Positions 1 to 64,000 of a stretch of DNA of 64,000 nt are shown in pieces. Within the stretch, counting starts at the first letter, position 1. Every line of letters starts with the position of its first letter. The notes under the pieces were generated by a model. That model had not been told where the DNA came from. It saw only the letters and a program-made list of their open reading frames with translations, and did not search any database. This stretch comes from Sphingobium sufflavum (GTDB taxonomy: Bacteria > Pseudomonadota > Alphaproteobacteria > Sphingomonadales > Sphingomonadaceae): contig NZ_JAJSSH010000006.1 in NCBI RefSeq assembly GCF_021403115.1, positions 179,677-243,676 of the forward strand, in the 5' to 3' direction. The position numbers and the translations under genes were made by a program.

Positions 1-1616
1 AGGCGCGGGGCGAAATTATTCTGGCGGAACTCGGCCGGCGCGGCGTTGATCGCGACATGGCCATAGGCCAGCCCCATGCGCTTCCACTTCGCAATGTCGG
101 CGATGACATGGGCCAGCATCGTCTGGCCCAGCAGGTCGGCGACTTCCGCCTCCTCGAACGCGGCCATGATCGACGCGGGCGCATGGATATTGCCCATGCT
201 GTCGCGCCAACGCAGCAGCGCCTCGAACCCGGTCAGTTCACCCGTCACCAGCGAAACCTTGGGCTGGTAGAAGGCCAGTATGTCGCCGCTCTTGGCCGCC
301 GTGCGCGCCCGCGCGACCATCGCCGCCCGCTCGCGCACCTCGTCCTGCATGCGGCTTTCGAAGATCAGCATCTTGCCCCGCCCGCCATCCTTGGCGGCGT
401 AGAGCGCGATGTCGGCGTGGCGCAGCAGTTCGGACGATTGCTGGCCATGGTCGGGGAACAACGCCGCACCGATGCTGGCCCGGCAATCGACCGGCCCGCT
501 GTCCAGCGAGAAGTCCTGCCGCCTGTTGAGGATCTCCTCGCCCCAGCGGACCAGTTCCTCGCGATTTTCCAGATGGGTGAACAGGATGGCGAACTCATCG
601 CCGCCCAGCCGCGCGACCAGCACGTCCTGCGGCAGGATCGAGCGCAGTTCGTCCGCATAATGTTGCAGCAGCGCATCGCCGGCATGATGGCCCAGCAGGT
701 CGTTCACTTCCTTGAAGTGATCGAGGTCGATCAGCAGCACGCCGACCCGGTGCAGGCATTGCACCGCCGCCGCCAGCGCCTTCTCCAGGCTGGTGTTGAA
801 CAGCAACCGGTTGGCGAGGCCGGTCAGCGGGTCATGCTCCGCGTTCCAGCGTATCTGGTTCTCGACCAGCACCTGCTCGTGAATATCCTCGGTATAGCCA
901 TACCAGCGGATGATTTCGCCCCGGTCGTCGCGGCGCGGATAGCCCTGCGCGCGCATCCAGCGATAATGGCCGTCAACGCACAGCCGCATGCGCACATCGA
1001 ACGGATTGCCCGTGGTCAGCGCCAGCACGATCTGCTCGTTGACATGGGCCAGGTCGCCGGGGTGGGTGACGCTGCCCCATCCCTCGCCCAGCGCGGTTTC
1101 CCGCGTCATGCCCGTCGCCGCCAGCCAGCGATCGGTGACGTCGATGATCCGGCCCATCGGATCGGCGATCCACGGCAGTTGCGGATTATATTCGACGGTG
1201 TAGCGAAGATGCTCCTCGCTCTGGCGCAGGGCGTCGATGGCGTTGCGGTCGGCGGTGACGTCGATCAGCGTGACGATGCCGCAATCGCCCTCGCAATGCT
1301 CCGTCATCCGGCGGACGATGGCGCGAACCCAGTGCACCGCTCCGCCCGGCGTTTCGACCCGGAATTCGGTGGATCGCTGCTGCGGCAGGCCCCTGATGGC
1401 GCGGACCAGTTCCACGATGTCGCGGCGATGTTCCCGCCCGACATGCGCGATGACCTCTGCGAAATCGGCGGTATGCGGCAAGCCGAACTTGGCGGCGCTG
1501 GCATCGTCGAAGGAAAAGCGACCCGTCGAATCGACATTGCACAGCCCCACGCCCGCCGCCGCCAGAGCGTCGTCCACCAGGCCATGATTATGGCCGATGC
1601 CGCTATGGGCGGTCAT
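1..1616 (-). CDS. PAS-GGDEF-EAL cyclic-di-GMP signalling protein (3' end outside window)
   Basis: Reading the minus strand from ATG at 1616 gives at least 538 codons that stay open to the left edge, so the C-terminus is missing. Two PAS-like segments (about residues 10-125 and 145-260, the second with a typical WIADPMGRIIDVTDRW stretch) are followed by a GGDEF domain. That domain has HDPLTGLANR at its start and an intact GGDEFAILF active site. An EAL domain then begins with GFEALLRW. GGDEF domains make c-di-GMP and EAL domains degrade it, and the PAS domains probably sense a cytoplasmic cue. Both catalytic signatures visible here are intact, but most of the EAL active site lies outside the window, so the net activity cannot be predicted. 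No membrane segment is seen. The gene is divergent from the LuxR-type gene at 1856. The 239 bp between them hold no gene and must carry both promoters. Confidence 0.9.
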   Translation of the reverse strand, partial: MTAHSGIGHNHGLVDDALAAAGVGLCNVDSTGRFSFDDASAAKFGLPHTADFAEVIAHVGREHRRDIVELVRAIRGLPQQRSTEFRVETPGGAVHWVRAIVRRMTEHCEGDCGIVTLIDVTADRNAIDALRQSEEHLRYTVEYNPQLPWIADPMGRIIDVTDRWLAATGMTRETALGEGWGSVTHPGDLAHVNEQIVLALTTGNPFDVRMRLCVDGHYRWMRAQGYPRRDDRGEIIRWYGYTEDIHEQVLVENQIRWNAEHDPLTGLANRLLFNTSLEKALAAAVQCLHRVGVLLIDLDHFKEVNDLLGHHAGDALLQHYADELRSILPQDVLVARLGGDEFAILFTHLENREELVRWGEEILNRRQDFSLDSGPVDCRASIGAALFPDHGQQSSELLRHADIALYAAKDGGRGKMLIFESRMQDEVRERAAMVARARTAAKSGDILAFYQPKVSLVTGELTGFEALLRWRDSMGNIHAPASIMAAFEEAEVADLLGQTMLAHVIADIAKWKRMGLAYGHVAINAAPAEFRQNNFAPR

Positions 1617-1855
1617 CGGACAATGGCCCCTTTCCGGGCAAAAGGTCGATTGTGCGAATACATTCTTGGCGGCCTCGACGCCCCCCTTTTGCATCATGGG
1701 AAGCGAATTTGGATCGCTTTTAGAGGGGATTAGCGAACTATTCCTTAATGCTGCGAACGGAATGTAAGGCGGTCGGCCAAATTTCTCCGCCCCCTCTCAA
1801 CCGGACATTAACCGCAAGGGTGCAAGGCTGGACGACGGTCGAGCAAGAGGAAGAT

Positions 1856-2449
1856 ATGTCGCAGGCACTGCACAGCGGGTTTGACCGTATCGCGCCCGAT
1901 CCCGCGGGCACCTTCGTGCGTGTCGCGCCCCTGCTGCTGGACCTGCCCGCGCTGGTGGCCGCCTTTGACGCGGCGCTGGCGCTGGAGGATGCGCGCGGCC
2001 ATCGCTGCTTCGTCCTCGACGGCGACGAGCGGCTGCCGCTCACCCAAAGCCCGGACAGGATTGTCGGGGAAGCGGCCAGCGACACGACATTCCGCATCGC
2101 CGCGCCGGATGGCGAGACTCTTCTCCTCATCATCGACTGCGCCGAATCACCCGACCGTTCGCGCCGCGCCCGGCTGCACCTGCTCGCGACCGTCTATGCC
2201 GCCCATGTCGTGCCGCTGATCGAGGTGGAGGAGACGGATGGCCCCACGCAGGACGATGCCCTTACCGCACGGGAACGCGAATGTCTGCGCCTGCTCCTGA
2301 CCGGCCTGTCCCATCTCGACATCGGCGATGCGCTGGACCTGTCGGCCCCTGCGGTCGGCATCCACCTGCGCCGCGCCGCCGCCCGGCTGGGCGCGGGGTC
2401 GCCCCTCGACGCCTGCGCCATCGCCCTGGCGCGCGGTCTGCTGACCTGA
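1856..2449 (+). CDS. LuxR-type helix-turn-helix regulator without a recognisable autoinducer pocket
   Basis: 197 residues. The start is ATG 1856, seven bases after a purine-rich RBS (agagg); an upstream in-frame ATG at 1748 has none. The last 60 residues form a GerE/LuxR DNA-binding domain: LTARERECLRLLLTGLSHLD, then SAPAVGIHLRRAAARLGAGS and a final IALARGLL, the pattern of quorum-sensing LuxR proteins. The first 130 residues do not resemble an autoinducer-binding domain. They contain no tryptophan, so the two conserved pocket Trp residues of LuxR/TraR are absent, and the segment is shorter than the usual 160 or so. The gene sits 128 bp upstream of a LuxI-type synthase on the same strand and probably controls that cluster. 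Whether it senses a ligand cannot be told; it may act by dimerisation or with another partner. Confidence 0.8.
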   Translation: MSQALHSGFDRIAPDPAGTFVRVAPLLLDLPALVAAFDAALALEDARGHRCFVLDGDERLPLTQSPDRIVGEAASDTTFRIAAPDGETLLLIIDCAESPDRSRRARLHLLATVYAAHVVPLIEVEETDGPTQDDALTARERECLRLLLTGLSHLDIGDALDLSAPAVGIHLRRAAARLGAGSPLDACAIALARGLLT

Positions 2450-2577
2450 TCCGCAGCTTCCCTCGCAAGCCCCTTCGGTCCTTTCCCGACCGGACATATA
2501 ATTAAGTTTTCATTAGACATTTTGCCGATTGGTGACGGGCCGGACCTGATGTAGTTTGCCGCCAAAAGGTCGCACAC

Positions 2578-3423
2578 GTGCTACATCTGATAACGGGTCG
2601 AAATCGCCATCTCTATGAGCCGGAGCTGGATGCGCTGCATCGGGCGCGCAAGGCCGTGTTCGTGGACGAACTGGGCTGGCAACTGACCGTCCGTGACGGG
2701 ATGGAGCGGGACGAATATGACGACGAGCGCGCCATGCACCTCGTCGGCTTCGACGCGGCGCAGGATGTCGCCATGTCCATCCGCGTCCGTCCCGCCGACG
2801 ACCGGTCGATGCTGGTCGATCATTTCTCCCACCATCTGCCGTGCGGCATGCGCGCCGTGGACGACGGGCGGACATGGGAGGTCAGCCGGGGCTTCAGCCG
2901 CGAGCGCGGCCTGAAACGCGCCGTCCTGCGGCGCAAGGCCGCCTGCATGATCGCACCGCTGGAAATGGCGCTGGAGGCGGGCATCGACCGCTATGTCGGC
3001 TTCACCGACGTCCGCCTGCTCGGCATCTATTATCATATCGGCTGGAAGCTGGACCTGCTCGGCGATCCCCAGCCCTATGGCGAGGGGGACGGCGTGGCCT
3101 ATGAGGCGCAGGTGTCCAGCGCCATCGTCCGCGACATTCGCCAGACATGGGGACTGCCCGCGCCCGCCTACAGGGAACTGGACGGGTTGGGCGATGCGCC
3201 GAGCGTCCATGCCGCCGCCGCCGCGCTGGTGGGTGACGACCCCGCCCGCGCCGAACTGATGGCGCCTGCCCCCGCCCCCCTGCTGGTTCCGCCCGGTCGG
3301 GGCAGGCTCGCCGCGCTGGCCCGCGCCCGCGCGCCGTCCCTGCCGGAAACCGGGCCTGACCCCGCGCCGGACGCCATCGTTTCACGACCGGAAAAACGTC
3401 GGACAGCCGTTACGAAATTGTAA
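2578..3423 (+). CDS. LuxI-type N-acyl-homoserine-lactone synthase with C-terminal extension
   Basis: 281 residues from GTG 2578, with aaaagg ten bases upstream; the N-terminus MLHLITGRN is typical of the family. The conserved LuxI residues are present at nearly canonical numbers: R24, F28, W34, E43, D45, D48, R69, then E101 and R104 in WEVSRGFS. LuxI enzymes join an acyl group carried on an acyl carrier protein to the amino group of S-adenosylmethionine and release an acyl-homoserine lactone. LuxI proteins usually have 190-230 residues; here about 75 Ala/Pro/Arg-rich residues of unknown role follow the catalytic core. The next three genes encode an ACP, a lipid methyltransferase and an acyl-AMP ligase, so the acyl donor may be made by a dedicated pathway instead of general fatty-acid synthesis. 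A related N-acyl-amino-acid synthase activity (FeeM-like, also ACP-dependent) is the main alternative. Confidence 0.88.
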   Translation: MLHLITGRNRHLYEPELDALHRARKAVFVDELGWQLTVRDGMERDEYDDERAMHLVGFDAAQDVAMSIRVRPADDRSMLVDHFSHHLPCGMRAVDDGRTWEVSRGFSRERGLKRAVLRRKAACMIAPLEMALEAGIDRYVGFTDVRLLGIYYHIGWKLDLLGDPQPYGEGDGVAYEAQVSSAIVRDIRQTWGLPAPAYRELDGLGDAPSVHAAAAALVGDDPARAELMAPAPAPLLVPPGRGRLAALARARAPSLPETGPDPAPDAIVSRPEKRRTAVTKL

Positions 3424-3427
3424 ATTT

Positions 3428-3467
3428 TCGGGGGATACGTCCTCCGCAAACCCATCCCCGGATTTTT
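3428..3467 (+). terminator. Hairpin plus T-run between the AHL synthase and ACP genes
   Basis: TCGGGGGAT (3428-3436) can pair with ATCCCCGGA (3454-3462) with one mismatch, and five T follow at 3463-3467. This is the shape of a modest intrinsic terminator or attenuator. It lies only five bases after the synthase stop codon and just before the RBS of the ACP gene, so it could lower expression of the three downstream genes relative to the synthase. Confidence 0.4.
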
Positions 3468-3478
3468 GGAGAAGCAGA

Positions 3479-3766
3479 GTGACGGCAACGGATTCGCACC
3501 CCCATGGCGCGGGCGAGATAGAGACATGGTTCAGGGATTATATCGCGAAGTTGGTCGGCTTGCCCGTGGAGCAGGTCGCGGGCAGCGCCGATTTCGATAG
3601 TTTCGGCATCGATTCCGTGCAGGGCGTCGACATGGTGACGGCGCTGGAGACGTGGCTGGGCCTGACCGAAGACCTCCCGCTGGAATATGTGTTCGAGGCG
3701 GACAGCATTACCGAGGCGGCGCAGCGCATTTCCCTCGCCCTCCCCACCGGCCCGTCGCCCGCATGA
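3479..3766 (+). CDS. Stand-alone acyl carrier protein
   Basis: 95 residues from GTG 3479, preceded by ggag. It is a single acyl-carrier domain with the phosphopantetheine attachment motif DSFGIDSVQ (the Ser of IDS is the attachment point). Helix I reads ETWFRDYIAKLVGL and helix III contains YVFEADSITEAAQRI. Once loaded by a phosphopantetheinyl transferase it would carry an acyl chain as a thioester. It is not the general fatty-acid ACP by context. Its stop codon overlaps the start of the methyltransferase gene (ATGA at 3763), which itself overlaps the acyl-AMP ligase gene, so the three proteins are translationally coupled and probably interact. The expected loading enzyme is the ligase at 4647 and a plausible user is the synthase at 2578. 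Confidence 0.92.
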   Translation: MTATDSHPHGAGEIETWFRDYIAKLVGLPVEQVAGSADFDSFGIDSVQGVDMVTALETWLGLTEDLPLEYVFEADSITEAAQRISLALPTGPSPA

Positions 3767-4650
3767 CGGAGGCTTTCCCCCTGCAACCGGGCGGCTCCGC
3801 CGATGCCATCCGCCACCATTATGACGTGGGCAATGATTTCTACGCGGCCTGGCTCGACCCCACCATGGTCTATTCCTGCGCGCTGTGGGACGGGCCGGAG
3901 GATCAGGCCCCGCTGGAGGAAGCCCAGCGGCGCAAGCTGATCCACCACGCCCGCGCCATCAAGGCCGCGCCAGGCATGAATATCCTCGACATCGGCTGCG
4001 GCTGGGGCGGCCAGTTGCGTATGCTGGTGGAGGAGTTCGGCGTCACCGCCTGCACCGGCCTGACGCTGAGCGAGGAGCAGGCCGCGCATGTCCGCGCACT
4101 GGGGCTGGACGGCGCGAGCGTCGAACTGGTCAACTGGCACGACTATGCGCCCGCGAAGCCGTTCGACGGCATCATCTCCGTCGGCGCGTTCGAGCATTTC
4201 GCCCATCCGACCCAGAGCGAGGACGAACGCCGCGCCACCTATCGCCGCTTCTTCCAGTCCTGCCATGACTGGACGGCGGGGCGCGGGCGGCTGTCGCTCC
4301 AGACCATCGCCTATGGCACCATGCAGGCGGCGCAGGCCAATCCCTTCATCACCGGCGACATCTTCCCCGCCGCCGAACTGCCGACGGTGGAGGACATCGT
4401 GGTCGCCAGCCGCGGGCTGTTCCGCATCCTGCTGCTGCGTGACGACGGGCTGGACTATGCCCGGACCTGCACCCTCTGGGCGCAGCGGCTGCGCACCGCG
4501 ATGGCGGAGAGCCGGGCGGGCGACGATGCGGAGCTTGCCCAACGCTATCACCGCTATCTGCGCCTCTCGGCGGCGGGTTTTGCGATGGGGCGTATCGGGC
4601 TGCTGCGGATCGTCTTCGATCCCATCGCCCCGGCACGGGGAGCGGCATGA
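3763..4650 (+). CDS. Cyclopropane-fatty-acid-synthase-like SAM methyltransferase
   Basis: 295 residues; ATG 3763 overlaps the ACP stop. The N-terminal signature HYDVGNDFYAAWLDPTMVYS and the SAM-binding loop ILDIGCGWGG are those of the CFA synthase / mycolic-acid cyclopropane synthase family (PF02353-like). GAFEHF near residue 145 corresponds to the segment carrying the bicarbonate-binding Glu in that family. The protein is short like the mycobacterial enzymes and lacks the N-terminal domain of the E. coli enzyme. Members transfer a methylene or methyl group from SAM to an unsaturated acyl chain. Because the gene is coupled to an ACP and an acyl-AMP ligase, the substrate may be an ACP-bound chain and not membrane phospholipid. 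Whether it forms a cyclopropane, a methyl branch or something else cannot be read from sequence. Confidence 0.88.
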   Translation: MTEAFPLQPGGSADAIRHHYDVGNDFYAAWLDPTMVYSCALWDGPEDQAPLEEAQRRKLIHHARAIKAAPGMNILDIGCGWGGQLRMLVEEFGVTACTGLTLSEEQAAHVRALGLDGASVELVNWHDYAPAKPFDGIISVGAFEHFAHPTQSEDERRATYRRFFQSCHDWTAGRGRLSLQTIAYGTMQAAQANPFITGDIFPAAELPTVEDIVVASRGLFRILLLRDDGLDYARTCTLWAQRLRTAMAESRAGDDAELAQRYHRYLRLSAAGFAMGRIGLLRIVFDPIAPARGAA

Positions 4651-6416
4651 CGCCTGACGCGGCCATGGTCCCACCCAACACGATCCTCGACGTGCTGCGC
4701 GCCCATGCGGCGGAGCGGCCCGGCCATCCCGCGCTGATCTTCGACGATGGCAACGGGCCGACCGCCCGGCTCAGCTATGGCGAACTGGCGGAGGCTGTGC
4801 GCGGCCTTGCGGGCACCCTCGCCGCGCAGGGACTGGGAAACAGGCCGGTCGGCCTGTTGTTCGGTCCGGGCATCGACTTCATCGTCACCTTCCTCGCCTG
4901 CCTCACCATCGGCAGCATCGCCGTGCCGCTGGCCCCCGTCGGGCGCCGGCGCGAGCGGGTGCCCAACCTGCTGCCCGTGGTGCGCGACTGTATGCCCGCC
5001 GCCATGATCCTGGATGCGGGTATGGCCGTGCAATATGGCGGGCTGGCGGAGGCGCTGGCGAAGATGGACGTGGCCTATCTGGAACATGAGGCGCTGGCCC
5101 CCGCGCCACCCTCCACCATCCTGCCTTCGCCGCCCGGTTCCGACGATGTGGCGGTCCTGCAATATACCTCCGGTTCGACCAGCGCGCCCAAGGGCGTGAT
5201 GATCACCCATGGCAATATCATCGCCAACCAGCGGATGATCCGCCGCACCTTCGGCCATGACGACCGGTCGAACTTCGTGGGATGGGCACCGCATTTCCAC
5301 GATCAGGGCCTGTTCGGGAACATCCTCCAGCCGCTCTACCTCGGCGCGACCTGCGTGCTGACCGCACCCGCCACCTTCGTTCGGCGACCGCTCGTCTGGC
5401 TGGAACTGATCGACCGTTACCGCGCCCACACAAGCGGCGGCCCCAATTTCGCGTTCGAGCTGTGCATTGAGCACGCCACGCTGCGCGGCCTGCCCGCCGT
5501 GAACCTGAGTTGCTGGAAGGTCGCCTTCAACGGCGCAGAGCCGATCCGTGCGCGCAGCGTGGAACGGTTCGCGGAGAGTTTCGCGCCCGTCGGCTTCGCG
5601 CCGGAGGCGTTCTTTCCCTGCTATGGGCTGGCGGAATCCACGGTGGTGACCGCCTGCGGCCCGCGCGACAAGGGACCGGTGCTGCGCCGGGTGGATGTCC
5701 AGACGCTGGGCGACGGCCATGTGCTGCCCGCCGACCCGCGCAAGCCCGTCCTCGCGGAAATATGCTGTGGCCCCGCGATGGAGGAAAGCGAGCTATGGGT
5801 CGTCGACCCTGAACGGCATGTCGTCGCCGCGCCCGGCGATGTCGGCGAAATCTGGGTCGCCGGGCCCCATATCGGCCGGGGCTACTGGAACCGGACGGAG
5901 GAAAGCCGGGCGACCTTCGGCGCGCTGATGCTCGACGGGCGCGGCCCCTATCTGCGCACTGGCGACGTGGGGTTCATGATGCCGGAGGGGCTGTATGTCG
6001 TCGGCCGGATCAAGGATCTGCTGATCGTGCGCGGTCGCAACTTCGCGCCCAATGACATAGAGCAGATCTGGACCGACGTGACCGGCCATGCGGGACAGGC
6101 GACCGCCGCCGCCTTTCAGGTGGCGCACGGTGAAACCTCCCATGTCGTGCTGGTCGCGGAGATTGAGCGTGGCCTGCGCACGGCGGAGGGGCTGGATGGC
6201 CTGATCGCCGATTATGGCGCGCAGGTGCGGCGGATGGGGCTGGACCGGCTGGACCTTGCCATCACCGATCTGATCGTCGTGTCACCCGGCGGCATTCCGC
6301 GCACGACCAGCGGCAAGGTGCGCCGCGCCGCGACCCGGACGATGCTGGAGAAGGACGAACTGCCCGTGATCGGCACGTCCGGCCCCCTGATGGCCCGGCG
6401 GACGGAGGAAGCCTAA
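4647..6416 (+). CDS. Fatty-acyl-AMP ligase (FAAL-like, ANL superfamily)
   Basis: 589 residues; ATG 4647 overlaps the methyltransferase stop. ANL core motifs are clear: P-loop YTSGSTSAPKGVM, then HFHDQGLFGNILQPLYLGA and GGPNFAFELCI, which match the FAAL subgroup (HDMGLIGGILQPLY and SGGPNFAYDLC in known members). YGLAESTV, the hinge region RTGDVGFM...GRIKDLLIVRGRNFAPNDIE and a C-terminal PRTTSGKVRR supplying the catalytic Lys follow. FAALs activate a free fatty acid with ATP and pass it from acyl-AMP to an ACP without CoA. Here the recipient is presumably the ACP at 3479. It is the last gene of the plus-strand cluster and ends 14 bp from the end of the convergent TonB-receptor gene. FACL-type CoA ligase activity is the alternative; the gene context favours FAAL. 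Confidence 0.9.
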   Translation: MTPDAAMVPPNTILDVLRAHAAERPGHPALIFDDGNGPTARLSYGELAEAVRGLAGTLAAQGLGNRPVGLLFGPGIDFIVTFLACLTIGSIAVPLAPVGRRRERVPNLLPVVRDCMPAAMILDAGMAVQYGGLAEALAKMDVAYLEHEALAPAPPSTILPSPPGSDDVAVLQYTSGSTSAPKGVMITHGNIIANQRMIRRTFGHDDRSNFVGWAPHFHDQGLFGNILQPLYLGATCVLTAPATFVRRPLVWLELIDRYRAHTSGGPNFAFELCIEHATLRGLPAVNLSCWKVAFNGAEPIRARSVERFAESFAPVGFAPEAFFPCYGLAESTVVTACGPRDKGPVLRRVDVQTLGDGHVLPADPRKPVLAEICCGPAMEESELWVVDPERHVVAAPGDVGEIWVAGPHIGRGYWNRTEESRATFGALMLDGRGPYLRTGDVGFMMPEGLYVVGRIKDLLIVRGRNFAPNDIEQIWTDVTGHAGQATAAAFQVAHGETSHVVLVAEIERGLRTAEGLDGLIADYGAQVRRMGLDRLDLAITDLIVVSPGGIPRTTSGKVRRAATRTMLEKDELPVIGTSGPLMARRTEEA

Positions 6417-6429
6417 ACCCGGAAAGCCG

Positions 6430-8631
6430 TCAGAACTGCCGCGTCACCGTCACGCCATAGGTGCGCGGCGGGCCATAGGCGGTGGTCCGCAGCACACCCA
6501 TAGCCGTGCGGTCATCGCGATAGGTTTCATAGCTCTGGTCGGTCAGATTCTCGACCCAGACGGCGGCGGTCCAGCCAGTCCAGCGGGCGCTGAGTCGCGC
6601 GTTCAGCAGGGTGCGCGCGCGGCCCCGGAACCGCTCCGAATTGGTCGGGTCGAAATAGACGGAGGACTGGTGATTGGCCTCCACCCGGCCTGTCACGCTG
6701 CCGAAACCGGTGCGATGGGCATATTCGGCGGCGCCATGGGCGGTAAAGCGCGGCGCCCCGGTCAGCGCCTTGCCCGCGCAGTCACTGGCCCCGCCTCCTT
6801 CCGAAAGCGGCACCGCGCACTGGGCGAAGCGATCATATTTCGCATCGGCATAGCCCGCCGCGCCTTCCAGCCGCACACCGTCCAGCGGACGCGCCGTCAC
6901 CTCCACCTCGAATCCGTCGATCGACGCCCGCCCCGCATTGCTCAGTGCGGTGCCCGCCCCGGTGATCTGCGCGACCTGCAAATCGGCATAGTCGGTGTGG
7001 AATCTAGTCAGCGCCAGGGTCAGGCGACGATCCAGCAGGTCCGCCTTCACCCCGCCCTCATAGGTGGTGGCATGTTCCGGCCCGGCGGTCAGCCCGTTGG
7101 CGGACGCGGCCAGATCGACGTTGAACGCCGCACTCTTGAACCCGCGCGCGACCCGGCCATAGAGGCGCACGCCTGGCGCGGCGGCATAGGTCAGCGAAAC
7201 CGTGGGCGACACGTCATGGTCGACGCTGCGCCCGGCAAAGGCAATGTCGGGCAGGTCCAGCATGGCGAAGATACCGGTCTCGTCATCCTGCACGAAACGG
7301 GCGCTCTTGCGCTCATAGGTATAGCGCAGCCCGGCGGACAGGGTCAGCCGCTCGGCGAGGCGCCAGTCGACGGAGCCGAACGCGGCATAGCTGCGCGTCG
7401 CCACCCGGCCGCGCGTGGTCAGCTGGGGTGCGCCGGGGATGCCCAGCCCCATGCCGATCGCCAGCGTTCGGTCGGTATGGGTAATCTGGTCGAGCAGATA
7501 GACTCCCGCCAACCAGTTCAGCCGATCCCCGGCCTTGCCATTCAGGCGCAATTCCTGGCTCCACAATTCACTGCGGTCGCCAAACAGGTCGGCGGTCAGC
7601 AGGTCGGCCTGCCGTTGGTCATCGTCGAGCGATGCGGCATAGCGCGACTGGCGATACGCGCTGATGCTGGTCAGCACCATCTCGCCCAGCGTGGCGACGG
7701 CGGTCAGCGAGACACCGGCAATGTCACGGCGCAAGGCGTTAGGCCGGTTATTGTCGATCTGGCGCGGCGGCAACGCGCCGGGCGCGCCCGGCAGGCCGAT
7801 GTCGGTGGCGGAGAAGAAGCCCGGCGTACCCCGGTCGCGCAACCCATCCGTGCGCAGCGTGACAGTCAGGCGGTCGGACGGCGCGAAGGCCAGCGCTCCG
7901 CGCCACGAAAACAGGTCGAGACCGTCTGCATCCCGCCCCCCGGACACATGCCGGTAAAAACCGTCGCGGCTGGCATAGCCCAGCGCGATCCGCCCGGTCA
8001 GCGCATCGCCCGCCAGCGGCCCGGACAGGGTCGCCTGCGTGCGGACGAGGCCGAAATTGCCGGCCTCCACGCGCGCGCTGCCCGTCAGGTCGCGGGTCGG
8101 CGCGGCGCTGCTCAGCGTCAGCACGCCCGCAATCGTGTTCTTGCCGAAAATCGTGCCCTGCGGCCCGCGCAGCACCTCGACCTGGGCAATGTCGAGCAAT
8201 TCCTGATTATAGGCTTCGGGCCGCCCCACATAGACGCCGTCGACATAGACGCCGACGCCGCTTTCCACACCGATGTTGCGGACCAGCGTGGCGATACCGC
8301 GGATCGCGATCTGCCCTTGTAACTGTCCGCCGATGCCGCCGCTGAACGCCACATTGGGCACGCTGCCGGTCACATCGGCAAAGCTGGTGATGCGCTCGTC
8401 CTCCAGTCCGCGCGCGGTGAGGATCGACAGGGAGGCCGGCACGTCGAGCGCCGACTCCGGCACCTTGCGCGCCGTCACGATGATGGCGTCGGGTTCCGCG
8501 ATACGATCCGGCGCGGCGTCCGCCGCCAGTACCGGCGTGGCGAAGGCCCCGGACCAGACAGTCGCCAGGACAACCGCATGGAGGGCCGGGATGCGGGACA
8601 GCGCCTGAAATCGGGGCAGGGAAAGGGTCAT
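6430..8631 (-). CDS. TonB-dependent outer-membrane receptor
   Basis: 733 residues with an N-terminal signal peptide ending near VLAADA. The plug domain begins at DAIIVTARKVPESALDVPAS and includes VEVLRGPQGTIFGKNTIAG. The barrel ends in the aromatic C-terminus YGVTVTRQF expected for outer-membrane insertion. Receptors of this type take up siderophores, carbohydrates or other bulky ligands using TonB energy. The plug is of the FecA/CirA-like sphingomonad class with many uncharacterised substrates. It lies convergent to the acyl-AMP ligase gene, so it is not in the same operon. A role in taking up the cluster product or another lipid-like molecule is only inference. No Fur-like box was seen in front of it; two direct repeats lie 20-40 bp upstream of the start. 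Confidence 0.93.
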   Translation of the reverse strand: MTLSLPRFQALSRIPALHAVVLATVWSGAFATPVLAADAAPDRIAEPDAIIVTARKVPESALDVPASLSILTARGLEDERITSFADVTGSVPNVAFSGGIGGQLQGQIAIRGIATLVRNIGVESGVGVYVDGVYVGRPEAYNQELLDIAQVEVLRGPQGTIFGKNTIAGVLTLSSAAPTRDLTGSARVEAGNFGLVRTQATLSGPLAGDALTGRIALGYASRDGFYRHVSGGRDADGLDLFSWRGALAFAPSDRLTVTLRTDGLRDRGTPGFFSATDIGLPGAPGALPPRQIDNNRPNALRRDIAGVSLTAVATLGEMVLTSISAYRQSRYAASLDDDQRQADLLTADLFGDRSELWSQELRLNGKAGDRLNWLAGVYLLDQITHTDRTLAIGMGLGIPGAPQLTTRGRVATRSYAAFGSVDWRLAERLTLSAGLRYTYERKSARFVQDDETGIFAMLDLPDIAFAGRSVDHDVSPTVSLTYAAAPGVRLYGRVARGFKSAAFNVDLAASANGLTAGPEHATTYEGGVKADLLDRRLTLALTRFHTDYADLQVAQITGAGTALSNAGRASIDGFEVEVTARPLDGVRLEGAAGYADAKYDRFAQCAVPLSEGGGASDCAGKALTGAPRFTAHGAAEYAHRTGFGSVTGRVEANHQSSVYFDPTNSERFRGRARTLLNARLSARWTGWTAAVWVENLTDQSYETYRDDRTAMGVLRTTAYGPPRTYGVTVTRQF

Positions 8632-8650
8632 GGTGCCGGACGCTAGGCCG

Positions 8651-8671
8651 ATATGGTTAATATCTGGTTAA
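8651..8671. promoter_or_regulatory. Tandem ATNTGGTTAA repeats upstream of the TonB receptor
   Basis: ATATGGTTAA (8651-8660) and ATCTGGTTAA (8662-8671) are direct repeats 11 bp apart, about one helical turn. They lie between the divergent receptor gene (start 8631) and the small gene at 8758. The spacing suits a tandem operator, but the elements are short and AT-rich and could also be part of a promoter. Confidence 0.3.
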
Positions 8672-8757
8672 GGCCTTCGCCCGGCCATACAGCGGCGAAG
8701 CCTCGCCATGCCGCACCGGGCTTGCGCGCCATCGCGACCTGTGACCTACTGCGTCCC

Positions 8758-8919
8758 ATGACCGACGAGTCCCCGCTCGACCCCATCAGCCAGATGGTGG
8801 CAAAGCTGCCCGACTGGCTCCGGCACGATCTGGCCGCCAAGGACAAGAAATCACGCGAACGCGCGGAGGAGGCGCTCAGCGCGATGATCGCGGCAACCAT
8901 CGCGGGAACGTCCGGCTAA
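8758..8919 (+). CDS. Small hypothetical protein (DUF6771-like)
   Basis: 53 residues from ATG 8758, preferred over the in-frame ATG at 8653 because the protein from here starts with a compact conserved-looking sequence (MTDESPLDPISQMVAKLPDW). The charged middle (RHDLAAKDKKSRERAEEAL) and Ala-rich end (AMIAATIAG) predict two helices. It has no signal or membrane segment. I associate it with a family of small cytoplasmic proteins common in sphingomonads (DUF6771), from memory and without a search. Function is unknown. It is divergent from the TonB receptor. Confidence 0.55.
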   Translation: MTDESPLDPISQMVAKLPDWLRHDLAAKDKKSRERAEEALSAMIAATIAGTSG

Positions 8920-8935
8920 GTCGATCCGGGCGGCC

Positions 8936-9119
8936 GACTATACAGGGATAGCTCACGCAGGGAAAGCAACGCGGACAAGTCTCCTGCCTCGTCGCCCTTA
9001 CCCACTATCGCAACGCTGAAGCATGAGGGTTCGAACCTCTGGCGGCACGCAATTGGCTTCGGGTCTTCGTGGAGATGACGAACAGCCCACCGACAAGTGC
9101 GAGACGAAAGAAGTCTCGC
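8936..9119. other. Intergenic segment with RFEPS-type reading and a hairpin
   Basis: No gene is supported here. On the minus strand the DNA around 9020-9060 reads RFEPSCFSVAIVGKG, close to the GFEPS/GFEPLTS tails seen on many spurious ORFs in bacterial genomes, which reflect a conserved non-coding sequence. The core is ggttcgaacc, which resembles a tRNA T-arm, but no tRNA fold or CCA end is present. A hairpin with a 7-bp stem (GCGAGAC 9099-9105, GTCTCGC 9113-9119) lies just downstream of the response-regulator stop and could help end that transcript, although no T-run follows. Confidence 0.35.
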
Positions 9120-9135
9120 CACCCCGATCCGCCCC

Positions 9136-9513
9136 TCACGCCTTGAGGATCAGCAACGCCTCCACCTCGCTCACCATTTCCAGAAAGCGATAAGGCTTGG
9201 GCAGGAACGCCTCCCCTTCCGACAATATGTCCCTGTCGACATGCAGGTGGCCGGAGGTCAGCAGGAAGCGCGTCCGGGGCCAGCGGCGATGCACTTCCTC
9301 GCGCAGCGCCATGCCGTCCACCGCGCCGGGCATCCGCACGTCGCTGACGATCGCGGTCACGGCCAACCCGTCCTCCAGCATGGCCAGCGCCTGATCGCCG
9401 GTTTCTGCCTCGCTGACCGCAAAACCCGCCTCCTCGAACACATCGACGCACAGCGCGCGGATCAGCGCCTCGTCCTCCACGATCAAAACCGACTTTTCCA
9501 CTGGCACCATCAT
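9136..9513 (-). CDS. Single-domain response regulator
   Basis: 125 residues from ATG 9513, with ggagaggg eight bases upstream; ATG 9510 is an equal alternative. The protein is one receiver domain: acidic residues in VLIVEDE, phospho-acceptor D58 in IVSDVRMPG, conserved Thr/Ser in FLLTSGH and Lys in FLPKPY. There is no output domain, so it probably relays phosphate or regulates by protein contact. It lies 276 bp downstream of the hybrid histidine kinase at 9790 on the same strand and is its likely partner. The gap contains a dispersed repeat (9621-9723). Confidence 0.88.
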   Translation of the reverse strand: MMVPVEKSVLIVEDEALIRALCVDVFEEAGFAVSEAETGDQALAMLEDGLAVTAIVSDVRMPGAVDGMALREEVHRRWPRTRFLLTSGHLHVDRDILSEGEAFLPKPYRFLEMVSEVEALLILKA

Positions 9514-9620
9514 CGACCCTCTCCGTCCGATATGGGCCAACGCGGTCAACGCCGCGCTGTTCCCGTCGCAGGCGCTGGACGGTGCGGGAAACGCCCCGAC
9601 CTTCCCTTCCCGCCGTCTGG

Positions 9621-9723
9621 AGCCAGTTCCGATCCGATTGCATCGGCACCGCTGCTCCAGTCCCTTGATTTGCCGCATTTTCCGATTCGGCAGATGATGC
9701 CATCTGCCTCGAAAACGCTCCAG
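9621..9723 (-). repeat. Dispersed intergenic repeat, copy 1
   Basis: About 103 bp between the kinase and response-regulator genes. It matches 40311-40412 along its length: ttccgatc-gcatcgg, then ctcca-g, ttgatt-ccgc-ttttccga, cagatga and cctcgaaaacgc occur in the same order and spacing in both copies. Both copies are strictly intergenic. The pattern is that of a family of roughly 100-bp elements widespread in sphingomonad intergenic regions; mechanism and role are unknown. Confidence 0.75.
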
Positions 9724-9789
9724 CCCCATTCCGCCTATGGCCGGGCTACGCAGGCGCCGGGCGCTATCCCGCCACGCCCATCGTCGCCC

Positions 9790-11529
9790 TCATCGCCCGC
9801 CCCCGATCAGCACCTCCAGTTCCGCCGACAATTGCTGGATCGTGTAGGGCTTGACCAGCAACGGTATCCCCTCGCTCGCCGCCGATGCCGCCGCCGCGCT
9901 ATAGCCGGTCATCAGCATCGCGGGCAGGCGGGGCCAGCGTTCCGCGACCCGATGGACCAGATCGATGCCGTTCAGCGTACCGGGCATGACCATGTCGGAC
10001 AGGAGCATCTCGAAATCCGCTTTCTCCTCCAGCCGGACCAGCGCCGCATCGGCGGTCTCCGCCCGCTCGCTTTCATAGCCCAGTTCGCCCAGCATCTCGC
10101 CCACCATCTCCGCGACGGTGTCGTCATCCTCGACCAGCAGGATGCGGCGGTTCGCCCCGGCCTTCAGCGGCACGGCGGGGTCGACCGCCAGCGGCACGGC
10201 CACGCCGGTCGCGCGCGGGATAACCAGCGAAATGGTCGTGCCCTCGCCCGGCGTGCTCTCCACCTCGATCTCGCCGCCCGACGACTTGGCGAAACCATAG
10301 ACCTGGCTGAGGCCCAGCCCGGTTCCCCGGCCCACCCCCTTGGTGGTGAAGAATGGCTCGAAAATCTGGCTCAGCATTTCCGGCGCGATGCCGGTGCCAT
10401 TGTCGGCGATAGAGAGGCGCACCTTCTCCCGCTCCGTCTTGGAGCCGGGCAGGCCCTTGGCGCGGATTCGGATGAAGCCGCCCTTGGGCATGGCGTCGCG
10501 GGCGTTGAGCGCGATGTTCAGCACTGCCACCTCCAACTGCGACGGATCGACCTCCACCCACAGTTCGGCGGGGATATGGACGTCGACCGTCACCCCCTCG
10601 CCCAGCGACCGTTCCAGCAGGGCGTCCATCCCCGTCAACCGCTCGCGCAGGTTGATGACCTCCGGGTGGAGCGGCGACCGACGTGCAAAGGTCAGCAATT
10701 GCTGGGTCAGCTTCGCCCCACGATCCACCGCCTGCCGTATGCCCGCCTTTAGCCGCTCGATCTTTTCCGGGTCGGTCGTGCGTTCCATCAGGTCCAGCCC
10801 GCTGGTCGCGACCATCAGCAGATTGTTGAAATCATGCGCGACGCCGCCGGTCAACTGGCCCATCGCCTCCAGCTTCTGCGACTGGCGCAGCGCCTCCTCC
10901 ACCTTCTCCCGGCTGGCGATCTCCTCGCGCAGGCTGGTATGGGCGGTGCGCAGCGAGGCGTAGGATATGCCCAGCACCGCGACCAGCAGGCAGGCCATGA
11001 TGATGAGCGCCGCCACGCCCAGATAGCGCGCCGCGCGCCGCGGCCAGCTTTCCAGCGAAACGCGCAGATAGACGATGCCGACGGCGGTGTCCCCCTGCGT
11101 CACCCGCGCCGTCACGGTCAGGTCGCGCCCCGCGATAACCGGCGCGAACGGGCGGACACGGTCGGGCAGGTTGGTGCCGACCAGCGTATAGCCCGCCACG
11201 AACCGACCCTGCGCATCATAGGCGCCCGCCGCCAGTATCTCCGGGTTGGCGCGCAGCGCGTTCAGATATTCCTGAAGGGCGACACTATCGTCAAAGGCCA
11301 GCGGCGCGACCACGCTGCTCGCCAGTATCTGCGCCTGCACGCTGGCCTGCCGCACCTTCTCCGCCTTGACCGTGCGATCATTGTGGAGCGCGAGGGCAAG
11401 GCCGGAGACGAGCAGGCACAGCGCGACCAGCACCATGGTCAGCGGCGTCGCGATACGCGCCAGCGCACCCGGCAACAGCGGCCCGGTCTCGCCGGATATG
11501 GGAGAAGGAGTGGACGGCGCGATCTTCAT
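9790..11529 (-). CDS. Hybrid sensor histidine kinase
   Basis: 579 residues. Transmembrane segments at about 30-48 and 168-192 enclose a periplasmic CHASE8-like sensor region. Next come a HisKA domain with phospho-acceptor H232 (GGVAHDFNNLL), a HATPase domain (N box NIALNARDAMPKGG, then ADNGTGIAPE and TGLGLSQVYG) and a C-terminal receiver (ILLVEDDD, phospho-acceptor Asp in LLSDMVMPG, LVKPY). ATG 11529 overlaps the stop of the YfiR-like gene (ATGA), so it is the third gene of a receptor / YfiR / kinase operon. By analogy with other such operons the periplasmic protein or the receptor may modulate the kinase. The C-terminal receiver may pass phosphate on through an unseen Hpt protein or oppose the regulator at 9136. 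Confidence 0.92.
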   Translation of the reverse strand: MKIAPSTPSPISGETGPLLPGALARIATPLTMVLVALCLLVSGLALALHNDRTVKAEKVRQASVQAQILASSVVAPLAFDDSVALQEYLNALRANPEILAAGAYDAQGRFVAGYTLVGTNLPDRVRPFAPVIAGRDLTVTARVTQGDTAVGIVYLRVSLESWPRRAARYLGVAALIIMACLLVAVLGISYASLRTAHTSLREEIASREKVEEALRQSQKLEAMGQLTGGVAHDFNNLLMVATSGLDLMERTTDPEKIERLKAGIRQAVDRGAKLTQQLLTFARRSPLHPEVINLRERLTGMDALLERSLGEGVTVDVHIPAELWVEVDPSQLEVAVLNIALNARDAMPKGGFIRIRAKGLPGSKTEREKVRLSIADNGTGIAPEMLSQIFEPFFTTKGVGRGTGLGLSQVYGFAKSSGGEIEVESTPGEGTTISLVIPRATGVAVPLAVDPAVPLKAGANRRILLVEDDDTVAEMVGEMLGELGYESERAETADAALVRLEEKADFEMLLSDMVMPGTLNGIDLVHRVAERWPRLPAMLMTGYSAAAASAASEGIPLLVKPYTIQQLSAELEVLIGGGR

Positions 11530-12134
11530 TGTCTGCCTACCGAAACGGCCAAGCCCAGCAGCTTGGAACTGATGACAAGTCCATTGGCGCGGGCGGCGCC
11601 GTCGTCGATCTGGAAACGAATCCGGCCCGCCTGCGTAACGAAACGGATCATCCCGCCCGGCGGCCCCGCCCCGGCGTCGGTGACGGTCAGCACCGGCTGC
11701 CCGTCAAGGTCGGCAAAGGGCGCATAGTCGCCCGCCTGCGGTCCGCGCCCGGCGAACAGCATCTGGCAACTGATCCGGCCCGCGCCCCCCGCCGCGATCC
11801 CGCCCGTCGCGGCTCCCAACCGCCGCACGACGATGGGCAGCCGGGCGATCCGCTGGCCGCGCACCACATCGTCCAGCACCGCGCCGAACGGGTCATCGCC
11901 CGACAGGCAGATAGTGAAGACTTTCGACCCCGCCAGCGCCCGGTCGGGCCAGGTGATGAAGGGCGCGAACTTGAACAGATAGCTCGCCTTGACCGCCTGT
12001 TCGAGCGACGGCGTGCTCGCGCTGGCAGGGGCGCCCACCAGAACCGTCGCCAGCGCCGCTCCGGCCCATACCAGCCCGCCGCCGCTCCATCGGAGCCGCC
12101 CGGGCTTGGGGGATCGTCGGGCTACATATGCCAT
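11526..12134 (-). CDS. YfiR-family (DUF4154) periplasmic protein
   Basis: 202 residues from ATG 12134, which overlaps the end of the upstream receptor gene by 13 bp. A signal peptide (LVWAGAALATVLVGAPASAS) precedes the YfiR-type domain with VKASYLFKFAPFITWPDRAL near its start and a C-terminal IRFQIDDGAARANGLVISSKL. YfiR proteins are periplasmic modulators of inner-membrane signalling proteins, best known for repressing the cyclase YfiN. Here the partner is more likely the co-translated kinase at 9790, since no cyclase is in the operon. Two cysteines (ICLSGDD and ISCQMLF) may form the disulfide known in YfiR. Confidence 0.88.
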   Translation of the reverse strand: MAYVARRSPKPGRLRWSGGGLVWAGAALATVLVGAPASASTPSLEQAVKASYLFKFAPFITWPDRALAGSKVFTICLSGDDPFGAVLDDVVRGQRIARLPIVVRRLGAATGGIAAGGAGRISCQMLFAGRGPQAGDYAPFADLDGQPVLTVTDAGAGPPGGMIRFVTQAGRIRFQIDDGAARANGLVISSKLLGLAVSVGRQ

Positions 12135-14053
12135 TTGAGCGCCACGAAAACGGTGCGGGCGACCGCATTGGCCTGCGATGCGGGCAATTCCCGGTGTCGG
12201 TCGTGCAGCAGGTTGAACCCCGATACCGACAGTTCCGCCCGTTCGATGAACTGCCACCCCAGCCGCAATCCCATCTCCACATAGCTGGGCACATAGGGGT
12301 CGGGCAGCGGGCTGACATAGCGCAGGTCCGCATCCACGTTGATCCGCGCGCCAATGTCCATGGAGGAGCGCAACGTCGCCCGGTGACGCGGATCATTGCC
12401 CACCTGCGCCACGCCCAGCAGGCCGCTCGACCCCGGCTCGAACCGGAATTTCTGGATCAGCAGGCTATAGCCCGGCTTGAGCCGCCACCAGTCCGCCACC
12501 CGCACATCCGCCCATGCGTCGAGGCCATGGCTCTCGCCCCGGATGCCATTGCCCCAGCGCAGCGGCAGGATGCCGACCGGCGCGAACTCGATGCTGCGCA
12601 GGTCGTCATAGACATTGTAGAAGGCGGACACCGACAGCGACGCCTGCTTCGACAGGATCAGCCGGGTGCCCGCCTCATAGGCGATCAGCTTTTCCGACCG
12701 TATGTCCTGCGACCCGACGAGGAACAGCGACCCGCCCAGCGTCTCCGACACGTCATGGTCGAACGGCGCGGGCGCACGGATCGCGCGCGATACCGACGCC
12801 CACAGCAGCGATCCGCTCGACGGTTTCCACGCCAGCCGCGCATTGGGCAGCAACACTAGCCCCGAAAACGGATCCTGCTCCAGCTTCACGCCGACGATCC
12901 CGGTCAGCGACGGGGTCACCACGATGCTGTCCTGCGCAAAGATATTGCCGAGGAAGATCGTGCGCCTGTCGGGCACGAAGTCGAGGCCGTTCGCCCCGTC
13001 TATGTCGTATCGGCTGACCCGCGCCCCGCCGCCCCACACGATCCGATGCGCCGATCCCAGCGCAAAGCCCTGTTCGAAGGACAGGTCGAACGTGTCGATG
13101 CCGAACCGGCCCCCGCCCTGCTCCGTCTCCCGGCCGTTGCGGTCATAATAGCCCTGCAACTGGAACGTCGAACCGGACGCGCTGGTCCGGTTCCAGCGGG
13201 CCACCATATGCTGGCCATGGAAGGTCTCGTCCGGGGACAGGCGCTGCCCGCGCACCCCGTCATAGACATCCGCGAGCAGCATGACATCGTCGGAGGACGA
13301 CGGACTCCAGTCGATGCGAAAGCCGCCCTGTATGCGGCGCGTGCCATCGTTCGCGCCCGCATTGCTTTCCAGCGTGCGCCGCGCCTTGCCATAGATACGA
13401 TAGTTCAGATCGCCGCCCAGCCGCCCGCCATAGCGCAGCCCCGCATCATAGGTGCGATTGCCCGCGACGCCGGTCGCATACAGCCCCTGCGTCGTGCCGC
13501 TGCGGCGGGTGATGATGTTGATGACGCCGTTGACCGCATTGGCGCCCCACAGGGTCGCCCCCGGCCCGCTGACCACCTCGATCCGGTCGATATCTTCCGG
13601 CAGGACATCCTGCATGTCCCAATAGACACCGGAGAAGAGCGGCGAATAGACGCTGCGCCCGTCGATCAGGACCAGCAGCTTGTTGGCGAAATTCTGCGCG
13701 TCCGGGTTGCCGCTCTGGCCCCGGGCGGTGATGACGAAGCCATTGGCGGTGTTGCGCATGACCTGCAAATTGGGAGCCAGCCGCAATATGCCCGGCAGGG
13801 TGAGCGTGCCGGACCGGACGATGTCGTCATGGGTGATGACGTAAATGGCCCCCGGCGCATCCGCGAGAGCACCGGGCGACTTGGTGACGGACGACACGTC
13901 GAGATCGGACAAGGCCGTGATCGACATGTCGCGCAGTTCCTCGACGCTCTGCGCGTGCACCGGCGCAGACGCACCGGCGCTCAATAAAGCCATCCCCCAC
14001 AACAGGGTGGACACTTCCGAAAGTCTTGTAATCGCCTGAGGCTTTGACCTCAT
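12122..14053 (-). CDS. TonB-dependent receptor of a receptor/YfiR/kinase operon
   Basis: 643 residues from ATG 14053, preceded by aggggggcg; an upstream in-frame ATG at 14110 lacks an RBS and a leader. A signal peptide ends at PVHAQS. The plug domain starts at VEELRDMSITALSDLDVSSVTK and contains VITHDDIVRSG and IEVVSGPGATLWGANAVNG, the variant of plug usually encoded next to DUF4154 and sensor kinases. It ends in VALKWHM, which overlaps the start of the YfiR gene. The barrel is short for a siderophore receptor. The ligand is unknown. Co-translation with a periplasmic modulator and a kinase suggests the receptor takes part in sensing, not only uptake. Confidence 0.9.
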   Translation of the reverse strand: MRSKPQAITRLSEVSTLLWGMALLSAGASAPVHAQSVEELRDMSITALSDLDVSSVTKSPGALADAPGAIYVITHDDIVRSGTLTLPGILRLAPNLQVMRNTANGFVITARGQSGNPDAQNFANKLLVLIDGRSVYSPLFSGVYWDMQDVLPEDIDRIEVVSGPGATLWGANAVNGVINIITRRSGTTQGLYATGVAGNRTYDAGLRYGGRLGGDLNYRIYGKARRTLESNAGANDGTRRIQGGFRIDWSPSSSDDVMLLADVYDGVRGQRLSPDETFHGQHMVARWNRTSASGSTFQLQGYYDRNGRETEQGGGRFGIDTFDLSFEQGFALGSAHRIVWGGGARVSRYDIDGANGLDFVPDRRTIFLGNIFAQDSIVVTPSLTGIVGVKLEQDPFSGLVLLPNARLAWKPSSGSLLWASVSRAIRAPAPFDHDVSETLGGSLFLVGSQDIRSEKLIAYEAGTRLILSKQASLSVSAFYNVYDDLRSIEFAPVGILPLRWGNGIRGESHGLDAWADVRVADWWRLKPGYSLLIQKFRFEPGSSGLLGVAQVGNDPRHRATLRSSMDIGARINVDADLRYVSPLPDPYVPSYVEMGLRLGWQFIERAELSVSGFNLLHDRHRELPASQANAVARTVFVALKWHM

Positions 14054-14179
14054 GGACGCCCCCCCTGAACGCCGAAAAAAGCTGGCGCCAGAAGGCGTTA
14101 CGCGCGACAACGGGAAATAGTTCCGCCCTCAGAACGGAAAATATCTCCAGAACCGGTCAAAGGCGTGGCGGGGGAGGCG

Positions 14180-14371
14180 TCAGCTCCGCACGGTCCGTGC
14201 ATGGCGCGCCAGACCCACAGCGCCTGCGCCGACCGCCGCGAACAGCCCCAGCTTCAGCACAGACTTCACCGCGCCCGACGTCAGATAGCCCAGGATCGCG
14301 CCCTTGACGCCGCTGTCGCCATCCTTCCTGTCGATGGCCGCGCCGATCGCCGTACCCACCAGATTCTTCAT
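14180..14371 (-). CDS. Small putative membrane protein
   Basis: 63 residues from ATG 14371, with ggaga nine bases before it. The sequence starts MKNLVGTAIGAAIDRKDGDS and contains one hydrophobic helix (LKLGLFAAVGAGAVGLA) near a basic C-terminus (RHARTVRS). I do not recognise a family. It lies between cobF and the TonB receptor; the 179 bp toward cobF hold no gene. A short single-gene transcript is likely. Confidence 0.6.
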   Translation of the reverse strand: MKNLVGTAIGAAIDRKDGDSGVKGAILGYLTSGAVKSVLKLGLFAAVGAGAVGLARHARTVRS

Positions 14372-14550
14372 GTCGTGTCTCCAACCAGTATGGACAGGGA
14401 GCGCGCGGCGGCAGCGAAGGTTCCCGGTCCCCCACTGTTGCGCCGGGGCCATGAGGTGGAGCGAGCACAAGCCCCGATAAAATGCGCTCAACCTCCAGAC
14501 AGGCCCCTTCCGTCATCCCTGACCCGATCCCTGGCTTCCATCAGCCCACC

Positions 14551-15306
14551 TTATCCGTCCCGCCGCCGCATCAGATAGACATCCATGATCCACCCATGCC
14601 GCGCGCGCAGCGCGGCGCGGGTTTCCACGATAGCCGCCGCCACATCCCCCAGCGGCCCCTCGACCAGCGCCTCCTGCGCCATGCCCAGATAGGCGCCCCA
14701 CCAGATATGCACGCCCTCCGCTGGCAACGACCCGAACGCGCAGCCGCCATCCAGCATCACGACCACTGTATCCGCACCCTCTGGCCAGCCTCCTTCCCGC
14801 AAGCGCCGCCCGGTAGTGATGACGACCGGCGCAGCGAGGCTGTTGAGCGGGATGGCATGGGCCGCCGTCAGCGCCTGTACGCTGGTGATGCCCGGCACGA
14901 CATGCAGGCGCAGCGCCATGCCGTCCGCGCGCAGCCGTTCCGCGATCCGCAACGTGCTGTCGTAGAGCGACGGGTCGCCCCACACCAGCAACGCCAGCGC
15001 GCCGCCGCCCGGCAGGTGCACGGCAATCTGCTCCGCCCATGCCGCAGCAATGGCGTCATGCCAGTCGTGCACCGCCTCGATATAGGGGGGTGTCGGGGAA
15101 CGGGTCGGCAGGTCGAACTCCACCACCCGCGTCGCCTCGCTGACATTCGCCGCGCACAGCGACCGGCGCAGGTCGATCAGGTCCGACTTCGCATCGCCCT
15201 TGCGCGGCAGCAGGATCAGGTCCGCGCCGCGCATCGCCCGAATCGCGGCCATGGTCAGATGGTCGGGATTGCCCGTACCGATACCGATCAGATGCAGGTC
15301 GATCAT
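14551..15306 (-). CDS. cobF: Precorrin-6A synthase (deacetylating), CobF
   Basis: 251 residues from ATG 15306, which overlaps the cobB stop; the N-terminus is [17 protein letters not shown], the SAM-binding loop of the tetrapyrrole methylase family. Other family features are VWGDPSLYDSTLRI and VVPGITSVQALTAAHAIPLN. CobF methylates C1 of precorrin-5 and releases acetate, giving precorrin-6A in the aerobic pathway. Its presence with cobG and cobK marks the oxygen-dependent route. It is the last gene of the riboswitch-controlled operon. Confidence 0.93.
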   Translation of the reverse strand: MIDLHLIGIGTGNPDHLTMAAIRAMRGADLILLPRKGDAKSDLIDLRRSLCAANVSEATRVVEFDLPTRSPTPPYIEAVHDWHDAIAAAWAEQIAVHLPGGGALALLVWGDPSLYDSTLRIAERLRADGMALRLHVVPGITSVQALTAAHAIPLNSLAAPVVITTGRRLREGGWPEGADTVVVMLDGGCAFGSLPAEGVHIWWGAYLGMAQEALVEGPLGDVAAAIVETRAALRARHGWIMDVYLMRRRDG

Positions 15307-16631
15307 GCGGCCTCCGCCCCCCGCTGCGGCGCGACGAAGTGGAAGAAGGTGCCCGCCACCCTGCCGCGCCACGATCCCGTCTCCGCCTGCGTCACGCCGT
15401 CCGGGTCCATGACATGGGCCAGCGGTGCGTCGGGCTGCTCCACCACCGTCGAATAATGAAACTCATGGCCGCGCAGCACCGCGCCTGCCGCATGGCCCAC
15501 CGCCGGGGCCAGCAGCCGCGCCTGCCGATAGCCCAGATGCAACCGTCGGTCGGCATGACTCGTCACCAGCCCCAGCAGCCCGGCCATGCGATGGCGCGCA
15601 CCCTGCGCGTCGATCAGCCCCTCGCCCAGCGCCATATAGCCGCCACACTCGCCATAGACCGGGCGGTCCTCCGCATGGCGGCGCAGCCCCGCCCGGAAAG
15701 CCTCCGCCGCCGCCAGCCGCCCGGCATGCAATTCGGGATAGCCGCCGGGCAGCCAGACCAGATCGGCCTCCGCTGCGGGCGCCTCATCCGCCAGCGGCGA
15801 GAAAGGCAAGATTTCCGCCCCCGCCCGCCGCCACGCCGCCAACAGGTGCGGATAGGTAAAGGAGAAAGCCGCATCCTGTGCCCATGCGATACGCTGCGCC
15901 GGGGGCGCTATCGCCATCCCCTCCCCGACAGGCCGCGCACAGCCACCGGCCGCCGCCCGGATCGCCGCCAGATCGACATGGTCGCGCACAAAGGCGGCAT
16001 AGCGCGTCAATATCGCGGCCAAATCCCCATGCTCACCCGCCTGCACCAGCCCCAGATGCCGTTCGGGCAGGCTGAGGTCGGGCCGCCGGGGCAGCGCGCC
16101 CAGCACCGTCAGCCCCGCCGCCGCCATGCCATCGCGCACCAGCCGCTCATGCCGGGGGCTGGCGACCCGGTTCAGGATCACGCCCGCAAAGGGCAGGTCG
16201 AGGCGCAGCCGCCGGAACCCTTCCGCCACCGCCGCCGCCGACTGCGCCTGTCCCGACACATCGACCACCAGCACCACCGGCCATCCCATGCGCCGGGCGA
16301 TGTCCGCGCTGGCACCATTGCCGCTCGCCCCGTCCCGCGCCGCGCCGTCGAACAGGCCCATCGCCCCTTCCGCCAGCACCATGTCGGCGTCCTGTCCCTG
16401 TGCCGCGATGGCGTCCAGCAACGCACCGTCCATCGCCCAGCTATCGAGGTTGAACGACGCCCGCCCGCAGGCCGCGCGGTGAAAGGCGGGGTCGATATAG
16501 TCCGGCCCGCTCTTGAACGGCTGCACCGCCAGCCCATCCTCGACCAGCGCGCGGCACAGGCCCAGCATCACCGTCGTCTTGCCGCTGCCCGATGCGGGCG
16601 CGGAGATCAGCAGGCCCGGCGTCGGCCTCAT
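15303..16631 (-). CDS. cobB: Hydrogenobyrinate a,c-diamide synthase, CobB
   Basis: 442 residues. A P-loop [17 protein letters not shown] opens the N-terminal ATPase domain; [16 protein letters not shown] and EGAMGLFDG are family signatures. The C-terminal glutaminase-like domain has the nucleophile Cys in [13 protein letters not shown]. The enzyme uses ATP and glutamine to amidate the a and c side chains of hydrogenobyrinate before cobalt insertion by CobNST, none of which are in this window. ATG 16631 overlaps the end of cobM by four bases. Confidence 0.95.
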
Positions 16632-17413
16632 TCGGTCCGCCCGATAAAGGGGGAGTCCGCCGACTGCGGACGGAAACGCCGGTCATAGCCCGCCGCATAC
16701 AGGCTGCTCTCCGCGAAGTCGGCGCTGTCCAGCACCCGCCCGACCAGGATCAGCGCCGTCCGCTCCATGCTGCCCGCCACCGCATCCTCCACCGTGGAGA
16801 GTGTCGCGCGGACGATCCGCTGGTCCGGCCAGCTTGCCCGCCACACCACCGCGACCGGGCAATCCGCGCCATAATCGGGCGTCAGGTCCGCGACGACCGT
16901 GGCAAGATTATGCACCGACAGATGGATGGCCAGCGTCGCGCCGGTCGCGGCGAACCGGGTGAGCGTCTCCTTCTCCGGCATGGAACTGGCGCGCCCCGGC
17001 GTCCGGGTCAGGACCAGCGACTGGCCGATGGTCGGCAGCGTCAGTTCCGCTTCCAGCGCGGCGGCGGCGGCGGCAAAGGCGGGCACACCGGGCGTCACGG
17101 TAAAGGGGATGTCCAGCGCGCGCAGGCGGCGAAGCTGCTCCCCCATGGCGGACCAGACCGACAGGTCGCCGCTGTGCAACCGGGCGACATCCTGCCCGGC
17201 ATCATGCGCCGCCGCGATGGCGGCGATGATGTCGTCCAGCGCCATCGACGCCGTGTTCACGATCCGCGCACCCGGCGGGCAATGGTCGAGGATGGCGGCG
17301 GGCACCAGCGACCCGGCATAGAGGCACACTGGGCTGGCGGCGATCAGGTCGCGGCCCCGCAGGGTCAACAGGTCGGGCGCGCCGGGTCCGGCGCCGATGA
17401 AATGCACGGTCAT
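16628..17413 (-). CDS. cobM: Precorrin-4 C11-methyltransferase, CobM
   Basis: 261 residues with the SAM-binding loop [13 protein letters not shown] at the N-terminus, followed by the CobM/CbiF signature [13 protein letters not shown], then [11 protein letters not shown] and [15 protein letters not shown]. It methylates C11 of precorrin-4 to give precorrin-5, directly before CobF. Its start overlaps the cobE stop (ATGA) and its stop overlaps cobB. Length is normal for the family. Confidence 0.95.
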
Positions 17414-17805
17414 GACTGGGTTCCTTGGGCACTGGGTTGCGCGGCAGCCTGCGCAAGGGCGCAGGTCGCCATCCGGTCGGGCGCGATATGGCGGGTGGTG
17501 AGCAGGCGCGCGCCGGGTCCGGCGGCGGCCAGCGCCACCGCCTCCGCCACGCTGCCCGTATTCCGCGCGGCGAGGCTGGCGGCGGATCGGGTGGACGTCG
17601 CCACCCCCTCCAGCGCCGCCGCCTCCACGGCGATAAGGGGCAGGCCGAGCGTTTCGGCCAGCGACGCGACATGCACCGCCTTGTCGGCGGGCGCGGCCAG
17701 CGCGGACACGGCGGGATGCCCGGCCTGCGCCGCCTGCAGCGCATCGGCCAGCGACGCCTGCGCCGCCCCGGAACGAAAGCCGAAACCCGCCACGATCCGG
17801 CTCAC
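17410..17805 (-). CDS. cobE: CobE / CbiG C-terminal-domain cobalamin protein
   Basis: 131 residues. The start is taken as GTG 17805, which forms a GTGA overlap with the cobL stop; a GTG at 17820 in the same frame is an alternative. The protein has the CbiG-C / CobE pattern: [19 protein letters not shown] at the N-terminus, then [20 protein letters not shown] and a final [19 protein letters not shown]. CobE is required for aerobic cobalamin synthesis; its exact role is unsettled. Overlaps on both sides place it firmly in the operon. Confidence 0.88.
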
Positions 17806-19010
17806 AGCGTCACGCTCCACTGCACCAGCGGATAATGCGCCTTCCACCCGCGCCGCGTGCCGAGCGGCGCCGCCTCCGCCAGGTCGATACGCAACAGGCT
17901 GCCCCCCTTGTCGCCATGCCACTGCGCCAGCACCGCTTCCGACTCCAGCGTCACCGCGTTGGCGACCAGCCGCGTGCCGGGCCTGAGCACGGCCCACAGC
18001 GTCTCCAGTAGCGCGTCGTTCAGCCCGCCGCCGATGAACACCGCATCGGGCAGCGCCTGTCCCGCCAGCGCATCGGGCGCGCGTCCCTCGACCACCGCCA
18101 GCCGGTCGGCGCCCAGCGCCCTCGCATTGTCGCGCGCCCGCGCCGCCCGCGCCGCATCCGCCTCGAATCCCGTCGCCTGCATGGCGGGATGGGCCAGCAG
18201 CCACTCGATCGCGATCGACCCCGACCCTGTGCCAATGTCCCACAGGCGCTCGCCGGGGCGCGGGGCGAGGGCGGACAGGGTCAGCGCCCGCACCGGCCGC
18301 TTGCTGATCTGCCCGTCATGTTGGAACCACTCGTCAGGGCGGCCCGACGCCAGCTGTAGGATCGCCCCCTCCCCGGCACACTCGATCCCAACTGTCACGA
18401 GGTTGGTTATGTTGGTATGTTGCAGCCCCTCCGCCGTCCCGGAACGCACCCGTTCCCGCGGCCCGCCCAGCGCCTCCAGCACCGTCAGCGTGGACGCCCC
18501 GAACCCCTGCTCCACCAGATAGTGCGCCAGATCCGCCACCGCCGCCCCATCGCGCACCAGCACCAGCACCCGCCGCCCCAGCGCGAGATGAGGCCGCAGG
18601 CGAGAGAGCGGCGCGGCATGCAGGCCTAGGCAGACCGTATCTTCCAGTGACCAGCCCAACCGCGACGCCGCAAGGCCAAAGGTCGATGGCGCGGGATGGG
18701 CGATCCATTCGTCCCGGTCCAGATAGCGAGTGACACTGCTCCCCGCCCCGAACCAGAAGGGATCGCCCGACGCCAGCAGCACGACCCTGCGCCCCCGTTC
18801 CGCCAGCAGCGGGGCGATGCCCGCGTCGAACGGCACTGGCCATGCCCGGCTATCGCCTTTAAGGGGCGGGAGCAGGCCGAGGTGCCGGGTCGCGCCGATC
18901 ACCAGCTCGGCGCGGTCCAGCGCATCGCGCGCCGCAGCGGACAGCCCGTCGAGGCCGTCCTCGCCAATGCCGATGATACTGAGCCAGGGAGGTGCGGGAG
19001 TTTCAGTCAT
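17802..19010 (-). CDS. cobL: Precorrin-6Y C5,15-methyltransferase (decarboxylating), CobL
   Basis: 402 residues from ATG 19010; an in-frame ATG at 19070 is possible. The N-terminal half is a CbiE-like methylase ([32 protein letters not shown]). The C-terminal half is a CbiT-like methyltransferase with SAM loop [15 protein letters not shown]. Together they methylate C5 and C15 and decarboxylate the C12 acetate side chain of precorrin-6B, giving precorrin-8X. The ATG overlaps by two bases with the ATG of cobK on the other strand (a shared CATG). The upstream cobJ gene ends 732 bp away, with cobK antisense in between. Confidence 0.94.
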
Positions 19011-19767
19011 GGCCCAGATCCCCAATATCCTGATTTTGGGCGGCACGACGGAGGCAAGCGCACTGGCCACAGCGCTGGCCGGACGGCGCCTGCACGCGAC
19101 GCTCAGCTATGCGGGCCGCACCGCGCAGCCACGGGCGCAGCCGGTGCCGATCCGCATCGGCGGCTTTGGCGGGGTGGAGGGACTGGCCGACTATCTGCGT
19201 CGCGAAGCCATCACCCATCTGGTCGATGCCACCCATCCCTTTGCCGCGACGATGAGCGCCCATGCCGTGGCCGCGGCGGCGCAGGGCGGCACGCCCCTCA
19301 TCGCCCTCACCCGGCCCGCATGGGCGGCGCAGCCCGGTGACCGATGGGCGTCGGTGGCGGACATGGACGCGGCGGTCGCGGCGCTGGCCGGTCCCGCCCG
19401 CCGCGTGATGCTCGCGCTGGGCCGCATGCATGTCGACCGCTTCGCCGTCCAGCCGCAGCATCATTACCTGCTGCGCTTCGTGGACCGCGCCGACACGCCG
19501 CCCGCCCTGCCCGATCATCATGTCATCGTGGATCGCGGCCCCTTCACCGTCGACGGCGACATCGCCCTGATGCGGGCGCATCGCATCGACCTGATCCTCG
19601 CCAAAAACGCCGGGGGCACGGGCGCTGAGGCGAAGCTGCTGGCCGCCCGCACGCTCGGCCTGCCAGTCCTGCTGATCGACCGGCCCATCCCGCCCGACCG
19701 CCCGACCGTCCATGATGTGGCGGCGGTTCTCGACTGGATCGATCATGGCGCGGATCGCGGCGTATAG
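19009..19767 (+). CDS. cobK: Precorrin-6A reductase, CobK, on the strand opposite to its operon
   Basis: 252 residues from ATG 19009, with cgggag ten bases upstream inside the cobL reading frame. The N-terminal nucleotide-binding segment is ILILGGTTEASALATALAGR; HLVDATHPFAATMSAHAV and LILAKNAGGTGAEAKL are CobK family signatures. It reduces precorrin-6A to precorrin-6B with NADPH. All other cob genes here run on the minus strand. cobK fills the space between cobJ and cobL in antisense, sharing CATG with the cobL start and overlapping the cobJ 3' end by 25 bp. It cannot be expressed from the riboswitch transcript and needs its own promoter, presumably within cobL. Confidence 0.93.
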   Translation: MAQIPNILILGGTTEASALATALAGRRLHATLSYAGRTAQPRAQPVPIRIGGFGGVEGLADYLRREAITHLVDATHPFAATMSAHAVAAAAQGGTPLIALTRPAWAAQPGDRWASVADMDAAVAALAGPARRVMLALGRMHVDRFAVQPQHHYLLRFVDRADTPPALPDHHVIVDRGPFTVDGDIALMRAHRIDLILAKNAGGTGAEAKLLAARTLGLPVLLIDRPIPPDRPTVHDVAAVLDWIDHGADRGV

Positions 19768-20507
19768 AGGATCGGCGCGCCGGGCCGTGCGATCAGGCGC
19801 GTCTGGCTGGACCCGACGATCACCATCGTCCGCATGTCCGCCATCTCCAGCACCGCCTCGCCCAGCGTGACGATGCGAAGCTGCTCCTGCGCCGTCGCCA
19901 CCGCGCGGGCGAACAGGATCAGCCGCTCGTCGCCGCAGGTCTCGCGCAATATCTCCAGCACCCGGCCAAACCCCTCCGGCCGCGCCTTCGACCGGGGGTT
20001 GTAGAAGGCCATGGCGAAATCGGCCTCCGCCGCCAGCCGCAACCGCCGCTCGATCAACGCCCAGGGCTTCAGATTGTCCGACAGGTTGATCGCGCAGAAA
20101 TCATGGCCCAGCGGCGCGCCCGCCCGCGCGCTGGCGGCCAGCATCGCGGTGATGCCGGGCAGCACGCGAATGTCGAGGGCACGCCACTCCACCGGTCCGG
20201 CCTCCAGCGCCTCGAACACGGCCGACGCCATGGCGAAGACACCCGGATCGCCCGACGACACCACCACCACGCGTCCGCCCGCCGCCGCGAGGGACAGGGC
20301 ATGGGCCGCCCGGTCCAGTTCCACCCGATTGTCCGACGCATGCAACGCCAGCCCGGTGCGCGGCGCGATCCGCGCGACATAGGGGATATAGCCGATGACG
20401 TCCGTCGCCTCGGCCAGAGCCGCCGTCACCTCCGGCGTCACCAGCCCCTCGTCGCCCGGCCCCAGTCCCGCGACCGCGATCCAGCCCGCGCTCTGGCCAA
20501 CGGTCAT
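19743..20507 (-). CDS. cobJ: Precorrin-3B C17-methyltransferase, CobJ
   Basis: 254 residues from ATG 20507, overlapping the cobI stop (ATGA). The SAM loop reads VAGLGPGDEGLVTPEV; VGYIPY-type sequence (VIGYIPYVARI), VVSSGDPGVFAMASAVFEAL and FYNPRSKARP are CobJ/CbiH features. It methylates C17 and contracts the ring of precorrin-3B to form precorrin-4. The 3' end overlaps cobK on the opposite strand by 25 bp. Confidence 0.95.
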   Translation of the reverse strand: MTVGQSAGWIAVAGLGPGDEGLVTPEVTAALAEATDVIGYIPYVARIAPRTGLALHASDNRVELDRAAHALSLAAAGGRVVVVSSGDPGVFAMASAVFEALEAGPVEWRALDIRVLPGITAMLAASARAGAPLGHDFCAINLSDNLKPWALIERRLRLAAEADFAMAFYNPRSKARPEGFGRVLEILRETCGDERLILFARAVATAQEQLRIVTLGEAVLEMADMRTMVIVGSSQTRLIARPGAPILYTPRSAP

Positions 20508-21229
20508 GGCCGCCGCCCCTTGCCATGGATCAGCAGGATGGAGAAATAGGGCGTCACCGCCTCCGCCTGCATCAGGGGGGTGATGCGCTGGTCGGCCATG
20601 GCGGCATATTCGACCAGCCAGGCCTCCCCCTCCCGCCCAGCGGCGGCCACCGCGCTGCGCAGCTTGGCCAGGTTGCGACCGATCTTCATCACCACCAGCG
20701 CGTCCGTATCGGCGATGCGCCGCGCCAGATCCGCCTCCGGCAGCGTCGCCATCAACACCGTCAGCACATCGTCGCCCCATGTCATCGGTGCGCCGCTGGC
20801 GGTCCAGGCGCCGGACATGCCCGTGATCCCCGGCACCACGACCACCGGCACATGGCCGGACAGCCGAGTGTAGAGGTGCATGAAGGAACCGTAGAAGAAG
20901 GGATCGCCCTCGCACAGCACCACCACATCCTCACCCGACGCGGCCAGCGCGGCGAGATGCCGGGTGCAGTCGGCGTAGAAGGCGGCAAGGCGTTCATTGT
21001 AGCGTGGGTCGGACAGGGGAATTTCGGTCGTGACCGGATATTCCATCGGGAATTCCACCACGTCCGCGCGCAACATGCCCTCCACGATGCGCCGCGCCTG
21101 CCCCGGTCGCCCGGCCTTGCGGAAATAGGCGACATGGCGCGCACCGCGCACCAGCCGGTCCGCCCGGACGCTCAGCAAATCCTGCGCGCCCGGCCCCAGT
21201 CCGACGCCATGGATGGTTCCCGTCGTCAT
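20504..21229 (-). CDS. cobI: Precorrin-2 C20-methyltransferase, CobI
   Basis: 241 residues from ATG 21229, overlapping the cobH stop (ATGA). It starts TIHGVGLGPGAQDLLSVRAD, the family SAM loop, and has FPMEYPVTTEIPLSDPRYNE, LCEGDPFFYGSFMHLY and VVPGITGMSGAW, all typical of CobI/CbiL. It converts precorrin-2 to precorrin-3A. Length and motifs are normal. Confidence 0.95.
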   Translation of the reverse strand: MTTGTIHGVGLGPGAQDLLSVRADRLVRGARHVAYFRKAGRPGQARRIVEGMLRADVVEFPMEYPVTTEIPLSDPRYNERLAAFYADCTRHLAALAASGEDVVVLCEGDPFFYGSFMHLYTRLSGHVPVVVVPGITGMSGAWTASGAPMTWGDDVLTVLMATLPEADLARRIADTDALVVMKIGRNLAKLRSAVAAAGREGEAWLVEYAAMADQRITPLMQAEAVTPYFSILLIHGKGRRP

Positions 21230-21855
21230 TCGACCGGGCTCGCTAGCGCGTTGATGGCCGCGACAGTGATCGCACTGCCGCCCATCCGTCCCTCCACGAT
21301 GCAGCAGGGAACGGGCTGCACCGCCCACAGCGCATCCTTGGACTCCACCGCGCCGACAAAGCCGACCGGGCAGCCGATGATCGCGGCGGGGCGCGGGCAG
21401 GCTGGGTCTTCCAGCATGTTGAGCAGGTGGAACAGCGCCGTCGGCGCATTGCCGATGGCCACCACCGCGCCCGCCAGATGCGGCCGCCACAGTTCCAGCG
21501 CCGCCGCCGAGCGAGTGTTGGCCATGGCCCGCGCCATGTATGGCACGGCCGGGTCGTGCAGCGTGCAGATCACCGGGTTGGCGGCGGACAGGCGGGGCCG
21601 GGTGATCCCCTCCGTCACCATCCGCGCATCGCACAGGATCGGCGCGCCTTTTACCAGCGCCCCCGCCGCCGCGACGGCAAAGCCAGGGGAAAAGCGGATA
21701 TGGGCCGCCAGTTCGACCAGCCCGGCGGCATGGATCATGCGGACGGCCACCCGTTCCTCCTCCACCGAAAAGCGGGCAAGGTCCGCCTCCGCCCGGATCG
21801 TCGCAAAGGACTGGCGGTAAATGGCTGCACCGTCAGTTTCATAGCTATGCGGCAT
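21226..21855 (-). CDS. cobH: Precorrin-8X methylmutase, CobH
   Basis: 209 residues; ATG 21855 follows the cobG stop without a gap. Family sequence RMIHAAGLVELAAHIRFSPG carries the conserved active-site His; ILCDARMVTEGITR, AIGNAPTALFHLL and IIGCPVGFVGAVESKDAL are diagnostic. It moves the C11 methyl group to C12, turning precorrin-8X into hydrogenobyrinate. Position between cobG and cobI is the usual order in this pathway. Confidence 0.95.
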   Translation of the reverse strand: MPHSYETDGAAIYRQSFATIRAEADLARFSVEEERVAVRMIHAAGLVELAAHIRFSPGFAVAAAGALVKGAPILCDARMVTEGITRPRLSAANPVICTLHDPAVPYMARAMANTRSAAALELWRPHLAGAVVAIGNAPTALFHLLNMLEDPACPRPAAIIGCPVGFVGAVESKDALWAVQPVPCCIVEGRMGGSAITVAAINALASPVE

Positions 21856-23001
21856 TCAGTCGGCTCCGAAATGGGCGAGAAGTTGCTGAGGGGTCAGGCC
21901 GGATAGCGACGGGGGATCGCCCGCCCGCGCGCCCAGGCCCAGATCGAACAGGCCGTCGCGCCCGGTCGCCACGACATCGACCGGGCCGGCATGGGCGCAG
22001 CCTTTGGCGCAGCCGGATATATGCAGGCGACCCTGGAGATGCCGGGCAAGGCGCAGCGCCAGCGGCCGCGTCGCTACCGTCGCCTGCGGGCACAGTGGCG
22101 CGCCAGGGCAGGCATCCGCGCGCAACAGCGGATGCCCCGCCTCCGCGATAAACCCTTCGGGCATAGGCGACAGCGCGCGCGCGCCTTCCAGCAACAGCAT
22201 GCGCCATGGCGTCAGCCGCACCGCCTGCGCTCCGCTATCCTCCACCAGCGTCGCGAGCGCCCCGGCCGCCATGCTGCCGAACGCCACGCCGCAAGTAACG
22301 CCCAATGCATGTCGTCCCGGCTGGAGAGGCGCGCGGGCGGGCGCAGGCGCCACCTCTCCCCGCGCCCAGTCGGGCAAAGGCGCGGCATGGCGCGCCATCC
22401 GGCCCGCCACCACGCCGCCGCTCTCAACGAACCAATGGGCCAGCGCAACCAGCGCCTCCGCCGCCGCATCCACCGCAACCGGAACGCCGGTTGCCCGCCC
22501 CTCCGCGCGCAGGATCGGGCCACCATCCGCGCCCCGCTCTATCCGAAAATCCGCAAGGCCCGCGCCCAGCACCGGCGCATCCCCCGCATCAATGCCAAAG
22601 CCGACCTTGGCGGGCAGGTCAGGCAGATCGCCCAGACGCGCCGTCAACTGGCCCGCGATCCGCGCGCTGTCATCACCCTCGGTCCAGTCGGGCGCGACCA
22701 GTATCGCCCGCCGTTCCTCCATCCACCGGTCCGCATCGACCAGATCGAGCGCGACGAGCCGGTCGAGCAGTGTGGGCAAGTTCCCCTCCGCCACACCCCG
22801 GATTTGCAGGTTTGCCCGGCTGGTCGCGTCAATCATACCATTGCCATGGACGTTCGCGATCTCGCACAGGCCCAGTATTTGTGCGCGGCTCAACTGGCCT
22901 AGCCGGGGACGGACGCGCACGATCAGCCCGTCGCCCGCCAGCATGGGGCGCCATGCGGTCGGGCACCAGCCGCGAACAGCAAAACCGGTCATGCTGGGCA
23001 T
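21856..23001 (-). CDS. cobG: Precorrin-3B synthase, CobG
   Basis: 381 residues from ATG 23001 (ATG 22992 is an alternative). It begins with VRGWCPTAWRPMLAGDG and has the ferredoxin-nitrite/sulfite-reductase-like half-domain DGLIVRVRPRLGQLS. The Cys pairs in ACPGAPLCPQ (CX5C) and GCAKGCAH (CX3C) fit a 4Fe-4S site. CobG uses O2 to hydroxylate precorrin-3A, so its presence shows the aerobic route. It is the first gene of the operon, 336 bp downstream of the cobalamin riboswitch. Confidence 0.93.
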   Translation of the reverse strand: MPSMTGFAVRGWCPTAWRPMLAGDGLIVRVRPRLGQLSRAQILGLCEIANVHGNGMIDATSRANLQIRGVAEGNLPTLLDRLVALDLVDADRWMEERRAILVAPDWTEGDDSARIAGQLTARLGDLPDLPAKVGFGIDAGDAPVLGAGLADFRIERGADGGPILRAEGRATGVPVAVDAAAEALVALAHWFVESGGVVAGRMARHAAPLPDWARGEVAPAPARAPLQPGRHALGVTCGVAFGSMAAGALATLVEDSGAQAVRLTPWRMLLLEGARALSPMPEGFIAEAGHPLLRADACPGAPLCPQATVATRPLALRLARHLQGRLHISGCAKGCAHAGPVDVVATGRDGLFDLGLGARAGDPPSLSGLTPQQLLAHFGAD

Positions 23002-23337
23002 CCCTGACGGGCGGAATAAGGGCGGATCGCCATCGGGTCAGGCCCGCGCCCGCCGCAAGGGGCAGCGCCGGTCCGCCACCAACCAGCCCGACACGAACCG
23101 AACGGCAAACGGACAGGAGCCGCCATGGGCGGAAGATGACGACAGGGGCATTTTTCCGCTTCCACGCACGCAACACGACGATGGCGGGGGCTTGCCGACG
23201 GTCGTCGGTCGGCGCGCGATACGGGCAGGCGCGAGCTACACCCGTCTAACGCACCGATGCAGCCCCAGCCGCACAGGGTCGTCGCTCACGCGGAGGTCCG
23301 AGCCTTGGCCTATCCCTGGGCCAGGGCAAGAGCGACC
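23002..23337 (-). other. Leader between cobalamin riboswitch and cobG
   Basis: 336 bp of transcribed leader with no supported gene. A 37-codon open frame at 23038-23151 starting MPLSSSSAHGG has no convincing RBS and no family resemblance. Several GC-rich inverted repeats (for example around 23190-23215) could form structure. The expected expression platform of the riboswitch should lie near its 3' edge or close to the cobG start, but no T-run terminator is evident. Control may therefore be translational or Rho-dependent. Confidence 0.4.
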
Positions 23338-23580
23338 GACGCGCTGGCAGGTCTCCTGGCTCACGGGTCAACGCACGGATGCACGGCCTTCCCAAATCCC
23401 GACGCCATCCGCCTGGGGTCCAGTGGCTGATTCCCCCCCCTCCCGGCGGGAACCTTGTGCATCGCACTCACCGCTTACAGTTGCAGGGACAGCCGCGGAT
23501 CGGGACGTCCCCGGACATCGAGGATCATTCCGTACCGCATTCCCATTCAAGCCCTCGCGGGCACCGACGCGATCGTAGGA
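23338..23580 (-). promoter_or_regulatory. Cobalamin (AdoCbl) riboswitch
   Basis: Read on the minus strand, the segment carries the conserved blocks in the right order. These are ggtgcccgcgagggc with aatgggaatgcgg, ctgtccctgcaactgtaagc, ggttcccgccggg, the kissing-loop block aatcagccactgg, ggaaggc, and finally the B12 box gagccaggagacctgcc near 23347-23362. These match the adenosylcobalamin aptamer class. It precedes cobG on the same strand, so excess cobalamin should shut down the cobG-to-cobF transcript. The 5' boundary is approximate. Confidence 0.93.
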
Positions 23581-23870
23581 CCGGCACAAGGCCGCTCCTT
23601 GCGCGTCGCCTAGACGAAAACAGCCACGCTGCCAATCCGTCGCGCGCGCGACGGCGATGGAAGACTGCGGACAAGCCACTGCGTGATGCGCCGCCCCACG
23701 ACATCGGCGACCATGATGTTGACCGGGATTGGTAAACAGCCTCTCCCATCCCGCATCCCGACCGCTCCGGGATCAGGAAATGGCCTGCCTCCCTATCGGC
23801 CTGCCGCTCTGTCTATCCGAAAGACCTACCAGGCAAGCCGCGGTCCTTTCCGCCTGCAGCTCAACCTTGA

Positions 23871-23902
23871 TGCAAAGCGTTGCAGATCTGCAACGCTTTG
23901 CA
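23871..23902. promoter_or_regulatory. 32-bp perfect palindrome upstream of siderophore receptor
   Basis: The left arm TGCAAAGCGTTGCAGA is followed immediately by its exact reverse complement TCTGCAACGCTTTGCA, with no spacer. The centre is 16 bp before the Fur-like box begins at 23919 were one to count from the right arm end, and about 94 bp lie between its end and the receptor start codon. No T-run follows, so a terminator is unlikely. A dimeric regulator or a cruciform is more plausible. Confidence 0.7.
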
Positions 23903-23918
23903 GTAGCAAATACAGTGT

Positions 23919-23937
23919 AATAATGATAATGATTTGC
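23919..23937. promoter_or_regulatory. Fur-like iron box
   Basis: AATAATGATAATGATTTGC matches 15 of 19 positions of the classical Fur box (GATAATGATAATCATTATC). It lies 57 bp upstream of the ATG of the siderophore-type TonB receptor, where it would block transcription when iron is plentiful. In Alphaproteobacteria Irr or RirA can replace Fur, so the binding protein is inferred. Confidence 0.65.
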
Positions 23938-23994
23938 AACATTAGCGTTCCCCGATATGGGTGCGGCAAATCTGTATCGAGGGATCGCCTTTCC

Positions 23995-26163
23995 ATGTCC
24001 GCCATTTTCGCCCTGATCGCCGCGACCACCGCTGCACCCCTGCCCGCCGCCGATGCCGACACCACAGCCGCGCGTCCCGCCGGCGACGAGATCATCGTGA
24101 CTGGCCAGCGTACCGACCGGCAGGACGACTACGCCGTCAAGAAGCAGACAACCACGATGCGCTTCCCCCTCTCGCAGCGCGAAACGCCCCAGTCGGTCAG
24201 CATCGTGACCCGCGCGCAAATCGAGGATTTCAAGCTCAACGACATCAACGACCTGCTGAAGGCCGTACCGGGCGTTCAGGTCCAACCGAACGACACCGAC
24301 CGCATATCCTATTCGGCGCGCGGCTTCGACATCCAGACCTTCCAGATCGACGGTATCGGTCTGCCATTCGCCTTCGGTATCCAGACCGGCTCGATCGACA
24401 CCGCCATCTATGACCATATCGACGTGGTGAAGGGCGCGCCCGGCCTCCTCTCCTCCACCGGCAACCCGTCCGCCGTGGTCAACTTCGTCCGCAAGCGCCC
24501 GACCAAGGATCTGCGGGCATCGGCCAATGTCCAATATGGCAGCTACAACGACCTGCGCCTCGACGCCGACGTCTCCGTTCCGATCACCAGCGACGGGTCG
24601 GTGCGCGCCCGCGCGGTGGGCGTATTCGACGATTCCGACAGCTATCTGGACCGCTATCACCTGCGTCGCTGGACCGGTTATGGCATTGTCGAGGCCGACC
24701 TTGGCCCGGACACCACGCTGACCGTTGGCTATGGCCATCAGGATCATCAGAGCCGGGGCGCCATGTGGGGTTCGCTGCCGCTCTATTACACTGACGGCAC
24801 CCGCATCGACCTGCCCGTCTCCGCCAACACCGGGCCGAGCTGGGCCGGCTGGGGCGTGATCGACCGGCAGATCTTCGGCGACATCGTCCATCATTTCAAC
24901 GAGGACTGGCACGCGAAGCTGACCGTCATCCGCCGCGCCGTGAACGAGCGGAACACGCTGTTTTACCTCTATGGTAACCCGGACCGGGCATCACTACCCA
25001 GCGGCATCAACCCCGTCACCTTTGCGGGCGTCTATACCTATCCCGGCAAGTTCACCGCAAAGACGCGCAACCTGACCGTCGATGCCTATATCGCGGGCAA
25101 GGTGTCGCTCTTCGGTCGCCAGCATGACGTGATGTTCGGCGTCAACCGCAGCGCGCAGGAATATAAGCAATATTCCAGTTATGATTTCAGCACGGTCGGC
25201 ATCGCCCTGCCGCTGCCCAACGTCTATGACGGCAGCTTCCCCCTGCCCAACTTCCCGACCAGTTTCGACCTCAGCCTCGACCAGAACAGCCGCCGCGAGT
25301 CGGTCTATGGCCTCGTCCGCCTGCATCTCGTCGAACCGTTGAAGGTCATGCTGGGCGCCAACTACACCCATGCCCGCGCCGACGGCTATTCCTATGGCAC
25401 GCCGACCAGCTTCAACCGCAGCCGCTTCCTGCCCTTCGTCGGTGCGACGCTGGACTTGAACGACAATTTCAGCGCCTACGCCAGCTATGCGACCATCTTC
25501 AACCCGCAGACGGAAGTGGACTCCAACAACCAGATATTGAAGCCTATCGAGGGCAATAACTGGGAAGGTGGCGTGAAGGGCGAATGGTATGGCGGTCGCC
25601 TCCACGCCAGCCTCGCGCTGTTCCAGACGCGGCAGAACAACACCGCGCAGGCCGGTCCCTTCATCGGCGGGCGCACCATCTATACGCCGGTCAATTCGAA
25701 ATCGCAGGGCATCGAACTGGACTTTGGCGGCGAGATACTGCCCGGCCTCCAGGCCACCGGCGGCTATACGCTGATGCGGATTCGCGGCGACGACAACCTG
25801 CCCACGCGCACCTTCGTGCCCCGTCATCAGGGCAAGCTGAACGTCACCTACTCGCCGACCGCCCTGCCCGCGATAAAGGTCGGCGCGGCGATCCAGTATC
25901 AGAGCCAGATCTACGTCAAGCCACGAACGAGCGACAACAGCGACTTCATCCGCTCCTCGACCACCGGCGCGCCGATCAAGCTGGTCCAGCCCGACTATGT
26001 GTTGATCGACCTGATGGCGAAGTACAGCTTCACCGACAATCTGTCGGTCAGCGCCAACCTCAAGAATCTGACGAACGTCAAATATCTGGGCGCGCTGAAT
26101 TATGACCAGGCCTATCATGGCGCGCCGCGCACGGTGCTGGGCACGATCAGCCTGAAATATTAA
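23995..26163 (+). CDS. TonB-dependent siderophore receptor
   Basis: 722 residues from ATG 23995; longer in-frame starts run through the palindrome and Fur box and are rejected. A signal peptide (MSAIFALIAATTAAPLPAAD) precedes a plug that begins DEIIVTGQRTDRQDDYAVKK, followed by PLSQRETPQSVSIVTRAQIE and the FhuE/FpvA-like DRISYSARGFDIQTFQIDGI. The barrel ends in the aromatic tail TVLGTISLKY. This class imports ferric siderophores of the ferric-coprogen/pyoverdine type. An iron box lies upstream, and PepSY and DUF3325-type proteins follow on the same strand, a neighbourhood common for siderophore uptake. It is divergent from the cobalamin riboswitch; a cobalamin ligand (BtuB) is not supported by its plug motifs. 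Confidence 0.94.
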   Translation: MSAIFALIAATTAAPLPAADADTTAARPAGDEIIVTGQRTDRQDDYAVKKQTTTMRFPLSQRETPQSVSIVTRAQIEDFKLNDINDLLKAVPGVQVQPNDTDRISYSARGFDIQTFQIDGIGLPFAFGIQTGSIDTAIYDHIDVVKGAPGLLSSTGNPSAVVNFVRKRPTKDLRASANVQYGSYNDLRLDADVSVPITSDGSVRARAVGVFDDSDSYLDRYHLRRWTGYGIVEADLGPDTTLTVGYGHQDHQSRGAMWGSLPLYYTDGTRIDLPVSANTGPSWAGWGVIDRQIFGDIVHHFNEDWHAKLTVIRRAVNERNTLFYLYGNPDRASLPSGINPVTFAGVYTYPGKFTAKTRNLTVDAYIAGKVSLFGRQHDVMFGVNRSAQEYKQYSSYDFSTVGIALPLPNVYDGSFPLPNFPTSFDLSLDQNSRRESVYGLVRLHLVEPLKVMLGANYTHARADGYSYGTPTSFNRSRFLPFVGATLDLNDNFSAYASYATIFNPQTEVDSNNQILKPIEGNNWEGGVKGEWYGGRLHASLALFQTRQNNTAQAGPFIGGRTIYTPVNSKSQGIELDFGGEILPGLQATGGYTLMRIRGDDNLPTRTFVPRHQGKLNVTYSPTALPAIKVGAAIQYQSQIYVKPRTSDNSDFIRSSTTGAPIKLVQPDYVLIDLMAKYSFTDNLSVSANLKNLTNVKYLGALNYDQAYHGAPRTVLGTISLKY

Positions 26164-26238
26164 GGTGCCATCCGGCCCGTCGGCAAAGGCTGGCGGGCCA
26201 GACATGCAGGCACATGGACGGGCAGGCAGGAAATCATC

Positions 26239-26556
26239 ATGGGACGACCGATGTCAGACCGATCGCGTAAGTGGATACGCATCCTCTTCGCCGGGCCGGG
26301 CGCGGTCATCATCGCCATCGTGGTGATGGCCGGCATGGCGTTGTGGCTACCGCGAGGCGCGGCGGGCATCGACAATCTCGTCCTGCCCCTCATTCTGGTG
26401 CCGCTGATCTGGGCCGCGCTCTTCTTCCACGCCTGTCTCGACCAGCGGCTGGCTCGGGTGGCCGGCGTTGCCCTTGTCTTGCTCGTCGTGCATGGTGGAC
26501 TGGTCGCGCACAAGTTTCTGGACCGCAAACCGGCCAGCGTGGAGCCCCATCCATGA
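26239..26556 (+). CDS. Small inner-membrane protein of the siderophore-uptake operon
   Basis: 105 residues from ATG 26239 after aggaaatcatc. Three hydrophobic helices are predicted: ILFAGPGAVIIAIVVMAGMA, LVLPLILVPLIWAALFFHA and VAGVALVLLVVHGGLVA. The C-terminus is basic. Its stop overlaps the start of the PepSY gene. I do not assign a family, but small membrane proteins such as DUF3649 occupy the same place in comparable operons. It may help with ferric-siderophore reduction or handling at the inner membrane. Confidence 0.75.
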   Translation: MGRPMSDRSRKWIRILFAGPGAVIIAIVVMAGMALWLPRGAAGIDNLVLPLILVPLIWAALFFHACLDQRLARVAGVALVLLVVHGGLVAHKFLDRKPASVEPHP

Positions 26557-28139
26557 TCCATCTGCCCAAGCATGAGACCAAGCTGATGGTCGCCGTCCAT
26601 GGCTGGTCGGGAATCCTGCTCGGTCTGCTGCTCTATGCTGTGGTCACCACCGGCATGGCGGCGGTGTTCGCAGAAGAGATCGGCACATGGTCTGCGGGCC
26701 ATGTCAGCTATCAATCGGCCTTCGAGCGCCCTTTTGCCGACGATCTGCGGCGGCTGAGCGCGCAAACCCCGGCAAAATATCATGAGGGCGCCGACCTGTT
26801 CGAGATGGGCGACCATGACATGGGCGTCTTCTTCCACCGGCACGAGACGGAGCCGGACGGCGAACTGGTCAGTCGAGGCGTCTATTACCAGCTCGGCAAG
26901 GACGGGCAGGTCACCGACCGACAGTTCGGCACCGGGGAGGAGATTTTCGGCCCGCGCAACGACACCGCGCTCAGCAGCTTCCTGGTCGACACCCATGTCC
27001 GGCTGCACGTCCCCAATCCATGGGGGCTGCTGCTCACCGGCATCCTCGGCCTTTCCATGCTGGTCGCGGCCATATCTGGCTTGCTGATCCACCGCCATCT
27101 TTTCAAGGATGTGTTCACGCTGCGACGCAAGGCCAATCCGGTGCTGTTCAACCGCGACCGGCACAGCGTCGCGGGCACATGGAGCCTGCCCTTCGCCTTC
27201 ATCCTCGCCTTTACCGGCAGCTTCTTCTCCTTCTTCGGCACCATCGGCGTGCCCATCGTCGCGATGGCGGCGTTCGGCGGCGATGTGCAGGCGCTGAACG
27301 AGGCGGTGTTCGGCACTCCCGGTAAACCCGACCCACGACCCGTCGCGATCGGCAACCTCGACCGGGTGGCAACCGACAGCATCCGCCGCGCTGGCGATGT
27401 CCCGACCTTCATGACCATCGAGAATTTCGGCCGCGCCGATGCGAAGGTCACGACATTCCACGCCCCCACCAACGGCGGCCTCGCGCCCGTCAGCCTGCTC
27501 TATGACGGGGCGAAGGCCAGCTTCATCGCCACCAAGCCGCTGATCGGGCCAAAGCCGTCCGCCGGGGGCACATTGGCCGCGATCATGTCGCCCCTCCATT
27601 TCGGCAATTTCGCGGGGCTGTTGTCCAAGGCGGTGTGGTTCGGCCTCGGCTTCGCCATGTGCTATGTCACCTTCACCGGCCTGAAGCTGTGGCTCGTCCG
27701 GCGGGCGGCTCAGGCGCGCTCGCTCGACTGGCTGGACCGGACCGTCACCATCGTCGGCCTTGGCCTGCCCTTCGCGCTGGTCGTATGCGCCGCCGCCTTC
27801 CTGATCGCCCTGCCGCTGGGCAGCACGGTCTATTGGACCCCCACCGCTTTCCTGATCGCCTCCACCACCGTCATCGCCGGCGGTTTTCTCTGGCCGACCA
27901 GCGCAGGGTTCAGCCGCCTGTTGCAACTGGCCACCGCCGGACTGATGATCGCCCTGCCGCCGCTGCGCCTGCTGACCGGCGGCCCCGGCTGGGCGACGGC
28001 GCTGGCGGCGGGACAGCCGATCATCCCCGCACTCGACGTCGCCTTTCTTCTGGCGGGCGGCTGGATGATATGGCGGGTGCGGGACAGCCGTCCGCATCGT
28101 GACAGCGACACCCTGCCCAGCTTGCAGGCCGCCGAATGA
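26553..28139 (+). CDS. PepSY-associated transmembrane protein (possible siderophore reductase)
   Basis: 528 residues from ATG 26553 (ATGA overlap). HETKLMVAVHGWSGILLGLLLY is the typical first membrane segment of PepSY-TM proteins. A large periplasmic stretch with DTHVRLHVPNPWGLLLTGIL and a conserved LLIHRHLFKDVFTLRRK follows, then several further helices (PFAFILAFTGSFFSFFG, LPFALVVCAAAFLIALP, LATAGLMIALPPLRLL). Related proteins next to ferric-siderophore receptors (for example FoxB/FiuB types) reduce iron in the periplasm. That role is inferred from context. The conserved His residues in membrane segments would suit heme binding. Confidence 0.88.
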   Translation: MIHLPKHETKLMVAVHGWSGILLGLLLYAVVTTGMAAVFAEEIGTWSAGHVSYQSAFERPFADDLRRLSAQTPAKYHEGADLFEMGDHDMGVFFHRHETEPDGELVSRGVYYQLGKDGQVTDRQFGTGEEIFGPRNDTALSSFLVDTHVRLHVPNPWGLLLTGILGLSMLVAAISGLLIHRHLFKDVFTLRRKANPVLFNRDRHSVAGTWSLPFAFILAFTGSFFSFFGTIGVPIVAMAAFGGDVQALNEAVFGTPGKPDPRPVAIGNLDRVATDSIRRAGDVPTFMTIENFGRADAKVTTFHAPTNGGLAPVSLLYDGAKASFIATKPLIGPKPSAGGTLAAIMSPLHFGNFAGLLSKAVWFGLGFAMCYVTFTGLKLWLVRRAAQARSLDWLDRTVTIVGLGLPFALVVCAAAFLIALPLGSTVYWTPTAFLIASTTVIAGGFLWPTSAGFSRLLQLATAGLMIALPPLRLLTGGPGWATALAAGQPIIPALDVAFLLAGGWMIWRVRDSRPHRDSDTLPSLQAAE

Positions 28140-28408
28140 CCATCCTGCTGATGCTGGCCGCCATCGCCTTCTCCACCGCGCTGCTCGTCCTGCTGTGCCG
28201 GGGCGATCCCAAGCGCCGCCGCACACTGCGCCAGAGCGGAAAGGGCCATGGCCCGGCGCTGCGCCGCCTGCTCGTCGCGCTCAGCCTGTTGCCGGGCGTC
28301 GGCTATGCGGTGGCGGGCGATGCCGCCGCCGTGCTGATCTGGTTCGGTGGCTATGCGGTAGTGGGCTGGTTCGTCACCCTCTCCGCCGCGCAATGGCAGG
28401 ACGGCTGA
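28136..28408 (+). CDS. DUF3325-like small membrane protein
   Basis: 90 residues; ATG 28136 overlaps the PepSY stop. Hydrophobic helices ILLMLAAIAFSTALLVLLC, LLVALSLLPGVGYAVAGDAA and VLIWFGGYAVVGWFVTLSAA are separated by a basic loop (RGDPKRRRTLRQSGKG). Size, layout and position behind a PepSY protein fit the DUF3325 family, which accompanies siderophore receptors in many Proteobacteria. Function is unknown. It is the last gene of the operon; a hairpin at 28524 follows. Confidence 0.8.
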   Translation: MTILLMLAAIAFSTALLVLLCRGDPKRRRTLRQSGKGHGPALRRLLVALSLLPGVGYAVAGDAAAVLIWFGGYAVVGWFVTLSAAQWQDG

Positions 28409-28523
28409 CCTTCCCCGGCTGAAACGCCACCGGACAAGCTCCGCCCTTTTCCTGAAAAGACGCGGGCCACAGCACCCGCTCCAACCCGCCTTACTCCGAC
28501 CCGTAAACCCGCGCATGCCGCCG

Positions 28524-28552
28524 GGGCGGGCAGGACATCGCCCCGCCCGCCC
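28524..28552. terminator. Hairpin between convergent siderophore and czc operons
   Basis: GGGCGGGC (28524-28531) pairs perfectly with GCCCGCCC (28545-28552) across a 13-base loop. It sits in the 151-bp gap between the convergent DUF3325-like and czcA genes and could serve both transcripts. No T-run is present on either side, so termination strength is uncertain. Confidence 0.45.
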
Positions 28553-28559
28553 GGATGCA

Positions 28560-32984
<4,425 letters not shown>

Positions 32985-32985
<1 letters not shown>

Positions 32986-34322
32986 CAGCGGTTCTCCGCT
33001 CGGATAAGAAGGGGGGCGTGGCGTCCGGTCAGCCGGTCGATGCGCGCGCCGTCGAGGTGGAAGCGGCGGAGCAGTTCCACCCGCCGCAGCCGCGCCTGAT
33101 GCACGGCCTGCTGCGCGGCGGACGCTTCCAGATAGGTGAAGGCCAGGCCGCCCCTGGCAAGGCCGTCCTGCACCAGCGCCACCACGCGGCGGGCGCTGGG
33201 CAGCACCTCCCGCTCGATGCGCCGGATCTCGGAGGCTAGCCGGGTGCGGTTGGCCTCCAGAATGGCGACTTCCCGGTCCCGCTCGATGCGCTTTACCGCC
33301 AGTTCGGCATCAGCCGCGCCCTGTTCGGCGCGGGCGCGCTCCACATTGGCGCGGTTCGCCCGGCCCGCGCCCAGCGGGATGGACGCGCCGAACACCACGG
33401 CAATGTCATTGGTCTGGGAGAAATGGCGCACGCCTGCGCGGACGGTGGGATCGGAGACGCTTTTCGCCTCCTCCACCCGCACCCGCCGTTCCGCCGCCTC
33501 CCGCTCGGCGGCAAGCAGGGCAAGGTCGGGCGTCTCGCCCTCCGGCCCGGCCACGCCGTCCAGCCGGTCGAAGGGACTGAGGTCGAGGCGATAATCCTCC
33601 CCTCCACCCCAATAGCGGGCAAGGGTCGCACGGGCGATGCGGGCGGCGTCCACCGCCTGATCGCGCGCGATGCGGGCCTGCGCCACGTCGGTCCGCGCAC
33701 GCTGCGCCGCGAAGAGCGGATCGACCGCCGCGCCGACCCGCCGCTCCACCTGGCCCAGCACGCCGCTGACGATGCGCAGATATTCCTCCGCACCCGCGAT
33801 GGCGGCCTCGGCGGCCAACGCCTCGACCCATGCCTGCTCGACCTTCTCCAGATAGTCGAGCGAGCGGATCCGGCCCCGTTCGGCCATAACGCCCACGTCC
33901 GCGCGAGCCGCGTCGATGCGCGCCGCCCGCTTGCCACCCCGTTCCCAGCTCCGCTCGTACCAGGCGGTGGATTCCGACATGTTGACCGGGCCATATTGGC
34001 CGGTGCCTGCGAAATTCTCCAGATCGACGGCGATGCCCGGCAGCGGGCGCACACCCGCCTGCCGCACGCTGGCCTCCGCTGCCTCCACATGGGCGGCGGT
34101 CGCAGCCATGCTCGGATCGCCCGTCGCGGCCCGCGTCAATATATCGTCCAGCCGCAGCGCCCCGGTCTGGGCCTGGCTTTGGGCTTGAGTCTGGCTCTGC
34201 GCCTGCCCCCCCGCTGCCAGCAGCATCAGGGCAACGGCGGCACTCCCTGCCAGTCCGGGCCTTAACAGTCCGGGCGAACGTCTGGCGCGCCGCAATGCGC
34301 GCCCCTCGAATGAAAATTTCAT
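32985..34322 (-). CDS. czcC: Outer-membrane efflux channel, CzcC type
   Basis: 445 residues from ATG 34322, chosen because the leader then reads as a signal peptide (AAVALMLLAAGGQAQS) with a basic N-region; two ATGs further upstream are weaker. A low-complexity QSQTQAQSQAQT run follows the cleavage site. TolC-family helices follow, with WYERSWERGGKRAARIDAAR (the ELGGKR-like motif of CzcC) near residue 130 and a second half repeating the pattern. It forms the exit duct for CzcAB. Confidence 0.9.
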
Positions 34323-34378
34323 GATGCTACCCCCACAGGAAAGCATGGAACGGCCCACGCTTTCGACAGGCGCGGGGA

Positions 34379-34783
34379 TCAGGCGGCTGCGGGCAGGCCC
34401 TTGGGCGGTCGCTCCAACGCGGCCGCTGGCGATCCTATGTCCGCGCGCGCATGGGGAATCGCGACCCGCACGGATGATGGCGAAGCCGCCCCCACCTGCG
34501 CCATATGGGGCGATGGCAGGCCGGAACCATGATCGGCATTATGATGATGGTGATGCGGCGTCGCGGGCAGATCGTCCCGCTCCCCCACGTCCGACAGGTC
34601 GAGGTGGGGCGCTTCCTGCGCGCTGCCTGCCTCTGCCAGCGTCAGCAGGCTCGGCGCCTCATGCACATGCTCCGCGCCCTCCTGCGTCAGGCCATGCTGG
34701 AGGCGGTCGAGCGCATTGCCCCCCTGAACCCCCGCGAACAGCAGGGCCAGCAGGATGGAAAGCATCGCGCAAAAACGCCGCAT
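34379..34783 (-). CDS. Secreted His-rich protein upstream of czcCBA
   Basis: 134 residues from ATG 34783 (ATG 34801 and 34843 are in-frame alternatives). A signal-like helix (FCAMLSILLALLFAGVQGG) is followed by a His/Asp-rich mature part with EHVHEAPSLL, ATPHHHHHNADHG and SPHMAQ. It lies 56 bp upstream of czcC on the same strand, so it is probably the first gene of the operon. Metal binding in the periplasm is likely, as a sensor or buffer for the pump, comparable to small proteins such as CzcI or CusF-like partners. It is not clearly homologous to them by eye. Confidence 0.7.
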   Translation of the reverse strand: MRRFCAMLSILLALLFAGVQGGNALDRLQHGLTQEGAEHVHEAPSLLTLAEAGSAQEAPHLDLSDVGERDDLPATPHHHHHNADHGSGLPSPHMAQVGAASPSSVRVAIPHARADIGSPAAALERPPKGLPAAA

Positions 34784-35174
34784 GGAAGGATATGCCGCCA
34801 TCGTCACGGCAACGAAGCTAACCGGCTTTGCGATCCGCAGCAACCCGCCAGATGCGAACGCCTCTCAGGCGGCAGATGATGCGGCGGCGCAATTCTCCCG
34901 AAAAACAGGGCCACGCGGACGATCATGCCGGGCGGCGCGCGCCCGTGGAAGGATTCACCGGATCGCCGCCCGTCTTCGGCATAAAGTCGAAACCCTGGCG
35001 GATAGGCTGGTGCCATCGACTTTCGACATCGTCCCCTCTCGTCATTCGAAAATATTGCGCGTTCCCTGGCCTCTCACCCGCCATCCTCACCATGCCGCCG
35101 GGGCAACATCGCAATCTGACTGTCGGGACGGACCGCTGCCGGGCGCATCGAGCCAGCAACAGGGAGTTTCGGGC
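34784..35174. promoter_or_regulatory. Divergent intergenic region, czc operon and oxidase gene
   Basis: About 390 bp without a supported gene. It must carry promoters for the minus-strand czc operon and the plus-strand oxidase gene. A weak RBS (agggag) at 35161 belongs to the oxidase. I see no clear operator or MerR-type spaced promoter. Confidence 0.4.
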
Positions 35175-36401
35175 ATGAGCATCCTTCACCGTCGCAATTT
35201 CATCACCGGCACCGGACTGGCACTCGCCGCCCTGCCGCTCACCGCCGGGCGGGCCGCGGTGCAGACACTGGCGGACGGCAGCTTCGCAGACCCGCGCACC
35301 CTGCCCGGTCCCGACTATGCGCAACGCGGTCCGCTCGCACCGGTCAAGGCATCGCTCGACCGGCTCATCTCGCTGGAGGTCTGCACGCGCCCCTTCCGTC
35401 CGCTGGGCCCGCGCATCGAGCGGGAGGATATGGGCCGCAAGGCGGTCATCCATAATTATGGCCATGGCGGAAGCGGCTGGTCTCTTTCCTGGGGGGCTGC
35501 CCGCCGCGCCGTCGCCCTCGCAAAGGCGACGGGGGAGAGCAGCATCGCCATCATCGGCTGCGGCGCCATCGGCCTGACCACGGCGGTCGAGGCGCAGCGC
35601 GCGGGCCTGAAGGTGCGTATCTATACCAAGGAATTTTTTCCCTACGTCCGCTCCTTCCGGGCCACCGGCGTCTGGTCGCCCAGCGCCCGCATCGTCGCGC
35701 TGCCGCACGCCACGCTGGAATTTCGCCGCATCTGGGAGGAAATGGCCCGCTACAGCTATTTCCGCTATTCCTCGCTGCTCGGCCTGCCCAGCAATCCGGT
35801 CGAATGGAGCGAGACCTATAAACTGTCCGACACGCCCTTTGCGGCGGGCAGTTCGCTCTACACCCACAGCCCCTATCCGGGCGAGCCGGACTATCCGCAT
35901 CTGGAGGATGAGCACACCCCCGACCTGATGACCCGGCCGCAGGATCTGCTCAAGGGCCAGCACCCTTTTCCCGTCGCCCATGCCCGGCGCATGAACACGC
36001 TGATGTTTAACATCTCCGCCTATACGCAGATGTTAATGGAGAGCTTCGTCGCACGCGGCGGCACGCTGGTCGAGCGGGAGTTCGAAAGCCCTCGCCAGTT
36101 TGCGGACCTGCCAGAAAAGACGATCATCCACTGCACCGGCTATGCCGCGCGGGCGCTGCTGAAAGACGACAGCCTCGTCCCCGTGCGCGGCCAGACCGCC
36201 CGCCTGATCCCGCAGCCGGAGGTGAATTACGGCATCAGCTATGACAGCAAGAATTGCTACACCGTGTCCCGGCGCGACGGTATGATCGTGCAGGCATGGG
36301 ATCCCGGCGACTATGGCAGTGAGGGGACAACCCCCAATCTCGCGACCACCATCGCCGCCATAGAGAAAATCGCCGCCCTGTTCCCGCCCGTTCGGGGATA
36401 G
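35175..36401 (+). CDS. Tat-exported D-amino-acid-oxidase-like flavoprotein, apparently circularly permuted
   Basis: 408 residues from ATG 35175 after agggag. The N-terminus has a Tat signal (HRRNFITGTGLALAALPLTAG). In ordinary D-amino-acid oxidases the FAD-binding GxGxxG motif is N-terminal and the HNYGHGG...WG motif closes the C-terminus. Here TRPFRPLGPRIERED and VIHNYGHGGSGWSLSWG come first (residues 71-107). IAIIGCGAIGLTTAVEAQRA follows only at 125. The protein ends with VRGQTARLIPQPEVNYG and a YTVSRRDGMIVQAWDPGDYG segment that would normally precede RPFRP. This order means the last 60 or so residues have moved to the front. It probably oxidises a D-amino acid or related amine in the periplasm, with FAD bound before export. 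The substrate is unknown. Confidence 0.85.
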   Translation: MSILHRRNFITGTGLALAALPLTAGRAAVQTLADGSFADPRTLPGPDYAQRGPLAPVKASLDRLISLEVCTRPFRPLGPRIEREDMGRKAVIHNYGHGGSGWSLSWGAARRAVALAKATGESSIAIIGCGAIGLTTAVEAQRAGLKVRIYTKEFFPYVRSFRATGVWSPSARIVALPHATLEFRRIWEEMARYSYFRYSSLLGLPSNPVEWSETYKLSDTPFAAGSSLYTHSPYPGEPDYPHLEDEHTPDLMTRPQDLLKGQHPFPVAHARRMNTLMFNISAYTQMLMESFVARGGTLVEREFESPRQFADLPEKTIIHCTGYAARALLKDDSLVPVRGQTARLIPQPEVNYGISYDSKNCYTVSRRDGMIVQAWDPGDYGSEGTTPNLATTIAAIEKIAALFPPVRG

Positions 36402-36725
36402 CGGGGCGTCAGTTCCGGCGGGGGACATGTGCTGACTGAGGCTGCGGTCCGACGTATGCCGCCGGTCCTGCCATCTCCCTCCTGCGACGGGTGGCTCTTT
36501 CTTGTCCCGATGACCGACAGCCTGTAGGGACCGGATGGGACGGCGCGGTGTCAACCGGCGGCGCGCCGATGTCCCGGACCATGGACCGAGTTCAGCCGAT
36601 GATGCCCCCTCCCGCATACTTCTCTGGCAGCCCCTCCTCGCCTCGAAACGCATCCTCCTATCCACATTTATTTCTGTTTCTTGCGATGGCAGCGCCTTGA
36701 CCAGCCCTCACAGGGCCGGCGGCTA
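36402..36725. other. Intergenic region upstream of fixL
   Basis: 324 bp without a supported gene; short open frames on the plus strand (36491-36726) lack an RBS and composition typical of genes. It should hold the fixLJ promoter. No FNR/FixK-like TTGAT-N4-ATCAA site is visible. Confidence 0.4.
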
Positions 36726-38474
36726 ATGCGCGGGTTACCCCTACTCCTGCAGCGCGCACTCGCCTTCATCACTGCGCTTGCAATTGCGGCGTATCTGCTC
36801 GCCACCGTCAACGGGATAGTGAGCGGGCTGTTCCTGACCCTGTGTGCCATCGTCAGCCTGTGGGCGGCACGGATCAGCCGGACGGGACGGCGCGCCGAGG
36901 CGAATGCCGGGACCACCTCCAGCGAAAGCGAACGCCCTGCCGGGCAGCAAGCGGCTCCAGCCACCACTCTGGCGGAGGAATTGAACCTGCTGATCGACGG
37001 GCTTCCGCACCATGCCCTCTACATGGTGGATGCGCAGGGTATGGTGACGATTTGGAATCGGGGAGCGGAGCGGCTGAAGGGCTGGACGGAAGCGGAGATC
37101 GTCGGCCAGTCCTTGAGCCGCTTCTATCCGGCGGAGGCCGTCGCGGCGGGCAAGCCGGTCGCCGACCTCGCCCGGGCCGCGCGCGACGGGCGGCTGGAGG
37201 AGGAGGACTGGCGACTGCGCCGGGACGGCTCCGAATTCCTCGCCGCCGTGACCATCACCGCGCTGCGCCATGCGGATGGCAGCCTGCGCGGCTTTGCCAA
37301 GATCGTGTCCGACATCACGGAGCAACGTGCCGCCGAGGACCTGTTGCGCTCCCGCGAAAGCCATTTGCGCTCGATCCTCTCCACCGTGCCCGATGCGATG
37401 GTGGTGATCGACGCCGGCGGCATCATCGTCTCGTTCAGCGCGGCGGCGGGCGTCCTGTTCGGCTATGCGGAGGAGGAAGTGATCGGCCGGAACGTCGACA
37501 TGCTGATGCCCTCGCCCGACCGGGAACGGCATGACGGCTATATCCGCCGCTATCTGTCGACGCAGGAACGGCGGATCATCGGCATCGGCCGTGTCGTCTT
37601 CGCACGGCGGCGGGACGGCACTACCTTTCCGGTGGAACTGTCCATCGGGGAGACGACGGAGGGGTCAGAGCGGCTCTTCACCGGCTTCATGCGCGACCTC
37701 ACGGAACGACTGCGGACGGAGGCGCGGCTGGAGGCGCTCCAGTCCGAACTCATCCATGTCTCTCGGATCAGCGCGATGGGCACCATGGCCTCCACGCTGG
37801 CGCATGAACTGAACCAGCCGATCACCGCCATCGTCAATTATGCGGAGGCGGTGCGGGACCAACTGGCAGTCCCGAACCCGGACCCGGCGGAACTGCCGAT
37901 GATCCGCGAGGCGCTGGACGAAACGGCGCGCGAAGCCTTGCGGGCAGGGCATATCGTCCGGCGGCTGCGGGATTTCGTGGCGCGGCGCGATGTGGAGAAG
38001 ACGCTGGAGGGCCTGCCCCAGCTCATCAACGAGGCTGCCGTCCTCGGCCTGATGGGCACCAGGGAACAGGGCATCGAACCGCGCTTCGACCTTGATCCCT
38101 ACGCCTCCCCCGTTCTGGTGGATAAAGTCCAGATCCAGCAAGTGCTCATCAACCTTATCCGCAACGCGGCGGAAGCGATGGCCGCCAGCGATGGCGGCGA
38201 CCGCATGCTCACCATTTCCAGCCATGCCGACGACCATCCCGGCTTCGTGCGGGTCAGCGTTGCGGACACCGGTCCCGGCGTCGACCCGGCGGTCGCGGAC
38301 CGGCTGTTCACCGCCTTCGTCAGCACGAAGACGGACGGCATGGGCCTCGGCCTCTCCATCTGCCGGACCATCGTGGAAACCAATGGCGGGCGGATATGGA
38401 TGGAGACGGGGAATACGGGCACGACATTTCATTTCACCCTGATACGGGCGCAGGTGGAGCGGGAGCATGACTGA
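36726..38474 (+). CDS. fixL: Oxygen-sensing histidine kinase, FixL type
   Basis: 582 residues from ATG 36726. Two membrane helices at about 10-46 ([16 protein letters not shown] and [17 protein letters not shown]) anchor it. A first PAS domain lies at about 80-200. The second (about 210-325) has the FixL heme pocket, with proximal His 269 in [13 protein letters not shown] and the conserved [20 protein letters not shown]. The kinase part has phospho-acceptor H360 in [14 protein letters not shown] box [14 protein letters not shown], and DTGPGVDP and [11 protein letters not shown]. Oxygen bound to heme switches the kinase off. The gene overlaps fixJ by eight bases. No fixK, nif or cytochrome cbb3 oxidase genes are nearby, so the targets lie elsewhere. 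Confidence 0.94.
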
Positions 38475-39138
38475 CAAGAAGCTGGTCCATATCGTCGATG
38501 ATGAGGAATCCGTGCGCCGGTCCATCGGCTATATGCTCAGGACGTCCGGTTATCGGGTGGAGAACTGGCCGTCGGGCGCGGCCCTGCTCAAGGATGTCCG
38601 CACGGTCGAGCCGGGGTGCATCCTCCTCGACATCCGGATGCCGGAGATGGACGGGCTGGCGGTGCAGGATGCGCTGGCGCAGCGGGGCGTGACCCTGCCC
38701 ATCGTCATCATGACCGGCCATGGCGATATTTCCACCGCGGTCCGCGCGATGAAGGCGGGAGCCGTCGACTTCCTCGAAAAGCCGTTTGAGAAGGCCAGCC
38801 TGATCGGGGCGCTGGAAGCCGCTTTCGATCATATCGCGGCGGCCAGCGGCGCTGCGACCCGCGCAGCCCACGCCGAACAGAAATTGGCCGCCCTCACCCC
38901 GCGCGAACGCGATGTGCTGGAGGGGCTGGCGAAGGGCCTGCCGAACAAGACCATCGCCTATGACCTCGGCATCTCCGCCCGGACGGTGGAGGTGCATCGG
39001 GCGAACCTGATGACCAAGCTCCATGTTCGCGCGCTCTCCGACGCGCTGCGCATCGCCTTTGCGGCGGGGATGGGAGAAGATGTCGAGGCCGGTCCGGGTG
39101 ACGAGGGATTACAGGATATACAACCAAACAGGGTGTAA
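38467..39138 (+). CDS. fixJ: Response regulator FixJ
   Basis: 223 residues. Receiver domain with [14 protein letters not shown], phospho-acceptor D55 in [33 protein letters not shown] and FLEKPF. The C-terminal LuxR-type HTH reads [20 protein letters not shown] and [20 protein letters not shown]. It is the cognate activator of FixL and would switch on microoxic genes when phosphorylated. The start overlaps fixL. The C-terminal tail ([18 protein letters not shown]) extends slightly beyond the typical end. Confidence 0.94.
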
Positions 39139-39750
39139 GGACCGGGTCAGCCAGTGACGGCGGCCGGCGGTCCCATGGGCATGGCTCATGGCGGGGCGGC
39201 TATCATGAGGACGGAGCGGCGGGGTGCAGGACCGCGCGGGTCGTAACAGGCGGCACGGCCTGCCGTACCGGAGGGGCGCGCCAGATCATGATCCAATCCG
39301 CCTGAAATAGAAAAATCCGCATTTATTCTTTATTTTCTGAATGTTGCAAGGCAGAAGATAATGCCATCCAACAACATCCCTGCCAACGGCAGGAAGGTTG
39401 CCCTGTCTTTCCACTGGTCGCGCGGTTCCCGTCCGGCATGGCCGCCTGCCCGTCTGCCCGGCCGGAGCGATGAAGGCGGTGCTGGCGGTGCCTGTCTCGC
39501 CAGTTGGGCAGTCGGCCCTCTCACGTCCGCCCGAAGCCCTCCACCGCCGACACCCCGCCCATGGCCCCACCCGTGGTCCGCGCCCGTGTCCCCGCGATGG
39601 TCGCGATCAGGGCGAGCGCAGGGGTGACGCACAGCGGCACCGCAGACCGCCCTCCGCTTGTGCCGGCCGCCAAGCCGTTCCATAGGCGGTGGCGAGGGGC
39701 GCGGGCGGGAACGGAGCCTGTCCCATGCGGCGCACAGGAGGCCTGATCCC
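39139..39750. other. 612-bp gap after fixJ
   Basis: Several open frames of 80-140 codons exist on both strands, but none has an RBS, a conserved-looking start or a composition distinct from antisense noise. An AT-rich stretch at about 39306-39350 (tttattctttattttctg) could be a promoter or terminator region. No known repeat or RNA gene was recognised. A real short gene cannot be excluded. Confidence 0.35.
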
Positions 39751-40206
39751 ATGTATAATCAGGCGAGCCAGAATCTGGAGCAGGCGCGGGCGATGCGTGC
39801 GGCGGGTCGTTCCTATCGGGAGATTGCCCGCCAACTGGACCTGACGACCAGCCAGATCGGCCTGATCCGCCGGACGCTGAAGCGGGAGAAGGCCGCGCGA
39901 ACACGGATGCGTGGCCGCGATCCGGGCGCCACGGATCGCGACATTCCGGTCCGCCAGTCCGGCCTGCCATCGGGCCTGCGGCTGTCCCTCTCCACGCTGG
40001 GCTTTCGCACCATCGGCGATCTGGCCGACAGGCTGGCCGACCCGCTGTTCCCCGGCCTGACGACGCTGGCGGGGATCGGGCCGCACCGGGCGCGGCTGGT
40101 CGAGGGACTGCTGGACCATTATGGCCTGCTGCCCGGTCCCGACGACCTGCGTTCGGCGGTGGAGGATATTTTCCCGGAGCTGCGGCACGGGCCGACGCCG
40201 GATTAG
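39751..40206 (+). CDS. Helix-turn-helix plus helix-hairpin-helix protein
   Basis: 151 residues from ATG 39751, with aggagg eleven bases upstream. The N-terminal half looks like a short HTH (RAMRAAGRSYREIARQLDLT followed by TSQIGLIRRTLKRE). The C-terminal half carries a helix-hairpin-helix-like segment (TLAGIGPHRARLVEGLLDHY), which usually binds DNA backbone non-specifically. The middle is basic. I do not recognise a named family. A small DNA-binding or regulatory protein is likely. A hairpin (AATCCGG/CCGGATT, 40267-40284) downstream may end the transcript. Confidence 0.65.
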   Translation: MYNQASQNLEQARAMRAAGRSYREIARQLDLTTSQIGLIRRTLKREKAARTRMRGRDPGATDRDIPVRQSGLPSGLRLSLSTLGFRTIGDLADRLADPLFPGLTTLAGIGPHRARLVEGLLDHYGLLPGPDDLRSAVEDIFPELRHGPTPD

Positions 40207-40310
40207 AGCCTGTTCGGAACGTACGGAAAACAGATGACAAAGAGAGCATGGTCCGACCCCTGAAGAAATCCGGGCCGCCGGATTCCTCAACCGGCGCGCC
40301 CAAAATGGGC

Positions 40311-40412
40311 TAGAGCAGGTTCCGATCGCATCGGCTCGGCTACTCCAAGTTTTTTGATTTTCCGCCTTTTCCGAGTCAGCGGATGATTCCATCGGCTTCG
40401 AAAACGCCCTAG
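40311..40412 (-). repeat. Dispersed intergenic repeat, copy 2
   Basis: About 102 bp beginning tagagcaggttccgatcg and ending cttcgaaaacgccctag. It aligns with 9621-9723 (see that entry). Outer bases give a short inverted repeat (gggctag at 40307-40313, gccctag at 40406-40412, imperfect), and an internal ccgatcgcatcgg is near-palindromic. A weaker, partial relative may lie at 41429-41482 (tagagcgt, then tcgatgacgcattttccg). Confidence 0.75.
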
Positions 40413-40449
40413 TCGCCCGATTCCGCAATTCGCCGCATGACCTCCGCCA

Positions 40450-40468
40450 CCCCGGATCAGGTCCGGGG
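40450..40468. repeat. Short palindromic intergenic element (PDLIRG type)
   Basis: CCCCGGA-tcagg-TCCGGGG forms a hairpin with a 7-bp stem and 5-base loop. Its minus-strand reading APDLIRG is commonly seen in spurious ORFs of alphaproteobacterial genomes, which points to a widespread palindromic repeat. It lies 49 bp before the IrrE-like gene. Confidence 0.55.
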
Positions 40469-40516
40469 CGACCACGAGGGACTCATTTTCGATCCCGCCA
40501 CAACAGGGCCGACACC

Positions 40517-41380
40517 ATGCAGAATGACGCACTTGTGAAGGAACTGGCCGTTTGCGCGTCGGCGGAAACGTTGCTGGCCGTCATGCTGAAGCATCATCCC
40601 GACCTCAGCATCCCCGTGGCGGTGGAGGCGATCGCCCGCAGCGCGGGGATCGTCGCGATCGAGGATGCCGAGCCGGAAGGGGCCGCCTGCGCCATGACGG
40701 CGGACCTGCACAAGACGCGCGGCACCATCAGCTGCGCGCCGGGCATGACGGCGCAACGCCGCCGCTTTGCCATCGCCCATCAGCTGGGCCATTTCCTGCT
40801 GAAGGCGCAGCGCGGCGACCGGCGCTGCACCAACCGCGACCTGGGCGAGAGCCGCCGCGACACCCCGCATCGCAAGGAAGAGATGCAGGCCAATCGCTTC
40901 GCCGCCGGGCTGCTGATGCCCAAGCCCTTGTTCGTCCCCTTCGTCGACGGGCTGGGCAAGCCGACGGTCACGCACCTGCCCACCATCGCCGCCGCCTATG
41001 ACGTGACGCTGGAGGTGGCGGCCAGCCGCTATGTCGACCTGACGCACGCGACCTGTGCGCTGGTGTTCTGCAAGGATGGCGTGGTGCGCTTCTCCCGCCC
41101 GTCCCGCTCCTTTCCGCCGCTGTCCATCGGGACCGGTGACACGGTGCCGCCGGCGGTGCGCGCGGCCACGCCGGACGACAAGATCGCCTGGCAGGAGACG
41201 GAGGTTCGCGACTGGATCGAGATGTCGCGCAACGTCCGGGCGCCCAAGATCCTGATGCAGATCCTCAGCAAGGCGAACGGCTTTCAACTCGTCCTGCTGT
41301 TCGTCAACGCCGCCGCGGAACGGCGCGCGGACGAGGAGGCGGAGAAGATGGCGACCCAAAGCCCCAAATTCGGACGATGA
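40517..41380 (+). CDS. ImmA/IrrE-family protein with altered zinc motif (HQLGH)
   Basis: 287 residues from ATG 40517. The N-terminal half fits the ImmA/IrrE (M78-like) metallopeptidase family: CAPGMTAQRRRFAIAHQLGH followed by KEEMQANRFAAGLLMP, which supplies the third zinc ligand. In active members the motif is HELGH; here the catalytic Glu is Gln (codon CAG). Both zinc-binding His and the downstream Glu are kept, so zinc may bind, but peptide cleavage should be lost or weak. The C-terminal 130 residues (LTHATCALVFCKDGVVRFSR and on) are typical of the longer subgroup. IrrE and ImmA cleave repressors in stress or mobile-element control. No HTH repressor gene is adjacent. Confidence 0.85.
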   Translation: MQNDALVKELAVCASAETLLAVMLKHHPDLSIPVAVEAIARSAGIVAIEDAEPEGAACAMTADLHKTRGTISCAPGMTAQRRRFAIAHQLGHFLLKAQRGDRRCTNRDLGESRRDTPHRKEEMQANRFAAGLLMPKPLFVPFVDGLGKPTVTHLPTIAAAYDVTLEVAASRYVDLTHATCALVFCKDGVVRFSRPSRSFPPLSIGTGDTVPPAVRAATPDDKIAWQETEVRDWIEMSRNVRAPKILMQILSKANGFQLVLLFVNAAAERRADEEAEKMATQSPKFGR

Positions 41381-41482
41381 AACCGGGCACCCCTCATTTT
41401 TGTCTGGCGATTGCGCCGTGCGCCTCTAGAGCGTCCTTCCAGTGCGGGAGACCATAGCTGTCTTTCGATGACGCATTTTCCG

Positions 41483-41502
41483 GGCCACCGGCGGGGGTGG
41501 CC
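41483..41502 (+). terminator. Hairpin between the IrrE-like gene and a small gene
   Basis: GGCCACC (41483-41489) pairs with GGTGGCC (41496-41502) across a 6-base loop, followed by ttatttc. It lies 102 bp after the IrrE-like stop and 21 bp before the start at 41524, so it may end the first transcript or shape the leader of the second. Confidence 0.4.
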
Positions 41503-41523
41503 TTATTTCGGGCAAGGAATTCC

Positions 41524-41709
41524 ATGAACGGTTATGTGCAGTTCGAGACGCCCGAAGGTGACATCGTCACCGTCAACGCCGACCGGGTGAACTTCGTACG
41601 GCGCTACCGGGGCGGGAACGAGGCGAGCGCGATCAATTTCGAAAAGGGCAATTATGTCGTGGTCGCCGGGACCATCGACGAGGTGACGCGGGCGCTGGCG
41701 GAGGGCTGA
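41524..41709 (+). CDS. Small hypothetical protein, FlbD-like layout
   Basis: 61 residues from ATG 41524 with caagga upstream. The sequence is rich in predicted strands: MNGYVQFETPEGDIVTVNAD, then INFEKGNYVVVAGTIDEVTR. This resembles the short beta-rich FlbD-type proteins in outline (a strand pair, a Val-rich strand and a final helix), but the similarity is weak and there are no flagellar genes nearby. Function unknown; likely cytoplasmic. Confidence 0.55.
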   Translation: MNGYVQFETPEGDIVTVNADRVNFVRRYRGGNEASAINFEKGNYVVVAGTIDEVTRALAEG

Positions 41710-41814
41710 GGCCAGCCCGATCCGCTGAGGCGGGGATCATAGGTCGTCCGGCAAGGCGATGGCGATATGCAGGCAGCGCATCGCCCCGTTTTGGGCCGTT
41801 GACGGCATCGCCGC

Positions 41815-42777
41815 TTACGGCAGGATGGCCCTGTTCGACAGGCCCCGCCTGAGCGCCGCGATCGACAGTTGATGCGCCTGTTTGGTGACAGCCGCCTCGG
41901 CCGCCAGTTCGAAGCCATGATAGCCGCCGGGATAGACATGCAGTTCGGTCGGCACGCCCGCCCGCATCAGTCGCCGGGCATACTCCATGTCCTCCTCCGC
42001 AAAAAGGTCGATAGCGCCGACCGCGATGAAGGCAGGTGGCAGCCCGGCGAGATCCTCCGCACGCGCGGGCGCGGCATGACCGGGCACGGCACCGCCCGAC
42101 AGATCGCCCAACATGCAGGACCAGCCCAATTGATTCTGCTCCGGCGTCCAGACGAATTCCCCGGCATAGGGGCTGGCCGTGGCACGGCATGTCCGGTCGT
42201 CCAGCATCGGATAGATGAGATGCTGGTGAATCACCGCCACCTCCCCCCGGTCCCGCGCCAGCAACGCAAGCGCCGCCGCGAGGCCCCCGCCCGCGCTTTC
42301 CCCCGCGACCGCGATCCGCCGCGCATCCACGCCCAGCGCGGCCGCATTGTCATGGACCCACTTCAACACGGTGTAGCAATCCTCCAGCGGCCCCGGATAG
42401 GGCACTTCGGGCGGCAGGCGGTAATCCACCGACAGCAGGAGGCAGCCGGCCTCCAGCGCCATGGTCTGATTGGCGGTCCGCACCATGTCGACGGAACCGA
42501 GCAGGAAACCGCCGCCATGGGCATAGACCAGCGCAGGCGCATCCGGGGCCAGCCCATCCGGTCGATGGAGGAGGACGCGCACCGCATGGCCGTCCGGGGA
42601 GGCGATCCACTCCTCCGTCGTCGTCACCCCGGCCATGGACGCGCCGCCCCGCGATTGCGCGAAGTCCAGCATCTGTTGGCGGATATGGGGCAGCGCCTCC
42701 AGCGTCAGGTCGATCGACGGGATGAGGTCGAGGCCGGGGATCAGTTCGGGGTCGACCAGATGATGCGACACGCTCAC
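41815..42777 (-). CDS. Alpha/beta hydrolase, hormone-sensitive-lipase (HSL) type
   Basis: 320 residues without a signal peptide. Oxyanion motif HGGGFLLGS and nucleophile motif GESAGGGLAA identify the HSL esterase group; acid Asp in VGAIDLFAEEDMEYA and His in GYHGFE complete the triad. PMLDDRT and VDYRLPPEVPYPGPLEDCY are also typical. It should hydrolyse short acyl esters. The gene is divergent from the LuxR-type regulator at 43007; the gap contains one of three near-identical 15-bp sites, so the two genes may share control. A second HSL-type enzyme (55145) is closely similar in motif content. Confidence 0.9.
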   Translation of the reverse strand: MSVSHHLVDPELIPGLDLIPSIDLTLEALPHIRQQMLDFAQSRGGASMAGVTTTEEWIASPDGHAVRVLLHRPDGLAPDAPALVYAHGGGFLLGSVDMVRTANQTMALEAGCLLLSVDYRLPPEVPYPGPLEDCYTVLKWVHDNAAALGVDARRIAVAGESAGGGLAAALALLARDRGEVAVIHQHLIYPMLDDRTCRATASPYAGEFVWTPEQNQLGWSCMLGDLSGGAVPGHAAPARAEDLAGLPPAFIAVGAIDLFAEEDMEYARRLMRAGVPTELHVYPGGYHGFELAAEAAVTKQAHQLSIAALRRGLSNRAILP

Positions 42778-42970
42778 GGGGCGTCATTCCCGCTGTCGGC
42801 GGTGGCGGCAAGGCTGCACGGTGCGGATGCCGCGTCCGGCCGAATTGTCCCCATTGGATCGCTCACCCTTGTATCTCCCGAATTGCGGAGGCGCACGCAA
42901 GTGCCGCGATGGCGGCGACCGATTGCGCTTTATCTTGCAACGCGCCTGCCATAACGGCAGGATTTACAAA

Positions 42971-42985
42971 CCCCCATATGGGGTG
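42971..42985 (+). promoter_or_regulatory. 15-bp site 1 (CCCCCATATGGGGTG)
   Basis: The sequence holds the perfect palindrome CCCCATATGGGG (42972-42983). It lies 21 bp before the start of the LuxR-type regulator and about 195 bp before the divergent hydrolase. Two near-identical copies lie between the TonB receptor and the MFS exporter (46825 and 46879). A candidate operator for the LuxR-type regulator, with autoregulation. Confidence 0.6.
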
Positions 42986-43006
42986 AAATCACGGAGAGGA
43001 TCGAGC

Positions 43007-44119
43007 GTGAAGAGCGGCACCGCCAATGAGGAACTGATCGCCGCCATCTTGAACGGCGCGTTCGAGACGCCGTTATGGTCGACATTCCTGACGCAGCTTC
43101 GCGCGACGACGAACGCCGATTTCTGCACCCTGATCTTCAGCGCGCCGGGCCGACCGCTCGGCGAGGCGGTCCACCTGTTCGCAGGGGAGGAGAGCATCGA
43201 GAATGTCGATTTCGTGTATCATAAATATCATGCCAGCCTGGACTTCCTCGGTGATCTGGAGATGCAGGAGGGCCGGGTCTATGGCTTTGACGAGCTATAT
43301 CCGCCCAAGCCCCAATATAGCGCCTTCTACAATGAAATCGTGGTGGCGGCGGGCATCACCGAATGTCTGATGGCCAAGGTGGTGGAGCCGAGCGGGATCG
43401 GCGCATGGCTCTGCGTTTCGCGGCGCACCGGCACGTTCACGCCGCGCGACGAGATGCTGATGAAACAGATCGTGCCCCTGCTGCGCGGCGCGTTGCGCGG
43501 CTATGTGGCGCTGGAACAGCAGAGATTTACCGCCACCATCACCGGCGACGCCATGCGGCGGCTGCATTTCGCGTGGATGACGCTCGACGGACAGGGCCGG
43601 ATCATCGACCATGACATAGAGGCGGGCCGCGTCCTGACCCTCTCCAACGTCCTGGCCAAGGGGGTGAACGGGATGCTGGCGATCCGCCCCAACCCGTTGA
43701 AGAGCGACATATTGGCGGGAATCCGAGACATATCGCAGAACCCACAGGCGAGAGCGCGCGCCTTCACGCTCAACCGCGACCCATGGCTGGACATGCTGTT
43801 GCTGCCGATGACGGCCAATCGCCTGTCCGCCAATCCAAAGGCGACCGTGATCGCCTATATCCACGGCGATAGCTGGCACGCCACCGACCGGTGCGAACAA
43901 TTGAGCCAATTGTTCGGCCTGTCGCGCAGCGAGGCGAAACTGGCCCTTGCCGTCAGCCGGGGCATGACCATCGCGCAGGCCGCCGAGAGCCTGGGCATCA
44001 AGATCGAAACCGCGCGGAAATGCTCGAAGATCATCTATGCCAAGACGGGCGCGGGCGGGATGCCGGACCTTGTCCGCATCGTCATGCGCAGCGTGCTGGC
44101 CCTCGCGCACAAGGATTGA
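43007..44119 (+). CDS. LuxR-type HTH transcriptional regulator
   Basis: 370 residues from GTG 43007 with ggagagga six bases upstream. The C-terminal 65 residues are a LuxR/GerE-type HTH: LFGLSRSEAKLALAVSRGMT, then IAQAAESLGIKIETARKCSK and a last helix LVRIVMRSVLAL. The N-terminal 290 residues (NEELIAAILNGAFETPLWST at the start) match no domain I can name. They are too long for an autoinducer domain and have no receiver signature. Such proteins are common single regulators in sphingomonads, next to TonB receptors and catabolic or efflux genes. Shared 15-bp sites suggest that it controls itself, the hydrolase (41815), the receptor (44371) and the exporter (47027). Confidence 0.82.
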   Translation: MKSGTANEELIAAILNGAFETPLWSTFLTQLRATTNADFCTLIFSAPGRPLGEAVHLFAGEESIENVDFVYHKYHASLDFLGDLEMQEGRVYGFDELYPPKPQYSAFYNEIVVAAGITECLMAKVVEPSGIGAWLCVSRRTGTFTPRDEMLMKQIVPLLRGALRGYVALEQQRFTATITGDAMRRLHFAWMTLDGQGRIIDHDIEAGRVLTLSNVLAKGVNGMLAIRPNPLKSDILAGIRDISQNPQARARAFTLNRDPWLDMLLLPMTANRLSANPKATVIAYIHGDSWHATDRCEQLSQLFGLSRSEAKLALAVSRGMTIAQAAESLGIKIETARKCSKIIYAKTGAGGMPDLVRIVMRSVLALAHKD

Positions 44120-44164
44120 CGCGCGACCCCGTCGCGACAGCGGCGACGGCCATCCGGCAGACCG

Positions 44165-44198
44165 GACGTGCCCGGCAGAGGAGTGAACCGGGCACGTC
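44165..44198. terminator. Long hairpin between convergent regulator and TonB-receptor genes
   Basis: GACGTGCCCGG (44165-44175) pairs perfectly with CCGGGCACGTC (44188-44198), an 11-bp stem and 12-base loop. A second hairpin (GGGCTTT 44251-44257, AAAGCCC 44270-44276) lies nearer the receptor end. They probably end the two convergent transcripts; T-runs are absent. Confidence 0.5.
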
Positions 44199-44370
44199 AC
44201 GATCCCTCGCGACATCCGGCCATGGATGCCGCAAGAACTGCTTTAACGCCGGGCTTTGCCCTGAGCGATAAAGCCCCCCTATTGCGTTGACACCCCGCTG
44301 GCGCCGGGGCGTCCGATCGTGCGGCGGACAGGCCGCACGATCTCAAGGCCAGGCCCTGACAGGTGACGCC

Positions 44371-46740
44371 TTAGAAATTAAAGCGCGTCGTCACACCGAA
44401 CTCACGTGGCGGCGTCGACGTGATCTTGTTGTACGGGCTGGTATAGATCGCAGCCGTGCGCCCGATATTATAGCCCGACGTGGCCGGGAATTCGCGGGTC
44501 AGCGTCTTCGTCACTTCGAATATATTCTTGGCGAAGACCGTCACTTCCCACTTGCCCTTCGCATCGCTGATGCCGGTGAACAGGTTCAACAGGCCATAGG
44601 CACCGATATTGTCGAAGGCATAGGTCGGGTCGCCCTGCGACGAACCATAGTAGGAGAACAGCCCGCGCACGAACCCGTCCACCTTCTCCGACACACCCCG
44701 GCGATATTCGGCCTGCACCGTCGCGGTGAACGGCGACTGGTAGGACGAACGCTGCGTCACGCGGCAGGCGTCGATATTGTTGGCGCCCACGGCGCCCTGC
44801 AACACCGCCAGCGTCGGCGCGACGGTGACGCTGTCCGGCACGCCGTCGCCGTTGAGATCGGTACAGGCGACATTGCCGTCCTTGATCTTGCCCAAGGCAT
44901 AGCTGCCCTGCACGCCAAAATTGAATTCCGGTGTGACGGAGAAGCTCAGTTCACCCTCGATGCCGTTCACCTCGACCGGCACCGGCGAGACGAAGTTGAA
45001 GCTCTTCACCTCCTGCACGGGCGGCGTGCCTGCGGGCGAACCGACTGGCGGCTGCGCATAGTTGACATAATAGACGCCCGACGAGCTGCGGAACGGATAG
45101 TTTTTGAAGGTCTGGTGGAACGCCGTGACGTTCAGCTTCAACCGCCGGTCGAACCATGCGCTCTTGAAACCAATTTCGTACGACCGCGAGGTTTCGGAGG
45201 GCAGGAACTGGAAGGATTCCTGCAAGGCTGACTTGGTGAGGCTGAAATCGCCCGTGACGTTCGGACCCGCGCGGCGCGACGTGCCGGTCATGGCATAGAC
45301 CATCAGATCGGGCGTGAAATTATGCTTGGCCGACGCGACATAGACGACACCGGAATCCCGCGTGCCCGGCGTCTGCCGCAGGTCGCCGCCGATGTTCAGG
45401 ACGCCGCCCGGATCACGGAACTTGATATAGCGCAGGCCGCCCGAAACCTCCGTCGCGTCGCCGATATGGACGGTCAGGTTGCCGAAGACCGAATCCTGAC
45501 GGAGATTGCCGTTCTGCGTCTTGGCAATCGGCGTGCTGTTGACGAAAAACGGCGCGGCGCCGAGGGTCGGCGGGGCCAGATAGATAGGCGTCGGCGTGGT
45601 CAGGTTGGTCCGCGCCAACTGCGTCTGGGTATAATATCCCAGCACATAGTCGAAGATGCCGAAGAAACGCTCTTCGTTCTGGAGGCGCACTTCGTGCGTG
45701 GCCTGGACAGAATTGGTATTGGTGGTCTGGTAATAGTCCGCGCCGTTGACGAAGTTCGCATTGTCCTGATTGGCGCGATTGGCCACGGTCAGTTCGCTGC
45801 GCGAACCCTGATAGACCAGCAATTGGCCCGCCAGACGTGCCTCGCTGCGCCAGTTGTAGATTTCGAAGACCTGATCGACGAGGGTCGGCGTCTCCTGAAT
45901 GGACTCGCGGCTGCCCGCCGTAATCAGGCGGGGGCTGGCGGGCGCGGTCGGATCGGCCTGCGAGAAGGATTCATATTGGGAGAAGAAGCGCGAGGTGCGC
46001 CACATCTTCTGATAGGTGCCCTCCACCCGCAGCCATTCCGCTGGCGTGAACAACAGGCTGGCCCGGCCGCTCTTGGTGCGGGCATAGGGATCGCGCCAGT
46101 CGCCGTCGCGCTCGAAAGTGCGGACGCGGTTGACCTCCTGCTGCTCCCAGATGCCGGCGGCGCGAACGGCGAGGATGCCCTCGACCAGCGGCACGCTGAT
46201 CGCGCCATTGACGTTCAGCGTACCGATATTGTTCGCGGTCGTCGCGACATTGCCCTCGATCTTGTAGAGGTTGGGCTTGTTGGTGGTGATGGTGATCGCA
46301 CCGGACGGGGCCGATACGCCGCGCAGCGTACCCTGCGGGCCGCGCTCGACACCGATCTGGCCGATGTCGTACATCGCCTGAAGCAGCATGCTCGCCTCCA
46401 CGGGCGCGTCATTCTGATAGAAGGCGACCGTGGGTGCCGCACCGGCGTTCACATCATACTGGATGCCGCGCATCTGCGCGCTGCCGCCAATGCCGCCCGA
46501 TTCATTGCGCAGTTGAAGGCCGGGGACGAGCGTCTGCACGTCGACGGCGTCGCGGATGTTGAGCTTTTGCGCCTGCGCGGAGGTGATGGCGTTGATGACG
46601 AGAGGGACATCCTGAATGTCTTCCTCACGGCGACGCGCGGTAACGATGATTTCGTTATCGGCGGCCTGCTCCTGCGCCATGGCGGGCACGGCGAGCGACG
46701 CCAGACTGACCCCGGCCAATACGAACATTCTGTAAGACAT
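44371..46740 (-). CDS. TonB-dependent receptor of the LuxR/MFS locus
   Basis: 789 residues from ATG 46740, with ggggaggaa upstream; a longer in-frame start at 46794 has no leader. Signal peptide MSYRMFVLAGVSLASLAVPA. The plug starts DNEIIVTARRREEDIQDVPL and holds IGVERGPQGTLRGVSAPSGA. The C-terminus PPREFGVTTRFNF is the usual closing strand. This sphingomonad receptor class often takes up aromatic or complex organic ligands. It is divergent from the MFS exporter at 47027; two near-identical 15-bp sites lie between them. The ligand is unknown. Confidence 0.93.
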   Translation of the reverse strand: MSYRMFVLAGVSLASLAVPAMAQEQAADNEIIVTARRREEDIQDVPLVINAITSAQAQKLNIRDAVDVQTLVPGLQLRNESGGIGGSAQMRGIQYDVNAGAAPTVAFYQNDAPVEASMLLQAMYDIGQIGVERGPQGTLRGVSAPSGAITITTNKPNLYKIEGNVATTANNIGTLNVNGAISVPLVEGILAVRAAGIWEQQEVNRVRTFERDGDWRDPYARTKSGRASLLFTPAEWLRVEGTYQKMWRTSRFFSQYESFSQADPTAPASPRLITAGSRESIQETPTLVDQVFEIYNWRSEARLAGQLLVYQGSRSELTVANRANQDNANFVNGADYYQTTNTNSVQATHEVRLQNEERFFGIFDYVLGYYTQTQLARTNLTTPTPIYLAPPTLGAAPFFVNSTPIAKTQNGNLRQDSVFGNLTVHIGDATEVSGGLRYIKFRDPGGVLNIGGDLRQTPGTRDSGVVYVASAKHNFTPDLMVYAMTGTSRRAGPNVTGDFSLTKSALQESFQFLPSETSRSYEIGFKSAWFDRRLKLNVTAFHQTFKNYPFRSSSGVYYVNYAQPPVGSPAGTPPVQEVKSFNFVSPVPVEVNGIEGELSFSVTPEFNFGVQGSYALGKIKDGNVACTDLNGDGVPDSVTVAPTLAVLQGAVGANNIDACRVTQRSSYQSPFTATVQAEYRRGVSEKVDGFVRGLFSYYGSSQGDPTYAFDNIGAYGLLNLFTGISDAKGKWEVTVFAKNIFEVTKTLTREFPATSGYNIGRTAAIYTSPYNKITSTPPREFGVTTRFNF

Positions 46741-46824
46741 GGATATTCCTCCCCTGAAACCGTCGCAGCATTTATTGACTCCGACAATTTTCACGCCTCT
46801 ATCAGCTTATCGTTGGGCGAAATC

Positions 46825-46893
46825 CCCCCAGATGGGGTGCATTTTCTTCACCGTTTTATGAGGCAAAGGGCGCGCCCCCACCCCATCCGGGGG
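46825..46893. promoter_or_regulatory. 15-bp sites 2 and 3 in the receptor/exporter divergent promoter
   Basis: CCCCCAGATGGGGTG (46825-46839, plus strand) and CCCCCGGATGGGGTG (46879-46893, minus strand) differ from each other by one base and from site 1 by one and two bases. They lie 84 and 138 bp upstream of the receptor start and 187 and 133 bp upstream of the exporter start, in inverted orientation with centres 54 bp apart, about five helical turns. The rest of the 286-bp intergenic region holds no gene. Confidence 0.6.
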
Positions 46894-47026
46894 TCGCTTT
46901 CCAGACCGGTTGCGCGTCAGGGTCCGACATGAGAATCGACGCAGACGCCGCAGATATTGACCCCTATGCTCCGCCGGGTAACAGCAGCATCGCGCACGAT
47001 ATTGGGGGAACAGGGGTGAGGGTCGC

Positions 47027-48619
47027 GTGAATACTATCCAATTTAGCGAAACGGAAAGACGCTATACGATCATCGGCATATTGATCGTCTTCCTGCTGTC
47101 CGCGCTCGACCAGACCATCGTGTCCACCGCCATGCCACGCATCGCCGCCGACCTGAACGGGCTCGAACTCTATTCCTGGGTGACGAGCGCCTATCTGCTG
47201 ACATCCACGGTCATGGTGCCGATCTGGGGCAAGTTGTGCGACCTGATCGGCCGCAAGCCCGTGCTGCTCGCCTCCATCCTGTTCTTCGTCGCCGGGTCGT
47301 GGCTGTCGGGCCTTTCCGGGGAGTTCGGCGACCTGCCGCTGCTCGGCAACGGCATGACCCAGCTCGTCATATTCCGTGCGGTGCAGGGGATAGGCGGCGG
47401 GGGCCTGTTCACCACCGCCTTCACCATCATCGCGGACATTTACCCACCGGACCAGCGCGCCCGGATCGGCGGGATGCTGGGTGCGGTGTTCGGCCTTGCC
47501 AGCGCCATCGGCCCGCTGATCGGGGGATATTTCACCGACCATGGCACGGTCATATGGCTGGGATATGTCATCGCGGGCTGGCGCTGGGTCTTCTATGTCA
47601 ACCTGCCGCTCAGCCTGCTGTCGCTGTTCATCATCCTGTTCCGAATGCCCCGCATCGGCCACCGCGCCGAGGGGCGGCTGGACATTCCCGGCGCGCTGCT
47701 GATCGTCGCGGCGGTGGTGCCGATGCTGCTGGCGCTGACATGGGGCGGCCAGAAATATGCGTGGGACTCCGCCGTGATCCTCGGCCTTGGCGCGGGATCG
47801 GCGGCCGCGCTGATCGCCTATGTCGTGGCGGAGCGTTATGCCGCCGACCCGATCGTTCCGGTCAGCCTGTTCCGAAACCCGGTCTTCTCGACCGCCAATC
47901 TGGCCGCCTTCCTCGTCTCCATGAGCTTCATGAGCGCCATCGCCTTCCTGCCGCTCTTCATGCAACTTGCGCAGGGTATCACGGCGACGGCCAGCGGCCT
48001 GCTGACCCTGCCCCTGATGGCGGGCCTGATGATCTCCGCCATCGCATCCGGACCGATCGTCGCGCGCACCGGCGCCTACAAGACCACATTGGTCGTCAGC
48101 CTGCTCATCATGGGCTGGGGCCTGTGGCTGCTGAGCCGCATGGCCCCCGACACCAGCCAGGCGGATCTGGCCTGGCGGATGCTGGTGCTGGGCGTCGGGC
48201 TGGGTCCGGCGCAAAGCCTGTTCGGCCTGATCGTCCAGAACGCCACCCCCGCCGCGCAGCGCGGCGTGGTGACATCCGCCAGCCAGTTCTTCCGCCAGAT
48301 CGGGTCGACCATGGGCGTCGCCATCTTTGGCACCATCCTGACCGGCTATCTCAACAGCGGGTTGAGCCGGGTGATGCCGGGCATGGACTTCAACAAACTG
48401 CACGGCATGGGCGAAGGCGCGGGCCATGCGACCGGCACGCTGCCCGCCGCCCTGCGCGAGCCGATCGCCACCGCGCTGACCAACACTTTCGCGCTGGGCA
48501 TCGTGGTGGTCGTGGCCGCGCTGGTGGTGACGCTGTTCATCCCGGTCGTCATCCTCGACGAACATGCCGGGGACGATGCGCTGGACAATCTCAACAATGC
48601 GATGGGAACCGCGGAGTAG
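47027..48619 (+). CDS. MFS drug/proton antiporter, 14-helix DHA2 (EmrB/QacA) type
   Basis: 530 residues from GTG 47027 after aggggtgag. Motif A appears as GKLCDLIGRKPVLLASILFF; motif D1-like LDQTIVSTAMPRIAADL is near the N-terminus and motif C-like GAVFGLASAIGPLIGGYFTD marks an antiporter. About 14 hydrophobic helices are visible, including a long C-terminal one (TFALGIVVVVAALVVTLFIP). It should export a toxic or waste compound from the cytoplasm. Shared sites with the receptor suggest both respond to the same compound. Confidence 0.93.
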   Translation: MNTIQFSETERRYTIIGILIVFLLSALDQTIVSTAMPRIAADLNGLELYSWVTSAYLLTSTVMVPIWGKLCDLIGRKPVLLASILFFVAGSWLSGLSGEFGDLPLLGNGMTQLVIFRAVQGIGGGGLFTTAFTIIADIYPPDQRARIGGMLGAVFGLASAIGPLIGGYFTDHGTVIWLGYVIAGWRWVFYVNLPLSLLSLFIILFRMPRIGHRAEGRLDIPGALLIVAAVVPMLLALTWGGQKYAWDSAVILGLGAGSAAALIAYVVAERYAADPIVPVSLFRNPVFSTANLAAFLVSMSFMSAIAFLPLFMQLAQGITATASGLLTLPLMAGLMISAIASGPIVARTGAYKTTLVVSLLIMGWGLWLLSRMAPDTSQADLAWRMLVLGVGLGPAQSLFGLIVQNATPAAQRGVVTSASQFFRQIGSTMGVAIFGTILTGYLNSGLSRVMPGMDFNKLHGMGEGAGHATGTLPAALREPIATALTNTFALGIVVVVAALVVTLFIPVVILDEHAGDDALDNLNNAMGTAE

Positions 48620-48741
48620 CCTTTGCTGTCGGCGCGATGGGCCGGACGCCTCCCTCTCCGCTGGCGCAGGCTGCCCGGTTGAAGAGATTGCACCATGGCA
48701 GGCCTGCACCGCTGTGCGCCCGGACGGGGTGGACCTGTAAA

Positions 48742-48774
48742 GGCGGCGGCAATCGTCAGGCCGAAAGCGCCGCC
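48742..48774. terminator. Possible hairpin between MFS and GH3 genes
   Basis: GGCGGCG (48742-48748) can pair with CGCCGCC (48768-48774) across a 19-base loop in the 163-bp gap between convergent genes. There is no T-run; weak evidence. Confidence 0.3.
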
Positions 48775-48782
48775 CCGCCCCC

Positions 48783-50990
48783 TCAGTCCGTCCAGCGTTT
48801 GGCGGCAAGGCGCACCCGCACCGGCCGCTTGAGCGCCTCCGCATTATCGCCCAGCGCGAAACCATAGTCGCCGGCGGGCATCTGCCATGCGCCATCCTTC
48901 CAGTCGGCCAGCAGCCGCTGGTCGATCGTCACGCTCACCGATTGCGACGCGCCGGGTTCGAGCATGACCCGCTGGAACCCGACCAGCCGCTGTTTCGCAT
49001 CGCCATTGCGGCTGATGAGATAGACTTGCCCCACCGTCGCACCGGCCCGCGCGCCACTGTTGCGGACCGTGAAGGTCGCCCGGTCGCCGCGCACCTGCAG
49101 GGCGGACACATCGAAGCTGGAGTAGCTGAGGCCGAAGCCGAAGGGGAACAGCGCCTTCTGCCTGCGCCGCTGGTTCCAGCGATAGCCGACGTCCGAACCC
49201 TCTATGTCATAGTTCACCGACAGCGTGCCACCCCTGCCCGTCATGACGTCGAAGCTCTCGACCGACTGGTCCGCGCCGTCCAGAACAGGGCGCGGCAACT
49301 GGTCGAGGCTGGCGGGAAAGGTCACGGGCAGGCGGCCGGAGGGATTGGTTTCGCCGAACAGCACGGACGCAATCGCCTCCCCGCCCCGCGCGCCGGGATA
49401 CCAGGCGGAAAGAACGGCGGCAGTCCTGTCGAGCCACGGCATCAGCACAGGGCCGCCCGTCTCCAGCACGACGATGGTGCGCGGATTGGCCGCCGCCACC
49501 GCCCCAATCAGCGCGTCCTGACCGTTGGGCAGGGACAAGTCAGGCTGATCGATGCCCTCGGTCGCCCATTGGGTGGCGAAGATGACGACGACATCGGCCA
49601 GCTTCGCATGGGCCACCGCCTCCGAAATATAACGGCCATCGCTATAGACGACCTTGGCCTGCGGGGCCTTGGCCTTGATCGCAGCCAGCGGCGCGGAGCG
49701 GTGATATTGTTCGGAGATCAGGTCCGGGATCGGCCCCTCCCCCGACTTGGGCACCACCACCGCAGGGCCGCCGTCGCCATGCACCTGCGACGAACCCGCA
49801 CCGGACAGAACGCCGCGATTGGCATAGCCGCCAATGATCGCGATGCGTTTCGCCGTCGTCGCCAGCGGCAGCGCGCCCCGCTCGTTACGCAGCAGCACGA
49901 TGCCCTGCCGCGCCACTTCTTCGGCGATGGCGGCATTCGCCACCTTGTCGATGGCACCGCCCGGCTTGACCGGATATTTGTCGACACCATTGGCGTAGAT
50001 GGCGGTCAGGATGCGCCGGTTCATATCGTCCAGCCGCGCCGCATAGGCCGGATTCTCCCGCGCGGCGGTCGCCAGCGGCTTGCCGAAATATTCACCCGTG
50101 TCGATCTGCCAGGCCGATTGCTGGTCCAGCCCGTTCAGCGCCGCCGACGTGCCCGGCACCGCGCCCCAGTCCGACATGACGAAGCCCGGATAGCGCCAGT
50201 CGCGCTTCAGCACGGTGTTGAGCAGCCAGTCGCTGTCGCAGGCATGATGGCCGTTGACCTGATTATAGGCGCACATGACCGACCCCGGCCGCCCGCGCTC
50301 TATGCCGATCTGGAAGGCCAGCAGATCGCTCTCGCGCGCCGCGCTTTCGGAGATTTTCGCATCGACGAAGAACCGGCCCGTCTCCTGACTGTTCACGGCG
50401 AAATGCTTGATCGTAGAGATGATATGGTTGGACTGGATGCCCGCGATGGACGCGCCGACCAGCAGGCCGGAATGGAGCGGATCCTCCCCCAGATATTCGA
50501 ACGTCCGCCCGTTGCGCGGATCGCGCATCAAATTGGCCCCGCCGCCGAGCAGGATGTTGAATCCCTTGGCCCGCGCCTCCGACCCGATCATCGCGCCGGC
50601 GCGGAACAACAGGCCCGGATCCCATGTCGCACCCATGGCGATGCCGGAGGGGAGCGCGGTCGCCCCGCCATCGTTGCGCAGGCCCATGATATAGGCGACG
50701 CCCAGACTGGCGTCGGTTTCGGTCAGGTTGGGGATCGCCAGACGCGGCACGCCGGGGATGAAGCCCGCGCTCGCCAGCGCCCCTTCCGGCATCTTCATGC
50801 CCATCAGCGGCACGGCAATGATGCCCTTGGGCAGGATCAGCTTCTCCTCGGCCGTCATCTTGCGGACGGTCGCGGCGGCGCGGTCCTCCGCCTTGCCCTT
50901 GCCGGTCCCCGAAGACTGGGCCTGAGCGCCCGCCGCCAGCAGCATCGCGATGGTGGCCAGTGAGGTCGGGAAGAGCGAAGGCAGGGACAT
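48783..50990 (-). CDS. Glycoside hydrolase family 3 (beta-glucosidase-like), exported
   Basis: 735 residues from ATG 50990; the leader LFPTSLATIAMLLAAGAQAQ is a signal peptide. GH3 features include RLAIPNLTETDASLGVAY, KHFAVNSQETGRFF and the nucleophile Asp in FVMSDWGAVPG. A second domain (VFATQWATEGIDQPDLSLPN) and a C-terminal fibronectin-III-like domain (FPFGFGLSYSSF and on) follow. GH3 enzymes remove terminal glucose, xylose or similar units from glycosides. The site of action is probably periplasmic. A strong terminator separates it from the TonB receptor upstream on the same strand, so coupling is partial at most. No strong RBS precedes the ATG. Confidence 0.92.
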   Translation of the reverse strand: MSLPSLFPTSLATIAMLLAAGAQAQSSGTGKGKAEDRAAATVRKMTAEEKLILPKGIIAVPLMGMKMPEGALASAGFIPGVPRLAIPNLTETDASLGVAYIMGLRNDGGATALPSGIAMGATWDPGLLFRAGAMIGSEARAKGFNILLGGGANLMRDPRNGRTFEYLGEDPLHSGLLVGASIAGIQSNHIISTIKHFAVNSQETGRFFVDAKISESAARESDLLAFQIGIERGRPGSVMCAYNQVNGHHACDSDWLLNTVLKRDWRYPGFVMSDWGAVPGTSAALNGLDQQSAWQIDTGEYFGKPLATAARENPAYAARLDDMNRRILTAIYANGVDKYPVKPGGAIDKVANAAIAEEVARQGIVLLRNERGALPLATTAKRIAIIGGYANRGVLSGAGSSQVHGDGGPAVVVPKSGEGPIPDLISEQYHRSAPLAAIKAKAPQAKVVYSDGRYISEAVAHAKLADVVVIFATQWATEGIDQPDLSLPNGQDALIGAVAAANPRTIVVLETGGPVLMPWLDRTAAVLSAWYPGARGGEAIASVLFGETNPSGRLPVTFPASLDQLPRPVLDGADQSVESFDVMTGRGGTLSVNYDIEGSDVGYRWNQRRRQKALFPFGFGLSYSSFDVSALQVRGDRATFTVRNSGARAGATVGQVYLISRNGDAKQRLVGFQRVMLEPGASQSVSVTIDQRLLADWKDGAWQMPAGDYGFALGDNAEALKRPVRVRLAAKRWTD

Positions 50991-51009
50991 GGCAAGGGTT
51001 CCGTCAATG

Positions 51010-51044
51010 AAAAAATGGCGGAACCATGGATATGGTCCCGCCAT
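51010..51044 (-). terminator. Intrinsic terminator between TonB receptor and GH3 genes
   Basis: ATGGCGGAACCAT (51015-51027) and ATGGTCCCGCCAT (51032-51044) pair at 12 of 13 positions around a 4-base loop. On the minus strand the stem is followed by six T (51015-51010). It lies just downstream of the receptor stop and should end most receptor transcripts before GH3. Confidence 0.82.
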
Positions 51045-51065
51045 CAGGGAGGGGTAGGAAGAGGA

Positions 51066-53786
51066 TCAGAACTTCTTCGTCAGGCCGAGCTGGAGGAAGC
51101 GTCCGATGGTGAAGCCCGAATAGCCGGCGCCGGCACCGAGATTACCGTTGTAATGCGGCGGGTCGGTGTCGAAGACATTGTCGACGTTGAGCGAAATCGT
51201 CAGATCCTTCAGCGCGCCCTCTCCCTTCACATCATATTGGAAGGCGAGGTTGAAGACGTTGAAGGCCCCGACGCGCGACTGGTTCAGGTTGGTGGCCGTG
51301 GGCAGGACATGGAATTCGCCCGTGCGGTTCCACGTGATCTTGCCCAAGAGGTCGCCGACCTTTGCACCCAATGTGGCGGCCGTACGCAGCCGGATCACAT
51401 TATTGTCGTCCAGACCCTGCACCGGGCTGGCTGACGATGCGCGGGTCTTGTAGGTCAGGATATAGGTTCCGGCGACGCCGCCGAAGACCGAACCGAAGCT
51501 GGTCGAGTGATTATATTCGACGGTGAAGTCCAGCCCGCTCGTCTTCACCTCCGACAGGTTCTGCGACAGACCATTTTCCAGCGCATAGACCTTGCTCGGA
51601 TCGTCCAGATAGGTCTGGAGATTGGCCGCGGACAGCAAGGAGGGCGATACGGAGCTGACATAGCTCAATATCTGGGCCGCCGTCAGCGGGTTTGCGGTGC
51701 TGTTCAGGACATAGCTGTTGGGGAACAGATTGTAGAAGGCCGGGGTGAAGAAGGACGGGAAGGCGATCCGGTCCTTGAAGTCGATATGATAGTAAGTGAC
51801 GCTGGCGGACAGGCCCGGAATGGCGGCGGGCCGGATGTCGGTGCCGATCTGCCAGGTCGTGGCCTTCTGCGGGCGCAGGTTGATGCCGCCGCCGGGGTAG
51901 AGCAGCAGGATGAACTTGCCCGCCGTATTGCCCGGCGCGCCGAACGTGTTGGCCGGAAACACCTGCAAGGCGGTGGGAATGACTTCCGCCTTGGACGCCA
52001 GCGAAGGCGCCTGATAGGATTTGCCCCAGTTGCCGCGCAGCGTCCACCAGCTCGTCGGCTTCCAGGTCAGGCCCAGCTTGGGATTGAACGTCCCGCCAAA
52101 GTCCGTGTAATCATCATAGCGCCCCGCCGCCGAGAAGACGAGTGACTGGAAACCGGCGGTGGCATTGTCGGGGCCAAAGATCGGAACCGACAGTTCGCCG
52201 AACAGGGACTTGACCGTGCGGTGGGTGGAATAGGCGGCGATGGACCCCAGGTTGGACAGCAGGGCCGTGCCGTTACGCTGCGTGAACTCCTCCCGCATTA
52301 TCTCCGCGCCCACTGCGGCGCGCACTTCCCCGCCCGGCAGCTTGAACAACGGACCGTCGATGACGAGACGAGCGTTGTCGATGATGTCGCGGCCCGAACT
52401 GAACGCCCGGTAATTCGCCTGATAGGTCTGCGCCGCCTGACCCGCAGACGTGCCGGCAAAGCTGTTGGTGAAGGGATTGAAGGCGCCATTGTTGGTGGCC
52501 GCCTGAAGCGCGCTCTGGTCCACCGCACCGCCCATGAACTGGGCAAGTCCTTCGCCATGATTGTAGAAGATTACCGCCCGCCAGTCACTTCCCAAGTCGA
52601 TCTTCAGTTCCGGCGAAATCCCCCAGGTGTCGAGTGACGTCCGGCCATCGCTGTTCGCGGCCAGATTGCCATAGATGGTGCCGTTGGGCAGGCCGGGATA
52701 GGAGGTCGTCACATTATAGATGATCGGACCGCCATCGTTGCGCGCACGGCGGCGCGTGAAATAGCCGGTGACGTTGGCGCTGATGGAATCGGACAATTCC
52801 ACGTCCAGTCCGGCCATGAAGGAATGGCGATCCTCCTCCGGCAGCAGGGTGGTGCGGCGTGACAGGTCGCACCGGTTCACCGTGCCCGGCGTCGGAACGC
52901 CGTTGACGAGGCCATAATTGGTGATGGGCAGGAAGGCGAAACCACCCGGATACTGCGGCCCGATCACCAGTCCGCCCGCCTGATAATTGCCGGGGGAACA
53001 GTTCAGGTTGATCGGTGACGGCGGATTGGTGGTATAGTCCAGATCCCGCGGATAGTCCCGGTCGCCCTTGTACAGGAGGCCATGGTGGGCGTAATTATAG
53101 CTCGCCCAGATGGACGCCCGATCCCATGTCTTGCCCGCCGTTACGCTGACATCCCACTGCCGGTAGCTGTCCGCGCCGCCGAAATGGCCGCCCACTTCCA
53201 GACCGTTGAAACGCTTGCGGGTGATGAGGTTGACCACGCCGCCGACCGCATCGGCGCCATAGGTCGCGGACCCGCCATCCGCCACCATGTCGACACCCTG
53301 GAGCGCACCGGGCGCGATAGCGTCGATGTCTGACGACGTCTGCGTGACGCCCATGCCCGGCATACGACGACCGTTGAGCAGCAGAAGCGTACTGTTGCTG
53401 CCCGCCGCACCGCCACCCAGATAGCGCAGGATCGGCGCATTGACGGTCTGATACTGGCCGAAACCACCCACCTGCGGACGGCTGTTGAAATTGCTGTCGG
53501 CGGGGACCGCGCCCAGCAATTGGGAAGTGTTGGCGATGCCCAGTTGCGCGATGTCGTCCGTCGTGATCGCCTTGATATCCGAACCGGTCGGCCCCTGCCC
53601 CCGGATCAGCGTGCCGGTGACGATGATGTCCTGGTCGCTGACCGCGTCCTGAACCTTTTCCTTGTCCCTGGTCTGGGCATAGGCGGGCGTCGCCAGCATT
53701 ATCGACACCATCGCCGTTGCCATCGCACGACGCGCTACCCCGGACAGCGCAGCCGGATTCTTCCGTAGAATATTGACGCTTTTCAT
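51066..53786 (-). CDS. TonB-dependent receptor of the plant-ester/glycoside island
   Basis: 906 residues from ATG 53786 with ggggagga upstream. Signal peptide AMATAMVSIMLATPAYAQ. The plug begins SDQDIIVTGTLIRGQGPTGS and reads NSTLLLLNGRRMPGMG and VDMVADGGSATYGADAVGGV, the pattern of the large carbohydrate or oligosaccharide-type receptors of sphingomonads and caulobacters. The C-terminus GFTIGRFLQLGLTKKF ends in Phe. It is divergent from a ROK regulator and upstream of a GH3 enzyme, so uptake of an oligosaccharide or glycoside is likely. Confidence 0.93.
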   Translation of the reverse strand: MKSVNILRKNPAALSGVARRAMATAMVSIMLATPAYAQTRDKEKVQDAVSDQDIIVTGTLIRGQGPTGSDIKAITTDDIAQLGIANTSQLLGAVPADSNFNSRPQVGGFGQYQTVNAPILRYLGGGAAGSNSTLLLLNGRRMPGMGVTQTSSDIDAIAPGALQGVDMVADGGSATYGADAVGGVVNLITRKRFNGLEVGGHFGGADSYRQWDVSVTAGKTWDRASIWASYNYAHHGLLYKGDRDYPRDLDYTTNPPSPINLNCSPGNYQAGGLVIGPQYPGGFAFLPITNYGLVNGVPTPGTVNRCDLSRRTTLLPEEDRHSFMAGLDVELSDSISANVTGYFTRRRARNDGGPIIYNVTTSYPGLPNGTIYGNLAANSDGRTSLDTWGISPELKIDLGSDWRAVIFYNHGEGLAQFMGGAVDQSALQAATNNGAFNPFTNSFAGTSAGQAAQTYQANYRAFSSGRDIIDNARLVIDGPLFKLPGGEVRAAVGAEIMREEFTQRNGTALLSNLGSIAAYSTHRTVKSLFGELSVPIFGPDNATAGFQSLVFSAAGRYDDYTDFGGTFNPKLGLTWKPTSWWTLRGNWGKSYQAPSLASKAEVIPTALQVFPANTFGAPGNTAGKFILLLYPGGGINLRPQKATTWQIGTDIRPAAIPGLSASVTYYHIDFKDRIAFPSFFTPAFYNLFPNSYVLNSTANPLTAAQILSYVSSVSPSLLSAANLQTYLDDPSKVYALENGLSQNLSEVKTSGLDFTVEYNHSTSFGSVFGGVAGTYILTYKTRASSASPVQGLDDNNVIRLRTAATLGAKVGDLLGKITWNRTGEFHVLPTATNLNQSRVGAFNVFNLAFQYDVKGEGALKDLTISLNVDNVFDTDPPHYNGNLGAGAGYSGFTIGRFLQLGLTKKF

Positions 53787-53838
53787 GTCGTCCTCCCCTT
53801 GTTTTTGCTACCGCGACCCGCTCATGACGGCGCGTGTG

Positions 53839-53850
53839 TCATATGTATGA
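53839..53850. promoter_or_regulatory. Inverted repeat TCATATGTATGA in the ROK/TonB divergent promoter
   Basis: TCATA and TATGA flank a TG centre. It lies 52 bp from the receptor start and 78 bp from the regulator start, in an AT-rich stretch. A candidate operator for the ROK protein; a short palindrome could occur by chance. Confidence 0.35.
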
Positions 53851-53928
53851 GTAGTTATTCCTGAAGGGTCAATATTTATTTCTGCGGTCGAATTTACTAT
53901 TGCCGGGCGGAACCAGAAGGAGAAGCCA

Positions 53929-55134
53929 GTGCGCGGCATCGATGCTGCCCGGACACGGTTGGCCGTGTTGAAGATGATCCGCCGCGCGGGACCGATCTCG
54001 CGCGTCGAACTGGCGCGCGTCACCAATCTGGGCGGCGCGACCATCACCAAGGTGACGAGCGACATGGTCGCCCGCAACCTCCTGCTGGAGGAACGCAGGC
54101 CCCTGAAAAGCCTGGGGCGCCCCCATGTGCTGTTGTCGATCAACCCGCGCAGCGCCGCGGTGATCGGCGTTTACGTGGGACATAAAGGCGGGCTGGAGGT
54201 CAGCCTCGTCGATCTGGGCGGCAACCTGCTGGTCCACCACAGCTACGAACTGGAGCACTATAGCCGGATCGCGGACCTGACGCACAAGATCGCCGTGCAC
54301 CTGCGCCATTTCATCGCTGTACGACCCGCCCATAGCCCGGAGATCGTATCGATCGCGCTCGCCCTGCCCGGCACCATCGAAAGCCCTGACGGCATCGTCC
54401 ACTGGGTTCCCACCATGGAACAGACCATCACACCGGTCGGGGCCATGCTCTCCGGCCTGCTCGATCTTCCCGTCACGGTGGAAAATGACGTGGAATGTCT
54501 GGCGCGGGCGGAAAACTGGTTCGGCGACGACTCGCTTGATGACTTCACCATCGTCGAGGTGGGGACCAATCTGGGCGCGGCGGATTATGTCGACGGTGTC
54601 ACCCGCTATGGCGCGAACGGCTTCAGCGCCGAATTCGCGCATGTGAAGGCGCAGACAGGGGACGGAGCGCGCGCCTGCTTCTGCGGCGGCAGGGGCTGCC
54701 TGACCAGCTATGCCTCCACAGGCGGCATTTTGCGGACAGGCCAGTCCGACCCGGACAGGCTCAATCTCGACCTTGGGCAGATCGAAACTGCGTTCCTCGC
54801 CCTGACCGCTGCTGCGGCAGAGGGCGAGGCGGACGCACTGGCGGCGTTCGACAAGGCTGGCCGGTATCTCGGCGTCGCCCTCTCCAACCTCATCAACATG
54901 CGCGATCCGGGGATCGTCCTGATCCGCTGCATTACGCCGGAAGTCGCGGACCTGCTGAAGGGGCCGCTGATGGAAACGCTGCAAGAGCATTGCCTGTCCA
55001 CCATCCTGTCGCGCACGACCATCGACGTGGGCGTCGCGATGGAGGGATGGCGCTGGCGCGGCGCCGCCGCGCTGGCGCTGGAGCAGACCTATCTGGGCGG
55101 CGGCATCCAGCCGGGCGGCGCGCAGGCCAGTTGA
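53929..55134 (+). CDS. ROK-family transcriptional regulator
   Basis: 401 residues from GTG 53929 with aaggaga upstream. The N-terminal winged HTH (RAGPISRVELARVTNLGGAT then ITKVTSDMVARNLLLEERRP) is followed by a ROK sugar-kinase-like fold with VENDVECLARAENWFGDDSL, EVGTNLGAADYVDGVTRYGA and the zinc-type motif CFCGGRGCLTSYAS. The usual DG of the ATP-binding loop is not conserved, as expected of a regulator such as NagC or XylR. It probably binds a sugar and controls the divergent TonB receptor and nearby genes. Confidence 0.9.
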   Translation: MRGIDAARTRLAVLKMIRRAGPISRVELARVTNLGGATITKVTSDMVARNLLLEERRPLKSLGRPHVLLSINPRSAAVIGVYVGHKGGLEVSLVDLGGNLLVHHSYELEHYSRIADLTHKIAVHLRHFIAVRPAHSPEIVSIALALPGTIESPDGIVHWVPTMEQTITPVGAMLSGLLDLPVTVENDVECLARAENWFGDDSLDDFTIVEVGTNLGAADYVDGVTRYGANGFSAEFAHVKAQTGDGARACFCGGRGCLTSYASTGGILRTGQSDPDRLNLDLGQIETAFLALTAAAAEGEADALAAFDKAGRYLGVALSNLINMRDPGIVLIRCITPEVADLLKGPLMETLQEHCLSTILSRTTIDVGVAMEGWRWRGAAALALEQTYLGGGIQPGGAQAS

Positions 55135-55144
55135 GCGCGCGGCC

Positions 55145-56194
55145 TTACGCCTTGCGGAAAGCCGCGCCCAATGCATCGACCAACCGGGCGCGAAACCGCT
55201 TCGCCAACCCGGTCTCGCTCGCGAAAATATCGAATCCGTGGAAAGCCCCCGGCACGACATTCAGTTCGACCGGAATGCCCGCGTCGATCAGCCGCTGCGC
55301 ATAGGCGATGTTCTCATTCACGAAAATATCGATGGATCCGACCGCGATATAGGTGGGAGGCAGGCCGCTGACGTCCGTAATGCGGGCGGGTACGCTGCCC
55401 TTTGGCAAGACCGATGAACCGGCGGGGACGCCCAGCAGCGCGGTCCAGCCCTGCGCATTATTGGCCGGTGTCCAGCTGACCACGTCGATATAGGGCGGCG
55501 GCATCCATCCGTTGGAGCCGGTTCGGTCGTCGATCATCGGATAGATCAACGCCTGAAAGGCCAGCGTCACCTCGCCCCGGTCGCGCGCCGCGATCGCCAG
55601 CATCGCCGCATGGCCACCCCCGGCGCTTTCGCCCAGCACGGCGATCCGCGACCTGTCGATGCCGAGGTCGGACGCCTGCCCATGCATCCACAGCAGCGCG
55701 GCATAATTATCCTCCAGCGCGCCGGGAAAGCGGGTCGCCGGTGCAAGCCGATAGTCGACGGTCACGATCACGCAATCCATCGCATCGGCTATGGCCTGGA
55801 GCGATCCCATGGAAATCATCGGACTGCCGCCGGTATAGCCCCCGCCATGGATGTGCAGGATGGCGGGGCGAGAGGTGCCCGCCCTTGCGCCATGGACCAG
55901 GATGCCGACATCGGGCGCGCCGCCCCGGCCGGCAATCTTGCGCGGCATCCAGTCCGGCCCCATGCGCGGGATGGCCATGCCCGGCGGAGCGGGAGACGCG
56001 CCGGGCTTGCCGGCGTTGCTGGTCCATTGGCGCAGGCCCAGCCATGCCGGCCGCAGTTCGGGATTCACATATTGAATGGGATCCGCCAGCGCCGCGCCGG
56101 GCGACCGTGTCGCCGCCGCCCGCGACGGCGCAAGGGTCACGCCCGCCGCCATGATCCCCAGCGTCGCAATATCGCGCCGTGTGAAATCCACCAT
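55145..56194 (-). CDS. Exported alpha/beta hydrolase, HSL type
   Basis: 349 residues. The N-terminus DFTRRDIATLGIMAAGVTLA is a Tat signal. HGGGYTGGS, VDYRLAPATRFPGALEDNYA, GESAGGGHAA, GSIDIFVNENIAYA and AFHGFD give the HSL layout and a full Ser-Asp-His triad. It should cleave an ester in the periplasm. The gene ends 11 bp from the convergent ROK gene and is divergent from the tannase at 56295, so all three may share a substrate theme. Confidence 0.9.
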   Translation of the reverse strand: MVDFTRRDIATLGIMAAGVTLAPSRAAATRSPGAALADPIQYVNPELRPAWLGLRQWTSNAGKPGASPAPPGMAIPRMGPDWMPRKIAGRGGAPDVGILVHGARAGTSRPAILHIHGGGYTGGSPMISMGSLQAIADAMDCVIVTVDYRLAPATRFPGALEDNYAALLWMHGQASDLGIDRSRIAVLGESAGGGHAAMLAIAARDRGEVTLAFQALIYPMIDDRTGSNGWMPPPYIDVVSWTPANNAQGWTALLGVPAGSSVLPKGSVPARITDVSGLPPTYIAVGSIDIFVNENIAYAQRLIDAGIPVELNVVPGAFHGFDIFASETGLAKRFRARLVDALGAAFRKA

Positions 56195-56294
56195 TCAGAT
56201 GCCCTCCTGTTCGTCGTTGCAATGCCACTTGTACCCGGCGCAAGGTCATCGTAAACACTAATTTCGAATGACGAAATAATATGAGGGGGGATGG

Positions 56295-57971
56295 ATGAGG
56301 CGCTTTCTGGCGGCTGGACGCATTAGTCTGGCTATGGCGGCCTGCGCCGCTGGTCATGGCACAGGCTGGGCGGCGGACGATGGTGCAAAGCCGCCGCCAT
56401 CGCAGTCCCTGTCCGCCCCGACGGCGCAGGACTGCGACCGTCTGGGGTCGCTCAAACTCCCTGATGTCGAGATCAGCGTGGCCACCAGCCTGCCGGATCG
56501 CGCCCGCGTGCCGGCCGCCGGTCTCACCTCCATGTATGGCAAGGCGGCTGTCGTCGCGACCAATGTGCCCGCTTTCTGCCGGGTGGTGGGGCATATCCGG
56601 CCGACGAAGGACTCCGATATCGGGTTCGAGCTGTGGATGCCATTGCAGGGCTGGGATGGCCGCCTGCATGGCATCGGCATCGGCGGTTTCGCGGGTGGCA
56701 TCGACTATTTCACCCTGAGCGGCGCGATCAGGACCGGACAGGCGGCTCTGGCGACGGACACCGGCCATAGCGGCACCATGTCCGAAAGCGGCTGGGCCAA
56801 GGGGCATCCCGAAAAGGTCCGGGACTATGGCTGGCGGGCCGTCCACCTCTCCACCGTTGCGGCCAAGGCGATCATCGCCGCCATATATGGGCGCGGGCCG
56901 GACAAATCCTATTTCGTCGGCTGCTCCGGTGGCGGTCGGCAGGGCCTGATGGAGGCCGCCCGCTTCCCCGATGATTATGACGGCATACTGTCCGGCGCGC
57001 CCGCAGCGATCTGGACCGACCTCGCCATTGCCATGACCAGCGCGATGCAGGCGCAGGATGCGCCCGGCGCGGCGATCCGGCGCGACCAGACGCGCCTGTT
57101 GCAGGAGGAGGTGCTGCGCCAGTGCGACGGCAACGACGGGCAGAGGGACGGCCTGATCGCCGACCCCCGCCTGTGCCGGTTCGATGCATCGCGCCTCGCC
57201 TGCAGCACCTCTTCGTCGGCGCAATGCTTCTCCCCGCCACAGATTGCCGCGCTCAACCGCATCCATGCCGGCGCGCGCGACAGCAAGGGTCGCCAGTTGG
57301 CGGGCGGCTATCTCCCCTCCGGCTCCGAACTCGGCACGCCTGCGCCGGTTTTCGGATGGGACAGCTATCTGTTGCGTGGTCCCAATGGCCGCTCGGAGGG
57401 TGAAGGGCTGGCATCCGGCCTGATGGACAATTTCATCCAGACCCCCTTTCCATCCCTGACAACCTTCGACTTCGACAAGGATCCGGCGCGGTTGAAGGCG
57501 GCTCTCGCGGCCGATCTCGACGCCCCGGCCGACCTGCGCCGTTTCTTTGCACGCGGGGGCAAGCTGATCCTGTGGCATGGCTGGGCCGACGCGGCGATCC
57601 CGCCGGAGGCGACGCTGCGCTATCATGCCGCGGTGGCGCGTCAGTCCGGCAAGCGGGCGCAGGACAGCACGCGCCTCTTCATGGTGCCCGGCGTCCAGCA
57701 TTGCGCGGGCGGCCTCGGCCCCAGCGCCTTTGGACAGGCGGGCGCACCCAAGCCGGAGGAAACCCCCGACCGCAACATGGTCGCCGCGCTTCAGGCATGG
57801 GTCGAGGGGAAGGCGGCCGCGCCCGAATCCCTCGTCGCCACGCGCAGCCAGGCGATCCTGATGGGCGGAGCCGCTGCACAGCCGCAGCGACTGCTGTGCG
57901 CCCTGCCCCGGCGCGCCGTCCTGCAACCCGGCGGCGACCCCGACAAGGCGGCAAGCTATCGCTGCCAGTGA
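56295..57971 (+). CDS. Tannase/feruloyl-esterase family protein 1
   Basis: 558 residues from ATG 56295 after gagggggga. A signal peptide (SLAMAACAAGHGTGWAADD) precedes the tannase fold. The nucleophile motif GCSGGGRQG, Asp in LWHGWADAAIPP and His in GVQHC form the Cys-Ser / Asp / His-Cys arrangement of tannases, where the two Cys next to the catalytic residues form a disulfide. More Cys residues (DPRLCRFDASRLACST) fit the Ca-binding lid region. It should release gallate or ferulate-type acids from plant esters in the periplasm. It is paralogous to 61040, with the same order of motifs. Confidence 0.92.
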   Translation: MRRFLAAGRISLAMAACAAGHGTGWAADDGAKPPPSQSLSAPTAQDCDRLGSLKLPDVEISVATSLPDRARVPAAGLTSMYGKAAVVATNVPAFCRVVGHIRPTKDSDIGFELWMPLQGWDGRLHGIGIGGFAGGIDYFTLSGAIRTGQAALATDTGHSGTMSESGWAKGHPEKVRDYGWRAVHLSTVAAKAIIAAIYGRGPDKSYFVGCSGGGRQGLMEAARFPDDYDGILSGAPAAIWTDLAIAMTSAMQAQDAPGAAIRRDQTRLLQEEVLRQCDGNDGQRDGLIADPRLCRFDASRLACSTSSSAQCFSPPQIAALNRIHAGARDSKGRQLAGGYLPSGSELGTPAPVFGWDSYLLRGPNGRSEGEGLASGLMDNFIQTPFPSLTTFDFDKDPARLKAALAADLDAPADLRRFFARGGKLILWHGWADAAIPPEATLRYHAAVARQSGKRAQDSTRLFMVPGVQHCAGGLGPSAFGQAGAPKPEETPDRNMVAALQAWVEGKAAAPESLVATRSQAILMGGAAAQPQRLLCALPRRAVLQPGGDPDKAASYRCQ

Positions 57972-58035
57972 CGCGATGCGTCACGCCGCCCTCACCCGAC
58001 CTGCCCGTTCTTTCCTTCTTGAGAGAAGACATGCC

Positions 58036-59007
58036 ATGATGACACGCACCCTGCCCCCCGTCGCCCTGATGCTCTCCGCCCTGATGGTCGCCGCTACGGC
58101 GCCATCCTTTGCCCAGACGCCGGATGTCCCGCCGGACGTGATGAAGCAGCTTGGCAAACCCCCGGAAGTCATCACCGCCCCGCCGGAACCCGACGCCATT
58201 CCGCTCTATGGCGCACGCACGCCGGGCAATGCGAAGACCGAGAACTGGTCGCGCGAGGGCGAGAATGTCGTGGTCCGCAACGTCACCCGCCCGACCCTCG
58301 CGCCGGTGCTGCCCGATCCGGCCAAGGCGACCGGCGCGGCGGTGATCGTCGCGCCCGGCGGCGGCTTCACCGCCCTCTCGACCGAGACGGAGGGCTATCA
58401 GGTCGCCCGCGCGCTGGCCGACCGGGGGATTGCGGCGTTCGTCCTGAAATATCGGCTGGTGGCCACGCCCGCCGATGAGATCGAAGCGCGCATGTTCGGC
58501 GTCCGACGTCTGATCGCCGCTCTCGCCAATCCCGCCAGCGGTGCGGAGGCGTTGAGGAACAAGGAATCGACCGAGGATGGTCTGGCCGCGCTCAAGATGG
58601 TGCGGAGCAACGCCGCCAAATGGGGGATCGACCCGGCGCGCGTCGGCATGATCGGCTTCTCGGCGGGGGCGATGACGTCCCTCGCCGCCGGGCTGACGCC
58701 GGAGGCCACGGATCGTCCCGCCTTCATCGGCTATATCTACGGGCCGCAGATTGCCGTGCCGGTCCCGGCCAACGCTCCCGCGCTGTTCGACGCCATTGCG
58801 GTGGACGATGTGGTCTTCCCCACCATGGGCTTTCCGATCGTGGAGGGCTGGCTCAAGGCCAAGCGGCCCGTGGAGCTCCATGCCTATGGGCGTGGCAACC
58901 ATGGCTTTGGCGTTGGCCGCAAGGGGACCACGCCGTCTCTGCTCATCAACGAGTTTGTCGCGTGGCTCTCCATGGAGGGTTTCCTGGGCGCCGCCGCCGC
59001 CAAGTAA
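58036..59007 (+). CDS. Exported alpha/beta hydrolase, xylan-esterase-like
   Basis: 323 residues from ATG 58036 (58039 is equal). Signal peptide VALMLSALMVAATAPSFAQ. Oxyanion loop APGGGFTALSTETEG, nucleophile GFSAGAMTS and His in GRGNHGFGVGRKG. The layout is that of esterases found near xylan and pectin genes (BD-FAE-like). It lies 64 bp after the tannase on the same strand and is probably co-transcribed. Acetyl or aromatic ester cleavage is likely; the exact bond is unknown. Transcription ends at the strong hairpin at 59068. Confidence 0.85.
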   Translation: MMTRTLPPVALMLSALMVAATAPSFAQTPDVPPDVMKQLGKPPEVITAPPEPDAIPLYGARTPGNAKTENWSREGENVVVRNVTRPTLAPVLPDPAKATGAAVIVAPGGGFTALSTETEGYQVARALADRGIAAFVLKYRLVATPADEIEARMFGVRRLIAALANPASGAEALRNKESTEDGLAALKMVRSNAAKWGIDPARVGMIGFSAGAMTSLAAGLTPEATDRPAFIGYIYGPQIAVPVPANAPALFDAIAVDDVVFPTMGFPIVEGWLKAKRPVELHAYGRGNHGFGVGRKGTTPSLLINEFVAWLSMEGFLGAAAAK

Positions 59008-59008
59008 C

Positions 59009-59046
59009 AAAAAAAGCGAGTGCCCGCCCATGGGGGAAGCACTCGC
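59009..59046 (-). terminator. Minus-strand terminator in a convergent gap
   Basis: GCGAGTGC (59016-59023) pairs with GCACTCGC (59039-59046). On the minus strand seven T follow (59015-59009). It ends the transcript of the tannase-family gene at 59107. That transcript first passes through the hairpin at 59068-59100. Confidence 0.8.
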
Positions 59047-59067
59047 CATCCAAGCAACCGGGCATAA

Positions 59068-59107
59068 GGAAGGGGGCGGCCTGAACCACCGCCCCCTTCC
59101 CTTTTTT
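59068..59107 (+). terminator. Plus-strand terminator in a convergent gap
   Basis: GGAAGGGGGCGG (59068-59079) pairs perfectly with CCGCCCCCTTCC (59089-59100), a 12-bp stem with a 9-base loop, followed by a C and six T (59102-59107). It ends the esterase operon 56295-59007. Its last T is the first base (on the plus strand) of the opposing gene's stop codon. Confidence 0.88.
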
Positions 59108-60975
59108 CAGTCGATCACGCCGGCCTGCCGCCCGCTTTCACCGACCTTCAGCATGGCGGTGTCGCCGCTCTTGCAGGACCAGTTCGTCGCATCCTTGACG
59201 TCGCCCGTCCCCTTGTAGCGGGCCATCTGCGGGAAGGCGCACAGCGGCATCGTCCGCAGCGCGGGCTTCGACCAGTCGACCTTGCCCGCAATGACATTGC
59301 TGACCTTCGGGTCGAGCTGGCGGGCGAGCAGGGCGTTGGGGGCCGTGCCCCGCTCGACCCAGCCCTCCAGCGCGCCGATGGCGTCGAAATTGGTCGGCCC
59401 CACGCCCGACATGCCGCAATGGCCCGTACCGGGCAGGGTGAACAGCCGCGCCGTGCGCTGCACCTTGCCATAGCCGCCATGCAATGCCGCCAGACGCTTG
59501 TAGAAGTTGATCGACATATAGGGCGTCAGCACCTGATCGCCCAGATTATGATAGAGGATCAGCTTGGTGCGGGAGCGGAGCAGTCCGGCCATGTCCGCCG
59601 CCGTCGGGCTGCCGCTGCCCAGCACCGCGCGGGACAGGGCAACCTCCCGCTCCGGCACGAGAGCATGGAAACCGTCGAGGCCACTGCCACCCCCCGCGCC
59701 ATAGGCAAAGATGGCGCGCAGGCGGAAGGACGGGTCATTGCGATGGGCCAGCGTGCTGATGACCCCATCGGCCAGCCCCCAATAGCCGGACGTCGGATCC
59801 TCCGCCCCCCAGGGCACGGGATTGGCGAGGTCGTCGGGCCGCCTGACCGGCGCGAACACGGATGTCGGCTCGCTGACCGTATAGCCGGGCTGGACCAGCC
59901 GCCCCCGCTCATCCGTTGCGGCGGAGAGGAAGGCCGAGACGCTTTCCCGCTGCGCCTTGGTGAAGCATTGGCCGGCATTGCTGCCGTCGCACAGCGGCAG
60001 GTCGCGCTCCGCCCTGAAATTGCAGGCGGCGGGATTCTGGATCAGCCCGTCGGTGACGCCGTCGAGGGGGTCGCATTGCCGCTTCACCGTCCGGTCGACC
60101 AGATCCATCAACTGCTGCGTGATATTCGCGTCGGCCGATCGCAGGGCGGCGACTGTCGCGCCGCCCACCTGAAAACCGATCCCGGCCAGATCGATGGCAG
60201 GCGACCCCGCGATGATGCCGTCAAACTCCTCCGGGAAGCGCGCCGCCGCGACCATCGCCTCTCGCCCACCCTGCGAGCAGCCGTTGAAATAGGATTTGGT
60301 GATCCGCGCCGGTGCGCCGGTCGCCTTGGCGTAAAAGGCGCTGGTGAACGCCTTGCCCATGCGCGCCATCACCTGATCGGCGCGATAGAGGAAGTCGGTC
60401 AGGCCCTCCTCGTCGATCTGCCCCGCGCCCCTGACCGCCCAGTTCATGCTGAGCGCCGCGCCCTTGGCGATATGGCCCAGATCATTGCCGAAGGTCGCAT
60501 AGCCCTTCTCCACCAACTGCCCCGGATAGCCCTGCGCGGTGATGGTGATGGGCGGTGCGACCGGATTGTTCATCAACAGCACGCCGCACGCGCCCGAACA
60601 GCCCAGTTGCAGATATTTGCCGTTCCAGTTCATCGGCATGGTCGCCAGGAAATTGGCGGTCTTGCCAGTCTGCGGGTTCGTCTCATAGCTGCCGCTGATC
60701 TGGCAATAGGCGGGCAACCTGTCGGTCGCCGCGACGAAATTCACGCCACCGGGCAGCTTCGGGCCATTGGGTATCTCCTTGACGACGACCTTGGTGGACA
60801 GGATCGCTACCGCCGCCTGCACCGCATCGGTGCGGCACATGCCCGCAATGTCGATGGGCGCGACGGCGGCGACCGGTCCCTTCACCGCCTTGTCCGTGGT
60901 GCACCCTGCTAGCCCCGCCAATGCGACCGTTACACCCACCCACTGGCTTGCCCGCCGCTGCTTCACGTTCCGCAT
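59107..60975 (-). CDS. Tannase/feruloyl-esterase family lipoprotein
   Basis: 622 residues from ATG 60975, with agaggg upstream; longer starts at 61023-60993 lack an RBS. A lipobox (VALAGLAGCTTD) predicts a lipoprotein. Nucleophile motif FNGCSQGGREAM, Asp in LYHNLGDQVLTPY and His in GTGHCGMSG match the family. It differs from the other two in length and sequence, with CSGACGVLLMNNPVAPP near residue 150 and many Cys. Substrate may be a feruloylated or galloylated saccharide, or a terephthalate-type diester as in MHETase relatives. It lies 65 bp downstream of the gene at 61040 on the same strand. Confidence 0.9.
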   Translation of the reverse strand: MRNVKQRRASQWVGVTVALAGLAGCTTDKAVKGPVAAVAPIDIAGMCRTDAVQAAVAILSTKVVVKEIPNGPKLPGGVNFVAATDRLPAYCQISGSYETNPQTGKTANFLATMPMNWNGKYLQLGCSGACGVLLMNNPVAPPITITAQGYPGQLVEKGYATFGNDLGHIAKGAALSMNWAVRGAGQIDEEGLTDFLYRADQVMARMGKAFTSAFYAKATGAPARITKSYFNGCSQGGREAMVAAARFPEEFDGIIAGSPAIDLAGIGFQVGGATVAALRSADANITQQLMDLVDRTVKRQCDPLDGVTDGLIQNPAACNFRAERDLPLCDGSNAGQCFTKAQRESVSAFLSAATDERGRLVQPGYTVSEPTSVFAPVRRPDDLANPVPWGAEDPTSGYWGLADGVISTLAHRNDPSFRLRAIFAYGAGGGSGLDGFHALVPEREVALSRAVLGSGSPTAADMAGLLRSRTKLILYHNLGDQVLTPYMSINFYKRLAALHGGYGKVQRTARLFTLPGTGHCGMSGVGPTNFDAIGALEGWVERGTAPNALLARQLDPKVSNVIAGKVDWSKPALRTMPLCAFPQMARYKGTGDVKDATNWSCKSGDTAMLKVGESGRQAGVID

Positions 60976-61039
60976 GATCGTCCCTCTCGCCATTTTCTGC
61001 ATTTCGGTTCCCGATGCGCCCATCGCGGGGGCGCCGCCG

Positions 61040-62728
61040 TCAGCGACCCTTGGCCGCGCCTTCGCAACGATAGCTGGTCGCCTTGTCGGGATCCGCGCCT
61101 TCGTTCAGCACCGCCTTGGCCGGATAGGCGCAGAGCAGCCGCTGCTTTTCCGGTCCCGTGGCGGGCCTGCCCGGCATCGCCATGCCCAGGCGACCGACGA
61201 GCGTTTGCGGCGCGCGCTCCTTTTCCACCCAGTCGATCAGCGCCGTCGTGATGTTGCGTTCGGCGGTATCCTCCTTCGGCGGCGCACCGATCTGCCCAAA
61301 GGTCGCGGCGCCGGGACCACCGAAACAATGCTGGACGCCCGGCATCATGAACAGGCGCATCTGCGTCTTTGCCTTGGGGCCGGATGCCTTCAGCACCTGC
61401 TCATGGAAGCTCAGCGTATATTGCGGCGGAATGGTCGCATCGGCCCAGCCATGCCACATCACCAGCTTGCCACCCCGCGCGAAGAAACGCGTCAGGTTGG
61501 GGTTGGGATCGACTTCGGCGGACAACGCGGCGGTGACGCGGGCAGGATCCCTGTTGAAATCAAAGTCATCGTCGCTGGCGATCGGCTGCGGGGGCAGGTT
61601 CAGCATGACGTCGGGAAAGGCGCTCTGGATCGGCACGTTGGCGCGCCCCTTTGCGATCGCCCCTTCCCAGCCGAAGAACGGGACCGGGATGCCCGTTTCC
61701 GCGCCGGTCGCGGGGAAGCCATAGGCAATCCGCCGTCCCGTGGCGTCCACCGGACCGGCATGGATTTTCTTCAGGGCGTCGATCTGCGGCGGGCTGAAGC
61801 ATTGCGCGGACGCATTGGTACCGCAGGCGATTTTTGCCGTGTCGAAGCGGCACAGCCGGGGATCGTCGACCAGCCCGTCCTTGCGCCCGTCGATGCCATC
61901 GCACTGGGCCAGCACTTCCTGTTGCAGCAGCTTGACCTGATCGGGGCGGATCGCCGCGCCCGACGCCTTCTGCACCTGCGCCAGCCAGATATGCGCCATG
62001 ATGAGGCTGGTCGCCTTCGACGCTGGCGCGCCCGCCAATATCCCGTCATAATCGTCCGGGAAGCGCGATGCCTCCATCAGGCCCATGCGCCCGCCATTGG
62101 AGCAGCTCGCGAAATAGGCTTGGGCCGCGTCCCGGCCATAGAAGTTGCGGATCAGTTGCTTCGCCGCCACGGTCGTCAGGTGCATGGCGCGCCAGCCATA
62201 ATCGCGCACCCGTTCAGGGTGGCCCTTCGCCCATCCGCTGTCGGTCGGAATCCCGCTATGCCCTGTATCGGTGGCCGCGCCGACCATCCCCGCCTGCACG
62301 GTGGAGGCCAGGTCGATATAGGAAATGGACCCCGCCAGACCGCCATTGCCCACGCCCATCAGGCGGCCGCTCCATTCGCTGGCCGTGGGGAGCCAGACCT
62401 CGAGACGAATGTCCGACCCCGCTTCGGGATGGATGCTGCCGGTGACACGGCAAAAGCCGGGCAGGCCGGAGATCGCCGCACCCCCGCCGGGCTGGCCCGT
62501 CATGCTGGGCATCGTCGCGCCCTCGACCGGCGCCCTTGCAATCTGGGTGCGGGCGCTGGTGATCGTGACCTGATCGAGATGCAGGCTGGCGAGCTGGCCA
62601 CAGGCGTCCTCGCCCACCACCGGCGCGGCCGCCGCTTGCGATGGAGAGACTTGGGCCAGCGTCGGGGACAGCGCGGAGCCGCCCAGCAGGGCGATAGCCA
62701 GAACAGCGGTTTTATGATGGGAAATCAT
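61040..62728 (-). CDS. Tannase/feruloyl-esterase family protein 2
   Basis: 562 residues from ATG 62728; earlier in-frame starts precede the signal peptide TAVLAIALLGGSALSPTLAQ. Motifs FASCSNGGRMGLM, MWHGWADATIPP and GVQHCFGG are the Cys-Ser / Asp / His-Cys set of tannases. It shares long stretches with the protein at 56295 (GWAKGHPE-VRDYGWRA, RFPDDYDGIL-GAPA, QCFSPPQI), so the two arose by duplication. It follows a TetR regulator by 58 bp on the same strand, so it is probably in its operon together with 59107. Confidence 0.92.
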   Translation of the reverse strand: MISHHKTAVLAIALLGGSALSPTLAQVSPSQAAAAPVVGEDACGQLASLHLDQVTITSARTQIARAPVEGATMPSMTGQPGGGAAISGLPGFCRVTGSIHPEAGSDIRLEVWLPTASEWSGRLMGVGNGGLAGSISYIDLASTVQAGMVGAATDTGHSGIPTDSGWAKGHPERVRDYGWRAMHLTTVAAKQLIRNFYGRDAAQAYFASCSNGGRMGLMEASRFPDDYDGILAGAPASKATSLIMAHIWLAQVQKASGAAIRPDQVKLLQQEVLAQCDGIDGRKDGLVDDPRLCRFDTAKIACGTNASAQCFSPPQIDALKKIHAGPVDATGRRIAYGFPATGAETGIPVPFFGWEGAIAKGRANVPIQSAFPDVMLNLPPQPIASDDDFDFNRDPARVTAALSAEVDPNPNLTRFFARGGKLVMWHGWADATIPPQYTLSFHEQVLKASGPKAKTQMRLFMMPGVQHCFGGPGAATFGQIGAPPKEDTAERNITTALIDWVEKERAPQTLVGRLGMAMPGRPATGPEKQRLLCAYPAKAVLNEGADPDKATSYRCEGAAKGR

Positions 62729-62786
62729 GGGCTTTTCCTGATTATCTGACAGAGAAAATGAGGTTATCTGTGCGGCTCGCATCGCG

Positions 62787-63425
62787 TCAGTCTTCGGGCG
62801 GCGGTGTTGGCACATGCAGTGTTTCCATGTGCAGTTCCGGCACGATCCGGGCGAGGGCATGATCCCATGCGGCCAGAACGTCGAAATCCCGGCCCGCTCG
62901 CAACCATTGCAGGAAAAGACCGTCCATCATCGCGAGCAGTTCGCGCGCCACCAGCAACGGCGCATCGACATGGGGGCGCAGAATCCCGGTGTAAAAGTCC
63001 AGAACGGCAACCTCCCGCCGTGTCCACCACTCATGGGCCGGGTGGGCAGGGTCTAGGGATTCGGATTGCAGCCCGGCAACGAACAGGCATGTGTCGGGCT
63101 TGGCATGGGCGCGCACGGCGATGGTGCGCAATATGTGGAGCACCGCGGCCTTCGCCGCGTCACCCTGCAATTCCACCATGGCCGATTGGGCCAGCGGCTC
63201 CATGACGTCGATCTCGGCAAGTTGCAGGGAGTCGAGCACCGCCAGCAGAACGGCTTGTTTGGACGGGAAATAATGCAGCAGGCCGGGATTGGAGAGGCCG
63301 CAGCGCCGCCCCAGTTCCAGGATGGTGAAGCCATAATAGCCCCGTTCGCCGATCAGCCCGATCGCCTGTTCCAGAATCTGGCCACGCCGGACTGCAACAG
63401 CCTCCTCGTTGCGAACCCTGCCCAT
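62787..63425 (-). CDS. TetR-family transcriptional regulator
   Basis: 212 residues. ATG 63425 is preferred over 63431 because aagga then stands at the right distance. The N-terminal HTH reads RRGQILEQAIGLIGERGYYG then FTILELGRRCGLSNPGLLHY and FPSKQAVLLAVLD; the ligand-binding helical domain follows, ending HVPTPPPED. A 22-bp inverted repeat lies just upstream of the start. It is probably a repressor of itself and of the two tannase-family genes downstream, released by an aromatic acid or ester. That ligand is inferred from context only. Confidence 0.92.
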   Translation of the reverse strand: MGRVRNEEAVAVRRGQILEQAIGLIGERGYYGFTILELGRRCGLSNPGLLHYFPSKQAVLLAVLDSLQLAEIDVMEPLAQSAMVELQGDAAKAAVLHILRTIAVRAHAKPDTCLFVAGLQSESLDPAHPAHEWWTRREVAVLDFYTGILRPHVDAPLLVARELLAMMDGLFLQWLRAGRDFDVLAAWDHALARIVPELHMETLHVPTPPPED

Positions 63426-63438
63426 ACCCATCCTTTTT

Positions 63439-63460
63439 ATAGACCGATTGATCGGTCTAT
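63439..63460. promoter_or_regulatory. TetR operator (22-bp inverted repeat)
   Basis: ATAGACCGAT (63439-63448) and ATCGGTCTAT (63451-63460) are exact reverse complements around TG. The core matches the TAGACCGATCGGTCTA type of TetR/NemR operators. It lies 13 bp upstream of the tetR start, where it would cover the promoter or early transcribed region, giving autoregulation. Confidence 0.8.
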
Positions 63461-64000
63461 ATTGGAAGCGCGTTTGGTACGCAATGTGCAAAATCCTGCT
63501 GGCCACAAAACCACTGAATTGGCACCGCCCCTGCGGTCGGGGTGGGCTTCGTTGATGTGTGGAGGGCTTTGCCTGAGTGGGGAGCGCCTTGTCTGGCTCT
63601 ATCGCAAATGGGATTTCGGGTCGCTGCGATGGCTGTGCTCAGCACCATCTTTTCACGGAGGAGCATGCGAAGATCTTCACGGAGACCTTCTAGAAGGTGA
63701 CCCAAATCACCGCCAGTCAGGTGGATCGCGGCGAGGTCACGAAGAACCGACTTGCCGTGATCGAGACGGAACGGGAGAATCTGTCCGGCAAGCCGCGCCC
63801 CGTCCCGATTTTCCGCACTCTCATCATGATGGGTCTAACGAGGGTACCGACGAGTGTGAAGAGCGGGTTTGCACCAACGTCCGTCCCGACGGCGCCAATG
63901 GCCCTGAGGCGGAGGTTGTCGCGAACGCGGCGGATCTGGTGGTCTACGCCACAAACGACAACGCCGCCCCGGAGGGCGGCGTATGTAGTTCCATAACAGT
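63461..64000 (+). pseudogene. Degraded region with possible mobile-element remnants
   Basis: 540 bp without an intact gene. GGCTCTATCGCAAA (63595-63608) resembles the terminal repeats of IS6-family elements, but no transposase follows. From about 63650 a plus-strand frame reads HAKIFTETF, a stop, then SQVDRGEVTKNRLAVIETER, similar in outline to the coiled-coil end of serine recombinases. Another frame near the edge reads AEVVANAADLVVYATNDNAA. The pieces are in different frames and interrupted, so this looks like a decayed recombinase fragment. Identification is tentative and the element may continue beyond the window. Confidence 0.3.

What the first reader, a model, noticed from the sequence alone, without database searches (positions are those of the whole stretch)
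2578..6416. Self-contained acyl-signal locus: LuxI-type synthase, ACP, CFA-synthase-like enzyme and acyl-AMP ligase
Seen: a LuxI-type protein with all core catalytic residues, followed by a stand-alone ACP, a PF02353-like methyltransferase and a FAAL-type ligase, the last three coupled by 4-bp overlaps. Known: LuxI enzymes use acyl-ACP, FAALs load free acids onto ACPs, CFA-type enzymes add a methylene or methyl group to acyl chains. Inference: the ligase loads an acid on the dedicated ACP, the methyltransferase modifies it, and the synthase makes an unusual (cyclopropyl or branched) acyl-homoserine lactone or N-acyl product. Ordinary quorum systems draw on general fatty-acid ACP; a private loading and tailoring pathway would be new to my knowledge.
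Basis: partly seen in the sequence, partly recalled or inferred. Interest (0 to 1): 0.87.

Follow-up and report, generated by a model that had tools for sequence, protein, structure and literature searches.

The report
LuxI with private acyl-tailoring cassette
In Sphingobium and relatives a gene of the quorum-sensing signal-synthase family lies in one conserved cluster with its own fatty-acid-ligase-type, carrier-protein and cyclopropane-synthase-type genes, which are predicted to hand the synthase a specially modified fatty chain, so that the cell would likely make a signal outside the standard set.

Summary
Confirmed: LuxI (2578-3423), a stand-alone ACP (3479-3766), a CFA/CMAS-family enzyme (3763-4650) and a FAAL-type ligase (4647-6416), the last three joined by 4-bp overlaps. 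The cluster is larger: an HTH LuxR (1856-2449) whose Pfam-invisible N-domain is predicted to be a shortened AHL-receptor-like fold, a PAS-GGDEF-EAL gene, and a TonB receptor (6430-8631). ACP, CFA, FAAL and receptor occur in 10 of 10 distinct loci of this LuxI clade (99/95 support) and in 0 of 8 loci of its nearest relatives, within the stretches held. LuxI-less relatives of the trio exist in Pseudonocardia, Rhodococcus and Thalassospira, with a desaturase, a P450 and a thioesterase-type hydrolase; in 8 of 8 LuxI loci tested no match to that hydrolase was found. I infer that LuxI replaced it as off-loading enzyme of a private acyl-ACP line and would make a cyclopropyl or methyl-branched acyl-HSL. 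The chemistry is untested. Against it: LuxI lacks the basic residues that dock fatty-acid-synthase ACP, and the cassette could make a separate lipid that LuxI merely regulates. The papers listed by my searches show no description of this arrangement.

The parts
1..1697 (-). PAS-GGDEF-EAL protein, divergent from luxR, runs off the window start
   Evidence: PF00990 4e-43, PF08447, PF00563; found upstream on the opposite strand in 9 of 10 clade A loci (next to luxR in 3, with the TonB receptor between in 6) and in 8 of 8 clade B loci
1856..2449 (+). LuxR-type regulator, 197 aa: GerE HTH plus a short N-terminal domain predicted to have an AHL-receptor-like or GAF-like fold
2578..3423 (+). LuxI-type acyl-homoserine-lactone synthase, 281 aa, GTG start, variable C-terminal extension
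   Evidence: PF00765 81.8 bits; invariant core columns; only PF00765 match in its genome
3479..3766 (+). stand-alone acyl carrier protein, 95 aa, phosphopantetheine serine in GIDS (codon 3614-3616)
   Evidence: PF00550; GIDS invariant in 6 of 6 aligned; best solved match Asl1650, 3.5e-11
3763..4650 (+). CFA/CMAS-family SAM-dependent enzyme, 295 aa, without the N-terminal domain of full-length CFA synthase
   Evidence: PF02353 203.8 bits; 43-48% to three cassette enzymes, 30% to the genome's own full-length CFA synthase
4647..6416 (+). fatty acyl-AMP ligase (FAAL) type enzyme, 589 aa
   Evidence: PF00501; nearest solved structures are of the FAAL kind, 1.5e-106 downward
6430..8631 (-). TonB-dependent outer-membrane receptor, convergent with the ligase
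   Evidence: PF00593 and PF07715; in 6 of 6 other genomes its best match is the cluster's receptor, 51-55%, against at most 37% for any other full-length match
3763..3766 (+). ATGA stop/start overlap ACP-CFA
   Evidence: a 4-nt overlap in 9 of 10 loci
4647..4650 (+). ATGA stop/start overlap CFA-FAAL
   Evidence: in the window only (1 of 10)

Best explanation
A FAAL-ACP-CFA gene cassette, likely acyl-tailoring, lies in one conserved cluster with a LuxI-type signal synthase, and the LuxI likely acts as its off-loading enzyme, predicted to move a modified acyl chain from the private ACP onto S-adenosylmethionine to give an unusual acyl-homoserine lactone. Steps: (1, inferred) FAAL activates a free, probably unsaturated fatty acid as acyl-AMP and loads it on the ACP; (2, inferred) the CFA-type enzyme adds a SAM-derived carbon at the double bond, giving a cyclopropyl or methyl-branched acyl-ACP, with a P450 perhaps oxidising it further in some species; (3, inferred) LuxI, in clusters where no thioesterase is found, transfers the chain to SAM; (4, inferred) the product, or its acid precursor, crosses the outer membrane through the linked TonB receptor and acts on the short LuxR and on c-di-GMP turnover by the GGDEF-EAL protein. 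Shown by sequence: gene content, order, overlaps, single-clade distribution, and absence of the trio from the nearest relatives.
For: Trio plus TonB receptor in 10 of 10 distinct clade A loci (window, L035, L036, L107-L112, L123; the receptor is incomplete in B90A), one clade with 99/95 support. The close FAAL is in the same 7 of 94 same-genus genomes as the LuxI; in a 397-genome family sample no other genome has it. Stop/start overlaps: LuxI/ACP 7 of 10, ACP/CFA 9 of 10. LuxI-less desaturase-ACP-CFA-P450-hydrolase-FAAL sets in Pseudonocardia, Rhodococcus and Thalassospira, the Pseudonocardia hydrolase being PF00975 Thioesterase; no match to their hydrolases or desaturases in 8 of 8 clade A loci tested. 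The CFA enzyme is nearer to those of the cassettes (43-48%) than to the genome's own full-length CFA synthase (30%). NCBIfam matches the ACP to PKS models only, not to a fatty-acid ACP model. This LuxI is the genome's only PF00765 match. 15 further LuxI rows (one of them L035) share a contig length with a CFA row.
Against: No chemistry was done. LuxI lacks the basic residues of the fatty-acid-ACP docking helix (5 clade A rows seen; motif of PMC4234381), as acyl-CoA users do, and its nearest relatives work without a linked ACP. A luxI gene next to a biosynthetic cluster often regulates it rather than taking part (recalled). The Gln in place of the bicarbonate-binding His (10 of 10) leaves the CFA product open. 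No matched gene supplies the double bond. The P450 found in 4 of 8 loci is only 27-29% identical to the Pseudonocardia cassette's P450, so it need not be the same part. By solved-structure profile the ACP is only slightly nearer to a mycolic-acid PKS ACP (3.6e-5) than to fatty-acid ACPs (from 1e-4). The LuxR seems to lack the segment with the usual AHL contacts (inferred; contacts recalled). The CFA/FAAL overlap is not conserved.
Confidence: 0.47

Rival explanations
1. Two units side by side: LuxR-LuxI make and sense an ordinary acyl-HSL, which switches on FAAL-ACP-CFA; that cassette makes a separate modified lipid, exported and taken up again through the TonB receptor.
For: LuxI with the GGDEF-EAL neighbour exists without the trio in 8 of 8 clade B loci; the trio exists without LuxI in other bacteria; LuxI lacks the basic ACP-docking residues.
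Against: No match to the cassettes' release hydrolases in 8 of 8 clade A loci tested, though an unrelated release enzyme is not excluded; LuxI and ACP genes overlap in 7 of 10; the genome has no second LuxI match.
Confidence: 0.32
2. The LuxI-like enzyme is an N-acyl synthase for another amine (amino acid or polyamine), FeeM-like in use though LuxI-like in sequence; the product is a lipid or metallophore taken up through the TonB receptor.
For: FeeM binds an ACP (title in the reference list of PMC11631085; own ACP in its cluster recalled); the linked TonB receptor matches a siderophore-receptor model, below its cut-off (171.5 against 223.5 bits); the LuxR has no PF03472 match.
Against: The protein matches PF00765 and acyl-HSL synthase structures, with no FeeM profile match at E 0.01; the LuxI core residues are invariant.
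Confidence: 0.1
3. An environmental-lipid sensor: the TonB receptor imports an outside fatty acid, which FAAL, ACP and CFA convert and LuxI turns into a signal, comparable to coumarate-dependent signalling by RpaI.
For: The receptor is co-inherited with the trio and was not found in clade B stretches; FAALs act on free acids (recalled); no desaturase match in the cluster.
Against: No ligand is known for the receptor; TonB receptors are very numerous in these genomes (95 matches at 1e-40 over 7 genomes), although only the cluster's own is close.
Confidence: 0.1

Closest known systems
Mesorhizobium japonicum R1-I1-crotonase circuit (PMC10470506; passages read)
   Same: An acyl-tailoring gene lies beside luxI and is needed for the unusual signal 2E,4E-C12:2-HSL; alphaproteobacterial.
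   Different: The paper puts that LuxI with acyl-CoA users; no dedicated ACP, FAAL, CFA-type enzyme or TonB receptor is described in the passages read.
BjaI / RpaI acyl-CoA-dependent LuxI enzymes (PMC4234381; passages and section 6 read)
   Same: Nearest solved structures to this LuxI profile (5w8c 'Autoinducer synthase', BjaI by recall; 6wn0 '4-coumaroyl-homoserine lactone synthase'); docking helix without the basic residues of ACP users; p-coumaroyl-HSL depends on an acid:CoA ligase (PMC10470506 passage).
   Different: The ligase here is FAAL-type, a kind that hands acids to carrier proteins (recalled), and an ACP is present; on the tree the clade lies apart from BjaI and RpaI.
Sphingobium 'luxI solos' (Gan et al. 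2015, PMC4288048; passages read)
   Same: The paper's table lists one unpaired luxI each in S. chlorophenolicum NBRC 16172 and L1 and in S. indicum B90A; two of these strains carry this cluster (L039, L122). It reports a truncated LuxR-like gene upstream of solos in other Sphingobium strains.
   Different: The paper screened with PF03472, which would miss the short LuxR; 'acyl carrier' and 'AMP' have 0 occurrences in its main text. I did not check that its solos are these genes.
LuxI-less desaturase-ACP-CFA-P450-hydrolase-FAAL sets (Pseudonocardia alni pPaSha1, Rhodococcus opacus pRho-G13, Thalassospira marina pCSC3H3)
   Same: Same ACP-CFA order, with FAAL and a P450; CFA 43-51%, FAAL 37-42% to the window.
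   Different: They have a desaturase and a thioesterase-type hydrolase and no LuxI match in the stretch held; product unknown to me.
JamABC and polyyne FAAL-desaturase-ACP systems (recalled, not read)
   Same: A FAAL loads a dedicated ACP and the acyl chain is modified while bound to it.
   Different: Tailoring is desaturation or acetylenation and the chain goes to PKS/NRPS or a thioesterase, not to LuxI.
FeeM/FeeL N-acyl amino acid synthase with own ACP (recalled; a reference title seen in PMC11631085)
   Same: GNAT-type N-acyl synthase with a dedicated ACP.
   Different: FeeM acylates tyrosine; no FeeM profile match here at E 0.01.

Membership tests
LuxI acyl-HSL synthase (PF00765) | Profile match above the curated cut-off | tested here: met
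   81.8 bits against 24
LuxI acyl-HSL synthase (PF00765) | Core residues (recalled set R24, F28, W34, D45, D48, R69, F84, E101, R104) | tested here: met
   all nine in the window protein and invariant in 23 aligned sequences, F at 83
LuxI acyl-HSL synthase (PF00765) | Makes an acyl-HSL from SAM | not testable with these tools
   needs assay or mass spectrometry
Acyl-ACP-using LuxI (motif of PMC4234381) | Basic residues in the ACP-docking helix | tested here: not met
   the K/R and R of LasI and TofI are G/S/D and H/G in the 5 clade A rows printed; ordinary alphaproteobacterial LuxI rows printed there lack one or both too, so the motif does not settle the substrate
LuxR AHL receptor (PF03472 + PF00196) | GerE HTH | tested here: met
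   39.2 bits in the window; 10 of 11 members at E<=1
LuxR AHL receptor (PF03472 + PF00196) | Autoinducer-binding domain by profile | tested here: not met
   no PF03472 match at E<=1 in 11 of 11 members
LuxR AHL receptor (PF03472 + PF00196) | Autoinducer-binding fold | tested here: inconclusive
Fatty acyl-AMP ligase (FAAL) | Closer to FAALs than to CoA ligases | tested here: met
   FAAL-kind structures 1.5e-106 to 2.4e-52, first plain CoA-ligase structures about 1e-23; NCBIfam fatty-acid--AMP ligase models 1e-106 to 1e-77, below their cut-offs
Fatty acyl-AMP ligase (FAAL) | Loads ACP and not CoA | not testable with these tools
   needs assay
Cyclopropane synthase family (PF02353) | Profile match and SAM-binding motif | tested here: met
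   203.8 bits; GCGWG kept
Cyclopropane synthase family (PF02353) | Bicarbonate-site residues Cys, Glu, His, Tyr (recalled) | tested here: inconclusive
   Glu and Tyr kept; Cys is Ser in 8 of 10; His is Gln in 10 of 10, but also Gln in the genome's own full-length CFA synthase
LuxI-less ACP-CFA-FAAL cassette | ACP next to CFA, with FAAL nearby, all homologous | tested here: met
LuxI-less ACP-CFA-FAAL cassette | Desaturase and thioesterase-type hydrolase | tested here: not met
   no tblastn match at 1e-4 to two desaturases and two hydrolases in 8 of 8 clade A loci tested (L109 and L111 not tested)

The most novel reading that the evidence does not exclude
A LuxI has been rewired to serve as the release enzyme of a FAAL-loaded, CFA-modified private acyl-ACP line, making a cyclopropyl acyl-homoserine lactone whose supply and outer-membrane uptake are independent of general fatty-acid synthesis, sensed by a shrunken LuxR that domain scans miss.
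Probability: 0.35. Interest if true: 0.87.

Novelty: new variant of a known kind. Interest (0 to 1): 0.72.

Why it matters
LuxI enzymes are understood as taking acyl chains from general fatty-acid or CoA metabolism. A LuxI with its own ligase, carrier and tailoring enzyme would link quorum sensing to FAAL/ACP natural-product chemistry and would give signals that standard AHL biosensors and mass lists could miss. It would also give some so-called LuxI solos of Sphingobium (pollutant degraders, recalled) a likely substrate path and a hidden LuxR partner, both directly testable.

Tried and rejected
Rejected: the trio as a chance neighbour (10 of 10 against 0 of 8). Rejected: the CFA-type gene as the cell's full-length CFA synthase (a separate copy lies on contig C36). 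Rejected: FeeM membership by profile. Considered and dropped as proof: the His-to-Gln change as evidence against cyclopropane formation, since the genome's own CFA synthase has Gln as well. Considered and dropped: an operator repeat upstream of luxR and luxI (23-nt pair at 1786 and 2475, 74% identical); the upstream regions of relatives printed show no obvious shared copy, judged by eye only. The basic-residue motif was tried as a test of ACP against CoA use and does not set ordinary alphaproteobacterial LuxI apart, so I do not lean on it. FAAL neighbourhoods of three family genomes and of two of the three same-genus genomes with a distant FAAL (L138-L142) held no CFA match. The LuxI trees do not resolve where the clade joins the ACP-type and CoA-type enzymes. 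Paper searches whose listings showed no description of this arrangement: 15 of 24 papers listed; 12 of 15 listed; some searches sought precedents. I judged them by title and start of abstract, with passages read in five papers only (PMC4288048, PMC10470506, PMC11024222, PMC11631085, PMC4234381); only open-licence PMC papers are held, so absence there is weak evidence. A script pattern for other ACPs of the genome found none and was not repeated.


Full report
OBSERVATION. The window lies in a 4.43-Mb genome (37 contigs) at G000:C34:179677-243676. The four genes are real and correctly placed: LuxI PF00765 5.7e-23, ACP PF00550 9.2e-9, CFA/CMAS PF02353 4.4e-60, adenylating ligase PF00501 5.5e-61. 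The ligase is FAAL-like: its best 15 solved-structure rows score 1.5e-106 to 2.4e-52, six of them named as AMP or adenylate ligases (that the other top rows are FAALs is recalled), whereas the first plain CoA-ligase structures score about 1e-23. Overlaps of four bases join ACP to CFA (3763-3766) and CFA to FAAL (4647-4650). The LuxI is the only PF00765 match of its genome; three places with PF03472 lie elsewhere in it.

THE CLUSTER IS LARGER. Upstream is a 197-aa LuxR-type gene (1856-2449) with a GerE HTH and no PF03472. Divergent to that is a PAS-GGDEF-EAL gene. Downstream and convergent is a TonB-dependent receptor.

DISTRIBUTION. I searched with the LuxI in 94 same-genus genomes (7 with a match at E<=1e-30), 397 family genomes (9 at E<=1e-30), 296 order genomes (103 at E<=1e-3, of which 3 score over 100 bits) and named genome contigs with a 23-member alignment (54 loci). 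The FAAL search in the same 94 genomes at E<=1e-80 gave 10; 7 are the LuxI carriers, with the gene 1.2-1.4 kb downstream (50-52% identity in the 6 others), and 3 are genomes without this LuxI, at 39-40%. In the 397-genome family sample at E<=1e-90 the window's own genome was the only one with the close FAAL; 3 others had 34-43% matches.

TWO GROUPS. Ten distinct loci then form clade A: window, L035, L036, L107, L108, L109, L110, L111, L112 and L123 (Sphingobium sp. TomMM15). ACP, CFA, FAAL and TonB receptor are present in 10 of 10; in B90A the receptor gene is incomplete, with an IS6100 beside it. The PAS-GGDEF-EAL gene is in 9 of 10, not in the B90A stretch; it adjoins luxR in window, L035 and L036, and in the other 6 the receptor (in some also a P450) lies between. 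The LuxR gene is in 10 of 10, counting L035, where it was found by ORF clustering and not by tblastn. Eight distinct loci of nearest relatives (clade B: L040-L045, L116, L118; 41-50% LuxI identity) have PAS-GGDEF-EAL in 8 of 8 and show no ACP, CFA, FAAL or TonB receptor match in 8 of 8 within the stretch held. In L045 only about 1.2 kb downstream of LuxI is held; in L041 no LuxR was found. A careful tree of 57 LuxI rows puts clade A on one branch (99/95; 99% of 200 bootstrap trees). I left out 24 of the 81 rows of the first tree (long branches and near-repeats) to build it; the first tree gave the same clade at 95. Clade B is not one clade (0% of bootstrap trees). The other loci (L046-L088) hold no trio in the stretch held; four have one weak FAAL- or CFA-like match alone. 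Further support: 16 of 79 LuxI rows (the last 6 of 85 were not entered), the window and L035 among them, share their longest-contig length with a close CFA row, against 0.27 on average in a jittered control.

COUPLING. In 7 of 10 clade A loci the LuxI stop overlaps the ACP start (TGATG); in 9 of 10 the ACP stop overlaps the CFA start; the CFA/FAAL overlap is in the window only. The TonB receptor moves (downstream in window, L035 and L036; upstream in the others) yet stays linked. In 6 of 6 other genomes searched the cluster's receptor is the best match (51-55%), the next being at most 37%, apart from a 133-residue piece in the B90A genome.

ORIGIN OF THE TRIO. Plasmid records show ACP-CFA-FAAL without LuxI. 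Pseudonocardia alni, Thalassospira marina and Rhodococcus opacus (unannotated, by tblastn) have desaturase-ACP-CFA-P450-hydrolase-FAAL; Polaromonas JS666 has FAAL, desaturases, ACP, CFA and PKS genes among transposases. The Pseudonocardia hydrolase is PF00975 Thioesterase; the other two are its homologues at 33-34%. In 8 of 8 clade A loci tested there is no match to the desaturases or hydrolases; a P450 gene is present in 4 of 8 (L035, L107, L122, L123), but at 27-29% identity to the Pseudonocardia one, so common origin with it is not shown (L109 and L111 were not put into this test). The window CFA is 43-48% identical to the enzymes of three of these sets and 30% to the genome's own full-length CFA synthase. 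My reading: an acyl-ACP cassette joined a pre-existing LuxR-LuxI-GGDEF/EAL unit once, and LuxI took the place of the thioesterase. The single joining is inferred from the tree; the replacement is inferred from gene content.

THE ENZYMES. The ACP keeps GIDS in 6 of 6 aligned. NCBIfam matches it to PKS models only. Against solved structures its profile fits Asl1650 best (3.5e-11), then an ACP 2n98 (5.6e-7) and a mycolic-acid PKS ACP (3.6e-5); fatty-acid ACPs follow from 1e-4 (E. coli 7e-4), so only the first gap is large. The CFA-type enzyme lacks the N-terminal domain of full-length CFA synthase and so has the build of mycobacterial CMAS enzymes, which act on carrier-bound chains (recalled). 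Its bicarbonate-site His is Gln in 10 of 10, as in the genome's own CFA synthase, so cyclopropane against methyl or methylene stays open. The LuxI lacks the K/R and R of the fatty-acid-ACP docking helix in the 5 clade A rows printed (motif from PMC4234381 section 6). This counts against use of general AcpP; it leaves acyl-CoA or a different kind of ACP.

LITERATURE. The listings show no paper on a luxI with linked ACP, FAAL and CFA genes (titles and abstract starts; some lists were cut). The nearest precedent is the Mesorhizobium R1-I1-crotonase circuit, where a linked tailoring gene is needed for the signal (PMC10470506, passages).

VERDICT. The biochemical reading is plausible and specific but untested. 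On re-checking I lowered its probability from 0.50 to 0.47 and raised the side-by-side rival from 0.30 to 0.32, because the P450s are not shown to be the cassette's and the ACP type is less clear than I had first written. I score it as a new variant of a known kind.

Noticed in passing
L143, L144, L146 (Pseudonocardia, Rhodococcus, Thalassospira plasmids): A desaturase-ACP-CFA-P450-hydrolase-FAAL set without LuxI, in two phyla and on plasmids; its product is unknown to me.
   Followed up: partly
L046 2049-6826: A distant LuxI (35%) with a PF03472 LuxR and a PhyH dioxygenase also has a TonB receptor (41% to the window's) beside it, without an ACP, CFA or FAAL match.
   Followed up: no
L122 4138-6669 (S. 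indicum B90A pSRL2): The cluster's TonB receptor gene is incomplete next to an IS6100; a piece matching its C-terminal end lies on another contig of that genome.
   Followed up: no
window 1-2449; L035-L045, L107-L111, L116, L118, L123: A PAS-GGDEF-EAL gene lies on the opposite strand upstream of luxR-luxI in both clades (17 of 18 distinct loci; in 6 of them the TonB receptor lies between), suggesting an old link to c-di-GMP.
   Followed up: partly
L040-L044: In clade B the luxI unit lies between a purL-like gene and mraZ/mraW-type cell-wall genes in the five loci compared, a seemingly fixed chromosomal site.
   Followed up: no
window 15303-20915: Genes on the minus strand matching cobalamin biosynthesis (CobB-like amidotransferase, three tetrapyrrole methylases).
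   Followed up: no
window 28560-31739: An AcrB-family RND efflux protein of 1059 aa; the genes next to it were not scanned.
   Followed up: no
window 1786-1808 and 2475-2497: A 23-nt direct repeat, 74% identical and ending in ACCGGACAT in both copies, lies before both luxR and luxI.
   Followed up: partly
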